64,000 nucleotides of DNA. Origin: Siphonodentalium dalli (lineage: Eukaryota > Mollusca > Scaphopoda > Gadilida > Siphonodentaliidae). The notes below the pieces were generated by a model, which searched no databases, was not told where the DNA came from, and saw only the letters and a program-made list of their open reading frames with translations. The stretch lies in the NCBI GenBank assembly GCA_032622095.1, contig CP136069.1, forward strand, positions 185,307,122-185,371,121, given 5' to 3'. Numbering within the stretch: the first letter of the stretch is position 1; every line of letters begins with the position of its first letter. The position numbers and the translations under genes are program-made. Below are positions 1 to 64,000 of the stretch, piece by piece.

Positions 1-2239
1 TCAATTCCGGTCATTAAAAAGTGGACATTAACGTCTTTTAGTGTATTAAATCTTCGAGTAAGGTGATAAGAAATAAATACATGCCGTCCAAAAAAGTCCT
101 AAACAATCGAGTGGGTACATTTGGAAATGCCATTGGAAAATGAATTTTACGACACGCAATTTTGTGCACAAAACGATCCAGAAACTAGAATAATTTTCCA
201 ATTAAAAATACTAGTCGCATAAATTCACCTTTTTCCGGACACCCCTTGCATTTTTCGTCCCTACTATGTGTTGAGAACCCTGTCCTCATTTGGACAAAGA
301 ACGCTTATATGGATCTAAACGTGATAGTTTTGGTTGCGGAACACTCACGGAAATCTTCGCTAGAATCATCTTTGCTATGAGCTGCTTTCCAAGAATCTGT
401 AACTGAAAACGGACGAATAAGTGACTAAACTTGAATTTTTAAAGCAGAAATCGACGGATGTAGTGGTACTTGATGGCCAAATAATCGATGAAATGTCACT
501 TACCTATAGTGCCTGACGAATTTCTGTATGATGAGAGAACACCCGTTTGGTTAATTTATATAATCGGGACGAAACGTTCTGACCAATACCAGCTCGTTGT
601 ATAATTTACCCGCGCACCTGAGGCATCAAGTTTAATTAGCATAAATCAGATATGTGCCTCAACCAATGCCCACTGAGTCCATATCCTGTTCGTTTGATTT
701 CTGTTTTCCTGATTGAGAAGATACCTCCTGTTCATGGACAATATTCTACAGCATTGATTTTCTGTATTGTCCTCAACGTTATAGAGACATTACATTAGAT
801 TCGAACTAAATTCAACATAGTAATCACTCCATTTTGCCCCCGTACGATTCTCGTGTGGATAACTGACTATATGTCCGTTCCAATAGGTGATTCATATGAT
901 ATATGCCAAAACATTTTGGGTGGACATAACACACAGTTTCTCGGCTTCCATGATAACCATTTTCAAAAATATCACGACGTTGTGTTCCTGGAAGTTAGCA
1001 AATTCCTTTGACAAAAGCTAAATGCAAATACATGTAATTGGACAACATTATTACAAATTTATAAGATAAAAACTCATGATGGAGCATTGTCGGCAAATCG
1101 GCTTGTTTATTGAATGCAGATAGCGCACATTGAAACTGTTTAGTTGAGCAACGACAAACTTCAAACTTTGGTCGGAATCAGCTACAATGTATTCGTCAAA
1201 CGTTCCAAGTGTGTTGTGTCTGGTTTAGACCATTCCAAGTCATTACGATAACTTCGAGCGTGCAGTATAAGCGTGATAATCCAATGCATATATCATCGTG
1301 CATCTCGAAACTGGGGCTAAAGTTATTAGTTTATATGGACATCTGCGGTCTATGTTTTTTCCTTCGTGAATTATGGTGAAAATATAAAAATGACTGTGAG
1401 GCGCTTAAGACGGTTGGTACCTGGACACTGGAAATTGGTCACCTGATATCACGCACTGCCTAGAGCATCCTTATAGCCAAAGTTTAAACCCGAAACGGTA
1501 GATCTAAGTGACGCATTCGTCATCTCTGATTTTGACCCAGTCCAGTCATACCATGGTTTAGCAGTAGTGCTGTTGAGCCAAATACTTGCCTGATGCGGAC
1601 CGCCGCGTTATATAGGCAAGCGACCATAGACAATTATGATAACAAGTATATTTTGATTGGAAATGTATAAGCGAGAAGCACTAAAACCTGTAAAGTGAAT
1701 GATAAGTTATTTATCAATTACTGTTTCGTAGTTTATAACCTTAAGCCGGCAACTATACCATATCAATCGACGGTCCAGCTAAACCCGGTTTAGGAAGCCT
1801 AGACCTGAGTTGAGTTCTACGCCACGGTTACAATTGTAGCTGGGTAATTTGATCGCATGATCATCTCTTCGAATCAGCTAGCTGGGCAGTCAATGTAGGT
1901 TTAAACTCGGAGATTTAAACCTGATATGAAGAATCTGGCCATAGAGATTGTATACATATATCGCGTATGGGTACTGAGAGAGGTGAACGGGGAGTACGGA
2001 CCGCCAACCTCCTGTGGATACGCGGTACACTGATTGAGAGCTGTACATGTAATGTGAAGATGTGCAAATATTTTCTTGGGCTCGGACAAAAGTCATCTAA
2101 TATGGCAGCTATGGGCGATACCGGAAGATGTGATGTTATGTCCCATTCTATTATATTTTTCCAATTGTACATGTAGTACGTAACTCTCAATCTCGAGATC
2201 ATAACTGTTTTTATTTGGTATAGTGTGTATAGATTACCA
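1..2239. other. Intergenic, no gene seen
   Basis: AT-rich sequence. The only open frames are short, overlap one another on opposite strands near 1.9-2.25 kb, and lack convincing splice signals or recognisable motifs. I see no tandem repeat or long inverted repeat here. Confidence 0.6.
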
Positions 2240-2285
2240 CCGTAATTCACTATAAATAAAGTTAGTTTATTCTATTCTATTCTGT
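2240..2285 (+). repeat. Retroelement 3' tail with (TATTC)n
   Basis: An AATAAA-like signal (ATAAATAAAG) is followed directly by several TATTC pentamers. This is typical of the 3' end of a plus-strand non-LTR retroelement or SINE. Nothing recognisable of the element body remains upstream. Confidence 0.45.
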
Positions 2286-2289
2286 AACA

Positions 2290-3445
2290 TCGTTCAACGA
2301 CATAATGTTGAGTTTGTTTAGCGAATGAATTACACTGGGCGATGATTGTCTCCTCGTGATGTTTTCGTAAAAACAAGCACAATACGGACTTATTTTATAC
2401 CAAAATTTACATTATTTGAAAACTCGAATACGCTCCATACGGGCCAATACGCTGGTTAGTAAAACAGAGCAATGTGAGCCTATTTCAATATAAAATAAGC
2501 CCGTATTGTGATTATTTTTACAAGAATAGGTTGGAGCAGAACACAAATAAACCAACTCACGACTTACCAGATGTACGGTCTTTCGAATGTGTTTTCATTG
2601 AAGCCCGCGCAATCACACGAATAACGGGTGTACATTCGTACACTATGGGCTTATTGGAGATCAAATAAGTCCAATATAAATTTGGGCTTATTTGAGATCA
2701 AATATAAAAGTCCAATATGAACATATGCGAATATTTAGGTCCAATATTCAACCTATTTGGACGAGGATATGTTGTTATCCCATTCGTTTCCATGGCACTG
2801 AGCCTACAAGTCATATCAAACTGTAGGTTTATGAGTGACAGTTCAACGTCGGTATACATGTATTTCAATGTGAAACGTTCTGAAAGAAGCAGTTGTAAAA
2901 CTGAGTGTGCCCAATTTTGCTTATTTTACAAGCTGCAATTTGTTTCTGTTCTGAATTTTGCTACCAATTTATCTTTTATTGGGCGAGTATGAACATATGG
3001 CATCTATGGTTACGCCGTGACGATTCAAACGAGCCGAGGTCAGGTATTTAATGATAGCCATTTCCACCGTCTTGTCTGCCACAAATATGACACATTGCCA
3101 AGGATTCTGAGATTTTGCAGCTTGATAATGATATGGGGAATCAATTTATGCTTTTGCCCATGCACTTAGAAGCGTCATATAAATGACCAATAAAGAAGGT
3201 ATTTTCACACTAATATCGAAGTACTGAGGATCGAGACACACAGGCATCAATCACACTATGTAATATCTTGAACTCCGTGTCACGTCACGTAGTTATGAGC
3301 CCCGTGCTCAGTGCAAATTGTTTCAACATAGTCGAATTTCAAAACAAAATGGAGCGTATTTCAAAGTAATTTTATTAATTCTCCGCGTTAGCAAGTAAGA
3401 TATTCAAGGCAGTTTTACCGATAACGTTATGACTGAATATCTGGC
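2290..3445. other. Intergenic with a short local duplication
   Basis: No gene recognised. Around 2640-2715 a segment built on GGGCTTATT-GAGATCAAATA and AGTCCAATAT occurs about two times in tandem. The related hexamers AATAAGCCC and GGGCTTATT also occur in both orientations between 2380 and 2720. Confidence 0.5.
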
Positions 3446-3449
3446 CGCT

Positions 3450-3650
3450 TTATACCGTGGACTTATATCCGTTATTCCGTCTTATGGCGCGGGCCACACT
3501 TAAAATATATTTTAAAGAGCGTACATCTGACAAGTCGTGGGTTGGTTTATTCGTGTTATTGTCCGCCCATAATGAACCTATAATAAGTTATAATGAGTCG
3601 ATAATGGCACTAAAACAATCTCATTTTCAGTTCATTATGGACTCAAAATG
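3450..3650 (+). repeat. Dispersed repeat R1, copy 1
   Basis: The segment is similar in the same orientation to 25008-25190. Shared blocks include GACTTATATCCG, TATTCGTG, GACCGCCC/GTCCGCCC, TAATAAGTTAT and ATGAGTCGAT-ATGGCACTAAA. No coding content is evident. It is probably a remnant of an unclassified interspersed element. Confidence 0.55.
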
Positions 3651-3957
3651 AAGCGATTCTACGCCGATTATGAACCTAAAGTAAATCATATTATAAGCCG
3701 ATTACGTTCTGATTTTCGGGAGAACAGGGCCCTGTACTATAAACATGCAGGTGCACTGGCGGCCATTTACGAGCTTGTGAGCCTACAGTATAGTAGTCGC
3801 TTAAGAAGTAATTTATCAATTTTACGCTTGTCGGCTTACTCGTCCAACTGTAGCTTACTAGTTTTCTAAAGTACTGAGTTAGACTCGGGTTCGGTATTGT
3901 AGATATGTCCAGATTTGGTGTAAGAAACATACAATATGTATTTGTAACCGGGTTACA

Positions 3958-5562
3958 GAGGTAACAAGTCAAAAATTCGACGTGTTTTTTTGTCACAAAG
4001 TTACATTTCCATGTCGGTTAAAAAATGCGAGTTGTTTTTTGTCGCAAAGTTACCAATGCTTATCAGAGAATAACTCCAACTATAAAAATGAACATATTCC
4101 ACCTATACTTGTTAAAAAGAGTTACAAAGTTACATTTGGAAGTCGTTTAAAACTTTCGGACGTGATTTTTGTCACAAAGTTACGTTTGGAAGTCCTTTAA
4201 AAATGCGAAGTGTTCTTTGTCACAAAGTTACCAATGCTTATTAGAGAATAACTCAAACTAGAAAAATGAAAATATTTCACCCATCCTTGTTAAATAGGGT
4301 TATAAAGTTACATTTGGAAGTCTTTTAAAAAATCCGATGTGTTTTTTGGCACAACGTTACCAATGCTTATCAGAGAATAAATCCAAATAGAAAAATGAAA
4401 ATATTTCATTTATCCTTGTTAAAAAAAAGGTTACAAAGTTACATTTGGAAGTCGTTTAAAATATCGGACGTGTTTTTTATCACAAAGTTACCAATTCTTA
4501 ACAGAGAATAACTCCAACTCGAAAAATGAAAATATTTCACCTATGCTTGTTAAAAAGGGTTACAAAGTTACATTTGGAAGTCGTGTAAAAAATCAGACGT
4601 GTTTTGTGTCACAAAGTTACCAATGGTTATCAGAGAATATCTCCAACTAGAAAAATGAAAATATTTCACCTATCGTTATTATAATAAAGCGTTACAAATT
4701 TACATTTGGAAATCGTTTTAAAAACCGACGTGCTTTTTATCACAAAGTTACCAATGCTTATCAGAAAATAACTCCAATTTGTAAAATGAAAATATTTCAC
4801 CTATCCTTGTCAACAAGGGGTTTACAAAGTTACATTTGGGAGTCGTTTCAAAAATCCGACATGTTTTTGTCACAAAGTTACAAATTATTGTCTGAGAATG
4901 ACTCAAACTAGAAAAATGACAATATTTCAGCTATCATTGTCTAAAAAACGGTTACAAGGTACATTTGGAAGTCGTTTAAAAAAATATGGTTTTTTTCACA
5001 AAGTTACTGTTTATCGGAGAATAACTCCAACTAGAAAAATGAAATATTTCACCCATCCTTGTCAAAAAGGGTTATAAAGTTATATTTGGAAGTCTTTTAA
5101 AAAATCCAACGTGTTTTTGCCACAACGTTATCAATGCTTATCAGAGAATAAATCCAGATAGAAAAATGAAAATATTTCCTTTATCTTGTTAAAAAAGGAT
5201 TACAAAGTTACATTTGGAAGTCGCTTAAAATATCCGACGTGCTTTTGTCACAAAGTTACCAATGCTTATCAGAGAATATCTCCAACTAGAAAAATGTAAA
5301 TATTTCCACTATTCTTGTTTAACATAGGCTTACAAAGTTATATTTGGAAGTCGTTTAAAAAAACCGATGTGTTACCAATACTTATCAGAGAATAACTTCA
5401 AAAAGAAAAATTTAAATATTTCACATATCCTTGATAAGGAAGGGTTACAAAGTTACATTTGGATGTCGTTTAAAAGATCGACCTGTTTTTGTCACAAAGT
5501 TACCAATGCTTATCAGAGAATAACTCCAACCAGAAAAATGAAAATATTTCACCTATCCTTGT
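3958..5562 (+). repeat. Satellite array, about 130-bp unit
   Basis: About a dozen head-to-tail copies of a roughly 125-132 bp unit. Constant blocks are CACAAAGTTACCAATGCTTA, TCAGAGAATAACTCCAACTA, GAAAAATGAAAATATTTCAC and TACATTTGGAAGTCGTTTAA. Copies differ by point changes and small indels, and the copy near 5340-5390 is shortened. The array has no intact coding frame. A further single unit lies at 5815-5999, inside the adjoining duplicated block. Confidence 0.9.
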
Positions 5563-6258
5563 TCCGACTTCCGAATTAAACTCCAAATGCCAAAATAATA
5601 TACGACTCATTTGTAATCGTGTTACTAGTCGGAGATAACACGCGATCAAACACTGAGTCGACTTGTAAAAAAAAACACCACGCATTTGTAAGCAAGTAAC
5701 TGGTTACAAATGCGTCGTATTTGTTTTTCTGCACCAAAATCTGCCATATATGCGGGATTGGGGAGTTGTATGTGTACAGCGAACCGCGAATCACTGGATT
5801 AAAGTAAGGTGTTTTCGACAGGGAATAACTCCAACTAGAAAAATTAAAATATTTCACCTATCCTTGTTTAAAAAGGGTTACAGAGTTACATTTGGAAGTC
5901 GTTTAAAAAATCCGACGTGTTTTATTTTTGTCACAAAGTTACCATTTCTTATCCGAGAATAACTCCAACTGGAAAAATTTAAATACTTCACTAATCCTTG
6001 TTCCGACTTCCGAATTAAACTCCAAATGCCAAAAATATATACGACTGATTTGTAATCGGGTTAATAGTCGCAGCTAACACACGAGCAAACGTTGAGTCGA
6101 CTTGTAAAAAAAACACCTCGTATTTGTAACCAAGTAACTGGTTACAAATACGTCGTATTTTTTTTTGCACCAAAATCTGCCATATGCATATCGGGATTGG
6201 GGATTTGTATGTATACATGATGCTCAGCGAACAGCGAATCACTGGATTAAAGTGAGAG
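5561..6258 (+). repeat. Duplicated array-flank block (about 439-bp period)
   Basis: The segment from GTTCCGACTTCCGAATTAAA to ATCACTGGATTAAAGT occurs at 5561-5810 and again at about 6000-6258. One satellite unit lies between the copies, so flank plus unit was duplicated as a block. Both copies contain a small inverted repeat around AACTGGTTAC and keep an open minus-strand frame. I attribute the frame to recent duplication, not to a gene. Confidence 0.8.
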
Positions 6259-6769
6259 GTTTCCGACATTGATGTATTGCGCTGAGCATGTATATTTATT
6301 TATCCGATCCACAAATGTGATTACGCGCATGTATAATATAGAGCAACATTTTAGCTAGTGTGGCAGTCAAACATTGGCGATTATGTAGGCTGACCAAAAG
6401 CGCATTTGTCTCCATCCGATGAATACGCCATAATAACCGATATCATGGAATGAGTTCCAAAATTATGTTCAGCGATTAGAAAGGCTATTTTGAAGAGGTT
6501 GTTATGCACCAGTGGCTCGCATGTACATGTCCTCCAATCACAATGCCAACTTGTATAGTAATACGTATTGGTCATTCGTGCAAATATATATTTAAACGAT
6601 AAAATGAATAAAACACCCAGTATCAAAGTGAACAACTACTATACAAGTGTAGACAACACATCTACGAGAGAATCTTCGCTCGTAGCTTTGCAGTGGTAAT
6701 CGAGGCTGATAATACAAGGAATCTTCAGTTGTATGCCGGTGTAGTACTCATATTTATTATTTATACTGT
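6259..6769. other. Intergenic
   Basis: No gene, tandem repeat or strong inverted repeat recognised. Confidence 0.5.
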
Positions 6770-7123
6770 AACAATGAGAAGCTCCATGAACGCATTGGTG
6801 TTATGTGTAGCTTGAACGAGATCGAAGATGAGACTCATTTCCTCTTGCGTTGCCCTTATTATCATTATCTCAGAGTATCCCAGCTCTTAAAGTCTCTACA
6901 TGAAAGAATTTCCGAATTGGTATCCGAAGGAAAATATAATGAAGCACTTAGCGAAATAATATCTTACCCACGACAAATATCTAAATACCTCTCTGACGCT
7001 TTCAACAAAAAAGGAACATTTTATATAGATATTAAACTACTTATTATAGTAATGGTTAACACATATATACAACGAATCAGACTGAATGTTTTAATTTTAA
7101 TTTTATTTAGCAATTTGATTTAG
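6770..7123 (+). pseudogene. LINE reverse-transcriptase polyprotein C-terminus (5'-truncated relic)
   Basis: The open frame (ATG at 6803, readable from about 6770) encodes a stretch with the motif C-SLNEIEDETHFLLRC-P. This is the cysteine/histidine signature found near the C-terminus of many non-LTR retrotransposon ORF2 proteins, where IEDExHFLLxCPxYxxLR follows a first cysteine. It continues as YYHYLRVSQL and ends at a stop at about 7123. The endonuclease and RT domains are absent, so this is a 5'-truncated copy. A probable 3' UTR follows at once. The family-level call rests on this one motif, so the clade is not assigned. Confidence 0.7.
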
Positions 7124-7285
7124 CATGAATCGATACGTAACATATTCATTATACGTATGCGGAAATATTATATTAAGCGTGACATATAGGCCTTATAGGC
7201 CGGGTGTTTATTGTATATTGTTCTCACTATTTTGTATTATGCATACACATGTCACGTAAATAAATGATATCTCTCTCATATTCCT
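7124..7285 (+). repeat. Probable 3' UTR and tail of the LINE relic
   Basis: A noncoding segment directly after the LINE stop. It contains GGCCTTATAGGCCGGGTGTT and ends at about 7255-7285 with an AATAAATGA signal and a CT-rich simple tail (TATCTCTCTCATATTCC). This matches the usual 3' structure of non-LTR elements. Confidence 0.45.
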
Positions 7286-7289
7286 CTTG

Positions 7290-8220
7290 TCCTGAGTCGT
7301 ACACAACTGTAAAAAGACAATTGTACTCGACATCGTAAGTTCACAGTATTCATTTGGCTGTACACTTGGGAATAGCAGCAAAGTTTATTCAAGTACAACT
7401 GTCCAGACCTTTATTACAGGGCCCAGGCTAAACGCCATATATACGGGAATAATATGTGCTGGAAATTGTACTGTTGAAAAGGGAAACATGTTAACACACT
7501 ATAATTATTATGATAAATAGTAACCGTTTGTGGCTCAGAAAAGTGCGAATTTTTTTGTAATAACACAGTAACTTCACGTAGGACGTAGATATGTTGTCTC
7601 AAGTATATAGTGCTGCATGCTGACGGCGTCGCCAAGCGTCAAATGCACCAATATAAGATGCTATCAAATATTGTATTACGACGTTTTCTTTTGTATCAAA
7701 CGCGTTGAATAGCCCCATATGACTTATGAGGTTCATAGAGTCGCACGTATTTACCTTGTTCGAGGAACACACTTATTGGTATATTTTCATTGTATTGTAC
7801 TATATAAGGAAGTTATTTCGAATATTGATATGATAAATGGAAATGAATTGTTAGAACTTCCGTATAATATATTCATACATTATGTAATCTGACAATATGA
7901 ATATGAAAACAAGCCTGCTGCGAATATTTTCAAACGAAATTTTGCTAGAAAATCATTTTTTTAAATTAACAACGGGTTATAATTTTCAATAATAAATCAA
8001 GCCACATGGTTGGTCGAAATAACAACCAATGCTTAGTAATCAACGCGTATGTCATAGTTTAGTGAGATTTGTGGAATGGGAACAAAATAGGCCGGTAAAT
8101 ACTCTATATTCCACGATTAAAACCTGGTTCATGTCATGGCATTAAGAAAAGTCGGGTCCCAATTTCTCTTCAGCAAGAAACCATGGAGAGCATTAATTGT
8201 TGTCTATTCTTGGTATGGTA
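7290..8220. other. Intergenic
   Basis: AT-rich. No gene, repeat or element boundary that I can support. Confidence 0.5.
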
Positions 8221-8224
8221 TGAA

Positions 8225-8410
8225 CTCTTCGTGTGAGCCGGGTAGAATATGCCTACCGTCCCCACTGCAATGGGTAAGAATCCCCTAAAGTGGCACCCTG
8301 TTTGACATGGGGTGTTCCGGTGAGGTATGGTATAGGAGGCCCGAGGCATCGACATGTGGATGCCGCTTAAATCCACATGGCGGTTTGCGCTATAAAATAC
8401 ACATAATATT
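8225..8410 (+). repeat. Possible SINE-like insertion
   Basis: A GC-richer island in AT-rich surroundings that ends TTTGCGCTATAAAATACAC. The terminal GCGCTATA(A/T)A motif is also the 3' end of the better-supported SINE at 28.3-28.7 kb. No clear tRNA-like head is visible, so the call rests on composition and the 3' motif only. Confidence 0.3.
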
Positions 8411-9130
8411 ATTCGCTTTTGAATTTTTCTCAGTATCAAAATGGGTCGATAAATATCTGCACTACCTTTCTACGAGCATTATGTTACCCAAAAAGTCACA
8501 ATGAAGTAATACAAAATACAACTGTGAATACGGTGTTTGGATCCCAAACACAAACCAGCAATTTGCACGACATGGAACAGAAAAGGGCGTTCCGTAGTTT
8601 TCTATTCATGAGGTTAGCAATAAAGAGCGTTTATCTGACTTCTGGCGAAAAAATGGAAACGTCTGAAAATGGCTGTGACTTTTGCAGGTGTTTTTCAGAG
8701 CATAGGAAGCCGGTATATCAATAGTTTATTTATCGGCCTATCGTATCCGTCGCTCCAAATTACGTAGAAACGGTTCGAATAAGCCATGTCCGTTTAACTC
8801 GTGGTTCATTTAGGTCCATCTCATCGAGACGGTGTTGACCCGGCTCAATCAATCAGCTAGTCTAGCCTACCCACAGTGTTTCGGATTAAATGTCGTTTAC
8901 TATTGTTTATGTCGTCTCGTGTCTCAGCCGGAATATAACTGTTCGCTGCTTGCTAAAAATAACTCAGTTTTTGATACCATGGTTAGTCAAGAAACTAGAC
9001 ACAAATGGCCAATTTAAAGGCTATGACAAACAGTGGATGGGGCAAATATTGATAGTTGATGCTGGGTTCACCAATAACCTTCTAGATCCGGAGTTGTGCA
9101 TGCAGACAATTAAAAACCAAATTTACAGAA
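8411..9130. other. Intergenic
   Basis: Several short overlapping open frames of 60-100 codons on the plus strand, without recognisable motifs or splice signals. I treat them as chance. Confidence 0.45.
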
Positions 9131-9135
9131 AAACA

Positions 9136-9571
9136 AACGCATCTTTATATAGTTAAGGCCCGTGTCCGCAAAGAGGTTTACAGCATATTTGCCCAGCTGC
9201 GATGTTTGATGACCTCTTGATATAGTAATTAATTAAAAGGAAAATTTCCAGCAAAACTAACGCATCTGCTACGGCCTTTGCAGCAAAGATGTTTACATCA
9301 TATTTTCCCGCTGCGATGTTTGATGCCCTCTTGATATAGTAATTGATTATTTTTTTTAATTCCAGAAAAACAAACGCATCTGTATATATAGTTACGGCCC
9401 TTGACCGCAAAGAGGTTTACAGTATATTTTCCCGCTGCGATGTTTGATGACCTTTGATATAGTAATTCTTTAAAATCGAAATTTCCAGCAAAACAAACGC
9501 ATCTGTATATAGTTACGGTCCTTGCAGCAAAGAGGTTTATAGCATATTTACCCGCTTCGATGTTTGATGAC
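9136..9571 (+). repeat. Tandem array, about 120-bp unit, 3.6 copies
   Basis: Units begin near ACGCATCTGTATATAGTTA at about 9136, 9259, 9375 and 9498. Shared blocks are GCAAAGAGGTTTACAGCATA, CCGCTGCGATGTTTGATGAC and CTTGATATAGTAATT. The last unit is cut off after TTTGATGAC. Minus-strand open frames across the array are by-products of the repetition. Confidence 0.88.
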
Positions 9572-9574
9572 AAA

Positions 9575-9900
9575 TGTTGTGTCTGCATTGAATGAATAAT
9601 AAATAATGTTTCAAGATGCCCTGTCAATTTGACACCATGAAACCACCACATGTACGTTTTCTGTTCAAGAAAATAATTAGTTCGGACACATGAACCAATT
9701 AATAGTAGGGTTTGGCGGCCATATATAAACTTTCAAAATAGGAAATGTAATACCGTTTGCCATATTGTCAGCCTAGCGAACATTACAATGATCGGCTCTT
9801 AAGTGTATGATAAGTCTCCATGCTACCGTCACCCAAAAGCAATAGATAATAGAGATAATTCGCAATTACGGTATGCATTTCTGTTGTCGTTTTCGGTGAA
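9575..9900. other. Intergenic
   Basis: Nothing recognised. Confidence 0.4.
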
Positions 9901-9904
9901 CTAC

Positions 9905-9990
9905 ATGGGCCTCGGTGGCTCAGTTGGTAAGGGGTACAACTCCAAGTCTCTCCCCTTCCAGCGCTGACGATAAGGGTTAAATACATATGT
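9905..9990 (+). repeat. tRNA-like SINE head or tRNA pseudogene
   Basis: GGTGGCTCAGTTGGTAAGG matches the pol III A-box consensus (TRGCNNAGYNGG) exactly. About 60 bases downstream GGGTTAAATAC is a poor B-box match. I cannot fold it into a cloverleaf with an anticodon arm, so it is not called as a tRNA gene. Confidence 0.35.
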
Positions 9991-10204
9991 TTCCATCGTT
10001 GACTTTGTAACTCGAAATCGTTATTACGCCACACCGTGGTGTTGCTTGGTACGCAGATTTTCATATTCTGTGGTCGATCGATAATCCACTGGACGACTGT
10101 ATTATTATGGTTATTTCGTACTGAGTATAAATCGTACCGATAGAGTCACGATAGTACAACAAAGATTAGCACACGTGTTTACGTCACCGGTGTACTTGTG
10201 GGTG

Positions 10205-10985
10205 CATGTTTCTATTATGAAGGTTCGCTATCCCGAAGGTCCGCTATTCCGAAGGTTCTCTATTCCGAAGGTTTTTGTTATTTTTAGGTTAATTCTATAT
10301 TCTAAAGTATTGAGACTAATTTGAGAGGGTTCATTATCACAAAGATTCTTTTTACGGAGTGTGCGCTCACATCCGAACTGATCCTGCGCGCATACCGATA
10401 CAGATACAGGAGGAAATAACTTAACTTAGAACATTAAATGTGATTTTGTTTTGTTTTCGCGGGTTTTCTTGAGATTTAATGTCATTACGTGGGCCCATAC
10501 TTTTGAATTCTTGGCATATAATATGAATGTTGTGGTATATTGTGGACCCTCCCTCATTGGGACATGACACAGGTACAGTTGACTTAAGTGATGTTCTGTG
10601 TGGGCTCCAATTTGGAGTTCAATATTTTAAGGGCCAAATTTAGGATTTTATGGGCCCATACCTTTGAACTCTGGGCATATAATATGAATATTGGGGGCAT
10701 GTCTCTATTCCGAAGGTTCACTATCCAGAATGTTCACTATTCCGAAATTTCTCTGAATGTTCGCTATTCCGAAGGTTCACCAATAAGAAGGTTCGTTATT
10801 CCGAAGGTTCTGTATTCCGAAGGTTTTTGTTATTTTAAGGTTAATTCTATATTCTAAAGTATTGGGAGGGTTCATTATCACGAAGATTCTTTTTATGAAG
10901 GAAATACCTTAAAACATTAAATGTGATTTTGTTTTGTTTTCGCGGGTCTTCTTGAGTTTAATGTCATTACGTATGACTTTATTTC
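10205..10985 (+). repeat. Direct duplication containing CTATTCCGAAGGTTC short repeats
   Basis: Two copies of a block, about 10216-10500 and 10700-10970. Each starts with several 16-17 bp units of the form TTCGCTATTCCGAAGG and continues into GGTTAATTCTATATTCTAAA, GGGTTCATTATCAC and ACATTAAATGTGATTTTGTT. A GGGCCCATAC-TTTGAA-TC-GGGCATATAATATGAAT block also occurs twice (10490 and 10650). No coding potential. Confidence 0.8.
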
Positions 10986-10989
10986 TCCT

Positions 10990-11440
10990 TAAATATTCAC
11001 GCCAAGTAGCCCACACAATTGCTATGTTTCCATGCGATTTAATGTCATTACGTGTGACCTAATATCTCAATAATCTGAGGCAAGAGTACGCCTGTTAAAG
11101 GCGAATTATAACAGCGGGGCTATAACGCTCAATGAATACTGGGAACTATAACAAACTGCGCAGCAGAATATCGCTGATTAAACGAGTATGAGATGAGCCT
11201 AACTGCAATTGTGACTTTGTTTAAAGGCCCACTTAATTTTCGAGTCATTCATTTTTGTTATAGTATATACGGTTTTAATAACAATTTATGCCATAAAATT
11301 TGAATAAATTACTATAATTCATCACCATTTGAAACGCAGAATCCTTCTATCTCCTAGTTTGAAACACCTTTAAAATACCGCGACAAGTCGTGCGTCGTAT
11401 ATCTAGCAATTAGCAACTAACATGTCCTATTCGGCTTTCC
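10990..11440. other. Intergenic
   Basis: No gene recognised. Confidence 0.45.
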
Positions 11441-11443
11441 ATA

Positions 11444-11952
11444 GATTTCAACGTAATTTGATACTTATGGGTATTTGTGTCCGGGAAGTGGTTTGGACGG
11501 GTCAAATCGTGAGCCCGACCTGACCTTGACCTTTAAAACTGTCAATGCAAGGTCAATTTGGGTAAAACGGACAAATTTCGGTGAAATTTGATACCTAGGG
11601 ATACTTTTGTCCGGGGAGTGTTTTGAACGGGTCAAATCGTGACATCTGCGTGACCTTGACCTTCAATGTGGTCAATCAAAGGTCAAATCGGGTAAAACGG
11701 ATGGATTTCGACGACATTTGATATCTATGGGTACTTTTGTCGGGGGAGTGTTTTGGACGGGTCAAATCATGACTCCGACCTTACCTTGACCTTCAAAATT
11801 GTTAATTAAAGGTCAAGTGGGGTAAAACGGACGGATGTCGACGAAATTTGATACCTAGTGGTACTTTTCTCCGGGTGGGGGTGTTTTGGACGGGCAAATC
11901 ATGACCCTGACCTGACCTTGACTTTCGAAATAGTCAATTGAAGGTCAAATCG
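11444..11952 (+). repeat. 129-bp tandem array rich in nuclear-receptor half-sites
   Basis: Four head-to-tail units of about 129 bp, beginning at TTTGATAC near 11457, 11586, 11715 and 11843; the last is partial. Each unit contains GACGGGTCAAATC, a TGACCTTGACCTT block (units 1 and 2 exact, units 3 and 4 one mismatch each) and an opposing AAGGTCAA. TCAAGGTCA is the known extended half-site of NR5A/ERR-type nuclear receptors. Whether the array binds anything is unknown. Confidence 0.9.
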
Positions 11953-12794
11953 CGCCTTTCGCCGGAAATCAGATGGGAAACATCCCGGACGAAGTCGGGC
12001 CCATCAGCTTGTGTAATAAAGAAGACAGTTTGAAGAAAGTAATGTATAACACGAGAAACGGGAAAAACTTGAAATATAGAAGTATGCAAATTTCCCACAT
12101 AAAATTTGAAAGCTAGTTAATAGAATAATTGTATTATAATTTATATTTATGGCTAATAATATGATCTTGGTGGCGTTACCATTTCTGACTATGGTTTTCT
12201 TGTCTGCATTGTAGAGTTGCCAATTACTCGCCGATGGCAGGTGGTTTGCCCCACGTGGGCTACAAATTTATCAGCCATTGAAATCAATAGTAGGTACTCG
12301 TACCGGTACACGTTTTGTAATCGCAAACTGTTGCACGGGTAGGATGCAACACATCGACTGGTAATGTATGGAGAGCCAACTGTAAATAAAATTGATATAA
12401 TTATGCTATATAGAAAAATGTTATTAGCATTCGCTTTACTGGCCGATAGTATACTTACAGTTATGGAGACGATGTGCCTCTGGATAATCAGTTGCATTCA
12501 GCAGGGACGAGGCGACAGTTCATAGGAAGGGGTTGTGAGTTTTCTTTCACTCATTGTGGTGACATTTTCAATTGGATTTCACAAATTAGTTCATAGACTG
12601 ATCGATTGGTGACTAAAATAGTGGGGATTTTTATACTAAGAAAATAAGTTAATAACACATGTATACCATTAAAATTTCCAACAAATAATCGGTGTAAAGT
12701 GTATTGTTTTAGATCCAGGGGTCCAATAATGTTCTAGACCTACATGCAGTATATAATATAAGACCGAATTTGCCCCCGATATTAGTTGAAGAAT
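11953..12794. other. Intergenic
   Basis: No gene. A short block at 12140-12210 (GCGTTACCATTTCTGAC, GGTTTTCTTG) is repeated at about 39340-39390 in the same orientation, so a small dispersed repeat is present. Confidence 0.5.
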
Positions 12795-12848
12795 ATTTAC
12801 ACGGGGGGAATCACGTGGTTTTGAGTTGATGAGTACCACGCACTCAAA

Positions 12849-12891
12849 ATTGTGGAGGCGACAGAAAACACAACGAGAAACGAAGAAAAAG
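12849..12891 (+). pseudogene. Decayed copy of a small first exon (start codon lost)
   Basis: The segment corresponds to the intact minus-strand exon at 15992-16034. Here the ATGGCG start has become ATTGTG, so the initiator is gone. The rest, GAGGCGACAGAAAACACAAC-GAGAAACGAAG, and the 5' splice site AAAAG|GTAATA are kept. It would end in phase 1, and the zinc-finger exon at 14087 starts in the matching phase on the same strand. This suggests both come from one ancestral gene on this strand. An alternative is that the exon is simply part of a repeat family, since three copies lie within about 3.2 kb. Confidence 0.5.
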
Positions 12892-13547
12892 GTAATAAAC
12901 TAGCATATTACTTATTTCATAGTATTTTGGCAGCTGCGAGCATATGCTTCACTATTTTTTTCAAACAAGCTGATACCTCATGTGTGTTCAAACGCACATT
13001 TGTTTGCTCTAACATTCTGACCGAATGTCGTCAGTCGGAGGATTTTCCACGATTCGTTTACTGATGTATTCCACGAACATTTTCTATTTTCATGCTTTTA
13101 CTCTGCTTGGACCAAAACTATTGTTACTAATGTTATTTATACTGAAAGAAAGCACATTTAGTCGGCAATATTCTGAACCCTGCTTTTAAAAAATGTATTT
13201 TGTTCCTTGCAAATCGTAGCTTTTTCATTAATGATGAGTGTACACGCACCACAATTAAGTGATGAGTTACCAGAATCGATTGAATAAATAGAGGATACCA
13301 AACGAGTCAACCGGCTTACAGCGAAATTTACAAAAGGTGTTCAGCAAATTAGGCCTGAACCGTCCATATGGGCAAGGTGCAGACCTAATTAACTGAAGTT
13401 CGCTATAAACTGAGTCGACTTGAAGATTATATATTGCTGTATGGCCCAAGCAAACTCCGGTACTGTTCAATTTGGGTAATAAATTAAACTGTACCATAGC
13501 TGTAAAGCATGTGGTTAAGTTATATTTATGCTACTGGTGCTATTAAT

Positions 13548-13957
13548 GCTGAATTGATCCCTCTTATTTTTTTTTTGTGATAAAGATACTCATGCAGGTT
13601 CTGAAAATTGTGATAAAGGTACCCAGGTTCATCGAATCTCAAATTAACGAGATAGAAATTTCTTTGCTGGAAATTAGTTTGGTTTTAAGCTGTTGCTTTC
13701 AGTTTTAAATTGTGTGAACTGCTATAAATTGAAAGAATGTAGTCAACTTAATATGTATCTTTTGATATGTTGTCCTGCAATGTAACCTAAAAATGCCCCG
13801 TCGACCGCAGATGAACCTGAGTACCTTTATCACAATTTATCCCAACCTGGGTACCTAGCTTTATCACAATTTTCAGAACCTGTGTACCTAGCTTTATCAC
13901 AATTTTCAGAACCTGGGTACCTTAATCACAAAAACCGGTGATACTGACCAATTCAGC
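13548..13957. mobile_element. MITE with about 75-bp imperfect TIRs
   Basis: The left end GCTGAATTG-ATC and right end GACCAATTCAGC are reverse complements. The TIRs continue inward through TTTTTGTGAT-AA, CAGGTTCTGAAAATTGTGAT and AAAGGTACCCAGGTT. The right TIR carries an extra internal tandem of the TATCACAATTTTCAGAACCT block. The corresponding site in the other arm of the inverted duplication (about 15345) is empty, which independently supports insertion. The flanks GCTATTAAT and GCTAGTAAT may be an 8-9 bp target duplication, as expected for hAT- or Mutator-type elements. It encodes nothing. Confidence 0.8.
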
Positions 13958-14086
13958 GCTAGTAATGGTCGTTGATCACCATATTGTAATGAGTCTAATG
14001 ACCGTAAGAAATGTTTGACCATAAAATAACACGAAATAATGTCACAAAATTATTCTTACGTAGGATTTGTGATTTTTATTTTTCAG

Positions 14087-14262
14087 ATGAAATGCCTGAG
14101 AACAAGTCAGTTATGTTGTGTAGCACTTTTGACAAGCAGTTTGGGTCGAAGTCAGGCCTCCGTACCCATACACGTGGCCACAGAAAAGAGGATTTAAGAT
14201 TTCTGGTTGTTTTTATATTGAATAAAAGCGAATCTCGTAACATTGTTTTATTGTTTTGTTAA
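14087..14262 (+). pseudogene. Degenerate C2H2 zinc-finger exon
   Basis: A strong acceptor (TTTTTATTTTTCAG) opens a frame reading DEMPENKSVMLCSTFDKQFG then SKSGLRTHTRGHRKE. It fits one C2H2 finger, C-x2-C-x12-H-x3-H, with the FGSK-SGL-R-THTRGH core typical of KRAB-less multi-finger proteins. The second cysteine has become phenylalanine (TTT; one base from TGT). The frame then runs into low-information sequence, with an AATAAA at 14221 and a stop at 14260. Start phase 1 matches the end phase of the small first exon at 12849-12891. Only one finger is present and a zinc ligand is lost, so it is probably non-functional. Confidence 0.65.
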
Positions 14263-14559
14263 TTGGTCACACAATCATACACTCGTCTTAAAGGCCAATC
14301 TTGTTGGGTAACATTTTGGATTCTTTGCATCGAGCCTTTTCCCAGCGGACTCAAGGAGACCTTTCCATGAACGAATTCCGATCGGTAGATACGGCGCCTT
14401 CCATTTGCCTCCCAGGTAGTCTTCTCATTTCTTTGGTATCGAATGTGTGATTTCTGAAAGTAAAAATGTGTGGTTTTGTCTGATTAATAATAATAATAAC
14501 CATGTAGTGCCAATGAGGGAAATATCACAGAATGCCTGCATCCCATGCTGTAACTTTCT

Positions 14560-14880
14560 GTAAAGTTTCTAGGTGGTATTTGGCGTGGGCCACCCACCCA
14601 TGCCGTCAAATCGGCCGAAATCCTTACTGTTCTCGAAAATGGTCCATACCCCATTTTCACCCCATCGGGTTGGTACCACCGGGGGTGATGGGTGGGATCG
14701 GGGTGTTTCTGGTGTGTATTTGTGGCGGGCCACCCACCCATGCCGTAAAATCGGCCGAAATCCTTACCGTTCTCGAAAATTGTCCATACCCCATTTCCAC
14801 CACCTCGGGGTGGTGCCACCGGGGGTGATGGTGGGGTCGGGGCGTTTCTATGGGGTATTGGGGCGGGTCACCCACTCATA
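14560..14880 (+). repeat. GC-rich tandem repeat, about 150-bp unit
   Basis: Slightly more than two units. Shared blocks are GGGCCACCCACCCATGCCGT, AAATCGGCCGAAATCCTTAC, TGTTCTCGAAAAT-GTCCATACCCCATTT and GGTGCCACCGGGGGTGATGG. The composition is sharply richer in G+C than both flanks, which suggests insertion from elsewhere. Long overlapping frames on both strands reflect absence of stops in GC-rich DNA. Confidence 0.85.
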
Positions 14881-14916
14881 CCTCGTTTCTCGTTGTGTTT
14901 TCATCACCTCCGTCAT
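14881..14916 (-). pseudogene. Third, frame-shifted copy of the small first exon
   Basis: On the minus strand this reads ATGACGGAGGTGATGAAAAC then ACAACGAGAAACGAGG. It is clearly related to the first exon at 15992-16034 but lacks one base in the GCGACAG block, so the frame shifts. Upstream on the minus strand is TATATATTAACAC, a motif also found beside the foldback at 58.2-58.35 kb. Confidence 0.55.
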
Positions 14917-14960
14917 TATTTCGTGTTAATATATATATAGAGGATATCACATGAGTTTCT

Positions 14961-15068
14961 ATTTTATACGGAATTTATCAACCGAGTTCACTAAATTCGA
15001 TTTGAGCCGAGGTTTACCGAGGCTCAAATAGAATTTAGAGGACGAGGTTGATAAATTACGTATACAAT
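14961..15068. repeat. Foldback hairpin
   Basis: Imperfect inverted repeat with arms of about 48 bases (left starts ATTTTATACGGAATTTATCA, right ends GATAAATTACGTATACAAT) and a loop around GAGGTTTACCGAG. It resembles in layout the foldback at 58201-58318. Confidence 0.65.
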
Positions 15069-15267
15069 AGGACGAGTTTGAGATAACTTTTATCACATGA
15101 TCAAATAAACCCGAAGCAACGCGAAATATTCATCGAAAACAACAATCATAAACTACAGCGATCGCAAGTTATTTGAAGAACGCCGTGACGTCATCGCACG
15201 CGCTGATATTAAACGTGTCTATTACCGATAATTATGAAACTGCTCTTATTGCCAAATTATGTGATAA

Positions 15268-16090
15268 ATATATATATGGTACAACATTTCATACACGGTC
15301 ATTACACTCATTGCCAAACTTGAATGGTGATCAAAGACCATTACATTAATAGCATAAGTATATATAATGTAACCACATGCTTTACTTCTAGGGTACACAG
15401 TTTAATATATTACCCCAATTGAACAGTGCCGTAGTTTTGCTGTTCGCTTGGGCCATACAGCAAATTATACTATTCAAGTCGACTCAGTTTATAATATATA
15501 TACATTTATTTCCTCCATAATACCGAATTTGCTGAACTCCTTTTTGTAAATTTCGCTGTAAACCATTTGACTCGTTTGGTGTCCTCTATTTATTCAATCG
15601 ACTCTAAACAAGTTCGTGATAACTCATAACTTAATCGTGGTGCGTGTACACTCATCACTAAGGAGAAAAGCTACGATTCACAAGGAAAATACATTTATTC
15701 AAAGCAGGGTTCAATATGTTGCCGACTACATGTGCTTTCTTTCGGTAAACATAACATTAGTAAGAATATTTTGTCCAAGCAGAGTAAAAAGCATGAAAAT
15801 AAAAAATGTTCGTGGAATACACCAGTAAATACCTCGTGGAAAATCCGCCGACTGACGACTTTTGGTCAGATGTTTGAGAAAACAAATGTGAGTTTGGACA
15901 CACATGAGGTATCAGCTTGTTTGAAAAATAGTTTAGCATATGTTCGTAGCTGCCAAAATTCTATGTCATATGTCATATCCTAGTTTATTACCTTTTACTT
16001 CGTTTCTCGTTGTGTTTTCTGTCGCCTCCGCCATTTTGAGTGCGTGGTACTCATCAACTCGAAACCACGTGATTCCCCACCGTGATTTAG
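15268..16090 (-). repeat. Large inverted duplication, right arm
   Basis: Reverse-complement counterpart of 12795-14045. It lacks the 410-bp MITE. It keeps the intact first exon, including its start codon and donor site, and carries independent small indels, so the duplication is not very recent. Confidence 0.85.
15992..16034 (-). CDS. Small first coding exon (MAEATENTTRNEVK), gene of unknown identity
   Basis: On the minus strand ATGGCGGAGGCGACAG opens 14 codons plus one base (MAEATENTTRNEVK) and ends at a good donor, AAAAG|GTAATAAAC. The context AAAATGGCGGAG fits an animal translation start, and no in-frame stop lies inside. The end phase (1) would fit the zinc-finger exon class seen at 14087. 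However, no partner exon on the minus strand could be found before the window changes character at about 14 kb. Two other copies of the exon are damaged. It may be a real first exon, or a captured exon multiplied with a repeat. Confidence 0.4.
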
Positions 16091-16345
16091 CCATATTAAG
16101 TGTTGGGTTGGAATTTTACAACACAACACAACACTTCACATATATTATATTATCTCCACTACAATATTCATCATTCTTGCGTTTCAAATACGTCATGCCA
16201 TGTCCGTTCAAATGATAAAATATGTTAAATTGAGAAACCACTCACCATCCCCATACGATATTGTAACTAAACGGTTGTATCCAAAAGTGTAGTACATGTA
16301 TACATAAGTATATGATAATAGCTGAAAAAACTGTACATTATTTGA

Positions 16346-16612
16346 GTGAATGGATCCACCGAGGCCGCAGCCGAAATCGTTCTATTCGATGAAATAATGC
16401 AAAGACTTAATATACTATCCGGCTTAAAACGTGGCCTGGTCCAAACCGTCACATCTTATCAGAATGGAATAACCCAAACTTGGATCAACACACATGAGTT
16501 GTACCATGAGGTCGGTCCTGTCATGAGGTCGGTTCATTGGCGTGATATCTTAACACAGTATCAACATAATGGACTGACAGTACCCTGTTGCTTTTTCAAA
16601 CCACTGACTTAA
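16346..16612 (+). CDS. Unrecognised 88-codon open frame
   Basis: Opens after a stop at 16343-16345 and runs to TAA at 16610. The codons look balanced and the peptide is mixed and hydrophilic (for example EIVLFDEIMQRLNILSGLKR, ending VPCCFFKPLT). I recognise no family. It has no obvious splice acceptor and the first codon is GTG; the first ATG in frame is internal (16397). It may be a fragment of a mobile-element protein or chance. Confidence 0.22.
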   Translation: MNGSTEAAAEIVLFDEIMQRLNILSGLKRGLVQTVTSYQNGITQTWINTHELYHEVGPVMRSVHWRDILTQYQHNGLTVPCCFFKPLT

Positions 16613-16857
16613 CACGAAGTTTTTGCTATTGCATTTCGGCAATTGTATTAAATTATTTATCGCCTCGTATTATAATTTATAAATTGATTTATTTATTTGC
16701 GCGCTGTTATGCTAAGATTCGAGAAGTTTTCACAAAGTGAAAATTCAATGGCAGTAATTCGAAGTCAGACATCCCACCGCGAATGACGAGGCTCTATATC
16801 CTGATCGATTCTTCCAGTTGTCAGTCAGACCGCTATTATACTTTCGGATGTTTTAAT

Positions 16858-17289
16858 TGTGACCCGCCATATCAAATCCAGTCGTAAATCGGGTTTTTTT
16901 TTACCCTGCGCCAATGCGTTCTCTTATATATGCGAGTCGACCATAGGTCGCCTCGCATATATAAGAGAATGCATTGGCCTAACAATTTTTTACAATTTTA
17001 ATAATTTTTTCTTGTATTCTTTAACAATTTTATAATTTCACCCATACAGATCCCAGACAAACATGAGCAGACGACACTCTTCTATATGCTTCTATATATG
17101 TGTGGGGCTCCCTGCAGGGTAATGGATGTTTTTTATTTTATTTTTTTTTAAATGATAAAAAAATTGTTAGGCCAATGCATTCTCTTATATATGCGAGGCG
17201 ACCTATGGTCGACTCGCATATATAAGAGAATGCATTGGCACAGGATAACAAATCCCGACTTACGACTGGATTTGATATGGCGGGTCACA
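16858..17289 (+). mobile_element. Foldback MITE family F, copy 1
   Basis: Ends TGTGACCCGCCATATCAAAT and its exact reverse complement. Just inside each end lies a 69-bp palindrome, GCCAATGCATTCTCTTATAT plus ATGCGAG, a TCGACCATAGGTCGC-like centre, and the mirror arm. The roughly 190-bp core contains CCCTGCAGGG and a CCCATACAGATCCCAGACAA block. Flanks are AAT on both sides, possibly a 3-bp target duplication. There is no ORF. A full second copy follows at 17961 and a reduced one at 31094. Confidence 0.88.
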
Positions 17290-17399
17290 AATGTCCTTGC
17301 ACCAGTGAACAAATTCTCATTTATATCTAAATGGTCATCTATCGATCAGAATAGCATATTGAGATGTGTCTCAACTCAGATCAAGGTAGAACGGTGATT

Positions 17400-17900
17400 T
17401 TCGCCCATGTCGGGGTTAGAACCCGTGCCAACCTCGTCTAGACTTATAGTTATTTGTCATTACTGGAGAGAACACAGTTGAAAGTGAAACGATTGGCTTT
17501 CCGTAGTTAGCTAAGTGCTACAAGCCGCCTCGAGAGTTTGAACATAAACTCTATTTTATGGATGATATCTTGCAATAAATATGTTAATGCACAGCTGACT
17601 GCTATTTCATAGAATTCGTGTACTTATGTGTGACAAAACTTCAGTGAAAGATTACCGGTCAATGGGGCACATCTACCTGTTCCAAATCCATATATCTCTA
17701 TGCGCCGTATTGACAGTATACGCAACGAACTTCACCGATTTACTCGTAGCCGTTCCCGTCGGACGGATATCGCAGACTGGCTGCTGTTAGATTAGCCGCA
17801 GGTGTGCTTATTTCCTCCACCACTAATACTGGCAATGTCGTGATATGGTCTTAGTTGTTGAAAGCAACATTAAACCACAATCAATCAATCAATCAATCCA
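17400..17900 (+). repeat. SINE-like element with (AATC)n tail
   Basis: Ends GTTGAAAGCAACATTAAACC followed by ACAATCAATCAATCAATC, a 3' end common in invertebrate retroelements. Near the start, GGGGTTAGAACCCGTGCC resembles a tRNA T-loop/B-box. The 5' boundary is unclear, and the tRNA origin is a guess. It lies exactly between the two full foldback-F elements. Confidence 0.5.
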
Positions 17901-17960
17901 CTACTGACGGATGATTTTGGGTATTTTCGCGATACCTCTGTGATACAAATTGAAAGCATT

Positions 17961-18420
17961 TGTGACCCGCCATATCAAATCCAGTCGTAAGTCGGGATTT
18001 TGTTTACCCTGTGCCAATGCATTCTCTTATATATGCGAGTCGACCATATGTCGCCTCGCATATATAAGAGAATGCATTGGACTAACAATTTTTTATCATT
18101 TTTTTTAAATAATTTTTTCTGACAATTTTTAGGACATACAATAAAAAACATCCATTACCCTGCAGGGAGCCCCACACATATATAGAAGCATATAGAACAG
18201 TGTAGTCTGCTCATGTTTGTCTGGGGCTCTGTATGGGTGAAATTATAAAATTGTTAAAGAATACAAGAAAAAAGTTTTAAAATTGTAAAAAATTGTTAGG
18301 CCAATGCATTCTCTTATATATGCGAGGCGACCTATGGTCGACTCGCATATATAAGAGAATGCATTGGCACAGGGTAAAAAAAATCCCGACTAACGACTGG
18401 ATTTGATATGGCGGGTCACA
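17961..18420 (-). mobile_element. Foldback MITE family F, copy 2 (core inverted)
   Basis: Same termini and subterminal palindromes as 16858-17289. The core is present in the opposite orientation: CATCCATTACCCTGCAGGGA comes first and CTCTGTATGGGTGAAATTAT last. The element therefore inserted in reverse orientation, or its centre flipped by recombination between the TIRs. Flanks are GCATT and TTTTT, with no clear target duplication. Confidence 0.88.
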
Positions 18421-19029
18421 TTTTTCATTTCCGTTTGCCTGGTAAGCCGAAAATTTGCTCAGGAAATTCTTAATTATTTCGTGACAAATCGTACCGCGGA
18501 TCTTAAATCAGATACCACGAACATTGTTGACAGCGATCGGCACACCTTCAAAATGACGACTCTAGTAAAACTTCGTGACATGTTCAGTGGACCATGCTAA
18601 CCACTGGACCACCACATCACTGACACACAACTTAGTCTGATAAGATATATTTTATCACCCGCGGCATCTAAAACACACATTTCACTTCTTTTCTAATGAC
18701 AATTCAACTGTAAGTTAAAGCATTTCTACTTTCCCTATTTATGTAATTATGGCCGTCTCGTTTGATCTGCCTACGAAAATGTAATTGTGAACTGATAGAT
18801 AATAAGATATCAAGTGAAAGCTTTTAACACGATACATGTACTAATTGATCACGATGTGCGACGCACCCAGTTCAAGGCCAGACGGAAATAATAAAGACGT
18901 GTTGTTGTTGTCGATCAAGAAATTAAGCACTTGTTTATTTAAAGTAAATTTTTATAAAATATACAACATAAGTATCTGGATACTATATAAAGTAAGTATG
19001 AATAAACTGTTTTCTTTTCTTTGCGTTTG
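18421..19029. other. Intergenic
   Basis: No supported gene. Short frames at 18403-18600 and 18845-19030 have no recognisable content. Confidence 0.45.
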
Positions 19030-20420
19030 AGACGTTCATGTTTGAATATCATCGTTCCTTAAACTTCCTTTGCGTATATGGTGTATCTGAATCGTCCTTT
19101 CTTTGCGTATATGGTGAGTCTGAATCGTCTTCCTTTGCGTATCAGATGTGTTTGAATCATCGTTCCTTTACGTATATCGTGCGTCTAGCTGAATCATCGT
19201 TCCTTTGCATATATCATTTTCTGAATCATCGTTCCTTTACGTATACACGTGTTTGAATCATCGTTCCTTTGCGTGTAATATGTGTTTGAATCATCGTTCC
19301 TTTGCGTATAATACGTGTCTGAATCATCATTTCTTTGCGTATAATACGTGGCTGAAGCATCATATCTTTGCGCATAATATGTGTTTGAATCATCGTTCCT
19401 TTACGTATAAACGTGTTTGAATCATCGTTCAGTTGCTTATAATACGTTTTTCAATCATCGTTCTTTTGCGTATACATTGTATGACGTGTTTGAATCATTG
19501 TTCCTTTGCGTATAATACGTGTCTGAATCATTATTTTGTTTGCGTTGAATACGTGTCTGAATCATCATTTCTTTGCGTATATGTGTTTGAATCATCGTTC
19601 CTTTACGTATAATATGTGTTTGAATCATCGTTCCTTTACGTTTAAACGTGTTTGAATCATCGTTCTTTTGCGTATAATACGTTTTTGAATCATCGTTCCT
19701 TTGCGTATATAATACGTGTCTGAATTATCATTTCTTTGCGTATAATATGTGTTTGAATCATCGTTCCTTTACGTTTAAACGTGTTTGAATCATCGTTCCT
19801 TTGCGTATAATATGTGTTTGAATCATCGTTCCTTTGCGTATAATACGTATAATACGTATAGGACAGTGTTTCCACATTGTGTCCTAGTAGTCATTTAATG
19901 AACCAAATGTGGAACCCAAATAAACTATTTGATTCAATGTTCTGATTTTATCCGGGGAACCAGATAGAGGACCAAATCAGGTCACATTGGTTCTCCCCTC
20001 AGGTCAAAAAATGTCTGTTTTGTATTTAATTTGGTTCTTGAATGTGGTTCTTCGTTTGGTTCCCCTACTGTGACAAACCTAGGAACCGGGAGACCAAACA
20101 TTCTCTGTGTGTATAAGACGTGTGTAAGACGTGTCTGAATCTTCGTTCCTTTACGTTTACGGTGAGTCTGAATCGTACTTCTTTTGCGTATAATACGTGT
20201 TTTAATCATCGTTCCTTTGCGTATAATACGTGTTTTAATCATCGTTCCTCTGCGTATAAACGTGTTTGAATCATCGTTCCTTTTCGTATTGGTGTGTCTG
20301 GATCTTCGTTCATTTGCGTATAATACGTGTGTTAATCATCGTTCCTCTGCGTACATGTGTTTGAATCATCGTTCCTTTGCGTATATCGTGCGTCTGAATC
20401 ATCGTATCATCGTTTGAACC
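19030..20420 (+). repeat. Minisatellite, about 32-bp unit, interrupted
   Basis: Dozens of units of the form TTTGAATCATCGTTCCTTTG-CGTATAATACGTG at 19030-19860 and 20105-20420, with variants (CTGAATC, TTACGTTTAAACG). A segment at about 19861-20104 that is not part of the repeat splits the array. Confidence 0.92.
19861..20104. other. Insertion of about 240 bp inside the minisatellite
   Basis: Non-repeat sequence rich in GGTTCC/GGAACC-like words (GAACCAAATGTGGAACCC, GGGGAACCAGATAGAGGACC, TTGGTTCCCC) in both orientations. It could be a small element, but no clean terminal repeat or target duplication is visible. Confidence 0.45.
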
Positions 20421-21345
20421 ATGGACATGTTGACTTGTCTGCTTCCTAGTTCAGCTCACTGCTCCCTGCAATACCAAGACGTTACGCTTACATCCGAGAT
20501 TTCCGCATTAGCACAGACGAGACGTAGAAGTAGCACTGTCACCTAGCTGAACCCATCTATTTGAACATCGAGCACAGGCCAAAACGGACCAGGAGCAACA
20601 TGAAGTTATGTTCGTGTGTTGAGTTTTACAATCCCCACCACGTGGCAAATACAGTATACAGCGCTTGGTGTTCGAATCGCTGAGAGTACCTTACTCGTAT
20701 TTAAATTCGCGCAGTACTATTTATCGCGCATCGGTCGGTGCGCCAAATTAAAAATGAGCGAAAAATAGTACGACTCCCGAGTTTAGACCAAACAACAGGG
20801 AAACAAGAATGCTATAATTATGTCGACGAGTTACATATATACATTGCGGAAGGTTTGTCTGAATATTAGGTTTGTAGGACTATAATTCACATGCGGGCAA
20901 TCATATGTAAACCATTAATGATATGACATAATTATATAGCAACAAATCATTGATGTTGAAATACTTGTAAGAAATACACATATTTCAGACTGAAGATGCA
21001 CGAAAGCACGTCGACCTATTCACAAAGCTGGTGTGAATATAGTATTATTATTGTATACGTGACACCGTGAACAAACAGTCTGAGTTAGTTAATATGTCAA
21101 CACAACACACCGCCAAGTTTTTAATTTTTCTTATGAAAGTTTTCTATACGTGGTTTCGGTTTTACTTCTTTCATTTAAATTATGTTTATAACTATTTGAA
21201 TATCAGAATAATTATTTGGGTGTATAAACACCAGTCTTCACAACACATGATGCAATTATGTTAATTTATTATCGATGTAAAGCCGTCGTGATGGTGTTTA
21301 ATATGCACACATATCTTCATTGACGATTAAGATCTGAAACTGTCA
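20421..21345. other. Intergenic
   Basis: No gene recognised. Confidence 0.45.
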
Positions 21346-21349
21346 TCAA

Positions 21350-21545
21350 ATCCATTTACGAAACTATTTTTGTCAGTTTTCACTTATCTGAACATTTCCC
21401 TCAAATAAATGGGACACTTGCACTTTTATTATCTATTATCTGCTTATTTTCTTAAACACCCCCTCCCAAGACGAATAATAGACCATTCCTATGTATACTG
21501 TTATAATTGGTGGGAGAATCCATTCAGTATAGAAAGTGTTAATCC
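21350..21545 (+). repeat. Dispersed repeat R2, copy 1
   Basis: Shares with 23690-23920 and, inverted, with 29940-30190 the order AACATTTCCCT, TCTGCTTATTTTCTTA, AATAATAGACCATTC and GGGAGAATCCATT. Noncoding and most diverged of the three copies. Confidence 0.55.
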
Positions 21546-21559
21546 GCGTGCCTGTTAAC

Positions 21560-22478
21560 TCGCGCACTATTTTTTTTATCATTTAATTCTTTTTCAATAT
21601 TCACAACACAGATGAGGTCGAATGTGATTACCTTTGCGGCTTTTAAATCTCACGTTAGACATAAATCACTGATTTAAAATCAGTCAAGGGTAGTATAAGA
21701 GTCTCATAAAATTAGAAATGAAAGACGTATACATTTTGAACGGAATCAATCATACACGTATCTGCCGGAGGGCACCAGTCATGCTTTCTTTCTGACTATG
21801 CCACCGGCTGGGTACTAGTGTGTTTTTCTATATTTAACGCTGTATAAGTCCAGCAAAAATTGCGAACTCGATCTCCCCAAATTCAAACGTTGAATGTGCA
21901 TTGAGAACAATTTCCTCACTAAAACTTATTCACATAACGGACAATTAGATGGGTAGGTCTTGTTCTCGATTTATTCTTGCTATAAGTCAGCAAAATGGCA
22001 GTCAGTTAGAATTCTTTCGTTTGATTTGACTCGCGTTGGACATGCGCGTTTAGATAGTTGTGTTAAAATGATAAAATGATAAAAAATCTTGAACGAAATA
22101 GTCCTTTGGTTCTAATGAGACTTTCGATAAAGTATGTGTGGTGTTTGTGTGGCCAACATGTTGTCACTGCATGGTGTGTAATTTAGTGGAGCGAGGTCGA
22201 TAACTCTATCGTGTGGTTCGATCCAACAGCAATGGTCCGCTATTCATGAACGCACACGATAATGGAATCGAATACAACCGTACATTAATATGTAGTCAGG
22301 ATGCAGTACTCGGCGTGTCATGTTTTCTATACGCTACTAGGTTCACGGTCGATGGTACAGTACAGTACTTGCATTTGTTATATATCTGTGTGTTGTCGCT
22401 TCAGAGAAAGGAAGCCAATAACTGTTAATTTGCATGATACGCATTGTGCATACACACAAAATAAAGTATAGTCAGAGG
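21560..22478. other. Intergenic
   Basis: No gene recognised; one 71-codon frame (22213-22428) has no motif. Confidence 0.45.
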
Positions 22479-22479
22479 T

Positions 22480-23130
22480 GCAGGATTGGTAAAGTTAATG
22501 GTTGTGTCAAATTCCAAAACAAATTTTGGGTTATATTAGTTTAATTAATAATCACTGGTTTTCCGTTGCGCCCCTTGATAAAGATTTGCTGGATGTGAGC
22601 TATCTTTATCATTTTTTCTTCTCTTTATTTGTGTCAAACTCAACTAAATACACTGTGAAGGCATCTGTTTTGTCGGAATTGTAGTCTTTGGTACAGATTG
22701 GAATTATTTTCTATGTTGTTAATTTATTCCCGAAAAGGAAGTCATTACATTGCATATGTTACACCTCGTTTCTGACTTTCATATTACATACTAGGTTCGA
22801 AGTCTGTTTAATTCAATGTCTCTTCTATTCAGGGCTTAAGGTCCGAAATAAATCCATTGATTGAACTTATTTTTGGAAACTTAATTAATGACCAGAATCT
22901 CAGATTATATGGTATAAACTCATACATTGAGATGAAAGATAATTATATATTGTAATAGGTGTTCTCTAACCACATGTTTAGATAATTCAAACCCAATTAA
23001 TTTAACACAACGTTTGGTTACAAAGTGTGGTTACCATAACCCAATGTTTGGTTACTTTTTTTCTAACCCAACTAGTTTAGGTAACAGCTGTAACCCAACG
23101 TTTAGTCGGATTCGGTTAACTAAAGGTTGG
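22480..23130 (+). repeat. Segmental duplicate D, copy 1
   Basis: Direct copy of material at 35730-37090. Shared stretches are GCTGGATGTGAGCT-TCTTT, TTCTATGTTGTTAATTTATT, CCCGAAAAGGAAGTCATTA and, further on, GGTTACCATAACCCAATGTT and TTAGTCGGATTC-GTTAACTA. In the second copy several hundred bases are inserted between the two halves. Confidence 0.8.
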
Positions 23131-23261
23131 TTAGAGTCTGATTCCTGGAATATAGAAATAATGGAATAGCTTTGCATTAGCCTCCATTGTGTCAGCGTTG
23201 GGGAAATGGGCAACTAGAACTGCCATTTTTAACCGAACCGCATTAAGCCTTTCTAGACTAT

Positions 23262-23689
23262 TTAAAGGATTATTCCGGTCTAGATTGTTTTTTATCGTTA
23301 TCGATCGCCGCTAATCCACTGAGCACGGTATCGAAAATGTTTTTTGTGATAGGCCGATTTAAGACATGTAATGTCAACGGGACATATCTAATAAGATTTT
23401 CCGGGTCAAATTACCTCTATATACAAATTTTCAGCTCCAATGGTCCAGTCGTTTCAGTATAAAAGCCAATTGCGTCAGCCTTTCAAGTTTGACACTGAAT
23501 GTCGCTAGTAGTCCCTCGTGTGACGTCACATGAGGGAACATTAGCTATTCAGACTGCATAATCCATGATGGGACATTAAATCGGCATAACTGCAGTTACG
23601 GGCGTCCTTATATCATAAGTTCGGCACCGTGCTCAGTGGATTAGCGATCGACAACGATTAAACAAATCTAGACCGGAGTAATCCTTTAA
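23262..23689. mobile_element. piggyBac-like MITE flanked by TTAA
   Basis: TTAA at both borders. The internal ends AGGATTATTCCGGTCTAGAT and its reverse complement (ATCTAGACCGGAGTAATCCT) start TIRs of about 65 bp that continue through GCGATCG and CTAATCCACTGAGCACGGT. TTAA target duplication is the hallmark of the piggyBac superfamily. The 420-bp interior has no ORF, so it is non-autonomous. Confidence 0.85.
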
Positions 23690-23920
23690 GCATCATTGAC
23701 GAGTATTTATCCCATAGGAAATGTTCAGATAATAAGCTGATAAATTCAACAAAACGACCGTCGTTTGTTGAACTATTTACCTAAACATTTCCTTCTATAA
23801 ATAGGTTCCTCTGTAGTTATATTTATCTGTCGTCTGCTTTGTCACCTTAACATTACTCCAAATGAATAATATATCATTCCCAATGTACACGTTTTAACTG
23901 ACTGGGAGAAACAGTCTGAA
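23690..23920 (+). repeat. Dispersed repeat R2, copy 2
   Basis: GCATCATTGACG-GTA-TTAT-CCATAGGAAATGT and GTGTACACGTTTTAACTGAC plus TGGGAGAA are shared with the inverted copy at 29940-30190. The copy abuts the TTAA MITE, which may have landed at its edge. Confidence 0.7.
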
Positions 23921-24307
23921 ATGTTGGTCGACACTAACTTGCACGAAATAAATATATAGGGAATATATGCCCGAATAATGACACACAAGAGACAATTTCA
24001 TTGGCACCTACTTGCACCATAATAAGTTGCAAATTTAGTAGGTTAATTGTGACATGGGCAGTATGAGTCCTTGTTTTATTTGTATCGCAAATATTAAAAA
24101 CAAACTTACTAGTTGTTGTGAGTGATATGTCGCATCTTGGTTATAAGCAACTAAATACATGAAATTATGCCCCTTGGCATTTGTGTAGGGAAACTCGAGT
24201 CAGCATAAAAAAAATACCGGCAGCTGAATGGTGTATAATATCTTCGGTTGTTTAATGTGAAAGAAAAAAGAAATTCATAGGTTATGTTAATTCCTCGGCC
24301 ATTTGTG
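23921..24307. other. Intergenic
   Basis: Nothing recognised. Confidence 0.4.
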
Positions 24308-24560
24308 TGGTATTGTTCGTCAAGCGGTCACATTGGTCGCCAAATTTGGTAGGGTGGGGGTATATTTCTATATTAAAATTGTGTGCACAAAAGGGGGTAG
24401 ATGTGGAAATGCCAATTTATTTCCAGGAATAAGTATGGTGAGGCACCATTTTGTTTTGACAACTTATGTCCGATATGGGGTTCTAAACTCAGAAGTATTT
24501 AAAGTTTGGCTCAGTAGGGTAATGAATCTTCGGGATGCCTTAACCCTAACACTGTCAATT
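24308..24560 (+). repeat. Dispersed repeat R3, copy 1
   Basis: Reverse complement of 63765-64000, starting GTTCGTCAAGCGGTCACATT and ending CCTTAACCCTAACACTGTC. An open frame is aligned in both copies (both have TTYVR-GV then VFKVWLS-VMN). Either both are recent copies of a noncoding repeat or the element once coded here. I cannot distinguish these by eye. Confidence 0.75.
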
Positions 24561-25007
24561 AGATATTTAATTGAGTTGCGCCCCATTGTTTGTGAACTCA
24601 ATTAAGCCTGATAGCAGTCACTGTATATTTGTTAACAGGTATTCCATTTGCAACGACTTGAGTATGTAGGGACGTTGTCGGGTAGTCTTGATTTGGGCGT
24701 GCTTATATTATATTCTTCAACAGTACCTTGTCTTCCTCCTTAATAAAACCTAATATTTTGGGGATATTCAATTAGCATGCATCTACATGCTCCCAACTGT
24801 TGGGATACTTCAACCGAACAGACTATATGGACTGAACGTATCCAACTGGCTGTCTTTTGACTATAATATTTGATCGAAAAAATATTCGACTCTTGGCCTG
24901 AGACCGGCACACTTCACACCAACTATTGGTTGAGCAACATACCCGCGAGCAAAAGTTTCATAATCGACATATAATATTGACATATATTGATTCTGAAATA
25001 AGCCGAT
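24561..25007. other. Intergenic
   Basis: Nothing recognised. Confidence 0.4.
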
Positions 25008-25190
25008 AGTTGACTTATATCCGCTATTACGTTGTCGTGCGCGGACCTCAGTGAAAACACATTTTAAAGATAGTTCAACTGGTAATTCAATAGTTAATCT
25101 ATTCGTGATATTGACCGCCCTTAATATAACTTATAATAAGTTATTATGAGTCGATGATGGCACTAAATCAAACACTCTCATTTTAAATTC
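25008..25190 (+). repeat. Dispersed repeat R1, copy 2
   Basis: Diverged direct copy of 3450-3650; see that entry for shared blocks. A short match (GCCGATTTTCGGTAGAACAG) at 25750 also echoes 3710, so the repeat unit may have been longer. Confidence 0.5.
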
Positions 25191-25194
25191 ACAT

Positions 25195-26325
25195 CGAGGT
25201 GACTAGATATACAGTACAATTCAGAAAATTAGAAAATATCTCATATCTCCTATTCCGTTTTCGGGCATGATCATCTGGAATTGCTCGTAATAAGTATATA
25301 CATACGATACATCACTCTTGTCGTATCGATCTTGAAACGTTAATTATGCTATGATTATTGGAAACTGATCGAGTGGGGTCAATGGTCAGGTCACAAACAA
25401 ATGGTAGTAACAATTCAGTTCATCTGATTCGTGGACGTGCAACAGTAACCCATTATTAAAGGTTACTGTTGGACAGTCTATGCCCCAGACGACCGACAAT
25501 TATAATAAGATAGAAAAATTTAAATCTAACTGGGAAAAGAACATTATGAAAAAGCAAAAAAGACACCACCACATGTGTATGACAAAGATGGGGAAATGGC
25601 TAATATAAGCATCATACTTTCTGCCAAATCCCATTCTCTAAAATAATTGTCTTTATATATATTATACAACTCTGTTAATTAATGTGCATGATTTAGATAA
25701 ATAAATATGTTTATACCAAATTTATAAGGACACTGAAATATAAATATATTCCGATAACGTGCCGATTTTCGGTAGAACAGGTTAGGTTGAAAGTTAACCC
25801 TCGCTTTGCTAAATTGATTCTCCCATTCAGTTGTAACAGTTTATCTTGAAATTGACTATTAATCAGTTGGAGGGATGTTAATGGTATATGATCAGACGTC
25901 AGCCAGACGAAAATAGAATGTTCGCCTGTGGCCGTTATTGTCTAAAAATGTCCTAAAGGAACTACTCATGAAAGAATATCTAGTAAAGAAAGGGTTAATT
26001 AATTGGTGAATTCTTAGCTAATCACCATGCATGTCATTTCCAACTGTAGCTGCTGGGTTGAAATTTCTCAATGTTGAACAATGTGTCCTAGAAGAAAAGA
26101 AAGGAAGACGACAATGTAACAAAAATAACATACATTCTCTCCAACAATATCGGCGATTGTACATATTATCTTTATTCATACTTGTTATATGATATGTATG
26201 TTTTAATAACATGGCATAGATACACCATAGCTAAATCATCAGGAATCACCGGAACATGCTATTGAGAACTCAACTTAAACAAGATTATTTCTTCTACCAT
26301 TAAAGTGACCTGATTCTCCTTTCAG
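25195..26325. other. Upstream region of the mucin/EGF gene
   Basis: No other gene seen. I cannot identify a TATA box or transcription start. The sequence just before 26326 is a good 3' splice site (CTGATTCTCCTTTCAG), so a noncoding 5' exon may lie somewhere in this stretch. Confidence 0.4.
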
Positions 26326-26397
26326 TAATTGTCGAACGAGACACGAGATCACCCAGAAATGATGGGATCGACCGAATTGCTTTCAGTCCTGATTTTG
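26326..26397 (+). CDS. Mucin/EGF gene, exon 1: start codon and first half of signal peptide
   Basis: The exon opens after CTCCTTTCAG. It carries about 33 bases of 5' UTR and then ATGATG (first ATG at 26359) encoding MMGSTELLSVLIL, and ends at a near-perfect donor TTTTG|GTAAGT in phase 0. Joined in phase 0 to exon 2 (VGLLSSFADAG) it makes a textbook secretory signal peptide: short n-region, hydrophobic core LLSVLILVGLLSSF, and an A-D-A-type cleavage site. Exon joining is inferred from phase and sense, not from transcript data. An acceptor directly upstream suggests a 5' UTR intron. The first ATG is chosen because the frame is closed shortly before it by the exon boundary. Confidence 0.6.
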
Positions 26398-26399
26398 GT

Positions 26400-26984
26400 A
26401 AGTAAGCTCGTATGACGACGCTCCTGTTGCCTATTTCATTCACCCGTACGTTTATACAGAAATTTGCTTAAAGGTACTTAATCAGATTCGATGGTCCCCA
26501 TATCATCACATTCGAACAACATTCTTTTGAAATGCCGCTTCCGTTATCAGAATCGAGTAATTGTCCAAACATAATGCTGACCACAGTCAACTATAGTACA
26601 AAATTGTCCAAAATCTGTTATTTGTCAACATTCTGTTCAACGAAATTTTGCCAGTTTGTCAAACATCTGACACAAAAAAGGCACTTGATTTTAGAGTTAT
26701 CCATCTTCATCCGCAATTTGGTCTGATGAGTCTTCTCGTCGACTGTTTACTGGGCCACTTAAAATTAAAATAATAGATTTCAAACATCGATATCTGATCA
26801 TTCTGAGCTTTGATGGGTGGGTTCCTCGACTCGAATCAATTATTATTTTTACCCCCGAAGCCAAGGAAATAGTAATTTGCGAGCGTTAATTCGGATTGAG
26901 TATCTTTAAAGAAGTGTTGCCGGATTTAACACCAGAAATCTGCAATTTGTGCAAAGTCTATACCCGACGATAATGATATACTAT
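26400..26984. other. Intron 1, first part
   Basis: No exon or repeat recognised; intron 1 as inferred spans 26398-30379. Confidence 0.4.
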
Positions 26985-27500
26985 GAGCCCAATAATACGA
27001 GATTGAATATAATACTATGGAAATTAATATCATACTGTGGTATTTAATATAATAATACGATATTAAATATAAACTTATGAAATTAAATATAATATGATAT
27101 TTAATATAATGATATAAGATTGAATATAATATGCTATTTAATATAATGATATGATATATAATATAATGATATAAGATTGAATATAATATAAGATTGAATA
27201 TAATAATATAAGATTTAATATAATAACATGAGATTGAATATCATATGAGATTTAATATAATAATATAAGATTCAATATAATAATATAAGATTTAATATAA
27301 GAATATAAGATTCAATATAATGTATGAGACTGAATATAATGATATGAGATATCATGATATATTTTATATATGTGTAATGTATTAACATGATATTTAATAT
27401 AATAATATGAGATTTAATATAATACTATAATACAATTTAATATAATGATATGATATTTTATATAATTTTATGAGACTTAATATAATGATATTATGTTTGA
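26985..27500. repeat. AT-rich tandem array, about 18-21 bp unit
   Basis: Roughly 25 loosely conserved units of the form ATAATATAAGATTTAATATA, with variants GATTGAATATA and GATATTTAATATA. Nearly pure A+T; inside intron 1 of the inferred gene. Confidence 0.88.
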
Positions 27501-28324
27501 TATCATAACAGTCGATCAAACGTTTCAATGATCGCCTCTGTTAATGAGCGTCCGTGCTTTTTATTCCCAAAATTGTTAATTATAAAGAACGTCCTTAATT
27601 ATGATATTTTGTGCTCGTTTTCAATGTAAACTGGTGGGTTCCTTCGTGGGGGTATTTTGCGATACTAATTATAGTAATTCCAATTATATTTTAATGTACT
27701 TTTGTCTGTTAAGCAGAAACTTGACTCTGGAGATTTACCTATTTAGATCTCATATCGGACCATGTATGTATAATATTTTTTCAGGAGAATAAATGTCTTG
27801 GAAACTAGAACTATAGTCTGAACTTAGTGTCTCGGTCGGGCTAAGGATATCTCCGCAATTGGACATTATCAATAGTAGCATATTATATCGTGTTCTCCTG
27901 AATATCAACACATACTGATATTAGAATCCTATTACCGTTCACAATCTGCTTAGATTTTCCCTATGTAAGGCCCATAACCGACCGTAAATAGTAATCATGT
28001 AGAGCCGTTATGTGCTTATTTTATTTCCGTTATACATGTAGGTCCATTACAGGCTGAAAATAACAGCGTTATAAACCCATGCATCTTTGTATATGTTTTG
28101 AATAGCCCATATTAGAAAAAATTGTATTCGAAAAAGGACAACTCTGTTAAATTGATTACGACTATAACATCACACTTGCAGGTACAAGTGTCCATGATTG
28201 TAAATAACTGTGCCAAGTTTCATAACAGTTAATGAAGAAGCGAATGAAACAGGCTTGGTGCAATAAATTTATAAGTCAAAGGGGGGTAACTCTACTAATT
28301 TAAGACAGACCGACTTGATAATTG
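27501..28324. other. Intron 1, middle part
   Basis: No feature that I can support. Confidence 0.4.
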
Positions 28325-28705
28325 TGGAAGTAGCAGCCCAGTGGTTAGAGTGTTGGACCTACAATGGTGTTAATGCACCGGCGTGAGTTAGCGAGTCGTC
28401 GGTGGACTATCGTCTCCACAACAGTGGCTTGGCCGGATTGAGCGGTGTGTGCTTATAGCCACACCCTGTTTCAAATCTCGCGCCTGGTTGTGACCCTTGG
28501 GCAAGGTCACTTGTACTGTGCTCGTGTCGTCGTACCTCGACGAGAAATAGGTAACTGGTTGTCGGGTATCCGTAAGCCGCTCTAGTGAAGCGCCTGTAAA
28601 ATGGCAGCGGACACAAGACTCGGCATTAATCATAAAAAACAGCTGAGGTAATAACGTAAGCGCTTAGAGCTACAACCGGGATTAAGCGCTATATAAATGA
28701 TATAT
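28325..28705 (+). repeat. tRNA-derived SINE
   Basis: A GC-rich island that begins with an A-box-like CAGCCCAGTGGTTAGAGTGT. It has a B-box-like TTTCAAATCTCGCGCC about 130 bases later and then the SINE-core-like CCCTTGGGCAAGGTCACTTG. It ends TTAAGCGCTATATAAATG. The box spacing is longer than in a tRNA, so the head contains an insertion. The terminal GCGC-TA motif resembles the LINE 3' end at 32.3 kb, consistent with the usual SINE/LINE tail sharing. Frames on the minus strand are not genes. Confidence 0.65.
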
Positions 28706-29939
28706 ATAGGTTATAACTCGCTTGGGTATCTGTACAAGCAATATAGACCAATGCCGCGAATCTGTTCACACCCCAGGGCAAACACAATTGAGCCATATTC
28801 TATACGACGATTATCTATCAATTATCATTCAAACAAAAGTTAATTGAATGGTATGTGGTGTTACATTTTCCTGTTGAACAATTAGTCAAATACTCGTTGA
28901 CAATCGGATCACTTGCGTCATCATTATTCATCAGCGTTGATAAACCATTTTGTCTCCGAATTTGAAAACGTTTTTATACTGATGACGTGTTTTTCTGGAT
29001 AAAACAGATTCTTTCTTGTGATAATAAACTGTTTCGGCTGTTAAGGTTATGTTTCGTCTTCTTGTCATATTGCGATTATCGTTCAGAATACAGGAGGCAA
29101 TCGGACTCCGACGTGAAACTATTCCACTTGCATGAAGTATGTGTGATGAAATATCACCGGCATTCATGACAACAGATTTATCCAAACCTGCATATATTGC
29201 CTGCATTTTCGGCGTACATGCATGTATATGTAAAAAGTTTGTGGAATGTTCTCAACGGTATCATTCCAAAGCTCGTGATTATTGTGGATTATACATTCCA
29301 TATAGGTTTGGATTTCGTTCAGTTTACTTCCAATCACCCTGCCCCTCCCGACAAACCAAAAGGTATTCAATCGAAACAGTTGGGCCCCCACCGATCCAGC
29401 CCACCACCTCTATGACCGCTACTGTCCGTGTTTTAACTTCCCGAGTGACTGGTGCTATCATTATGGCGTATTGTTATAAAATTTCACACCTTCCGCTCCG
29501 ATCTCCTTTCAGCTTATTATTAATGTCAATTTATGTGTGATATTTAGCTCAATTCTATATTTTGGCCGCGTCGAAATACAGATTCATACAATAAATATTG
29601 TTCATGAATTGGAGCAATTTGATTGGCCGAGGGTGTGAACCGGTTTATAAACATTATTATAATCGCAAATTCCATGGTGATAAATATTGTATTTTTTTGC
29701 GAATATTAAAATACATGGATGACTGGACGCAGTTCAACCAGAGCGCTTTAAGATGACAACGAGGTATCCATCTTCTCCACAACACAATAACAGCCATCAC
29801 AGCTCCTCGCATCTGGAAATTCAAAAACAATTGATGTCGCTGAACTGTAATCATGGTAAACTGCACATATGTTTGTCTCACATGTAGGTACTGCTGAAAT
29901 TAAAATGGAACTCATTCATGAGTCATAAATTAAGTGTTT
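28706..29939. other. Intron 1, last part
   Basis: Includes a 133-codon plus-strand frame (29139-29540) without recognisable domains or codon pattern. I regard it as chance. No other feature. Confidence 0.4.
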
Positions 29940-30190
29940 GGCTGAAAATAGTATAATTAACCCTTCCAGTACTAAATGGATTCTCCCAGTCAGTTAAAAA
30001 GTGTACATCAGAATGGTCTATTATTGATTTTCAGGGATCTACATGTAATGTAAGCAGACAACTGATATAAGGAAGGAGTCCTATTCATTTAGGGAAATGT
30101 TTAGATAATAAGTCCAAAAAACGACATATTGTCCTTTGTTTGACTTACATTTCCTATGGCATAACTACCCGTCAATGATGCTTTAGAATA
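29940..30190 (-). repeat. Dispersed repeat R2, copy 3 (inverted)
   Basis: Reverse complement of the 23690-23920 type. On the minus strand it reads GCATCATTGACGGGTAGTTA, CATAGGAAATGTAAG and ACTGACTGGGAGAATCCATT in the same order. Confidence 0.7.
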
Positions 30191-30379
30191 GAAATGGTTA
30201 ACTTAGAGGCAGACGGCATAACATGGGCACGGTCTACCCACTCCCACTTTCTATGTTAACGGATGTTGTGTGATACCCTCCACAATTGTAAACCACTGCG
30301 ATGTTTGTTGATGCGATGAAACCCCATACCATCATGTCCCATTGAATGCCCATATTGTACAACACTTCATTATTTTCAG

Positions 30380-30413
30380 GTTGGATTGCTGTCATCATTC
30401 GCTGATGCTGGAA
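30380..30413 (+). CDS. Mucin/EGF gene, exon 2: second half of signal peptide
   Basis: A 34-base micro-exon between an excellent acceptor (CATTATTTTCAG) and an excellent donor (CTGGAA|GTAAGT). It begins in phase 0 and ends in phase 1 and encodes VGLLSSFADAG plus one base. Alone it would be unremarkable. Its phase, hydrophobicity and A-D-A-G end fit directly onto exon 1. The phase-1 end fits every downstream module exon of the gene. Confidence 0.6.
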
Positions 30414-30767
30414 GTAAGTTATATTGTGGGATTATATTCGTTTCCTCTTGTAACCGTAATGTTAGGTAATGCCATGAATCTCTGCTATGGCTATATCATA
30501 TTACGCTATTTCAAAAGAGGTAACATTTTTAAAGGTCTGACTAGGATCTTTATACGATAACATCACTCGTGTAATATATTTATCAGTCAATAGCTGTTCT
30601 TTATTAAATCAGGTGAATATTCCAGTTGGAGATTGCACGATTTAGCTGACGTCTGTTATCTGATGTCTCTTTGTGTCGACTCTAATCATATTTTCCCAAA
30701 GTCGTCGTGAAATTAGCTCAAATGTCGTATATCGTGTAATATCGAGCTGGGTCTTCATCTATACTGA

Positions 30768-30923
30768 TACAAACCAGAGCCATATACCCTAACGGGTAGC
30801 TCCGATATTCTGACCGACAAGCCAGAGCCATATACCCATATGGGCAGCTTTCATATTCTGACCGACAAGCCAGAGCCATGTACCCAACTATTGCACTGGA
30901 TATTATTGACATGTTACGTGCAT
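30768..30923 (+). pseudogene. Relic of the mucin repeat exon
   Basis: In one frame, three copies of a repeat of about 16-17 codons read LTGSSDILTDKPEPYT, HMGSFHILTDKPEPCT and so on. They match the TPTGSFHIPTDKP repeats of exon 3 in residues and in nucleotides (AGCTTTCATATTC-GAC-GACAAGCCA). The frame is closed by TGA just before and by a stop at 30921. No convincing acceptor precedes it. It is best read as a decayed partial duplicate of exon 3 about 1.8 kb upstream of it, though use as an alternative exon is not excluded. Confidence 0.6.
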
Positions 30924-31093
30924 TATTATTGAAGGAACATGTATTAACCCTTTACCCAACAAACCGGCCAAAACCGGCCAAATAAAGCTTCAACAGCCTA
31001 AAATATCTTCGGTCTGTCTCAATAGAACCATACAAATATGGATATCATTGGAACCGGCTCCTTGACCACATTGTGATAGTTACAGTTATGCCC

Positions 31094-31310
31094 TGTGCCA
31101 ATGCATTCTCTTATATATGCGAGTCGACCATATGTCGCCTCGCATATATATAAGAGAATGCATTGGCCTAAAACAAAATCTGTTTTTAATACTTTTTACC
31201 ATTTATTTTACCATTCTTTAACAATTTTATAATTTTTAATGTGTTAAGCCAATGCATTCTCTTATATATGCGAGGCGACCTATGGTTGAATGCATTGGCA
31301 CAGGGCCCTT
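31094..31310. mobile_element. Foldback family F, reduced copy
   Basis: Contains the 69-bp palindrome GCCAATGCATTCTCTTATAT-ATGCGAGTCGACCATATGTC and mirror. A shortened core (TTCTTTAACAATTTTATAAT) follows, and then a second palindrome that lost part of its right arm. The outer TGTGACCCGCC termini are missing. It is flanked by TGCC-CTGT and ACAGGGC words, suggesting shorter alternative ends. Confidence 0.75.
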
Positions 31311-31927
31311 CTGTTGGGTAAAGGGTTAACTGATAAATATATTACCTGTGTTATGATTTATGTTATAAGTCTCCCAATCAGAACATAAACAATTCCCGTG
31401 TTTTTAACTTATTGAATATCTCTCCGGGCGTAATGAGCGAGATTATTCATGATCTACCATGAAGTACAACTGCCTGGTGACGAATTGTCATAGTGTATGT
31501 TTGCTGTTGAATTTATAGGTTGAGTTATTTAATATAATTTAAAGGCCACCAAGTTAGATAACAAAACTAGTTACGTTCCACACATCCTTAATTCGACAGC
31601 TAATCAGTTGTATGAATGACCTTAATCTTATATTTAAGACAAAAGTTGAACACTTGGATTTGAAGTTTTGTGAGTTATTCGGTATACGTATACATAATGA
31701 AATGTCCGTTTTATTGTAATCCCCATTTAATATCATCTCGTTATATCTGATATGTTATACAAACGAGATACATGTGCAGAAGACGACAACGTTCTTATCT
31801 GATAAAGTAAATCCGTCATACATATCAGAAATAGTTGTGGTCAATGCTCGTGCGGTCGGAGCTCGGACTCGCGCTATATCCTGCTGTCAGAACATTAAAA
31901 CCACCAATAAGCCTTATAACAACTATT
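31311..31927. other. Intron 2, no feature
   Basis: No exon or repeat recognised. Confidence 0.4.
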
Positions 31928-32124
31928 GACACCGATCGTTCCAGGGGGTCGCTACATCTGTTTGGAACAGGCTGCCGCTAATCATTCGACGTTGTGACAC
32001 TTTGTCAGCGTTCAAGCAAGAACTAAAAACGCACCTTTTCCGTCTGTGCTTCAACTTGCAACAGACAATAACAAACAGTAGATTATGCATCCACTTCTTA
32101 TATAGCTTCAAATCAGATAAATAA
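31928..32124 (+). pseudogene. CR1/L2-like LINE ORF2 C-terminus (5'-truncated relic)
   Basis: The frame from just after a stop at 31927 to TAA at 32122 encodes GVATSVWNRLPLIIRRCDTL then SAFKQELKTHLFRLCFN. The pattern WNxLPxxIRxxxxLxxFKxxLKTHLF is a well-known C-terminal signature of CR1/L2/Rex-type LINE ORF2 proteins. RT and endonuclease are absent. It sits in intron 2 of the inferred gene on the same strand. Confidence 0.8.
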
Positions 32125-32340
32125 GTGCAATGACTTTTATTTGAGTTTTAATTATTTTTTACCGCTGTGTATAGTTTTAACGACTCACTTTTTAAATCTC
32201 CTACTCCGTATTTTAAATTCTTAGTTGTTGACCAATTGTTTTTTATTGTGAGCTTTTGTGTACCTTTTTATGTAAAGCGCATTGATACTAATTGTTGTCT
32301 AATGCGCTTTTAAATGCATATATAATAATAATAAAATAAA
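32125..32340 (+). repeat. 3' UTR and tail of the LINE relic
   Basis: Noncoding AT-rich stretch ending ATGTAAAGCGCATTGATACT-AATTG, AATGCGCTTTTAAATGCATA and a TAATAATAATAAAATAAAA tail. The GTAAAGCGC-ATTGA and GCGCTTT motifs are typical of CR1/L2-type 3' ends, confirming the upstream call. Confidence 0.65.
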
Positions 32341-32584
32341 ACTCTGGAAACAAATATCAACGGAATATCTGCACACACAATTATAGGATCTTACAAATTC
32401 GCACTCATTAGCAAGTGGCTTCACCATTCTAGATGCAAGTTCTACTAAATGTGGAGAATTGAGATTATTCTGACGAAACTCATGTGCTATAATTGGAGAG
32501 GACTTCAATCATCTTTGAATCTCGCAACATTTCCGGAAAGATATACATCTGTGAAGCATTGCGTAACACGGAACTAAACTACAG

Positions 32585-33598
32585 CTGCATGTATCGTTGT
32601 AGAATGGGACTGGTATGAGGGCGAACTTCGAGAGCTGCGTGCGTTAATCACAGGAATAACACCGCCTGCTATGAACTTCTCCAGTATGAACGCCAGCCAG
32701 TTTCCACCATCATTCCACCCATCGACGACAGCGCCGACAATTATGGACACGACATCTGTTAAACCCACGACATCCCAGCCAACGCCCTCAGATACAACGG
32801 AAATACGTCAGACAACGAAGAAGTCCACTGACGAGCCAGAGAAATATAGCCCGACAAACAGCTTTCACGTTCCGACGCCAGAGACACATAACCCATCCAA
32901 CAGCTTCCATATTACGACTGACAAGCCAGGGACGCATACCCCAACCGGCAGCTTCCATACTCCGACTGACAAGCCAAATACGCATAACCCAACCGGCAGC
33001 TTTCATATTCCGACTGACAAGCCAAAGACAAATACCACAACAACATCTACCAGCACAACAACTACAACGACCATGACGACGACCACAACACATGAAACAA
33101 CCGGCAGCTTCCATATTCCGACCAACAAGCCAAAGACAAATACCACAACAACATCTACCAGCACAACAACTACAACGACCATGACGACGACCACAACACA
33201 TGAAACAACCGGCAGCTTCCATATTCCGATCAACAAGCCAAAGACAAATACCACAACAACATCTACCAGCACAACAACTACAACGACCATGACGACGACC
33301 GCAACAACCGCTACCAACACAACATCAACGACCATGACGACGACCACAACAACTGAAACAACGACATATTCTCTAAGCACAACATCAGAGCTTGAGCCCG
33401 AAGCCGTAACATCATCCATACCAGACGATAGCCCCACGACTACAGAGAGAAGCAGAATGCCAACCGTCAGTGACGTCAATCGTCACTCCAGTGTGACTCC
33501 GTCCACATTCTGGTCTCATTCAACAAGCCAATTGATTACTGGATTATCAACCACAGAAATGCCTAAATGGACAACAGAAGTCCCCTTCAACCAGACAA
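32585..33598 (+). CDS. Mucin/EGF gene, exon 3: Thr/Ser/Pro-rich mucin-like domain
   Basis: One long exon, 338 codons from the acceptor at 32584 (AACTACAG) or 332 from a second acceptor at 32602 (CGTTGTAG). Both give phase 1. After an acidic start (WDWYEGELRELRALITG) it is almost entirely Thr, Ser and Pro. Repeats of the type TPTGSFHxPTDKP come first, then three nearly identical 36-residue repeats 108 bases apart (anchors at 33021, 33129 and 33237) with runs such as STSTTTTTTMTTTTT. Such composition implies dense O-glycosylation and an extended extracellular stalk or mucus component. The frame continues to a stop at 33655, but a phase-1 donor ACAA|GTAATT at 33598/33599 fits the downstream EGF exons. 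If that donor is skipped, the protein would end after about 20 more residues as a short secreted mucin. Minus-strand frames here are shadows of the repeats. Confidence 0.72.
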
Positions 33599-33854
33599 GT
33601 AATTCCATATACAGTCTAAGAACGTTGGTTTTGCTTAAAGAAATAAGACATAGCTAGAACTCAAATAATAATAAAAATTAAAATAACAGTTTTGTATGGC
33701 GTAAAATCCACCGAAGTTCTCTAAAACGCTTGACATGTTAAACACAAAATTCAATTGTAAATCAACAAAAAGTAGAACCATACTTGAGACGTAAAAAAAA
33801 TACAGAATAAAATCACAAATCGAAAAAATTATTAAAAAGTTACTGATATATTGG
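33599..33854. other. Start of intron 3 or alternative 3' end
   Basis: The mucin frame can read through to TAG at 33655-33657. An AATAATAATAAAAATT stretch at about 33665 could supply weak polyadenylation signals for a short isoform. No other feature. Confidence 0.35.
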
Positions 33855-34015
33855 GGGATGATAACATGATAAACAAAATAACAGCGAAAAGGGGGATAAA
33901 ATGGCGAACGGTAACATGCTAAAAATGACAGTGAGAAAGGGGGGGGTAAATGGCGAACGGGTAACATGCTAAAAATAACATGAAAAATGGGGTTAAAATG
34001 GCGGACGGTCGGGAA
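33855..34015 (+). repeat. Short tandem repeat, about 55-bp unit, 3 copies
   Basis: Units share AAATGGCGAACGG-TAACATGCTAAAAAT and a G-run (GGGGGATAAA, GGGGGGGGTAAA, GGGGTTAAA). Confidence 0.8.
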
Positions 34016-34394
34016 ACTCAAGATGATCCTACGCATGAACCAATAAATTCTTATCCATGCAGCAACGAAACACAATGGAGTGGGGGCTCTTCATTACTGT
34101 CTCAAGTTGTTGCGATCCACCAATGTATATATCGACCCTTGATCGAAACACGTTTATAGAAGTTCACGTTGCTCGACTTTGATAATTTCTATCAAAATCT
34201 ATTCGATAAATTTATTCATTTATTTCTTGAACCTCAATTATACTTAATAGGTATATGTCATTGAGCATGTTTTTATCGGATTTAGTTTCGGGACCATCAC
34301 TCACGTTGTCATTGTTATTGTTGAGGAAAGCTCAAACTCAAAACGCAGAATCTAAAGTTAACCCTATCGTCAGTTTCATGACGGGAGCTGCGCT

Positions 34395-35050
34395 GGTGCA
34401 ACATTAAATATCGTGTGTCAGTGCATTTACTTATATATGACACTGGGAACCTCGCACATATATAAGGATTAACTGTCATGTGGACTGTTTTTATGGAGAT
34501 GTAACGGTGAGGTAAGTGGACATAACTTGTGTAAAACCCGAAGGGTTTTACATACAAGTTATGACCACTTACCTCACCGTTACATCTCCATAAAAATAGT
34601 CCACATGACAGTTAATCCTTATATTTATATACATTTAGCGAAAAAGCCACTTTTGTAAATTTATTTAAATCGAAAAGTGTATCGTGACAAGATCAGCCCA
34701 AAATACCCAATAGCACCCTTGGCAAAAGTTAATAGGAACAATTTCTCTTCATATTGAAACCCGATGATGTATTAAGTCAGTCCTGCGCGAGTCCAAATGC
34801 GCCCAAAACATTACGCGTTCGTCTTTCCAAACCTAATGACGTATCGATGGTGTTATTAGCTTGGTGTCATGAGGCGTTGCGCATTCACCGAGAAATAACT
34901 GCAACTAGCCACTGGGCGCCGACCAATCAGAATGCTGGATTTAGTGATGACAACACTTAGTGTGTAAATATAAGAGAATGCACTGGCTTACCACGTCAAT
35001 GGTAATAAAGGCCAATGTGTTCTCTTATTTATGCGAGGTTCCCTATGTTT
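34395..35050. mobile_element. Composite foldback element related to family F
   Basis: The ends carry diverged forms of the family-F terminal word: CAGTGCATTTACTTATATAT on the left, and ATAAGAGAATGCACTGGC and GCCAATGTGTTCTCTTATTT on the right. The interior holds a near-perfect 168-bp palindrome (34458-34625). It is followed by about 330 bases of unique sequence with one 68-codon frame of no known type. The overall boundaries are approximate. Confidence 0.5.
34458..34625. repeat. Near-perfect 168-bp palindrome
   Basis: Arms of about 80 bases (ATATAAGGATTAACTGTCAT, GTGGACTGTTTTTATGGAGA, TGTAACGGTGAGGTAAGTGG and mirror) meet at AAAACCC-GAA-GGGTTTT, with only a few mismatches. Such a structure could extrude as a cruciform or give a long hairpin RNA if transcribed. 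Confidence 0.93.
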
Positions 35051-35204
35051 TCGCGCAAAATTTCAGGAAGCTCCAGTCATAAAATGGTTATTGCCTCTTT
35101 TAAGTGATAATATTTGTACCATCCCAAACCTCAAGTGAATCGTGAATGGTCTGATCAGTTATTATAGAAAACATAAATTAGCAGCAGCAGCAGTTGAAAA
35201 TGGT

Positions 35205-35425
35205 ACCCCGTTAATAATTGATAATGGTACCCGTTAATAATTGATAATGGTACTCCGTTAATAATTGATAATGGTACCCGTTAATAATTGATAATGGTAC
35301 CCCGTTAATAATTGATAATGGTACCCCGTTAATAATTGATAATGGTACCCGTTAATAATTGATAATGGCACCCCGTTAATAATTGATAATGGTACCCCGT
35401 TAATAATTGATAATGGTACCCCGTT
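35205..35425 (+). repeat. 24-bp minisatellite, about 9-10 copies
   Basis: Unit TTGATAATGGTACCCCGTTA-ATAA; some copies lack one C and one reads GGCACC. It ends about 35 bases before the EGF exon at 35459, so it lies close to the branch-point region of that intron. Confidence 0.92.
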
Positions 35426-35458
35426 TGAATGCAATGTCCTGATTTTAATTTTTTACAG

Positions 35459-35611
35459 ATCTTATACCCGGACAACGATGCAAACCACAAGACAAGAATC
35501 CGTGTGTACCGAACGCTGAATGTCGTATGGATGCGTCCCATTGCGACCGTGAGCATGCATACTGCTACTGTTTACCTGGATTCTACTCCACGGGTAGAGC
35601 GTGTCTACCTC
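35459..35611 (+). CDS. Mucin/EGF gene, exon 4: EGF-like module 1
   Basis: The exon is 153 bases (51 codons), phase 1 at both ends, between AATTTTTTACAG and C|GTACGT. In the frame starting CTT at 35461 it reads LIPGQRCKPQDKNPCVPNAE and continues to YCYCLPGFYSTGRACLP. Spacing is C-x7-C-x5-C-x6-C-x6-C-x-C-x10-C. The last three cysteines (CxC...GFY...C) are diagnostic for EGF-like folds. There are seven cysteines where six are expected; the extra one lies in the loop between the third and fourth canonical cysteines. Joined to exon 3 the boundary codon is AAT. A longer open frame in another register here is a shadow. Likely an extracellular interaction module. Confidence 0.8.
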
Positions 35612-35729
35612 GTACGTATGCTAAAAGACTTACCCTTATACATGTACCTCCCTGAGTTATAATTATCAATTAACAGACGGGCTGAATAATGTATATACTC
35701 CCGAAAATAAAGTTTAGTCAAAGTGTTTT

Positions 35730-36399
35730 GGTTATCCAAGGTTGGGTTAATAGTTGGGTCAAATTGCAGAAACTGGGTTCAATTGTTGGATTAGATTGTT
35801 GTGTTAGATTAGTTTAGTTAATAATGTCTGGTTTCCAGTTGCGCTCCTCATAAAGAATTGCTGGATGTGAGCTCTCTTTCTTATACTATTTTCTTATCTT
35901 TATTGTTATAAAACTCAAATAAATACACGGTGAAGGCATCTTTTATGTCGGAATTATATATTTGTATTATTGACTGTGTCTTTGTTACAGGTATTCTTTT
36001 CTATGTTGTTAATTTATTCCCGAAAAGGAAGTCATTATAATTATATTACATATCGTTTTGGATTTTCATATTACATACTACTACAAACGACTAAATGTAT
36101 TCGACCAAGGTCTGTCTTCAAGAACCATATCCCTAAAATGACTATTGGTAATAATTCGCAAGATATTACATGCAAAAATAAGTTTTGTTCTGATAGTACT
36201 ACAATGATTCAACTAACACTATTTTATAATGCCAATCAAATGAAACAGAACGAATATGTTAACATAAGTCGCCCTGTGCTCATTAGTGATATGAATTTAC
36301 AGTAATTCATGACATACTCATCCTAGCCCACCTCTCACCCATTGGCCATGACCAAGGAGTAAAATTTGCACCGAGTAATATATATATATATATATATAG

Positions 36400-36446
<47 letters not shown>

Positions 36447-37090
36447 CTCGGTGCAAATTTAATCCTTGGAAAATTATTGAATTATCTATGACTCTTGAAT
36501 AGTTACCTCTTGTATCTTCACTAGTAAATATTTCAATGTTATGTCAAGTAAAATTACTCTATTCTACTCTATTATATTATAATAAACACATATCACATCA
36601 TAATTATAATCATAATTTGACAGATACTTTATGTACCAAAGTCAAGATTCATAGATAGAACAGGACATTTAACTGACTGTTAAAACAGCTCTCACTTGTC
36701 ATACAATATTTGTCATTTGTATATATGCTCTCCTAAATTGAGGAGGTTAACAATAAACTACTTGTTTGTCGTGCCGCGAGGTAAAACTCAATCATATGGT
36801 TCGCGTTTTAGCATCGCGTCGCAACAAACTCGTGCAATAACGTTAACCAGTTCACACACTTGTGTCGTTTTATCTATATATTGGTATAAGTTGCCTCTAA
36901 CCCCATGTTTACTTACTTCAAACCCAATTTTTTTTTATTTAATCTACTGTTTGGTTACACATTTGGGTTACCATAACCCAATGTTTGGTTACCTTTTTCT
37001 GACCCAATTAGTTTAGTTAACAGCTCTAACCCAACATTTAGTCGGATTCCGTTAACTATACGTTGGGTTTGAGTCCGGCTAAACTTTAGT
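35730..37090 (+). repeat. Segmental duplicate D, copy 2 (with insertions)
   Basis: Counterpart of 22480-23130. The first half matches 35730-36100 and the second half 36880-37090. The roughly 780 bases between contain a long AT palindrome and a (TCTAT)-like simple tail at about 36550. Some or all of it was probably inserted after duplication. Confidence 0.75.
36362..36460. repeat. 99-bp perfect-armed palindrome with (TA)n core
   Basis: AAATTTGCACCGAGTAATAT and its exact reverse complement flank about 60 bases of alternating TA. It may be a tiny foldback element or a (TA)n tract captured between terminal repeats. Confidence 0.9.
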
Positions 37091-37473
37091 TATATTCAAC
37101 CCATTTTTTTGGCTGACAACATTGACAGGCATATATTCATGTAATTATAAATAAATACATGGCTATATATCGACACATTAGAGTTATAATATATGTATTG
37201 CACTCTTTTGAATGATCAGTTTTTGATCGCTTATTATACCGATGAAATGTCACGAATTATTGCACGATTTCTTCATACCTGATATTTGGATGGGTCTTAT
37301 CGGAACAATTACATACGAATGTCTGCCCAATGTTAGGAGGACCATTGACCATCATTAGGCGGACTGCGACATTATGCAGACGAAATCCGGTCTGCCTATT
37401 TTTTGCATACCAGTCACAACTAGTTATCTGGTGCTTTAATTGTTACCACCTCTCCTTGTTCAACCGATTTAGG

Positions 37474-37798
37474 TTGTCTTTTGTCTATAAAATGATGGGA
37501 TTGAAAAAAAATTGTTAAGGGGAATTTCAGCCCCGATAATTTTGAGACATGTATATTCTGTCGATATATAGTTTCATCATTGTGCGGTCGAAACATCCAC
37601 AGCGGTCTTGCAAAAATCTACTTTTCTGGTTTTGCATTTTTTATGTATAGGATGCAGCAATAAAGGAGATAACTGGCCAAATGTCATTAAAACATCGAGA
37701 AATCTGGTGTATACATCGAAATTGAGTAAAAATTATCGGGGCGGAAATGCCCTTAACAACAATTTTTTTAATCCCATCATTTTATAGACAAAAGACAA
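37474..37798. mobile_element. MITE with about 75-bp TIRs
   Basis: TTGTCTTTTGTCTATAAAAT and its reverse complement form the ends. The TIRs continue through GATGGGATT, an A/T run, TTGTTAAGGG and GCCCCGATAATTTT. The interior (about 175 bp) has no ORF. No certain target duplication: flanks are GG and GC. Confidence 0.8.
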
Positions 37799-38001
37799 GC
37801 TCATTTCGCAAAATCGGTTTGCCGCCTGAAGATACGGCCAATCTTAAAGACACGGTTGGCCTTGGCGGTGGGTATCCTGTGAAAATATCTCCACCCGTCA
37901 AAAACCGCCACAAACAGAAAGAACATCAAAATGTAGATAGACTGTGTCCGTATACAAATAAGAAATATCGCATAAACAGTATGTTATGGTCATATGTTTG
38001 A
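37799..38001 (+). other. Unrecognised open frame beside the MITE
   Basis: A frame reading out of the right TIR contains a basic, proline-containing stretch (GLPPEDTANLKDTVGLGGGY, then PVKISPPVKNRHKQKEHQNV) before a stop at 37999. The codons are varied, so it may be a remnant exon of some gene. It has no recognisable domain, and its only possible acceptor (ACAAAAG at 37793) is weak. Confidence 0.2.
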
Positions 38002-38009
38002 CCATTGTT

Positions 38010-39564
38010 ATGTAAACAAAAGCATAAAAAGTAACTTTTCTGGTGTTTGTTTATATTATGATGGTAAACATAAAGAGCGTTCTTTGTTGGTGAATACCTG
38101 ATATGGAACTAATAAAGAGCGTTTATGCCATTTGTGTGTGATTAGCCAGTAACATTGTGCTGTCTTCTGTAACACAACCAGGCTCTTGCTTAGGTAAAAT
38201 ATAGTAGGTCTGTATGATAACATGTTGTTTACGCGATGGTCATGGTATATATGAACGGAACTGTATGCGTTTTAATGTTTTTCTGTTTACGGTGTTTGGA
38301 ACAAATATGAATATTTTCGACAATTAAGGCCGCACGTGCCTTTAAACTATACGATAGTTGTTGCAATATAGGCATAAAATTAGATTTATTGGTGAATTGT
38401 AATGATCTTACAAATATACGATCATAGATAGCCAATGTATTTTATAGTTTGTCCGTTTGGTTGACAAGCGGCCAGTCCTAATTTTTAACTTCCACTCATT
38501 TCAGTTTTAATCGAAGTTAAGCCAATTAACTTCTACAATTTCGCCAAAATGACTTTGCTAATGACATATTTATAGCAATAAATGCATGAATCATGAAGAG
38601 GTGTTGTTAGATGTAACTAACAACATAGTTATGCCCCCCTGCCATCGTCAACAGATTGCCGTAAATTGTAAAATCTGAGACCGATTTCCAAAATTCACGG
38701 TAAATAAAAATGTGACAAAATCAGACACATATATTGTGTGAGAATTGGCACCAATGTTCGATATAATATAATAAATAATGAATGTTCCTCCTCGAGGACC
38801 ACTATTTTGTCATAGTCAACCCAAGCCATTCATTATCTATATAATATTTTCAATATTGATTCAGAAATTTGTCTCTTGCGTGTTCATCATTACGCGCGTT
38901 CCGCGTGTATACTAATGTAGAGATTCCTGTTTCGCCTGGGCGCATGGGTGTTTTATTTATAGAATGGGAATTATTGGGAGGATTAAAAGTCGAACTGCGA
39001 CCGGAGGCCGAGTCCGGTAAAAGGTGTAGTTGGCAATTTCAATTTCGTTTATTGTCGTTAACATTATGTCAATATTGTTGATTTTTGGTTTGTGAATAGC
39101 TATATCAATTACAAATAAAAGAAATGAAAAAGATAATTTGTAAGTCTTATATTTCACAATTTTTATAGACAGTTTTCGTTCTGCAGCCCACTGGGGGTTG
39201 TGGTCGGAGACGGCCGAGTCGACCGTCGATTCGTTAATTAGGTGCTGGTGGTTATTGTTATTTTAACGGAATTCTGAGTTGGTCATTCGCAAAACCAATA
39301 ATTTTTATATTCTATAATTACAACCATGGGAATGATATATGACCTTGAGCGCGTTACCATTTCTGACATTGGTTTTCTTGTTATACATGCCCGTTACTTC
39401 TTAAATTGAACATTTATTTTTGTGTTACTGTTAGCGCTGTTAGCTGTATATGGTCTGCCCGTACGGACATAATGGATGCTATTGTTAGTGATACATTACT
39501 GCTTGTTATCCTAACATATTTACACTTGACGTTTTAACAGACGGGAGTGTCGGGTGAACTACCA
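38010..39564. other. Intron 4, remaining part
   Basis: Intergenic-like. AAAGAGCGTT words repeat at 38075 and 38117. Around 39030-39180 a stretch with TTTCAATTTCGTTTATTGTC and ATCAATTACAAATAAAAG looks like the end of an inverted retroelement, but no coding remains. Confidence 0.4.
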
Positions 39565-39618
39565 TGCATACCATATGTCTCTGTAGGCGTGTCATGAATA
39601 CCATATATGTCTCTGTAG
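39565..39618 (+). promoter_or_regulatory. Duplicated 3' splice site
   Basis: The word ATACCATAT(AT)GTCTCTGTAG|GCGTG occurs twice, with AG at 39585-39586 and 39617-39618, 32 bases apart. Use of the second keeps the EGF frame. Use of the first puts a TGA three codons in (GC-GTG-TCA-TGA) and would truncate the protein. Confidence 0.6.
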
Positions 39619-39804
39619 GCGTGAAACTGGGGAGAACATGTAAGGACTATGGATACTCTGACGACAAGTGTGATGAAATCGCCAGTGATCACTGTGAAGA
39701 TCCGCATGCTGTGTGTAAACGGGTGATTGTAGGTCGGAGGACTGTGCGAAGATGTGTATGTGACGGACTTCATTATGTAGAAGTCAACGGGATATGCGTT
39801 AACA
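39619..39804 (+). CDS. Mucin/EGF gene, exon 5: EGF-like module 2
   Basis: The exon is 186 bases (62 codons), phase 1 at both ends, between GTCTCTGTAG and AACA|GTAAGT. The peptide starts VKLGRTCKDYGYSDDKCDEI, continues EDPHAVCKRVIVGRRTVRR and ends CVCDGLHYVEVNGICVN. Spacing is C-x9-C-x7-C-x6-C-x12-C-x-C-x11-C. As in module 1 there are seven cysteines; here the surplus one lies between the first two canonical cysteines. The opening x-x-x-[LP]-G-x-x-C matches the other two EGF exons (LIPGQRC, VKLGRTC, APLGGSC), which supports common ancestry and joint membership in one gene. The extra cysteines could pair with each other between modules. Confidence 0.8.
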
Positions 39805-40194
39805 GTAAGTTTTAAATGCTCCATCTGGGCATTATACGTGTACGAGATATTCAGAATTACATAATAATTATGGAACTTACATGTATAGCCTGCATGGAAA
39901 TATAATATAGTTCATGTCATGACATTGACTAAACCCCCGTGTTATAATATTCCACCAGTTAAAACCCCGGAAACCATTTTTTTCTGACAGGTAACTTTAT
40001 AACATCGAAAAGAAAACTGGCAAGAAATACATTTCTTGGTTACCATTTGTTCATTTATGATATATCTTAAAGTATATGTGAAGGTCCTGCTCTCTTATTT
40101 TCATGATGGTCATAATCGATGCAATTTACAGAAGCGACCTATTGGAAGGGTACATGATCAAGCCCTAAACTTATAAATTACATTTACACAATAA
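39805..40194. other. Intron 5, first part
   Basis: No feature recognised. Confidence 0.4.
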
Positions 40195-40384
40195 GTGCAC
40201 GGCTCAACCGAGGCCATCCTATTATTGTTATTAATTTCTATATTATTCACCATACTGGGGATGGCAGAAGACAGCCTTGTCAGACTATGCTATCTCCCAC
40301 AATATACGACATAATTTTCCATATTTTCATGATTATTATGTAATATATATGTGTATTGGAAATAAAATATCCTATCCTATCCTA
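40195..40384 (+). repeat. Retroelement 3' end with (TATCC)n tail
   Basis: ACGGCTCAACCGAGGCCATC begins a noncoding stretch that ends GTATTGGAAATAAAATATCC and three TATCC pentamers. This is the layout of a LINE 3' UTR in plus orientation. Confidence 0.5.
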
Positions 40385-40496
40385 GTATTCGATTTCGATA
40401 GTAAAAAAAAACATTATATTATAGCTATTTTGGATTAGATGGCTTGTGTTTTATTTCCATTTAAAAGATGTACTTGATTAAAAGTAGGATAAAATA

Positions 40497-41812
40497 TACC
40501 ATCACCAACTAACCCTCCACCGGATAGCCAATTCATGTTTAGCCTGACATATGATTCATCAACTCATCCTCTACCGGATAGCCAATTCATGTTTAGCCTG
40601 ACTTAGGAATCATCAACTCTCCCTCCACCGGATAGCCATTTCATGTTTAGCCTGACTTAGGAATAACCAACTCTCCCTCCACCGGATAGCCATTTCATGT
40701 TTAGCCTGACTTAGGAATAATCAACTCTCCCTCCACCGGATAGCCAATTCATGTTTAGCCTGACTTAGGAATAATCAACTCACCCTCCACCGGATAGCCA
40801 ATTCATGTTTAGCCTGACATACATGTAGGAATCATCAACTCATCCTCTACTGGATTGCCAATTCATGTTTAGACTGACATAGGAATAATCAACTCTCCCT
40901 CCACCGGATAGCCAATTCATGTTTAGCCTGACATAGGAATAATCAACTCTCCCTCCACCGGATAGCCAATTCATGTTTAGCCTGACATAGGAATAATCAA
41001 CTCACCCTCCACCGGATAGCCAATTCATGTTTAGCCTGACATAGGAATAATCAACTCTCCCTCCACCGGATAGCCAATTCATGTTTAGCCTGACATACAT
41101 GTAGGAATCATCAACTCATCCTCTACCGGATTGCTAATTCATGTTTAGCCTGACATAGCAATAATCAACTCTCCCTCCACCGGATAGCCAATTCATGTTT
41201 AGCCTGACATAGGAATAATCAACTCACCCTCCACCGGATAGCCAATTCATGTTTAGCCTGACTTAGGAATAATCAACGCTCCCTCCACCGGATAGCCAAT
41301 TCATGTTTAGCCTGACATACATGTAGGAATCATCAACTCATCCTCTACCGGATTGCCAATTCATGTTTAGCCTGACTTAGGAATCATCAACTCTCCCTCC
41401 ACCGGATTGCCAATTCATGTTTAGTCTGACATAGGAATCATCAACTCATCCTCTACCGGATTGCCAATTCATGTTTAGCCTGACTTAGGAATCATCAACT
41501 CATCCTCTACCGGATTGCCAATTCATGTTTAGCCTGACATAGGAATAATCAACTCACCCTCCACCGGATAGCCAATTCATGTTTAGCCTGACATAGGAAT
41601 AATCAACTCACCCTCCACCGGATAGCCAATTCATGTTTAGCCTGACATAGGAATAGTCAACTCTCCCTCAACCGGATAGCCAATTCATGTTTAGCCTGAC
41701 ATAGGAATAATCAACTCTCCCTCCACCGGATAGCCAATTCATGTTTAGCCTGACATAGGAATAATCAACTCACCCTCCACCGGATAGCCAATTCATGTTT
41801 AGCCTGATATAG
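40497..41812 (+). repeat. 54-bp minisatellite, about 24 copies
   Basis: Unit: CCACCGGATAGCCAATTCAT, GTTTAGCCTGACATAGGAAT, AATCAACTCTCCCT. Variants alternate between CTCTCCCTCCACC and CTCATCCTCTACC. Units with an extra ACATGTA (TGACATACATGTAGGAATC) recur at about 40820, 41095 and 41320, indicating higher-order amplification of multi-unit blocks. It lies in an intron of the inferred gene. Confidence 0.95.
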
Positions 41813-41977
41813 GACGTCGTTAAAGAAAATTATTGGTTTAACTGAGACATTTATAACCGGTGTAAACCATTTCTATACTAAATACTCATTGGCGAGTAGT
41901 TATCCCTTAGTACATTTCCAGTTAAGAAGTTATTATATACATGTTATCGCTGCAGTGAATTGATCTGGGCGAAGTAT

Positions 41978-42067
41978 CACGTCGAGTTGAAGAGGTCAGA
42001 TCGCTGGATCAAACGAGCCGGCGTCGAGTTTGATTCTTGCAGCGATCTGACCTCTTCAACGAACGTG
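41978..42067. repeat. 90-bp hairpin
   Basis: GAAGAGGTCAGATCGCT and AGCGATCTGACCTCTTC form the perfect stem. Outer CACGT/ACGTG and inner ATCAAAC/GTTTGAT extend it, with a GAGCCGGCGTCGA loop. Confidence 0.85.
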
Positions 42068-42435
42068 TATTATATGACTTGCTTTTTATTTAAAGAACAC
42101 AATTATGAAATGATACCACAAGTAGGTCACCAGTAACAAGAATAAAGAAGGAACTATTTTTCATAATAAAAGGTCCGGCTTTTTACGGACATGCGCAGTA
42201 TGCGAGATAGAGAAGGGTGGTATGTCATCGGTTTATTAAGGAACAGATAATAACTAATAAATATATTCCCGCGTTATTTTTTCGACTTTATAAGGTTCCC
42301 TGTCAAAACTTAATAATGTGTTATATAGCCATCATATGGCATATTATAAGCCAAATTTCTCGACGGTTAAACACAACCCTGTTTAGTTGGACCAACCCTG
42401 AGGTGACCAATACATGTATTTTCTTAACCGTTGAG
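42068..42435. other. Intron, no feature
   Basis: A 123-codon frame begins at 42217 but is uninformative (shadow or chance). Confidence 0.35.
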
Positions 42436-42642
42436 TTCAATTGTTATGCAATTATTCCATTGGACCGAGCTACATGCGAGAACATGTGTGTCAAAAATAT
42501 AGGATTAAGACCAATTGTGGACATGAAGCGTCTCGCCTTAAATTTGTGTGTGACAATCAAACCAAAAAAATGCAGATACACCCTATAAATACGATCGCTA
42601 ACCGATACATAGCGTGCATGTGCGAAAAGTGTCTTAAACTCA
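42436..42642 (+). CDS. Possible additional cysteine-rich exon of the mucin/EGF gene
   Basis: After AACCGTTGAG an open phase-1 frame reads QLLCNYSIGPSYMREHVCQK, includes TNCGHEASRLKFVCDN and reaches IACMCEKCLKL. It has a CxC pair and several cysteines with EGF-like spacing. Against it: the acceptor lacks a pyrimidine tract. The only nearby donor (CTCAG|GTTTAG) would leave phase 2, breaking the otherwise uniform phase-1 pattern. The opening motif of the other EGF exons is absent. It may be a decayed module. Confidence 0.22.
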
Positions 42643-43059
42643 GGTTTAGCATGCCGCCGTTACTGTGGACTTAACCCGGTATAAACTCCGACAAATATGT
42701 TCTTCTCAATTAGCACATTCACACATTATACAATACACAATATAAAAGTCAACAATGCGTATGTTAGCATGGTTATGCATTATATTTATAAGTTATTTAT
42801 TACATGTGTTTGTTATTATTTTCAACATTTAATTGCAAATCATAAACATACTCTGTAATTAAATGTTGTGGTTGCGTCTATAATCTTTTGTAATGTGATG
42901 GCTATGTCTGCATTTTCGGTATGTGTTAGATCTATAGATCCATTTAGTAATGTTTTTGACAGAGTTCACATTGCCCAATCGGCCTTCCTATCCTAATGGT
43001 AGGCATGAACTTCTCTTCTCTTTGTAAATCCGTTCATGGTGATGGATATTTTCTTCCAG
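42643..43059. other. Intron before EGF module 3
   Basis: AT-rich; no further feature. Confidence 0.4.
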
Positions 43060-43191
43060 GAGCTCCGCTAGGTGGTTCGTGTGCAACGACTACCGAATGT
43101 AAAACAAGGTTCGCAGAGTGTACAGTCAAGAACGGGAAGGCAACATGTGAATGCAAAGCTAACTATTATCGCAATGGCAACATGTGCACGA
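43060..43191 (+). CDS. Mucin/EGF gene, exon 6: EGF-like module 3
   Basis: The exon is 132 bases (44 codons), phase 1 at both ends, between GATATTTTCTTCCAG and CACGA|GTAAGT, both strong. The peptide reads APLGGSCATTTECKTRFAE, CTVKNGKATCECKANYYRN and GNMCTS. Spacing is C-x5-C-x6-C-x8-C-x-C-x10-C, a canonical six-cysteine EGF-like module lacking the extra cysteine of modules 1 and 2. Direct joining to exon 5 gives AGA at the boundary. The donor shows that more exons must follow, but I found no convincing terminal exon, transmembrane segment or polyadenylation site for this gene in the rest of the window. Confidence 0.83.
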
Positions 43192-44194
43192 GTAAGTTCA
43201 TTCAGAAAGAGCTTCCATTTACAATAGCACCCTGGTGAATTTGTCCAGCTAATTTTGTATGACGTTGATGGGTCTCGCTGAACTTTTGTGATGTTGGTAT
43301 GGTACCGCTAGTGTTTATAAAATTGTCATTTTCGCGGGATGTGGATAATTTTGACGAATCAAAGAAAAGCCAATGGCTGTCTGAAACATTTAAGAACCGA
43401 CATCCTTTTAAATGTTTCAACAATAATTGCTGCAATGGTGCTTACAAAAACGATATAAATAACCATCTTAATTATGATCGGTTTGCAACAACCAACATCC
43501 ATTATTAAAATATTGTATAACATATATGTTTGTTTTTTTATTTTGTTTTTTTATTGCATAATGGCTTATCTCGATTCGATCGGATTAAAAATTAACAAAA
43601 CAGCATCCTAGCAATTCAACAGGCCCTACCAACACCATCACAAATTAGCAGAACCACTTGACCAGTGGTGCATATGACTTGTTCGTGGATGTGTTAGATT
43701 ATGACATGCATATATAATCTCAGACTGGCTACGCCCGCATATATCATACATATCATAAGCCACTGAACGGTACAAAACATGTTCTGACAGGGAAGTTTAT
43801 AGAATTGAAATAAAATGCACAAATATATTTCTTTGACAATCTTGTTTAATACCTTATCCATAATAATGTATTTCGCAGTAGGTTAGGGTCCCAGTTCGAG
43901 ATTCCATGAATCGGACTACTACGGTCAACAATTCAATATTTATTGCGGCTTACAAAGGTCAGAAAAAAATAATCATTCAATATTGATGTGGGATAAATTA
44001 TTAAGGAACAAGTATTAACAAAGAAATATATTTACTGCATTAGTTGTTTGTTCAATGGTAACATGTTCCCCGGGAAGCAACATCGGAAATTCCCATGTTT
44101 TGAACGGGTGGAAATGATCTATACGGGCGTGTAGCCAGAGTAGAAATGCATTGCGTGATACAAGGTTGTGGTTAGAGTGTGTTCAATTGGTGTC
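43192..44194. other. Downstream of the last recognised EGF exon
   Basis: No further module with phase-1 boundaries is evident. The short frame at 43299-43508 has no recognisable pattern. Confidence 0.4.
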
Positions 44195-44640
44195 TAACTT
44201 CAATCAATCAATCAAGTTTATTGTCTATGTAAATCAATAAATGACATTTAGACATCAATTAACATATATACATATAATTTACAGGTTACACGCGTGCGTT
44301 GTAATATGTTTCCCCACAGCAACAGGCAGCCTTGAGCATATTAAAGCCGCACACATTTCTTGGAAGTCCAAAAAATGCATGCAGCTCCAATTTACCCACG
44401 ACTACCAACCACTGTGGTAACACCCTCATTCCCACCACCCTGCCATACCACTTCGCCGGGCGCCGTGGTGGAGCACACCCCGCTCCACGCGAGACAAATG
44501 CACCGCGTGGAGCGGGGCCCGATCGGCCCAGGCATCCCTCCGCGGCACCGCAGAGCTGGTGCACTTTTACTGACCATCTCTTATTTTCCATATATCTGGC
44601 GAAATATTCTGATTTTAATTAAAATTAAAATAAACTTTAG
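44195..44640 (-). repeat. Minus-strand retroelement 3' portion with (TGAT)n tail
   Basis: On the minus strand it ends AATAAACTTGATTGATTGAT, a poly(A)-like signal with a TGAT tail. Upstream of that lies a strikingly GC-rich block (44420-44570) that includes CACGCGGTGCATTTGTCTCG and GCGGGGCCCGATCGGCCCAG. A 101-codon frame ends ETYYNARV before the tail. The coding identity is unknown; the GC step suggests it came from a differently composed source. Confidence 0.4.
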
Positions 44641-46845
44641 ATGAGCCTAAATAGTTCATTAATAATATAAAACATGATATTAAAATTAGTTAATATCACT
44701 AGCATTGTCGCTGTTGGCATTGATTTCGATAGCTCACGGTAGATATCATGTATCGGCACAGAACTACAGAACTACACGCCTCTAAGCTACCTCTTCACGC
44801 CCCTGTTTTCATTACTGCTATTTTTGGCACATTGTCAAATTAGATCAGGGACCACATAAGCGCATCTTAAATTAATTGCATCCTTCCACTCACTGAACTC
44901 GACAAAATTTTGAATATTTCAGGTCAGAGTATACAGTTCAGTGTTCTATAGTAGTTGAGTAGTCCTATAAAACACCCTTCTGTTGGAATGTTTTAGATTC
45001 AACTGGTATTCTGACATTCAATCGAGTCCATAATATAATGTCGCCTGAAATAAAAGCAAACAAACAAACGATTTTGTTTCTTGCATTCGGGTATACGCTT
45101 TGATCCATCCAGTCCCGGTCCGTTTTAGCGCTATACACGCAAAGTTATGGAGTAGCATTCCGTATATGGAATTCACGAATATTCAAAAATCAGTATATGG
45201 CATGTTACTCCAGAACGTTGTAGCTCTGAAAACGGAACGGTCTGGATGGATCCAATATGGCTTGGACTCTGTGACAATGCGTATACCCGAATGTCGTTGT
45301 TTCTATTATGGAATTTCTGCTTGTTGAAAAATTGCTAATTGCTTGTACCAAATTTCAAAAAGAATTTCCATGCAAATTTTGAGAAATTCATTTTGAAATA
45401 TTAGGAAGTTGTGATATAACGCGTGAATGACCCTTGATAAAGACAGGTTGAGCACTAACATGTAGTTTGAAAAAAACGTGTGTCAGTATGCATTATGCAA
45501 AGAATAGTGATATATATGAAACCTGTCTTGAACTAAGAATGAAAGCTGAAAATGGGATTATTTTTCATATATTTTCAGCAAGGAAACCAAATCCAAGATA
45601 GAATAGGTCTAATTTGATGAAGAAGATTGAGATTCTACCCAAAGTGAATATAGTATCGGCATGCCATGTCATGGACCTATCTTGTTGTCGATGTAGCTAT
45701 CAATAGACCATGTTGCCGACACGTCATGATTATTGACACAGCTATATTGATTATTCAACATAGCAAAATGTATATGTGTACCGGTATCTTGAATGTAAGC
45801 ACACCATGTTAGTGGCATAATTATCTTGCCTATTAACCTAGCTATCTGGTTTAATCAACATAGGGAAAAAAATCAAGGGTAACTTTTGATTATTAACATA
45901 GCAATCTTCTGTTTTTATAATATGTTTATTGATACATAATTTCAAGATATAATACAATTCAATCATGTCACATATAAAATGTTTTGCCGCCTTTGTCTGT
46001 TTTTTTATATCTGTGGGGAGAGTGGGCTGTGGATTGTGGAGGGCAGATATAAATGAACAAGAGCATAGAGTTAATGGTACTTGGAAATAATAATTTATTG
46101 TTTGTATTTTTGTTCGCAAATCTATATCGGGATGTCTATATATCACCCCAATGTACGTGGTATCGCCAAACCTGAGGGTATCATCAAACCCGATAATTTC
46201 GGTTTTGATAAATGAACATAGCTTCCCTCAGATTAAGCTAAATATCTTCCAGTTAAATGGTTATATCCACTATTCAAAACATAGTTTCGCAAAGCGGAAT
46301 GTTCCCTCAATGGGATAGCTTGCTCTCACCCCGATAAATTTAATAGAAATTCCGACTCATTTCCGATTTTATCATAAAGAGTAGACACTTTTTGACGTTA
46401 GGTAGTTCGTTAGAAACATAATTGTCAGCCACAGATAATGCGTGTGTCAATAGAAAAATATATGTTTGATAAACCATAAAATTGTCTAGCATGCAGAGCG
46501 GTTCGAAAGATTACTATTTGCGTCCAAGTGAGGGTACCCACCATCAATTAGGGCATCAACGCTGCAGATCGAGATGTCGCCAATCACAGATCTGGGATGT
46601 CAAAGATGCAAATGATATACTTCACGTTTTGACCGTTTCTGCTTGAAAATATCACAATTATCATTCGGACAGGCCGGCACATCGATCATCTTTAGGATGG
46701 GGTTGCATGTTCAATGGTGAAAACGTGTATGTTTTTTTGTGTTTTATGTTCTGTCATATTAATAGTATAGGATATCCTGTGTTATTCGACATTATAGGCC
46801 CGGAACAACGACTGGAAACATTAAATCAGTGTAAATCATGAGCTA
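44641..46845. other. Intergenic
   Basis: No gene recognised in either strand. Around 45650-45900 the words TTGAT-ATT-A-CATAGC and TAGCTAT recur irregularly (four or five times), which may be a worn short repeat. Confidence 0.4.
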
Positions 46846-46849
46846 GCAG

Positions 46850-46935
46850 GGACGTGGCTAGAGGGTCCCTGGTGGGGTGTTCGCCTATAGTTTCTTAATG
46901 CACTTCCTTCCAGAAACTTCTCTTTGCACCCCAAT
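46850..46935 (+). repeat. Dispersed repeat R4, copy 1
   Basis: AGCAGGGACGTGGCTAGA and the following GGTGGGGTGT/GTTGGGGGTGT match the start of 56216-56280 in the same orientation. Confidence 0.45.
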
Positions 46936-47639
46936 GTTAGGTTCGAGATTTCATCGAGTTTACAGTTTCTTCCAACTGTTGGATATGACAACCCCTAAGT
47001 TTATATTGTATTCATCTGGTGACCATTTGAGTTCACAAATTTGGCCGTAGTTATTTATATTATCTAAATATGTGGGTTTTTGTCTGAAAACAATTTACGC
47101 ACTAAATACTAAAAAGGGTTAGGACCGGTTGAAGGGACTGATTAAGGGATTAATTATAATATAATTAAGCCTTCCGCGCCCGGTGATTTCATGCGGACTG
47201 GCTGTTTTTGTTTTATTCACAGAGATAATTATGATTTTCGCTCCAGTCGTGCAAAACGAACACGAGACATGATGATGAGTATAACGTGTCATTCACCGCA
47301 TGTGCATTTGTCTTCATGGACAGATTAGTATCTCTCAACCTCGGTCAAAACATTCAACAGAGAAAAATGTGTACAATAGCACGTGGTGTAATTAAGCTTT
47401 GTGGATTTTGTCTGATTCCTTATGTCATTTTGCATTTTTGGTTTGTTAAAAGCGATATGAAAACGGATTATGCATGCCTAGTGTGTGTGTTTTCAGGATT
47501 GACTTGTTTCCATTCTTGAATTTTGGCGGGTCGTCCTAAATCTGGGTCAACATAATTTAGAGAGCGTTTCGTATTCACAGAAAACGATAGATGGTGCCAC
47601 CTGGCGTATGGTGATCAGTGCGATTTGAAACTTCTCTAA
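46936..47639. other. Unassigned, with one good acceptor site
   Basis: A strong acceptor (GTTTTTGTTTTATTCACAG) at 47222 is followed by short frames in all three registers. One reads DNYDFRSSRAKRTRDMMMSI and ends at a stop near 47327; another contains FVFMDRLVSLNL and LCGFC. I cannot decide whether any is an exon. Confidence 0.25.
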
Positions 47640-47930
47640 ACTACTAGATATGACCCTTTCATGTATTTTTGAAAAATTTGATGTGATCATTCTTTTTGGC
47701 TACAGTTGTGATCAAAATTTAACACTGGGCCCTATGGAGATTTTAGTACTTTGGATAAATGACGCTATTTTGCGTATAATGATATGCGAGTACCGATATT
47801 CAAAAAAATACAAAATACTAAGTATGCAACATGGACGTAGTTTTTAAAAGGATGGATGTGATTCTTGCTGGCTACATTTGCGATACAAATTTAACACTGA
47901 ATCCTATGGAGAATTTCGTGTTATGCCCAA
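47640..47930 (+). repeat. Local imperfect duplication
   Basis: GATGTGAT-ATTCTT-TGGCTACA, TTTAACACTG and CCTATGGAGA occur at about 47680-47740 and again at 47855-47915, a period of about 180 bp. Confidence 0.6.
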
Positions 47931-48144
47931 ACGTTGATTGTAATGTCACTTATTGGCAATCGTGCGCAACTATATATGAAGATTAACACTCGTGTTTCAC
48001 CCACTATAACTATCCGCGATTTAATAGATGCAATATATGATATAGTTATGCCTCAAGATACAGTAATTGGCAAAAGTAAGTGTGATTACATATTAAGTTA
48101 TTGTTTTCTTTTGTACTTGTTTGTTTTGTTGTCCACTGACTAGT
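47931..48144. other. Unassigned
   Basis: A 69-codon frame (47934-48143) crosses a good donor (CAAAA|GTAAGT at 48075) but shows no recognisable domain. Confidence 0.25.
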
Positions 48145-48167
48145 TTATGAAACCACATCGTTATTAC

Positions 48168-48397
48168 GCTGATAACGGGATGTAGTGTCACAAATACACA
48201 AGTATGGATGATAGTTGTTCATTGTCATTAACTCAATCGTTGTCATCGGAGTCTCTCCCACATACACTGGGAGAATCTGTGTTTTCCCAAGATTTGCGCT
48301 ACTGATAAATGGACATTTCCGTTCAGCTAAAATCTTTACTATAGCGGTATAGGCTTTGCTTTCACACTTCCCACGCCAGTTACATTTGGTACAGCGA
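48168..48397 (-). CDS. Candidate cysteine-rich exon, family unknown
   Basis: On the minus strand a good acceptor (ATGTTGGGTTTCAG) opens a frame reading RCTKCNWRGKCESKAYTAIV, AERKCPFISS, GKTQILPVYVGETPMTTIEL and YHPYLCICDTTSRYQ. It closes at TAA (48145) or at a possible donor C|GTAATA (48168). It has six cysteines including a CxC pair near the end. The codons are varied and there are no repeats, so it reads more like protein than most frames here. Entry phase 2 and exit phase 1 are unlike the EGF gene, and the strand is opposite. No family recognised. Confidence 0.3.
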
Positions 48398-48419
48398 CTG
48401 AAACCCAACATTCACCATC

Positions 48420-49734
48420 AATATTCTAACCATAATTAACCTCCACGCTTCGTGTATAGCTGTGAAAATCAAGAAAATTCGAATTTCCACTAAAGTAGAT
48501 CTTAGTGAGTAAACTAGATATCAACTATAGTTGCATTTTCCTGAAAATTCCGAGTAGGTGTTTAGTAACCGTTACTAAGGAGCTATCGGGTGGCAAAGTC
48601 TCCCGATCTTATAATGATCAGTGGCTTATGCAGAATATGGCTGCATAGTTTTAGACATACATGTGCCCAACTTTGAACAAAACCAGCACCATGTGATTAG
48701 ACACTGACTAAATTAAGGCAATATCAATGAATTATTAGTACACCATTGTGGTATTTGATTAGCAACCGTTGCTAACCTTAAGTAAGACATTTGGTTCACT
48801 CCGACGGCCAGGTATATCTCAATGTTCACATTTTGGGTATGAACTTCATCGGAAACGCAAACACTGGCGTTGAGTTACAGCCTTATATATAAGCTATAAT
48901 TGCAATTTCCAGTGAGTTCCCGGTAGCTGCCTCGACTAAGTTTCTCGATCTTATAATGACCAATGGCCTATGGGGCACAAACATGTACAGTTTCATATCT
49001 GTGTCACAATTTGAACATAACCAATACCATCCGACTATATACACTATCTAATTTACGGGGAAGTACCACGACCCAGTGTGTTGATCGGTTCAAAGCCAAG
49101 TTTATTATTGGGACAGAACGATCCATTACGCCCAAGTCAATGGTTTGTTCACAACATATGGAGTCATGATACATTGTGAAGGATGATGGAAGGGTCCCCT
49201 CATCTATGTTCTCCGACACATTATTGTCCCCGCACTGTGTCACTTGCATGTGAATTTGTTGTACTATATATACGACCAACTACACAATGCACATATATGT
49301 CTTCTTATAACTAAATTCTCTATCAGAAAGTGTCCAGAGATGTCTTGCCTATTTATACTGACAATTTATTTTTATTCTTGTGGCAAAGGATTCGAGGGCG
49401 TAAATTGTTATGATGACTAAGATGTTAATTTAGTATGAACATAATTTAAACTCCCAATTTGGATAAACCCGATCAGGAATTATAGAACAACATCTATGCC
49501 AGCAATATTTGGCAATACATATGGACATGATAACACTGTTTAACAATTTGAAAAAATACCACCCTATCCACATGCATAAGGCCAAACATATCATTGGCAT
49601 AGATGAGTTGTAGTTGTTACATTGATGTTTGTCGGGTTTCTCCAAATTTAATACTAAAACAGAATCATCCATAAGCACCATAGCTTGGCATGAAAATATA
49701 AAACAAATCTCTACATGACCGAACGATTTTAACA
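48420..49734. other. Unassigned
   Basis: Minus-strand frames at 49004-49279 and 49430-49735 contain the loosely similar pieces MDRSVPIINL and MDDSVLVLNL. I cannot place splice sites for them with confidence. Plus strand: nothing. Confidence 0.3.
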
Positions 49735-50035
49735 AACAGTGGCTGACACTTACATAAATAACAAACAGTGGCTGACACTTACATAAATAACAAACAGTGG
49801 CTGACACTTACATAAATACAAACAGTGGCTCACACTTACATAAATAACAAACAGTGGCTGACACTTACATAAATAGTGGATGACACTTACATAAATACAA
49901 ACAGTGGCTGATACTTACATAAATACAAACAGTGGCTGACACTTACATAAATACAAACAGTGGCTGACACTTACATAAACAGTGGCTGACACTTACATAA
50001 ATACAAACAGTGGCTGACACTTACATAAATATGAC
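49735..50035 (-). repeat. 28-bp minisatellite carrying 5' splice-site consensus
   Basis: About 10-11 units. On the plus strand the unit is AAACAGTGGCTGACACTTAC-ATAAATAC; some copies are shortened to about 19-22 bases. On the minus strand each unit contains TTTAT|GTAAGTGTC, a full 5' splice-site consensus. Confidence 0.9.
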
Positions 50036-50174
50036 TCGCAGATTTGTTAGCACACAACTCCGTATAAATATGCGGTACTTCATCCTGGCAATAAAGATTA
50101 ATTTTGTCAATTGATGAAAAAACACCATCAATCAATTTACAACGACATCCTGAAACTTTAGTCTTGATTAACAT

Positions 50175-51830
50175 TACATTTTTAGAATAGTGGACATTAT
50201 CACCGAAGCACGTGTTGTATACGATTGATGTGTATCAACTACTGTATCTGGTGTCTGACTGTATTGCAAGTTACTTTTGTAAAATCACATGTAGTTACAG
50301 TATATTATATGTAATAGCCATGCATATATGATAACCATTAAATTCCATCACTGTGAACATTTGAGTAAATTGTCAAACTCTCTATAGGGTTCAACGTTAA
50401 ATTTTGATCGCAGCTGTAGTACTATACCCGCGGAGACTTATCTGACGACACCAATATTCTCAAAAATACATTTCAGAGTCATACTTGATATATGTGCATA
50501 ATTTCAATTCGCACAATTCATGATAAGACTAATCGTGTTATTTAATATGTGTATAATCAGGATTAATATGTGTATGATCAGGAAACGCTCTTTAATTTCA
50601 TAAAACAGTCCAAACAATTTGTTTCCACTAAAATGTCAGACTGGAAACAAGTAGACTCTGAAAGTAGACCGCCATATTTGATACTTTTGTTAATTTCAAC
50701 GCGCCCAGTCCACCAGAAGGTTAGTTATGAGGATTAATATTTGCATAACAAGTAAACGCTCTGTAAATTCTTAAAACAGTCCAAAAACACTTTTTTCCCA
50801 ATTATATTTCAACTGGACCAGGGGGGGGGCATCCACATTTGTCCATACAGTAGGCCGGTGGGTGGGTGGTTCAGCTGCGAAAATGTCACTTTTTTTCCTG
50901 AGTGGTCGCAATTGTTTCCTCTTACAACATTTCTGCAATATAATTGCCTCAAAGTGTTCAGCATCATTGTTAAGGTGTGTATGACACTTAGGGCAGTGCT
51001 AAGGGGGGCATGATGCTTCTCAGAAATTCAGATTACGAACCAACTCTCAGGAATTCGCCTTTTACATCCGATCACATTGCCATGTACCAATGCTACTGGT
51101 TCCAGATGGAAATGGACAGTTATGTAGCACATCAATAAACTTTAATGTGAATAAAATGAAAAAAACTATTCATTTATAGCATTAATATTTACTCATTATA
51201 CCTGATCAGACAGACATAATTAGAGGAAAAACATGGAAATCTCATCATGCTAGAAATGATTGAATCCTATTTAAAGCAACATCCAGTGTTAATTTTGGTT
51301 TGTTTTGTTTAGTTGTATTTATTGTTTGTTTATGGACAAACAATTTAATTTCACATCAAAGCCATATGGATGCTGATAAATCTGTTAAAAGCCATGGTGT
51401 GATATGGTATAAGATATTGTGGATCCAGTATTATTTAGCATAAATGTTTTGCCAAAATTGATATTTTATTATTTTGAAACAGTTTGCAGGTGTTTACTGA
51501 AAATCAGTGGACATTTGGTAAAATTTTCATATAAGGCCACATGGGCTCCCCTTTTGCGCTGCCCATATACGCCGCTTCTATATACGCGCCTGCTTCACGA
51601 TAATGGTAGTATAATAGACACAAGGGTAACTGTAGATATTCACATTTTTACCATCACTCGGCGATCGGACAAATTTAGCCCATTCACCCCACTAATGCTA
51701 ACGATATAGCCACGGATGTATCGGCGAAGAAGTCATCTTTCAATCAATACCACAAACTCCAATCAGAACCATTCATATACATAGAATTTGATAAATTGTT
51801 AACCACCTAATGTTGTCTCTGGAGAGCGCA
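50175..51830. other. Intergenic
   Basis: No gene. Words AGGATTAATAT-TG-ATAA-AGGAAACGCTC recur at about 50560-50590 and 50733-50765 with the sequence AAACAGTCCAAA, a diverged duplication of about 170 bp. A G9 run lies at 50821. Confidence 0.4.
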
Positions 51831-52300
51831 ATACAGCTTACTATCATTAAAAATCGGTCAAACGTTCAACTAAACATCTGGAGCTTAGTGATTTCTTGTC
51901 GGCTAATAATTTATTTACTCATACAAATCAACACATCGTCAGTAAACAATTTTTATAGAGGCGAAATATGTCGATAATTCTAATTTTGTTTTCATTATTT
52001 TTTTTACGATCCACGCAGCTCCTCATTTTAATATTCATTACGACCTGACCTCGATTCTAATACTGAGCGGTAATTGGCTGTTTCTACTATTGTAGTCATG
52101 GAAAGGTCAGGACATAATGAATGTTAAAATGAGGAGCTGCATGAATCGTAGAATTATCGACATATTTCGCCTCTATAAAAATTGTTTACTGACGATGTGT
52201 TGATTTGTATGAGTAAATACATTATTAGCCGACAAGAAATCACTAAGCTCCAGATGTTTTGTTGATCGTTTGACCGATTTTTAATTATAGTAAGCTGTAT
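51831..52300. mobile_element. 470-bp foldback element
   Basis: Almost the whole element is an inverted repeat. The left arm starts ATACAGCTTACTATCATTAA and runs through CTTAGTGATTTCTTGTCGGC and GAGGCGAAATATGTCGATAA to CATTACGACCTGACCT at about 52052. The right arm is its mirror from about 52104. The central 50 bases are unpaired. A few mismatches show age. It lies immediately upstream of the retroelement ORF1 relic. Confidence 0.9.
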
Positions 52301-52339
52301 GGGTGGTGAATTTAGAGACACATTTCGGATTTGATTCTG

Positions 52340-53930
52340 ATATAAAAACAGAAACTATCAACGCCGTAAATTCAGCTCTAACGAAAACCGGGATGACCGA
52401 AAACATTGTGATGAAAATGCAGTTCTAATCGGCAAAGTAGATGCGTCAGAACATTGTTGTTCAAATGATGCAAGTTCTCCCAAAGTAGAAGACGACAAGG
52501 AGAAAAAGAACCCCGTCTTCTTTGTGACTCCCAAAAGGAAACCCGGGTAAGAATTAACAAACAATGTCCAAAAGCATCAACCAAAGGAGACTTTCTGACG
52601 ACCACGTTAATCAAGCGATCGGTTGACGAAATGAATATTACGATGGAGGAAACGAAATTGGATCAAAAGGAACTGCGCGAATATGTCAAGGAATCTATGT
52701 GTGATCTGGCGAGTAAAATGAAGAAAACTATTGAAACAAAAACATCAGAATTGGTACAAGAAATTCGAAATTCTTTCGAAGCGAAAACTGAAGAGCTGGT
52801 AGACAAAATAATAAAATTGGACTGTGAAGAAATTAAACGGCACAATGGACGACTCGCCAACCAAGTATCGTCTTTGAAAAAAGTCTGAATGATCGTGTTG
52901 TTGGATTCGCAGATCAGAAAGGCAAATGTAAATTCTGAACCAAATATAACAGTCACTGCACAAGAAATATCATTAAATGAAAAAGAACCGGAATGCAAAC
53001 TGTCGCTGCTTGAGATTTATAGCAACATTCGAGTGTCTAATAAATTTGAAGTTTTGACCGACCACAATGAGTCTCTTACACGTGTAATTCCAACCCAGAG
53101 TGTGATACAAGCACTACAGACAGGACCCTGGACGAATGTAGAAAGGACACACCGACTCACCCCATACAAGGAGATTCGGTTCTGCGGAAGCTGGACTCGA
53201 ATATAATGGTTATAGGAGACGAGAGATTTGAAATTGTGTTTCTATCGGGACAGAGGGTAGGGGGACTGATGGGTTGGTTAGATGATGATAATACAAGGAA
53301 GTACAAAAACGTACATAGGGTGACGGTTCATTTGGGAATTAACAGTTGTTGTCACATAATTCACACAACAAGGACACAAGTAGAGGACCTCATTGATAAA
53401 CTTCAAGAGAAACTCACAGGAGCGGTGGTGCAGTTTTCGTCAATTCTGCATCCAGTCCGACCACTTAAATGGATTGGTTGAGGACACACATCAGTTATAC
53501 AGCAGGGTGTGCTGTGAATGAGGGTGTGCTTACTTGGACAACACTCCGGGTTTCGTGGATCTTAATACATGTAAAAATCCGGAGAGACCTATACTGGGAC
53601 AAGTGGCATCCAAACTTGAGAGGAGTAATAACATTGGCCAGGAATATCGAATACTTTTCAAGGAGTAGAAACATCCTAGAACATGAGACTGAATCAAGTC
53701 AGCCGAAAGATGCTGGTATCAATGGGAATCGGTTAAATGGACTAAGAGGTGATATTCGTACCTGTCAGTTTCAACAACAATTTCGTCCAGCAGACCGGAC
53801 TGTGAATCCAGAGCTTAAGAATGTAAGGCACAATGTTGATAATCATATGTTGCGGAATGCCTTGATTGAATTTACGCATCAGCTCACGAAATTTTCGGAA
53901 ACAATCAGCAATAAATTTATTAACGTTTAA
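52340..53930 (+). pseudogene. Retroelement ORF1-like gene: coiled coil plus SGNH-hydrolase-like domain, broken
   Basis: Pieces of one protein lie in order in shifting frames. They are a basic N-terminal part to a stop after FFVTPKRKPG (about 52550), and a coiled-coil-like segment (52631-52888; KLDQKELREYVKESMCDLAS...EELVDKIIKLD). Next come a linker with SNKFEVLTDHNES (52889-53203), and then GQRVGGLMGWLDD, VTVHLGINSCC and VQFSSILHPVRP (53206-53480). The tail reads RRDLYWDKWHPNLRGVITLA (53469-53930). HLGIN (consensus GxND) and DKWH (DxxH) are SGNH/GDSL blocks III and V; the GxND aspartate is serine here. ORF1 proteins with a coiled coil and an esterase-like domain are known in CR1-type LINEs. 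At least three frameshifts or stops mark it as dead. No RT follows. Confidence 0.65.
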
Positions 53931-54199
53931 TTAAGTCCATTCCATGTTCCATTAATCATCACAATATTATATGTGTTGTTAATAACCCCACGTAAGCGAC
54001 GCCGCGCAGCGGCGAGCAGTGGGCTTTAGTGAGTACTGCGTATACACACTCGACACTGGGAGAGTATTGAATCTACAATACTGTTAAATATATCTTGACA
54101 TGGACACACACTTTGAACTCGTCTTTCCAAGCCACATATGCAGCGATTGGATAATCGCGTTAATCTTAACCAATCAGAATTAACGTTGCTCACAGAGGG
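53931..54199. other. Downstream of the ORF1 relic
   Basis: Contains a small GC-rich hairpin (CGCCGCGCAGCGGCG at about 54000). No gene. Confidence 0.4.
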
Positions 54200-54330
54200 T
54201 TCTTAGGCAAGTGATGCTATTCAAACAACTGAAAATTGCGGAGAACACTGAAGGACACACCGTATACGACGGAAGCAAAATTTACGTTTCGCGCATGCGC
54301 TATAATCACATTTGCGTACTTATAAAAATG
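54200..54330 (+). repeat. Inverted paralogous segment P, copy 1
   Basis: AAATTGCGGAGAACACTGAA-GGACACACCGTATACGACGG and AAG match the minus strand of 59665-59765. Both copies can be read as a peptide (E-x-T-x-GHxVYDGS). Just after it TTTCGCGCATGCGCTATAA contains an NRF1-like palindrome, and ACGACGGAAG is an ETS-like word. The segment is therefore either an exon or a promoter-like repeat. Confidence 0.55.
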
Positions 54331-54824
54331 ACGCGAACAAAGTGTTTCCTTGATTATCGGAGTTTTGGGAAATTAAATGTGGTGTTGAGTGGGAACGTTA
54401 CATCCTTCCATATGAATTCAACGACTATTGTCTGAAAAACTGGTTCAAAACTTCGTGTGACACTGACGGTGAATCGTGAGTGGTGAAGGTGATGTTGACA
54501 TTCACATTGTTGTTGACATTTTTTTATTGAATTTTGTCAGCGGCAACACTCTGTTCTCAACGAGAGAATTTTGTAATATTGGAGATTAAACATATATACT
54601 GATTATACACCAGGAGCATTAACACAAGAATAAAACCACATCACACGTGATCTAATGTTATCAACTTCAAGTGACTACGGGGACACAACAACAACAACAA
54701 TGTGGATAGCAACAGAATGAAATGTAGTATTGTACCAACCAGTGTAATTGCATAGTACAATTAGGATTTTGGACTGGACTGGACTTAATTCTAACTAGAG
54801 TACAGATTAAATTTCAATAGAATT
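54331..54824. other. Unassigned
   Basis: Nothing firm; an ACAACAACAACAATG tract at about 54690 precedes the next frame. Confidence 0.35.
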
Positions 54825-55049
54825 ATGGATGCACAAGTGCCACAACACTCAACAGACGAGGTGCACTTTATTTCAAAATGTAGTAAGTTGACTGAGGAAA
54901 GTGAAATTCTTTTTAACGAATTGGAACAAAAAAAATCAAATTTCGACAACTAAACCGACAATGAAAAAACTGAACAGGTCCTCAGATCAAGTGACAAAAC
55001 TTATAAAAATTTGTATGAAAGGAGTCCATTTATTATATATGAAACGTAA
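54825..55049 (+). pseudogene. Open frame of unknown family with one internal stop
   Basis: The ATG at 54825 starts MDAQVPQHSTDEVHFISKCS, then KLTEESEILFNELEQKKS, to TAA at 54951. Reading on in the same frame gives TDNEKTEQVLRSSDKTYKNL and YERSPFIIYET to a second stop. The charged, helical character on both sides of the stop suggests a single protein N-terminus inactivated by a point change. No family recognised; a mobile-element protein is plausible from context. Confidence 0.35.
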
Positions 55050-55990
55050 TCTTTTTCTGATATAGCATAATGAACCATAATAAATAAAAGTTGACTACAT
55101 GCCTGTCTATTATATGTATGCATACATAATAACAAAAAGTATTAAAGTTAATAAACTTAATTTTTCTTTTCCTAAACATTCATATTTTCACTTTTCACCA
55201 TTATTCGTTACCTAACAATTCTTTCACTAAACACTCGTGCTTCACGTTTCAAATTACTGTTATCACAAACTATTATGTTAAGTTTAATAATTTGATAATA
55301 CTCTGTTCTTGAGTCAATCAATAAATCATATTTTATTCTATTCTCAACAGTTACTACCACTACTGCCACTAGTAAATTTAAAATGACTAATTTGAATTTG
55401 TTCAAGTATCATTTGGCATACATTAAATAACCCTAATGTGGAAGGTGTATTCAAGTAATTTCTTAATACATACCTGTAGCTCAAGGCTGTTACTAGTATT
55501 AGCGGCTTAGCCAAACATTCTATAATAAATCTAGTTCAGTCATGAAGGTAGTGACTACCCTTCTAAAATAATATGTGAAAGCTGTCATATTGACCTACAA
55601 TAATTCTTGTCAGAATCTGAGGTTTGGCACACAGACATATATAAATTGGCAATTAAATTGCTAATTATAATATATGATTTCATTCCATTTAAAAATAAAA
55701 AAAATCCATAAAAATAGCTATTGAGATTTGAGAATAGACCTGGGCGATTGACTTCAGATTCAAATTGTGTGGTGATCAGTTATAGACAAATTTTGTATTA
55801 ATATTATATTTTATTACTTGAAAAGTTATTCAAAAGTATGTACTAACCAACTGACTATAGTATGATTCATTTAGTAAAAAATCATAGTAAGTACCACAAT
55901 AAATCAATATGAAAATCAGTCTTCTTGAATCAATCTATCCACGAGGTCATCGGTGGTGCTATCCTACCCCTCCCTCACCTGACCCCAGGC
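55050..55990. other. Intergenic
   Basis: AT-rich, no feature supported. Confidence 0.4.
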
Positions 55991-55992
55991 TC

Positions 55993-56035
55993 CAATTCAA
56001 TTCAATTCATTTATTTCTCATTTCCTGAGATAAAT
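55993..56035 (-). repeat. Minus-strand retroelement tail, (TGAAT)n-like
   Basis: On the minus strand GAGAAATAAATGAATTGAAT-TGAATTGG is a polyadenylation-like signal followed by pentamers. The element body should lie to the right (56.04 kb onward), but no coding remains. Confidence 0.45.
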
Positions 56036-56215
56036 ATATATAATTGATGCTGAATACTAGTACTAATTATAACTACATGTGTGCGCATCTGGTATGCACA
56101 GCTTCTATAGCATCAAAATAACGTTGACTTGTACCCTATATATTCTTAACCAGTACTCACGAGTCACTGTCACCCCTATATGTTAACTGTTATTCCGGAT
56201 TCATGTGCGTACTAG

Positions 56216-56280
56216 CAGGGTGCAGGGACGTGGCTAGATGATCTCCGTTGGGGGTGTCCACCTTGGTAAATTCCAACTAC
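56216..56280 (+). repeat. Dispersed repeat R4, copy 2
   Basis: AGCAGGGTGCAGGGACGTGGCTAGATG matches 46850 onward. Confidence 0.45.
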
Positions 56281-56394
56281 ACCCTCCCCTTGAATCAGAA
56301 TCAGACCAAACACAAGTTTTGAATAATTCCATTTGCACGACAATTTTGAAATCTGAACAATAAAATTGAAAATCTTAGCATCTAGACTAGCCTC

Positions 56395-56640
56395 AAGCCT
56401 CCTAGAGTTGGAAATTTAAAACCTGACACCCCCACATAGGTTGGAAATTTTTCAACTGATGACAATTCCAATGGCAAGTTGACCAAATGTATGACAGTAT
56501 TGTTTTCTTAAATTAACTAGCAGTTTTGACTGGCCGCGGGGGAGGGACCAGGACAGAATCTTTCCAAGTGTTGGAAATTTCCAACCTGTCACCCCCTAAG
56601 GTTGGAAAATTTCCAACTGGTGACAATTTAAGAAGTGTTG
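56395..56640 (+). repeat. Direct duplication with GTTGGAAATTTCCAAC words
   Basis: GAGTTGGAAATTT-AAACCTGACACCCCC-A-AGGTTGGAAATTTTTCAACTGATGACAATT (about 56405-56470) recurs at about 56570-56630 as GTTGGAAATTTCCAACCTGT and following. The repeated GTTGGAAA-TTTCCAAC is itself palindromic. Confidence 0.75.
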
Positions 56641-56954
56641 TAAGAGGAAAGTTCAAATAATTTTGCACATTAAACACCTGTTGTATTTTTTCAATTTCAT
56701 GTGCACCAAAACTTTTGAAGTAGACAAACATGGCTTTTTAAAATGCCCAAATTTTCTTCAACAATATTTTGCAACTATTTTACAATTTGTTCAATCTAGT
56801 ATACTAACAGTTAATATGATAAAATTAGAACATACAGATTTCAATTTATTTCATATTTCTTTAGCTTTTAAAATACTTGACAAGAAAATATGGAATTTGG
56901 CAAATTCCTTAGTTTCTCACTTTAAGTTGATAATAAACGCTTATATTTGTAATT

Positions 56955-57680
56955 ATTAATGCCCTTTAGTTCATCTGAGGTCAATGGCACCTATTCCATG
57001 ATACACCCTCAAATTACCTATGTGTGCAAATTGTCCCATATATCTTCGGAGCTGTTAACAATCGCTCCTCGTGTATCGTTATCCCGCTTAACAGCCCACC
57101 ATAACTAAATTCACCCTCTGGGGACCTCATTCTGATTAAGCGTCATCTTCTGTGTAAAGTTTCTTTATTATCATGTTTGTGTAGAAACTTCTTCACATAG
57201 ACTCTATTTCTTTTTTAGTTTAGTTTCTCTATATCCCCAAATTGGGAACTTACATTTGAGTCTATGTCTCCCATAGCAGATGAGGCCATGTATAATGAGG
57301 TCCCAGAGGGTGAATTTGGTTACATGCACACTAACCCAGACTTGTGTGTTAATATAATTTATTAACCCCCTCCCTTTAAGTCATCTGAGAATAAAGGCAC
57401 CTTTTCCGTGATATTTCCCTAGTTAGTTGACCGATGTGTGTCAATTTTTCTTAATATCGTCTAAGCTGGTATATCCTGGGTCAATTTACCCCTGTATATT
57501 AATTTCCAGCGACCAGGATTGTGGCTATATGATTAATTATTTAATTATAATTGTTTATTAGTGCCCCTTTAAGTCATCTCAGATCAACGGCATCTATCAC
57601 ATGATACTATTTGGGTCAATTTAACCATGTGGGTATATTTTCAATGACCAGATTCCAACCCTTTTGTGTGTATAATTACT
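56955..57680 (+). repeat. Three diverged copies of an element fragment
   Basis: CCCTTTAAGTCATCTGAGAT-AA-GGCACCT-TTCC-TGATA-T starts near 56960, 57372 and 57562, each followed by TGTG-GT-AATTTT-like sequence. An inverted repeat at 57101-57131 / 57293-57321 (CTAAATTCACCCTCTGGGGA and mirror) is nested between copies 1 and 2, with the inner pair CATAGACTC / GAGTCTATG. Confidence 0.65.
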
Positions 57681-57699
57681 GGTATTTTGTTAAATTATC

Positions 57700-58200
57700 A
57701 AAGGGTTAATTCCAATGGAGTATTTACCGAAAATAAACAAGTCATACACACTAGTTCACATCACCTTCCGATAATTTGATTGGTTTGTTGACAAAAAGTG
57801 TGTTCTGATTGGCTGAATGCAGCCGGGGGCCGAGACTAAATGCAGGTCAAATTCGTGCGCGTCAAATACACGAATCGACGCGATGCCGAAATTCTCGCAA
57901 TTATAATCTTGAAATATATAGCTTTGGACATTGTTATACGATAAATAGAATATGTAATTCGTATGTATCTAATAAACATACGATATAATGTCACAAACTG
58001 AGAACAGAATAGCGCACTATATCTTCGCGTGCATATTATTTCTGCTTGTTCACCAGGTGTAATTGGGCTTCCGGTGCAATGAAGTGACGTCACATTAACC
58101 TGTTGCTGCCGATGTCATATAGCTATTTAGTGATTTGTGTGCGTTTTGGACATCATAATCAATGTATAGGTGTCATATGATAAATATAATATGTAATTCG
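57700..58200. other. Intergenic with a small local repeat
   Basis: ATACGATAAATAGAATATGTAATTCGT (57935) and TGATAAATATAATATGTAATTCGTG (58175) are related, about 240 bp apart. No gene. Confidence 0.45.
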
Positions 58201-58318
58201 TGTTTCTCTCATATGATATTTATGAAACTCGTCACGAATTTTCAGTTTTCTCTCGCCGGAGGCTCGAGAAAACTTTAAATTCTTAGACTCGTTTCATAAA
58301 TATCATATGAGAGAAACA
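58201..58318. repeat. 118-bp foldback hairpin
   Basis: TGTTTCTCTCATATGATATT-TATGAAAC and its mirror form the outer stem. The centre pairs GTTTTCTC with GAGAAAAC around GCCGGAGGCTC. Immediately right is CATATCCTCTATATATTAAC-AC, shared with 14920-14945, so the two foldbacks may be related. Confidence 0.88.
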
Positions 58319-59660
58319 CTCATTTCATATCCTCTATATATTAACACAAAATAAATACATCTGGAGCGGGCTAACTACAGGGAAGGTAAAAAAAGATGTC
58401 AGGTGTAAAATGAAGATATTATAATAGCAGTATTACTATAGTTTACACAAAAGTGAACACAAACATTTGTATGGATCAGTCTAGTTTCTCATCCGATAGT
58501 TCATGCAGTCAGTGCCAGTCATCCTACACCGTGGCTGAGAACTTGTGTGTGCTTTCAACTACATGTAGAACTTTGACACTCACACACTATAGTCATGTAG
58601 AGTATGACCATAGGTACCTGTATATCCCCACACATCAACTAAGATTACAAGTTGTAGGAGAACATCCAGAATGATTTAAAGTAGAGTCGGTCAATATTTT
58701 TTTATATAATTTTTATTGAAACAGTCAGATGATTTAACATACAAAATGAATGGTTGTACATGTTAGATACAAAATATAGATAGAAAATATTCATCTGATA
58801 CATACATTCCTTCACTCGCTCACTGCACTCTTACTTACATCAACGGGCATTCATTGGCTCTAAACAAGCGATCGGGTATTGAGTTGGAGTTTTAAGTCAC
58901 GTTAAAACATGTTATTTTCATTTTTGTTTCGGTTTAGCACGACACTCAACTGAAGGGTGACTATAATTACTATAATTGAAGTTGTTTCAGTTGTTCTGAT
59001 CTGAAATTTTTCATGGAATGTCAATCGTCTGAACAATGAAGTCAACTTGATTAGCTTTTGCTCCGAATCTGTGTTAAATAAAGGATCTGCTATCATAATC
59101 CACCACAAAGTTGGTAAACATCTGTGAAATAGTTAAATATGTGGCATATGTTGTTGTGTTGGTTAAAATCATCAAAGTACACATAACTTGAAGTTGTGCA
59201 AGTTCATGTCATCTGTATGACCTTGTCAATCTACTACAGTCTCCACACACACTTTTGTCTTGAGTCCAGTTTAAACTTTAATGAATAAATCCACCAATCA
59301 GAACATAATTATGCCTGAATCGCCAAAGCTGTGTGCTTACTGTTTGTATCTGGCCTGAGTTGACTGATCAAGTCATTTTCTGATCACATTCATTTTCATT
59401 GTTTTTTTCTGAAGTTGATTTGACTTTTTGAGATTGAATTATGAATATTACATTTCAGATTTGTACTCAATTTCGGGTTTTTTATTGGATTAAATGAGCA
59501 GAGTTTTCTAAAAACATGGACATTTAACAGTTATTCGCATGAAAAACTGAATTGGCTGTTCATTCATTCGTGGAATGCACAAACATCGTCTACACATTCT
59601 ACATAAAACAATTATTTAAACTCCGGAAACAATTTACTTTCGACATCGCTAAACGTACCT
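58319..59660. other. Intergenic
   Basis: A frame at 58453-58674 contains SSCSQCQSSYTVAENLC, a CxxC-type cysteine pattern reminiscent of extracellular modules, but no splice signals support it. Otherwise nothing. Confidence 0.35.
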
Positions 59661-59664
59661 GACT

Positions 59665-59765
59665 ATAAGAACATACTAGCGCATTCGCAAAACTTAAAAC
59701 AATTACTTCCGTCGTATACGGCGTGTCCGTCAGTCTTCTCCGAAAATCGCCACCTCGGATTCTTA
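59665..59765 (-). repeat. Inverted paralogous segment P, copy 2
   Basis: Minus strand reads TTTTCGGAGAAGACTGACGG, ACACGCCGTATACGACGGAA and GTAATTGTTTTAAG; see 54200-54330. The reading frame FSEKTDGHAVYDGS is kept. The ETS-like word ACGACGGAAGT is intact, and TTGCGAATGCGCTA replaces the NRF1-like site. Confidence 0.55.
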
Positions 59766-60690
59766 TGTTCACGAATTACCACACACGAGATAGCCGATAA
59801 AAACCTGCTTACGTTTAGATATACAAGGTGAGTGTACACGTACATGATCAGTATCGGATGCATCATATATGCCTTGCTTGACCGCGAATGTAACAAATTT
59901 ACCAATTCCAGGCGAATAAGGGGTGTGATATTGTTCATACATCCCCAATAGTTGCACCTCCTGTAAGCTAATACTTATTACAAATGTGGACATGTGGTGG
60001 CTAATATAATGAGCCTGATGTTATGACAGTAAGCCCTGGTGACCATGAAGGTTGATGTGTTATCACATCCTCTTGAATGACCCACTGTGTATGTGGTAAT
60101 GTATACTCTTGCATCAACTGACATACATTTTGACTCACCTTATTTTTTTGAATTGAATTTCTTCAACAGGCCTCTGTCGATTTTTCCATTTACTCGGTTT
60201 TTCCATCACATGGTTTTGATGTACATGCAATGTCTTCACCACTGTCTGTCACCCATCATCTCCAATGCAAACAGCAGCCCAGCGACGTGTGTGCATCCTT
60301 CACCCAATCTACGGACATAATAGAAAGGCTATATAAATAACTATAAAAGTTTCATTTCTCGAAGTATTGATGGCAGAAGTATAGGCCTATTTCACCATTT
60401 TGTTGAGTGACGTTCGGTCATATAAATTCATGGCATCATGCATGTATATATGTAAGCTATACATGTATATGTTTCAATAAACAACAAATCTTTCAAGGTT
60501 CTCATGAAAGTCAATGTGGTGTTTATTACAAGTGTTTATTGTAACAACTATCTGACAAAATTAAAAAGACGAAAGGACTCACACTGCTGGACAAGAACAG
60601 TAAGCCCGCCGTATGGAATATGGCTCATCTTTTTTCATCAGAATCCACTGGATGTATATTCCCTGCTTCATCGAGGGATGCCATTTTGAT
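59766..60690. other. Intergenic
   Basis: No supported gene. Confidence 0.4.
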
Positions 60691-60903
60691 CTAGCACAAC
60701 AGTCTTGAGTGATCACTGATCAGATTGACCATAACTTTGTGGACATATCCTTCCTTTGAGAATTTATATCCTCGTTGGAATTGTCTGTAACATTCCATTT
60801 CAAGGGAATCGTCAGATGTGTCTCGGCTATAGATGAGATAGTTCTCAACAGCCTTGTGTGAACAATTTGGAAACTTTTCTATCAATCGTCCATCCAAATA
60901 TCA
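60691..60903 (-). pseudogene. Protein fragment of unknown family
   Basis: Minus-strand frame from just after a stop near 60904 to TAG at 60691. It reads LDGRLIEKFPNCSHKAVENY, SDDSLEMECYRQFQRGYKFS and KEGYVHKVMVNLISDHSRLL. Composition, codon variety and the aromatic/charged alternation look like real protein, but no acceptor in the right phase precedes it and there is no ATG at the start. The FQRGYKFSKEGYV part faintly recalls SWIM/YqaJ-associated proteins of invertebrate mobile elements. That is a weak impression only. Confidence 0.35.
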
Positions 60904-61251
60904 CTTTTTCGAATTCGAATATCCTGTAAGTTTACTGTGTGGAATTCACCACTGCCCCCGTGCCATTCTCTTTTTCATCACCGCGGTCTTTTGTTTTAGA
61001 AACACTTCCACTGGTCGTTACAGAAAATAATCTGTCACACGGGACGCCAAATTTCGCTTTGATCCACCAGTTTTAATCCTATATTTTTATAAATAACACA
61101 ATGTCACATTTTCTATAAGTTATTATATCCTCTAGTGTTGAAATATTTGCAAAATACTGTTCCGACATGATGAAACATAGCTTTGTTGAAGTTACACCGA
61201 GAAGAATTCACGAACAAATACGACATTGTTTATATCGCGTTTACATCCCAG
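60904..61251. other. Intergenic
   Basis: Nothing recognised. Confidence 0.4.
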
Positions 61252-61335
61252 TTAGCCAGGGTCCCAGTTAGCCAGACTTGAGGTCCCAGTTAGCCAAGGT
61301 CCCAGTTAGCCTAATCCCAGTTAGCTGGCTACCGT
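61252..61335 (+). repeat. Short tandem GTCCCAGTTAGCC repeat
   Basis: Five copies of TCCCAGTTAGCC(A/T) spaced 15-25 bases. Related CCCAGCTGGGC / CCCAGTTGGCGGCC words follow to 61525 and recur at 61865. Confidence 0.75.
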
Positions 61336-61905
61336 AATACCGATCATTGACAACTCTTATTGCAAATCGTCCATTCCGGTGGCGGAGAATATTTCATGCG
61401 GCTGGCGTTAGAGATAATATGGCTGGGAGACACTATAAAAGCCCAGCTGAGCGGGCGGCCCAGCTGGGCGATTTTGAAAAAATATATAGTATAATAGCCC
61501 AGTTGGCGGCCCATCTGGCGGTATTAGAGTAAACTCCAAATTAAAGGATATGTTGGACGCAATAGTAATTGATTATTACTTTTGAATAACTAATATATAT
61601 ATTTATTTGCGAATATCCCGAAAACTTGCCATCGTAAAGCTTTCGGAGCGAATGTAACAGACCGAAGCATCGACGGTTGGCCGAAGTAACTTTTCGCTAA
61701 TTTTCACCCAATTTTGGCTAATTTCTAATTCTATACATCAATACAAAATTATTTCCATGTTGTACAACATGTGACCATTTATTTAACATAGATATTAAAG
61801 GGTTTTGTAAGTACATCTTTTAAAACGAGTTCTGAGACGATATGTATCGAATAACGTGGAACCGCCCAGCTGGGCACTTTCGATGAATATTGTCTTTTAA
61901 ACCAA
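61336..61905. other. Intergenic
   Basis: Contains the GCCCAGCTGGGC words noted above; no gene. Confidence 0.4.
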
Positions 61906-63307
61906 TTATGTGCACCCTGGAGTACAAAAATAACAAATGAAATAAGGGATCATCGCTTTGAATGTTTCTAAGTCGATGGTCCTGTACATGTTTGGTATTT
62001 TATTCCACACTTTTATGTTTCTCGGTAAGAATGAATATTTGTAGGAATCTATCCTGGCAAACGGCAGATGGTAAGCTCCAGGACCCGATCTTCTTTCCCT
62101 GTCACACGTAGACTGGACCAGTTGTAGGTATCAGTCGGCTGGGATGTCCACATATCTGTTGGCTATGCGATGGGACATTACTAAATCTGCCTTATATCGG
62201 CGATCAGCTAGTGATTCCCATCGCAGTGACGTCAACATTTCCGATGGCCGGCTCCAATTACTGTGGTCATTCTTGACTAATCTTGCGCCTGTCCGCTGGA
62301 CTGCCTCTATTGCATCGATATGCGGGTTCCAAATAGCAGATGCGTATTCTATCTGTGGTCGTACTAGTGTCGTGTAGCTATTCTCTCTTACTTTTTCTGG
62401 ACAGCAACTGATGTTTCGTCGCAGAAATGCGCAGGTGCCTGTCGCCTTTTTTGTGATGTTGTTGACATGTGTGTTCCATTCCAGGCTTTTATCAATAGTG
62501 ATGCCAAGCTACTTGACAGATTCCACAACCTCTAGTTTGTGTTGTTGAATGGTATATGAGACCGGCCAGGGGTTTTCTCTGTTGGATATCTGCAACACTT
62601 GGCATTTGCCTGGGTTGCATTTCATTTGCCTATGTTCCCCATCTATGTAGACTGTCAATGTCTTTTTGAAGTGCTAGTTGGTCCAAGGATGATGATATTT
62701 GTCTGTAGATTAAGCAGTCGTCAGCGGGGAGGTCGTTGATGAAAATGGAGAACAGCAAGAGCCGAAGAATAATTCCTGTGGGACACCAGAGATGACGTCA
62801 GCGGGCGATCATTGACCCTCCAAAACAACTTGCTGAGTGCGATCTTTCAGGAAGTCCTCTATCCAACCATGCAACGTGTCGTCTATTCCGAGATGTTGGA
62901 GTTTCATTAGCAGACGATGGTGTGGTACTTTGTCAATGGCCTTGGCAAAATCTAGGAAAACACAATCGTATTGGTCCCCGTTTCTAAGGCCTCCAGCAAG
63001 GCCGTTGATTGCGGATATCAGCTGTTTTTCCACAAGATCGGTTTTTCCGAAAGCCGTGTTGTGAGTCAGTCAGCATGTTGTTCTGTGTCAGATATGTCAT
63101 GATGTGACTGTGAACGATTTGTTTCAGGCTATTGCAGAGGATTGATGTGAGCGAGACTGGACGGTAGTTGCTCGGTGTGGAGCAACAGCCCTTTTTGAAT
63201 AGTGGTGTAACCAGGGCTTTCCGCCAGTCATCTGGTATGGTACCGTTCTGTATTGATGTCTCATAAAATAGAGTGATCGCTGGTGACATAGTCAAAAACG
63301 AAAGCAA
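61906..63307 (-). pseudogene. CR1/L2-like LINE reverse transcriptase, 5'-truncated and frame-shifted
   Basis: Reading the minus strand from 63307: fingers region FKKGCCSTPSNYRPVSLTSI and HGFRKNRSC; after a frameshift, palm motif A region YDCVFLDFAKAIDKVPHHRL then MKLQHLGIDDTLHGWIEDFL. The motif C region is damaged: IFINDLP runs directly into ADDCLIYR, so about 15 residues including the F of FADD are missing. Thumb and C-terminal parts follow (QMKCNPGKCQVLQ, LGITIDKSLEWNTHVN, YASAIWNPH, WNKIPNMYRTIDLETFKAMI), with stops after VESVK and DIPAD. The frame ends at about 61906. The order and motifs are those of CR1/L2-type LINEs. The 5' end is cut where a plus-strand LINE fragment begins. Confidence 0.88.
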
Positions 63308-63317
63308 TATAATTCAG

Positions 63318-63600
63318 TGCCATCAATCAACATTCGCTCGTAGTGCTGACCTCATATTCTGTTATAACAAACTAGAAATAATCGAAGATCGCTGTCAACT
63401 CGGAATCGTTCTGCAATCCGATCTTCAGTGTCACCTTGCCTGCACGAATGCATGCACTGTGCTTTCACAAATCCGACAAATAAATATATGTTATCACGAA
63501 AGACCCTTGTTCAAAACACATTTACTGGCAATACTAGAATATGGCAGTTATGTCTGGGACTCTGCCCCTGACAGCAAAAAATTCTATCGACAAGCAAAGC
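63318..63600 (+). pseudogene. LINE ORF2 thumb-region fragment, different copy
   Basis: The plus-strand frame reads STFARSADLIFCYNKLEII, CQLGIVLQSDLQCHLACTNA, SQIRQINICYHERPLFKTHL and LAILEYGSYVWDSAPDSKK. The pattern LGI-L--DL-----H----A---L--IR and the closing LEYGS-VWD are typical of the region after the RT palm in non-LTR retrotransposons. Orientation is opposite to the adjoining minus-strand LINE, so this is a separate insertion or an inverted junction. Confidence 0.7.
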
Positions 63601-63764
63601 ATGAGAAATATTAAGAAAACAATACAACAGTTTGCGCAACAAAAATACTTCTTTCTGTTTCTCATGGGCACCTTTATACACAACGAACACACCGGGGAAT
63701 GTTGCCTCGTAAATGTTACTTCTATAGGTTACAATCAACAAAATATTTCCCATAAGCGACAGTG
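63601..63764. other. Unassigned
   Basis: Nothing further recognised. Confidence 0.3.
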
Positions 63765-64000
63765 TTAGGGTTAAGCCATGACCACGATTCATTACCGTAC
63801 TGAGCCAAACTTTAAATACTTTTGGGTGTATAACTCCACGTCGGACATAAGTAGTCAAAAAAGAAATGGTGCCTTACCATACTTATTCCTGGAAATAAAT
63901 TGGCATTTCCACAACTACCCCTTTTTGTGCAAAAAATTTCAGTATAGAAAAATACCCCACCCCTACCAAATTTGGCGACCAATGTAGCCGCTTGACGAAC
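63765..64000 (-). repeat. Dispersed repeat R3, copy 2 (runs off the window)
   Basis: Reverse complement of 24308-24560. It starts at the window edge with GTTCGTCAAGCGGCTACATT (minus strand), then TGGTCGCCAAATTTGGTAGG, and ends AAGGCTTAACCCTAACACTG-type sequence. Its true left boundary may lie outside the window. Confidence 0.75.

Follow-up and report, generated by a model that had tools for sequence, protein, structure and literature searches.

A probable secreted mucin-type gene with EB modules in the scaphopod Siphonodentalium dalli

Six open stretches on the forward strand of a 64,000-nucleotide piece of Siphonodentalium dalli DNA (the window) raise the question of whether they belong to one gene, and of what kind of protein such a gene would make. 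A first-pass annotation, made from the letters, had joined them into a gene for a secreted protein with a signal peptide, a Thr-rich block and three EGF-like modules. A signal peptide, a Thr-rich mucin and Cys-rich modules on one strand and in compatible phase are the best reading of the locus. We consider it likely that this is a real protein-coding animal gene for a secreted mucin-type glycoprotein, consisting of a split signal peptide, a mucin block and EB modules. The exons of the model are as follows.

26326-26397, + strand: exon 1, with a 33-nt 5' UTR and, from the ATG at 26359, the N-terminal half of the signal peptide, MMGSTELLSVLIL; donor in phase 0
30380-30413, + strand: exon 2, completing the signal peptide with VGLLSSFADAG; entered in phase 0 and left in phase 1
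32585-33598, + strand: exon 3, the Thr/Ser/Pro-rich mucin block, Cys-free past its first residues
35459-35611, + strand: exon 4, Cys-rich module 1, 7 Cys, class 1-1
39619-39804, + strand: exon 5, Cys-rich module 2, 7 Cys, class 1-1
43060-43191, + strand: exon 6, Cys-rich module 3, 6 Cys, class 1-1

Exon borders, reading frame and signal peptide

Each of the six exons lies at the coordinates first proposed, with AG before and GT after it, exon 1 being taken as the coding start. The joined frame is open over 519 codons with exon 3 starting at 32585, or 513 codons with a start at 32603, with one base of a further codon left over. The claim that a secreted gene can be assembled here stands as far as the six exons join in an open frame, and falls short at the 3' end, which the model lacks because no stop follows exon 6. 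The first junction is in phase 0, and all junctions from 30413 onward are in phase 1, as had been described. Exons 3 to 6 (4 of 4) have phase 1 at both borders and lengths divisible by three (1014 or 996 nt for exon 3, then 153, 186 and 132 nt) and are thus of class 1-1. Their proposed skippability without frameshift was borne out, since the frame stays open when exon 3, 4, 5 or 6 is removed singly (4 of 4).

Two metazoan patterns described long ago, and outlined in PMC8001218 and PMC1626468, are a phase 1 border at the signal peptide and extracellular modules of class 1-1. The all-phase-1, hence skippable, layout holds here as an instance of the general rule that these sources outline for such genes, and is no peculiarity of this one. 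Because phase-1 modules are general in animal extracellular proteins, the pattern noticed at first is the expected layout of a secreted modular protein. As in the class 1-1 exon-shuffled proteins outlined in PMC8001218, each exon here carries one Cys-rich module with both borders in phase 1, and the first phase-1 border lies at the signal-peptide cleavage site.

Splice sites were scored with generic metazoan weights and ranked against 2882 AGs and 3879 GTs. The acceptor of exon 1 at 26326 is in the top 1.2% of AGs and its donor at 26397 in the top 0.6% of GTs; for exon 2 the corresponding values are 1.1% and 0.9%. The donors of exon 3 (33598) and exon 4 (35611) are in the top 10.0% and 10.7% of the 3879 GTs, respectively.

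The two halves of the signal peptide, said to join in phase 0, do so, and the product has a hydrophobic core and an A-x-A type cleavage motif. The prediction comes from a crude, home-made rule for these two features in place of a dedicated predictor. Between 24.0 and 32.6 kb, the only two-exon signal peptide entering the mucin exon in phase 1 was this same pair, counted twice by the search owing to two neighbouring ATGs. Any combination at all appeared in 1 of 300 first-order resamplings of this region, and the observed hydrophobicity was equalled in 0 of 300; these controls are supportive but not exact, their thresholds having been set with the observed values in view. Among 14 real segments of equal length (7 per strand), 12 gave nothing, one was the observed pair and one was a weaker case on the - strand.

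The EB profile crosses the exon joins

The three modules had been described as EGF-like. That there are three Cys-rich modules was confirmed, as was their shared opening, G-x-x-C in all three exons. Their assignment was revised, because Pfam gives EB (PF01683) and leaves the EGF families under their cut-offs. EGF_3 reaches at most 17.3 bits (cut-off 28.5), EGF 7.3 bits (21.5), cEGF 12.7 bits (26.6) and EGF_MSP1_1 8.2 bits (27), and a filing of the modules as EGF domains was rejected on these scores. Of two PROSITE patterns for EGF, C-x-C-x2-[GP]-[FYW]-x4-8-C occurs in one of the three modules (exon 4) and the other in none.

The protein-family search that had been suggested for the joined translation, run on 513 residues, returned EB at 29.5 bits, above the cut-off of 24.3. 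Over joined exons 4 to 6 the score is 37.2 bits (E 3e-9), the best stretch running from position 4 to position 52 of the 52-position profile. Taken singly, all three exons fall under the cut-off, exon 6 being the best at 22.1 bits and exons 4 and 5 giving no match. The end of exon 5 joined to exon 6 scores 33.8 bits with coverage of positions 4-52, while lengthening exon 6 into the intron before it, from 43003, gives no more than 24.6 bits. The end of exon 4 joined to exon 5 scores 23.7 bits, just under 24.3, and whole exon 4 with exon 5 scores 20.2 bits, also under it. Each Cys-rich exon contains one Cys cluster, yet the EB match crosses the joins; the EB unit spans them, and the limits of the exons do not line up with those of the Pfam profile. 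In this respect the gene may differ from class 1-1 exon-shuffled proteins, of which it is otherwise a plain case. A match that crosses joins supports splicing at these borders independently of the splice signals. When exon 5 is skipped and exon 4 is joined to exon 6, the score is 34.2 bits, and since this pairing scores as high as that of exons 5 and 6, the EB match does not fix the exon order. The gene resembles other EB module proteins (PF01683) in that exons 4 to 6 exceed the EB cut-off, and differs from them in having a mucin block ahead and full-profile matches only across joins.

The window was scanned for exons of class 1-1 that are 120-219 nt long and contain six or more Cys. Three places on the + strand qualified, represented by five candidates that overlap; the - strand had none, and no further Cys-rich module came to light. 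When 200 windows were resampled, one strand each, two such exons arose, both lacking the C-x-C..C tail; here too, thresholds chosen with the observed values in view make the control supportive and not exact. A profile of the three modules, run over the window's 2912 stop-to-stop ORFs of at least 15 aa, found no additional module, the next best having an E of 0.16. Profiles built from two modules did not recover the third in any of three trials (rank 18, unlisted and rank 12 of the 2912 ORFs), so only their common opening and the Pfam profile speak for a kinship of the modules.

A structure model of module 2 (pLDDT 79.0) has four short strands and one helix, and that of module 1 is poor (pLDDT 54.2). 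A fold search with the module 2 model gave 54 matches to E 10, none of them significant (best Pfs28, E 2.5). By sequence, solved structures gave three matches to E 1, likewise none significant (best heregulin-alpha, E 0.07). Among viral and prokaryote contigs there were 1 and 11 pattern matches, of which none was confirmed, and a search for RNA families found none at gathering scores.

The mucin exon, its repeats and the duplicated acceptor

The Thr-rich block had been given as 332-338 codons. The lengths agree (996 or 1014 nt), and the 5' edge is ambiguous because a third in-phase acceptor lies at 32654. This site, absent from the first-pass annotation, is in the top 3.7% of the 2882 AGs and scores above both 32603 (top 11.3%) and 32585 (top 37.9%), which are in the same phase; with it, the joined protein reads ...FADAGRITPPAMNFSS. 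The start of exon 3 is the weakest border of the model. The mucin core contains 114 T, 39 S and 32 P, that is 185 of 317 residues (58%), and no Cys. Three repetitive features bear on its history and on that of exon 5.

32877-33353, + strand: tandem arrays within the mucin block, repeating every 48, 108 and 45 bp
30769-30887, + strand: 2.5 of the 48-bp mucin units lying in intron 2, a probable relic or lost exon (TRF; repeat family D14)
39563-39623, + strand: tandem duplication of 32 bp, with a copy of the exon 5 acceptor at both 39587 and 39619

The repeat period is a multiple of 3 in all three rows in exon 3 and in 14 of the 39 remaining tandem-repeat rows, a comparison counted by hand over rows that overlap. 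Among the three 108-bp units, between 2 and 9 of the 108 positions differ. Differences between the 48-bp units have no third-position excess, and the repeats thus give no sign of selection on the protein. The opposite strand of the mucin region is also open, over 178 and 159 codons, as would be expected if the mucin block were a non-coding minisatellite and the model a chance assembly of open stretches. The controls on the split signal peptide and the Cys-rich exons, together with an EB match over the Pfam cut-off, make such an assembly highly improbable.

The mucin exon is tied to exons 2 and 4 only by position, order and phase. Joins 2/3 and 3/4 are the least supported, and the mucin frame, read on past its donor at 33598, stops at 33657, which would suit two neighbouring genes: one, with signal peptide and mucin block, would end near 33.6 kb, and the other would be an EB-module gene of its own with undetected first exons. 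However, the parts share a strand and their phases match at both joins, and the open frame of exon 4 begins at 35449, 10 nt upstream of the exon, leaving no start or signal peptide directly before it. We regard two genes as quite unlikely and prefer the single mucin and EB gene. A 24-bp tandem array at 35194-35425 ends 34 nt short of the start of exon 4.

The mucin units in intron 2 form an open frame of the KPEPYTHMGSFHILTD type on the same strand, 2 kb before the mucin exon. Splice scoring found no usable site pair around 30769-30887, which is probably a relic or a lost exon. Intron 2 also holds, at 31086-31306, one copy of an inverted-repeat element (GCCAATGCATTCTCTTATATATGCGAG...), another being at 16855-18423.

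The two acceptors of exon 5 score equally, but of the two only 39619 keeps the frame open; 39587 would yield an early stop. About 24 copies of a 54-bp repeat (40506-41814) fill 1.3 kb of intron 5. The duplication, in supplying an equal upstream acceptor with an early stop, could mark a loss of function, as could the relic in intron 2 and the lack of a third-position excess between units. Six exons that join with no stop or frameshift, and modules that each retain six or seven Cys, argue against a decayed or decaying gene, which we judge very unlikely. Within the reading of a secreted mucin gene, the near-identical 108-bp units, the cast-off unit in intron 2 and the duplicated acceptor able to make a stop-containing isoform suggest a further, tentative and rather unlikely possibility. 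The gene might belong to an undescribed lineage-specific mucin family with EB tails. Its mucin exon would then be a fast-changing coding minisatellite, and individuals would differ in protein length and isoforms.

CpG is not depleted (0.97), and there are 17 occurrences of TACATGTA where 2.1 would be expected; both would perhaps suit a lophotrochozoan such as a bivalve. A reverse transcriptase fragment at 62984-63313 on the - strand (RVT_1, 23.3 bits, under the cut-off of 29.6) is probably a LINE. The stretch 52469-53930 on the + strand, coding-like in several frames and with a weak GDSL-lipase match (15.0 bits, cut-off 32.9), is perhaps a transposon protein. Long inverted repeats, with arms 87-97% complementary, lie at 51831-51982/52149-52300, 12805-13455/15442-16078 and 34460-34530/34554-34624.

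The 3' end and the place of the gene among known proteins

Since no stop follows exon 6 and the frame ends one base into a codon, the gene must continue past 43191, where the donor is strong. The two best short endings among the phase-1 openings after 43191 are unproven candidates.

44320-44420, + strand: candidate last coding exon, 33-residue tail, stop, and AATAAA about 210 nt after the stop
47223-47272, + strand: rival candidate last coding exon, 16-residue tail, stop

The acceptor at 47223 is in the top 0.1% and is the strongest among the 13 acceptors listed. Neither tail has a family match, and the gene may end outside the window.

Epithelial membrane mucins with EGF-like domains have a transmembrane helix and a tail. 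Exons past 43191, possibly past the window, might add the same to the present protein, and the strong donor of exon 6, the missing stop and a last exon that is only a candidate would all fit a membrane-tethered mucin. Conversely, among 34 phase-1 openings downstream to 64 kb (12 or more residues, acceptor score of 2 or higher), read by eye, no clear transmembrane exon with good sites was seen, and two short stop-ended tails are available at 44320 and 47223. Tethering is, in our estimate, unlikely, and a secreted product is preferred. Vertebrate membrane mucins of the MUC3/12/13/17 type have long Ser/Thr-rich repeats followed by EGF-like Cys-rich domains. The gene described here has the same order of Ser/Thr-rich repeats and Cys-rich domains; it differs in that its joined protein has no SEA domain by Pfam, no clear transmembrane exon was seen by eye downstream to 64 kb and the modules are EB rather than EGF by Pfam.

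Bivalve mucin-like shell proteins include mucoperlin of Pinna nobilis and mucin-like proteins of the Perna viridis shell, as outlined in PMC6641155. They share with the present gene a mucin-like, secreted and molluscan character, and one Perna protein is Pro- and Thr-rich. They differ in that no EB tail is mentioned in the part of that paper describing them, and the likeness is one of description only. One Perna protein has a chitin-binding domain, unlike the gene here (PMC6641155). To judge by titles, PF01683 appears in work on Anisakis, the desert locust, termites and Anopheles. Among the matches listed, no title describes a mucin/EB/EGF-like architecture, which is no proof of absence; by title, EB with mucin and mollusc led only to an Anisakis transcriptome, and the EB module with EGF-like only to a Spodoptera paper.

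As for expression, glycosylation and role, we infer the following. The signal peptide split over two exons, as predicted by the crude rule, would direct the protein to the secretory pathway. The block of 315 to 338 residues has a composition suggesting dense O-glycosylation, which would give a stiff, hydrated brush. The three small Cys-rich modules would form EB modules across the joins, the 5/6 unit scoring above the Pfam cut-off and the 4/5 unit just below it. Judging from composition and domains, the EB tail may hold the brush in place, or cross-link it, within mucus or the extracellular matrix. Because exons 3 to 6 are all of class 1-1, repeat length and module number could change without breaking the frame.

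The locus illustrates that assembly by eye from raw sequence can be correct in most borders, and that a domain match, here the EB profile crossing the joins, can be used as evidence for a splice join. For the animal itself, the biology looks routine: the finding adds one plausible secreted mucin gene, probably an ordinary addition to the familiar secreted modular proteins, with a textbook exon layout.
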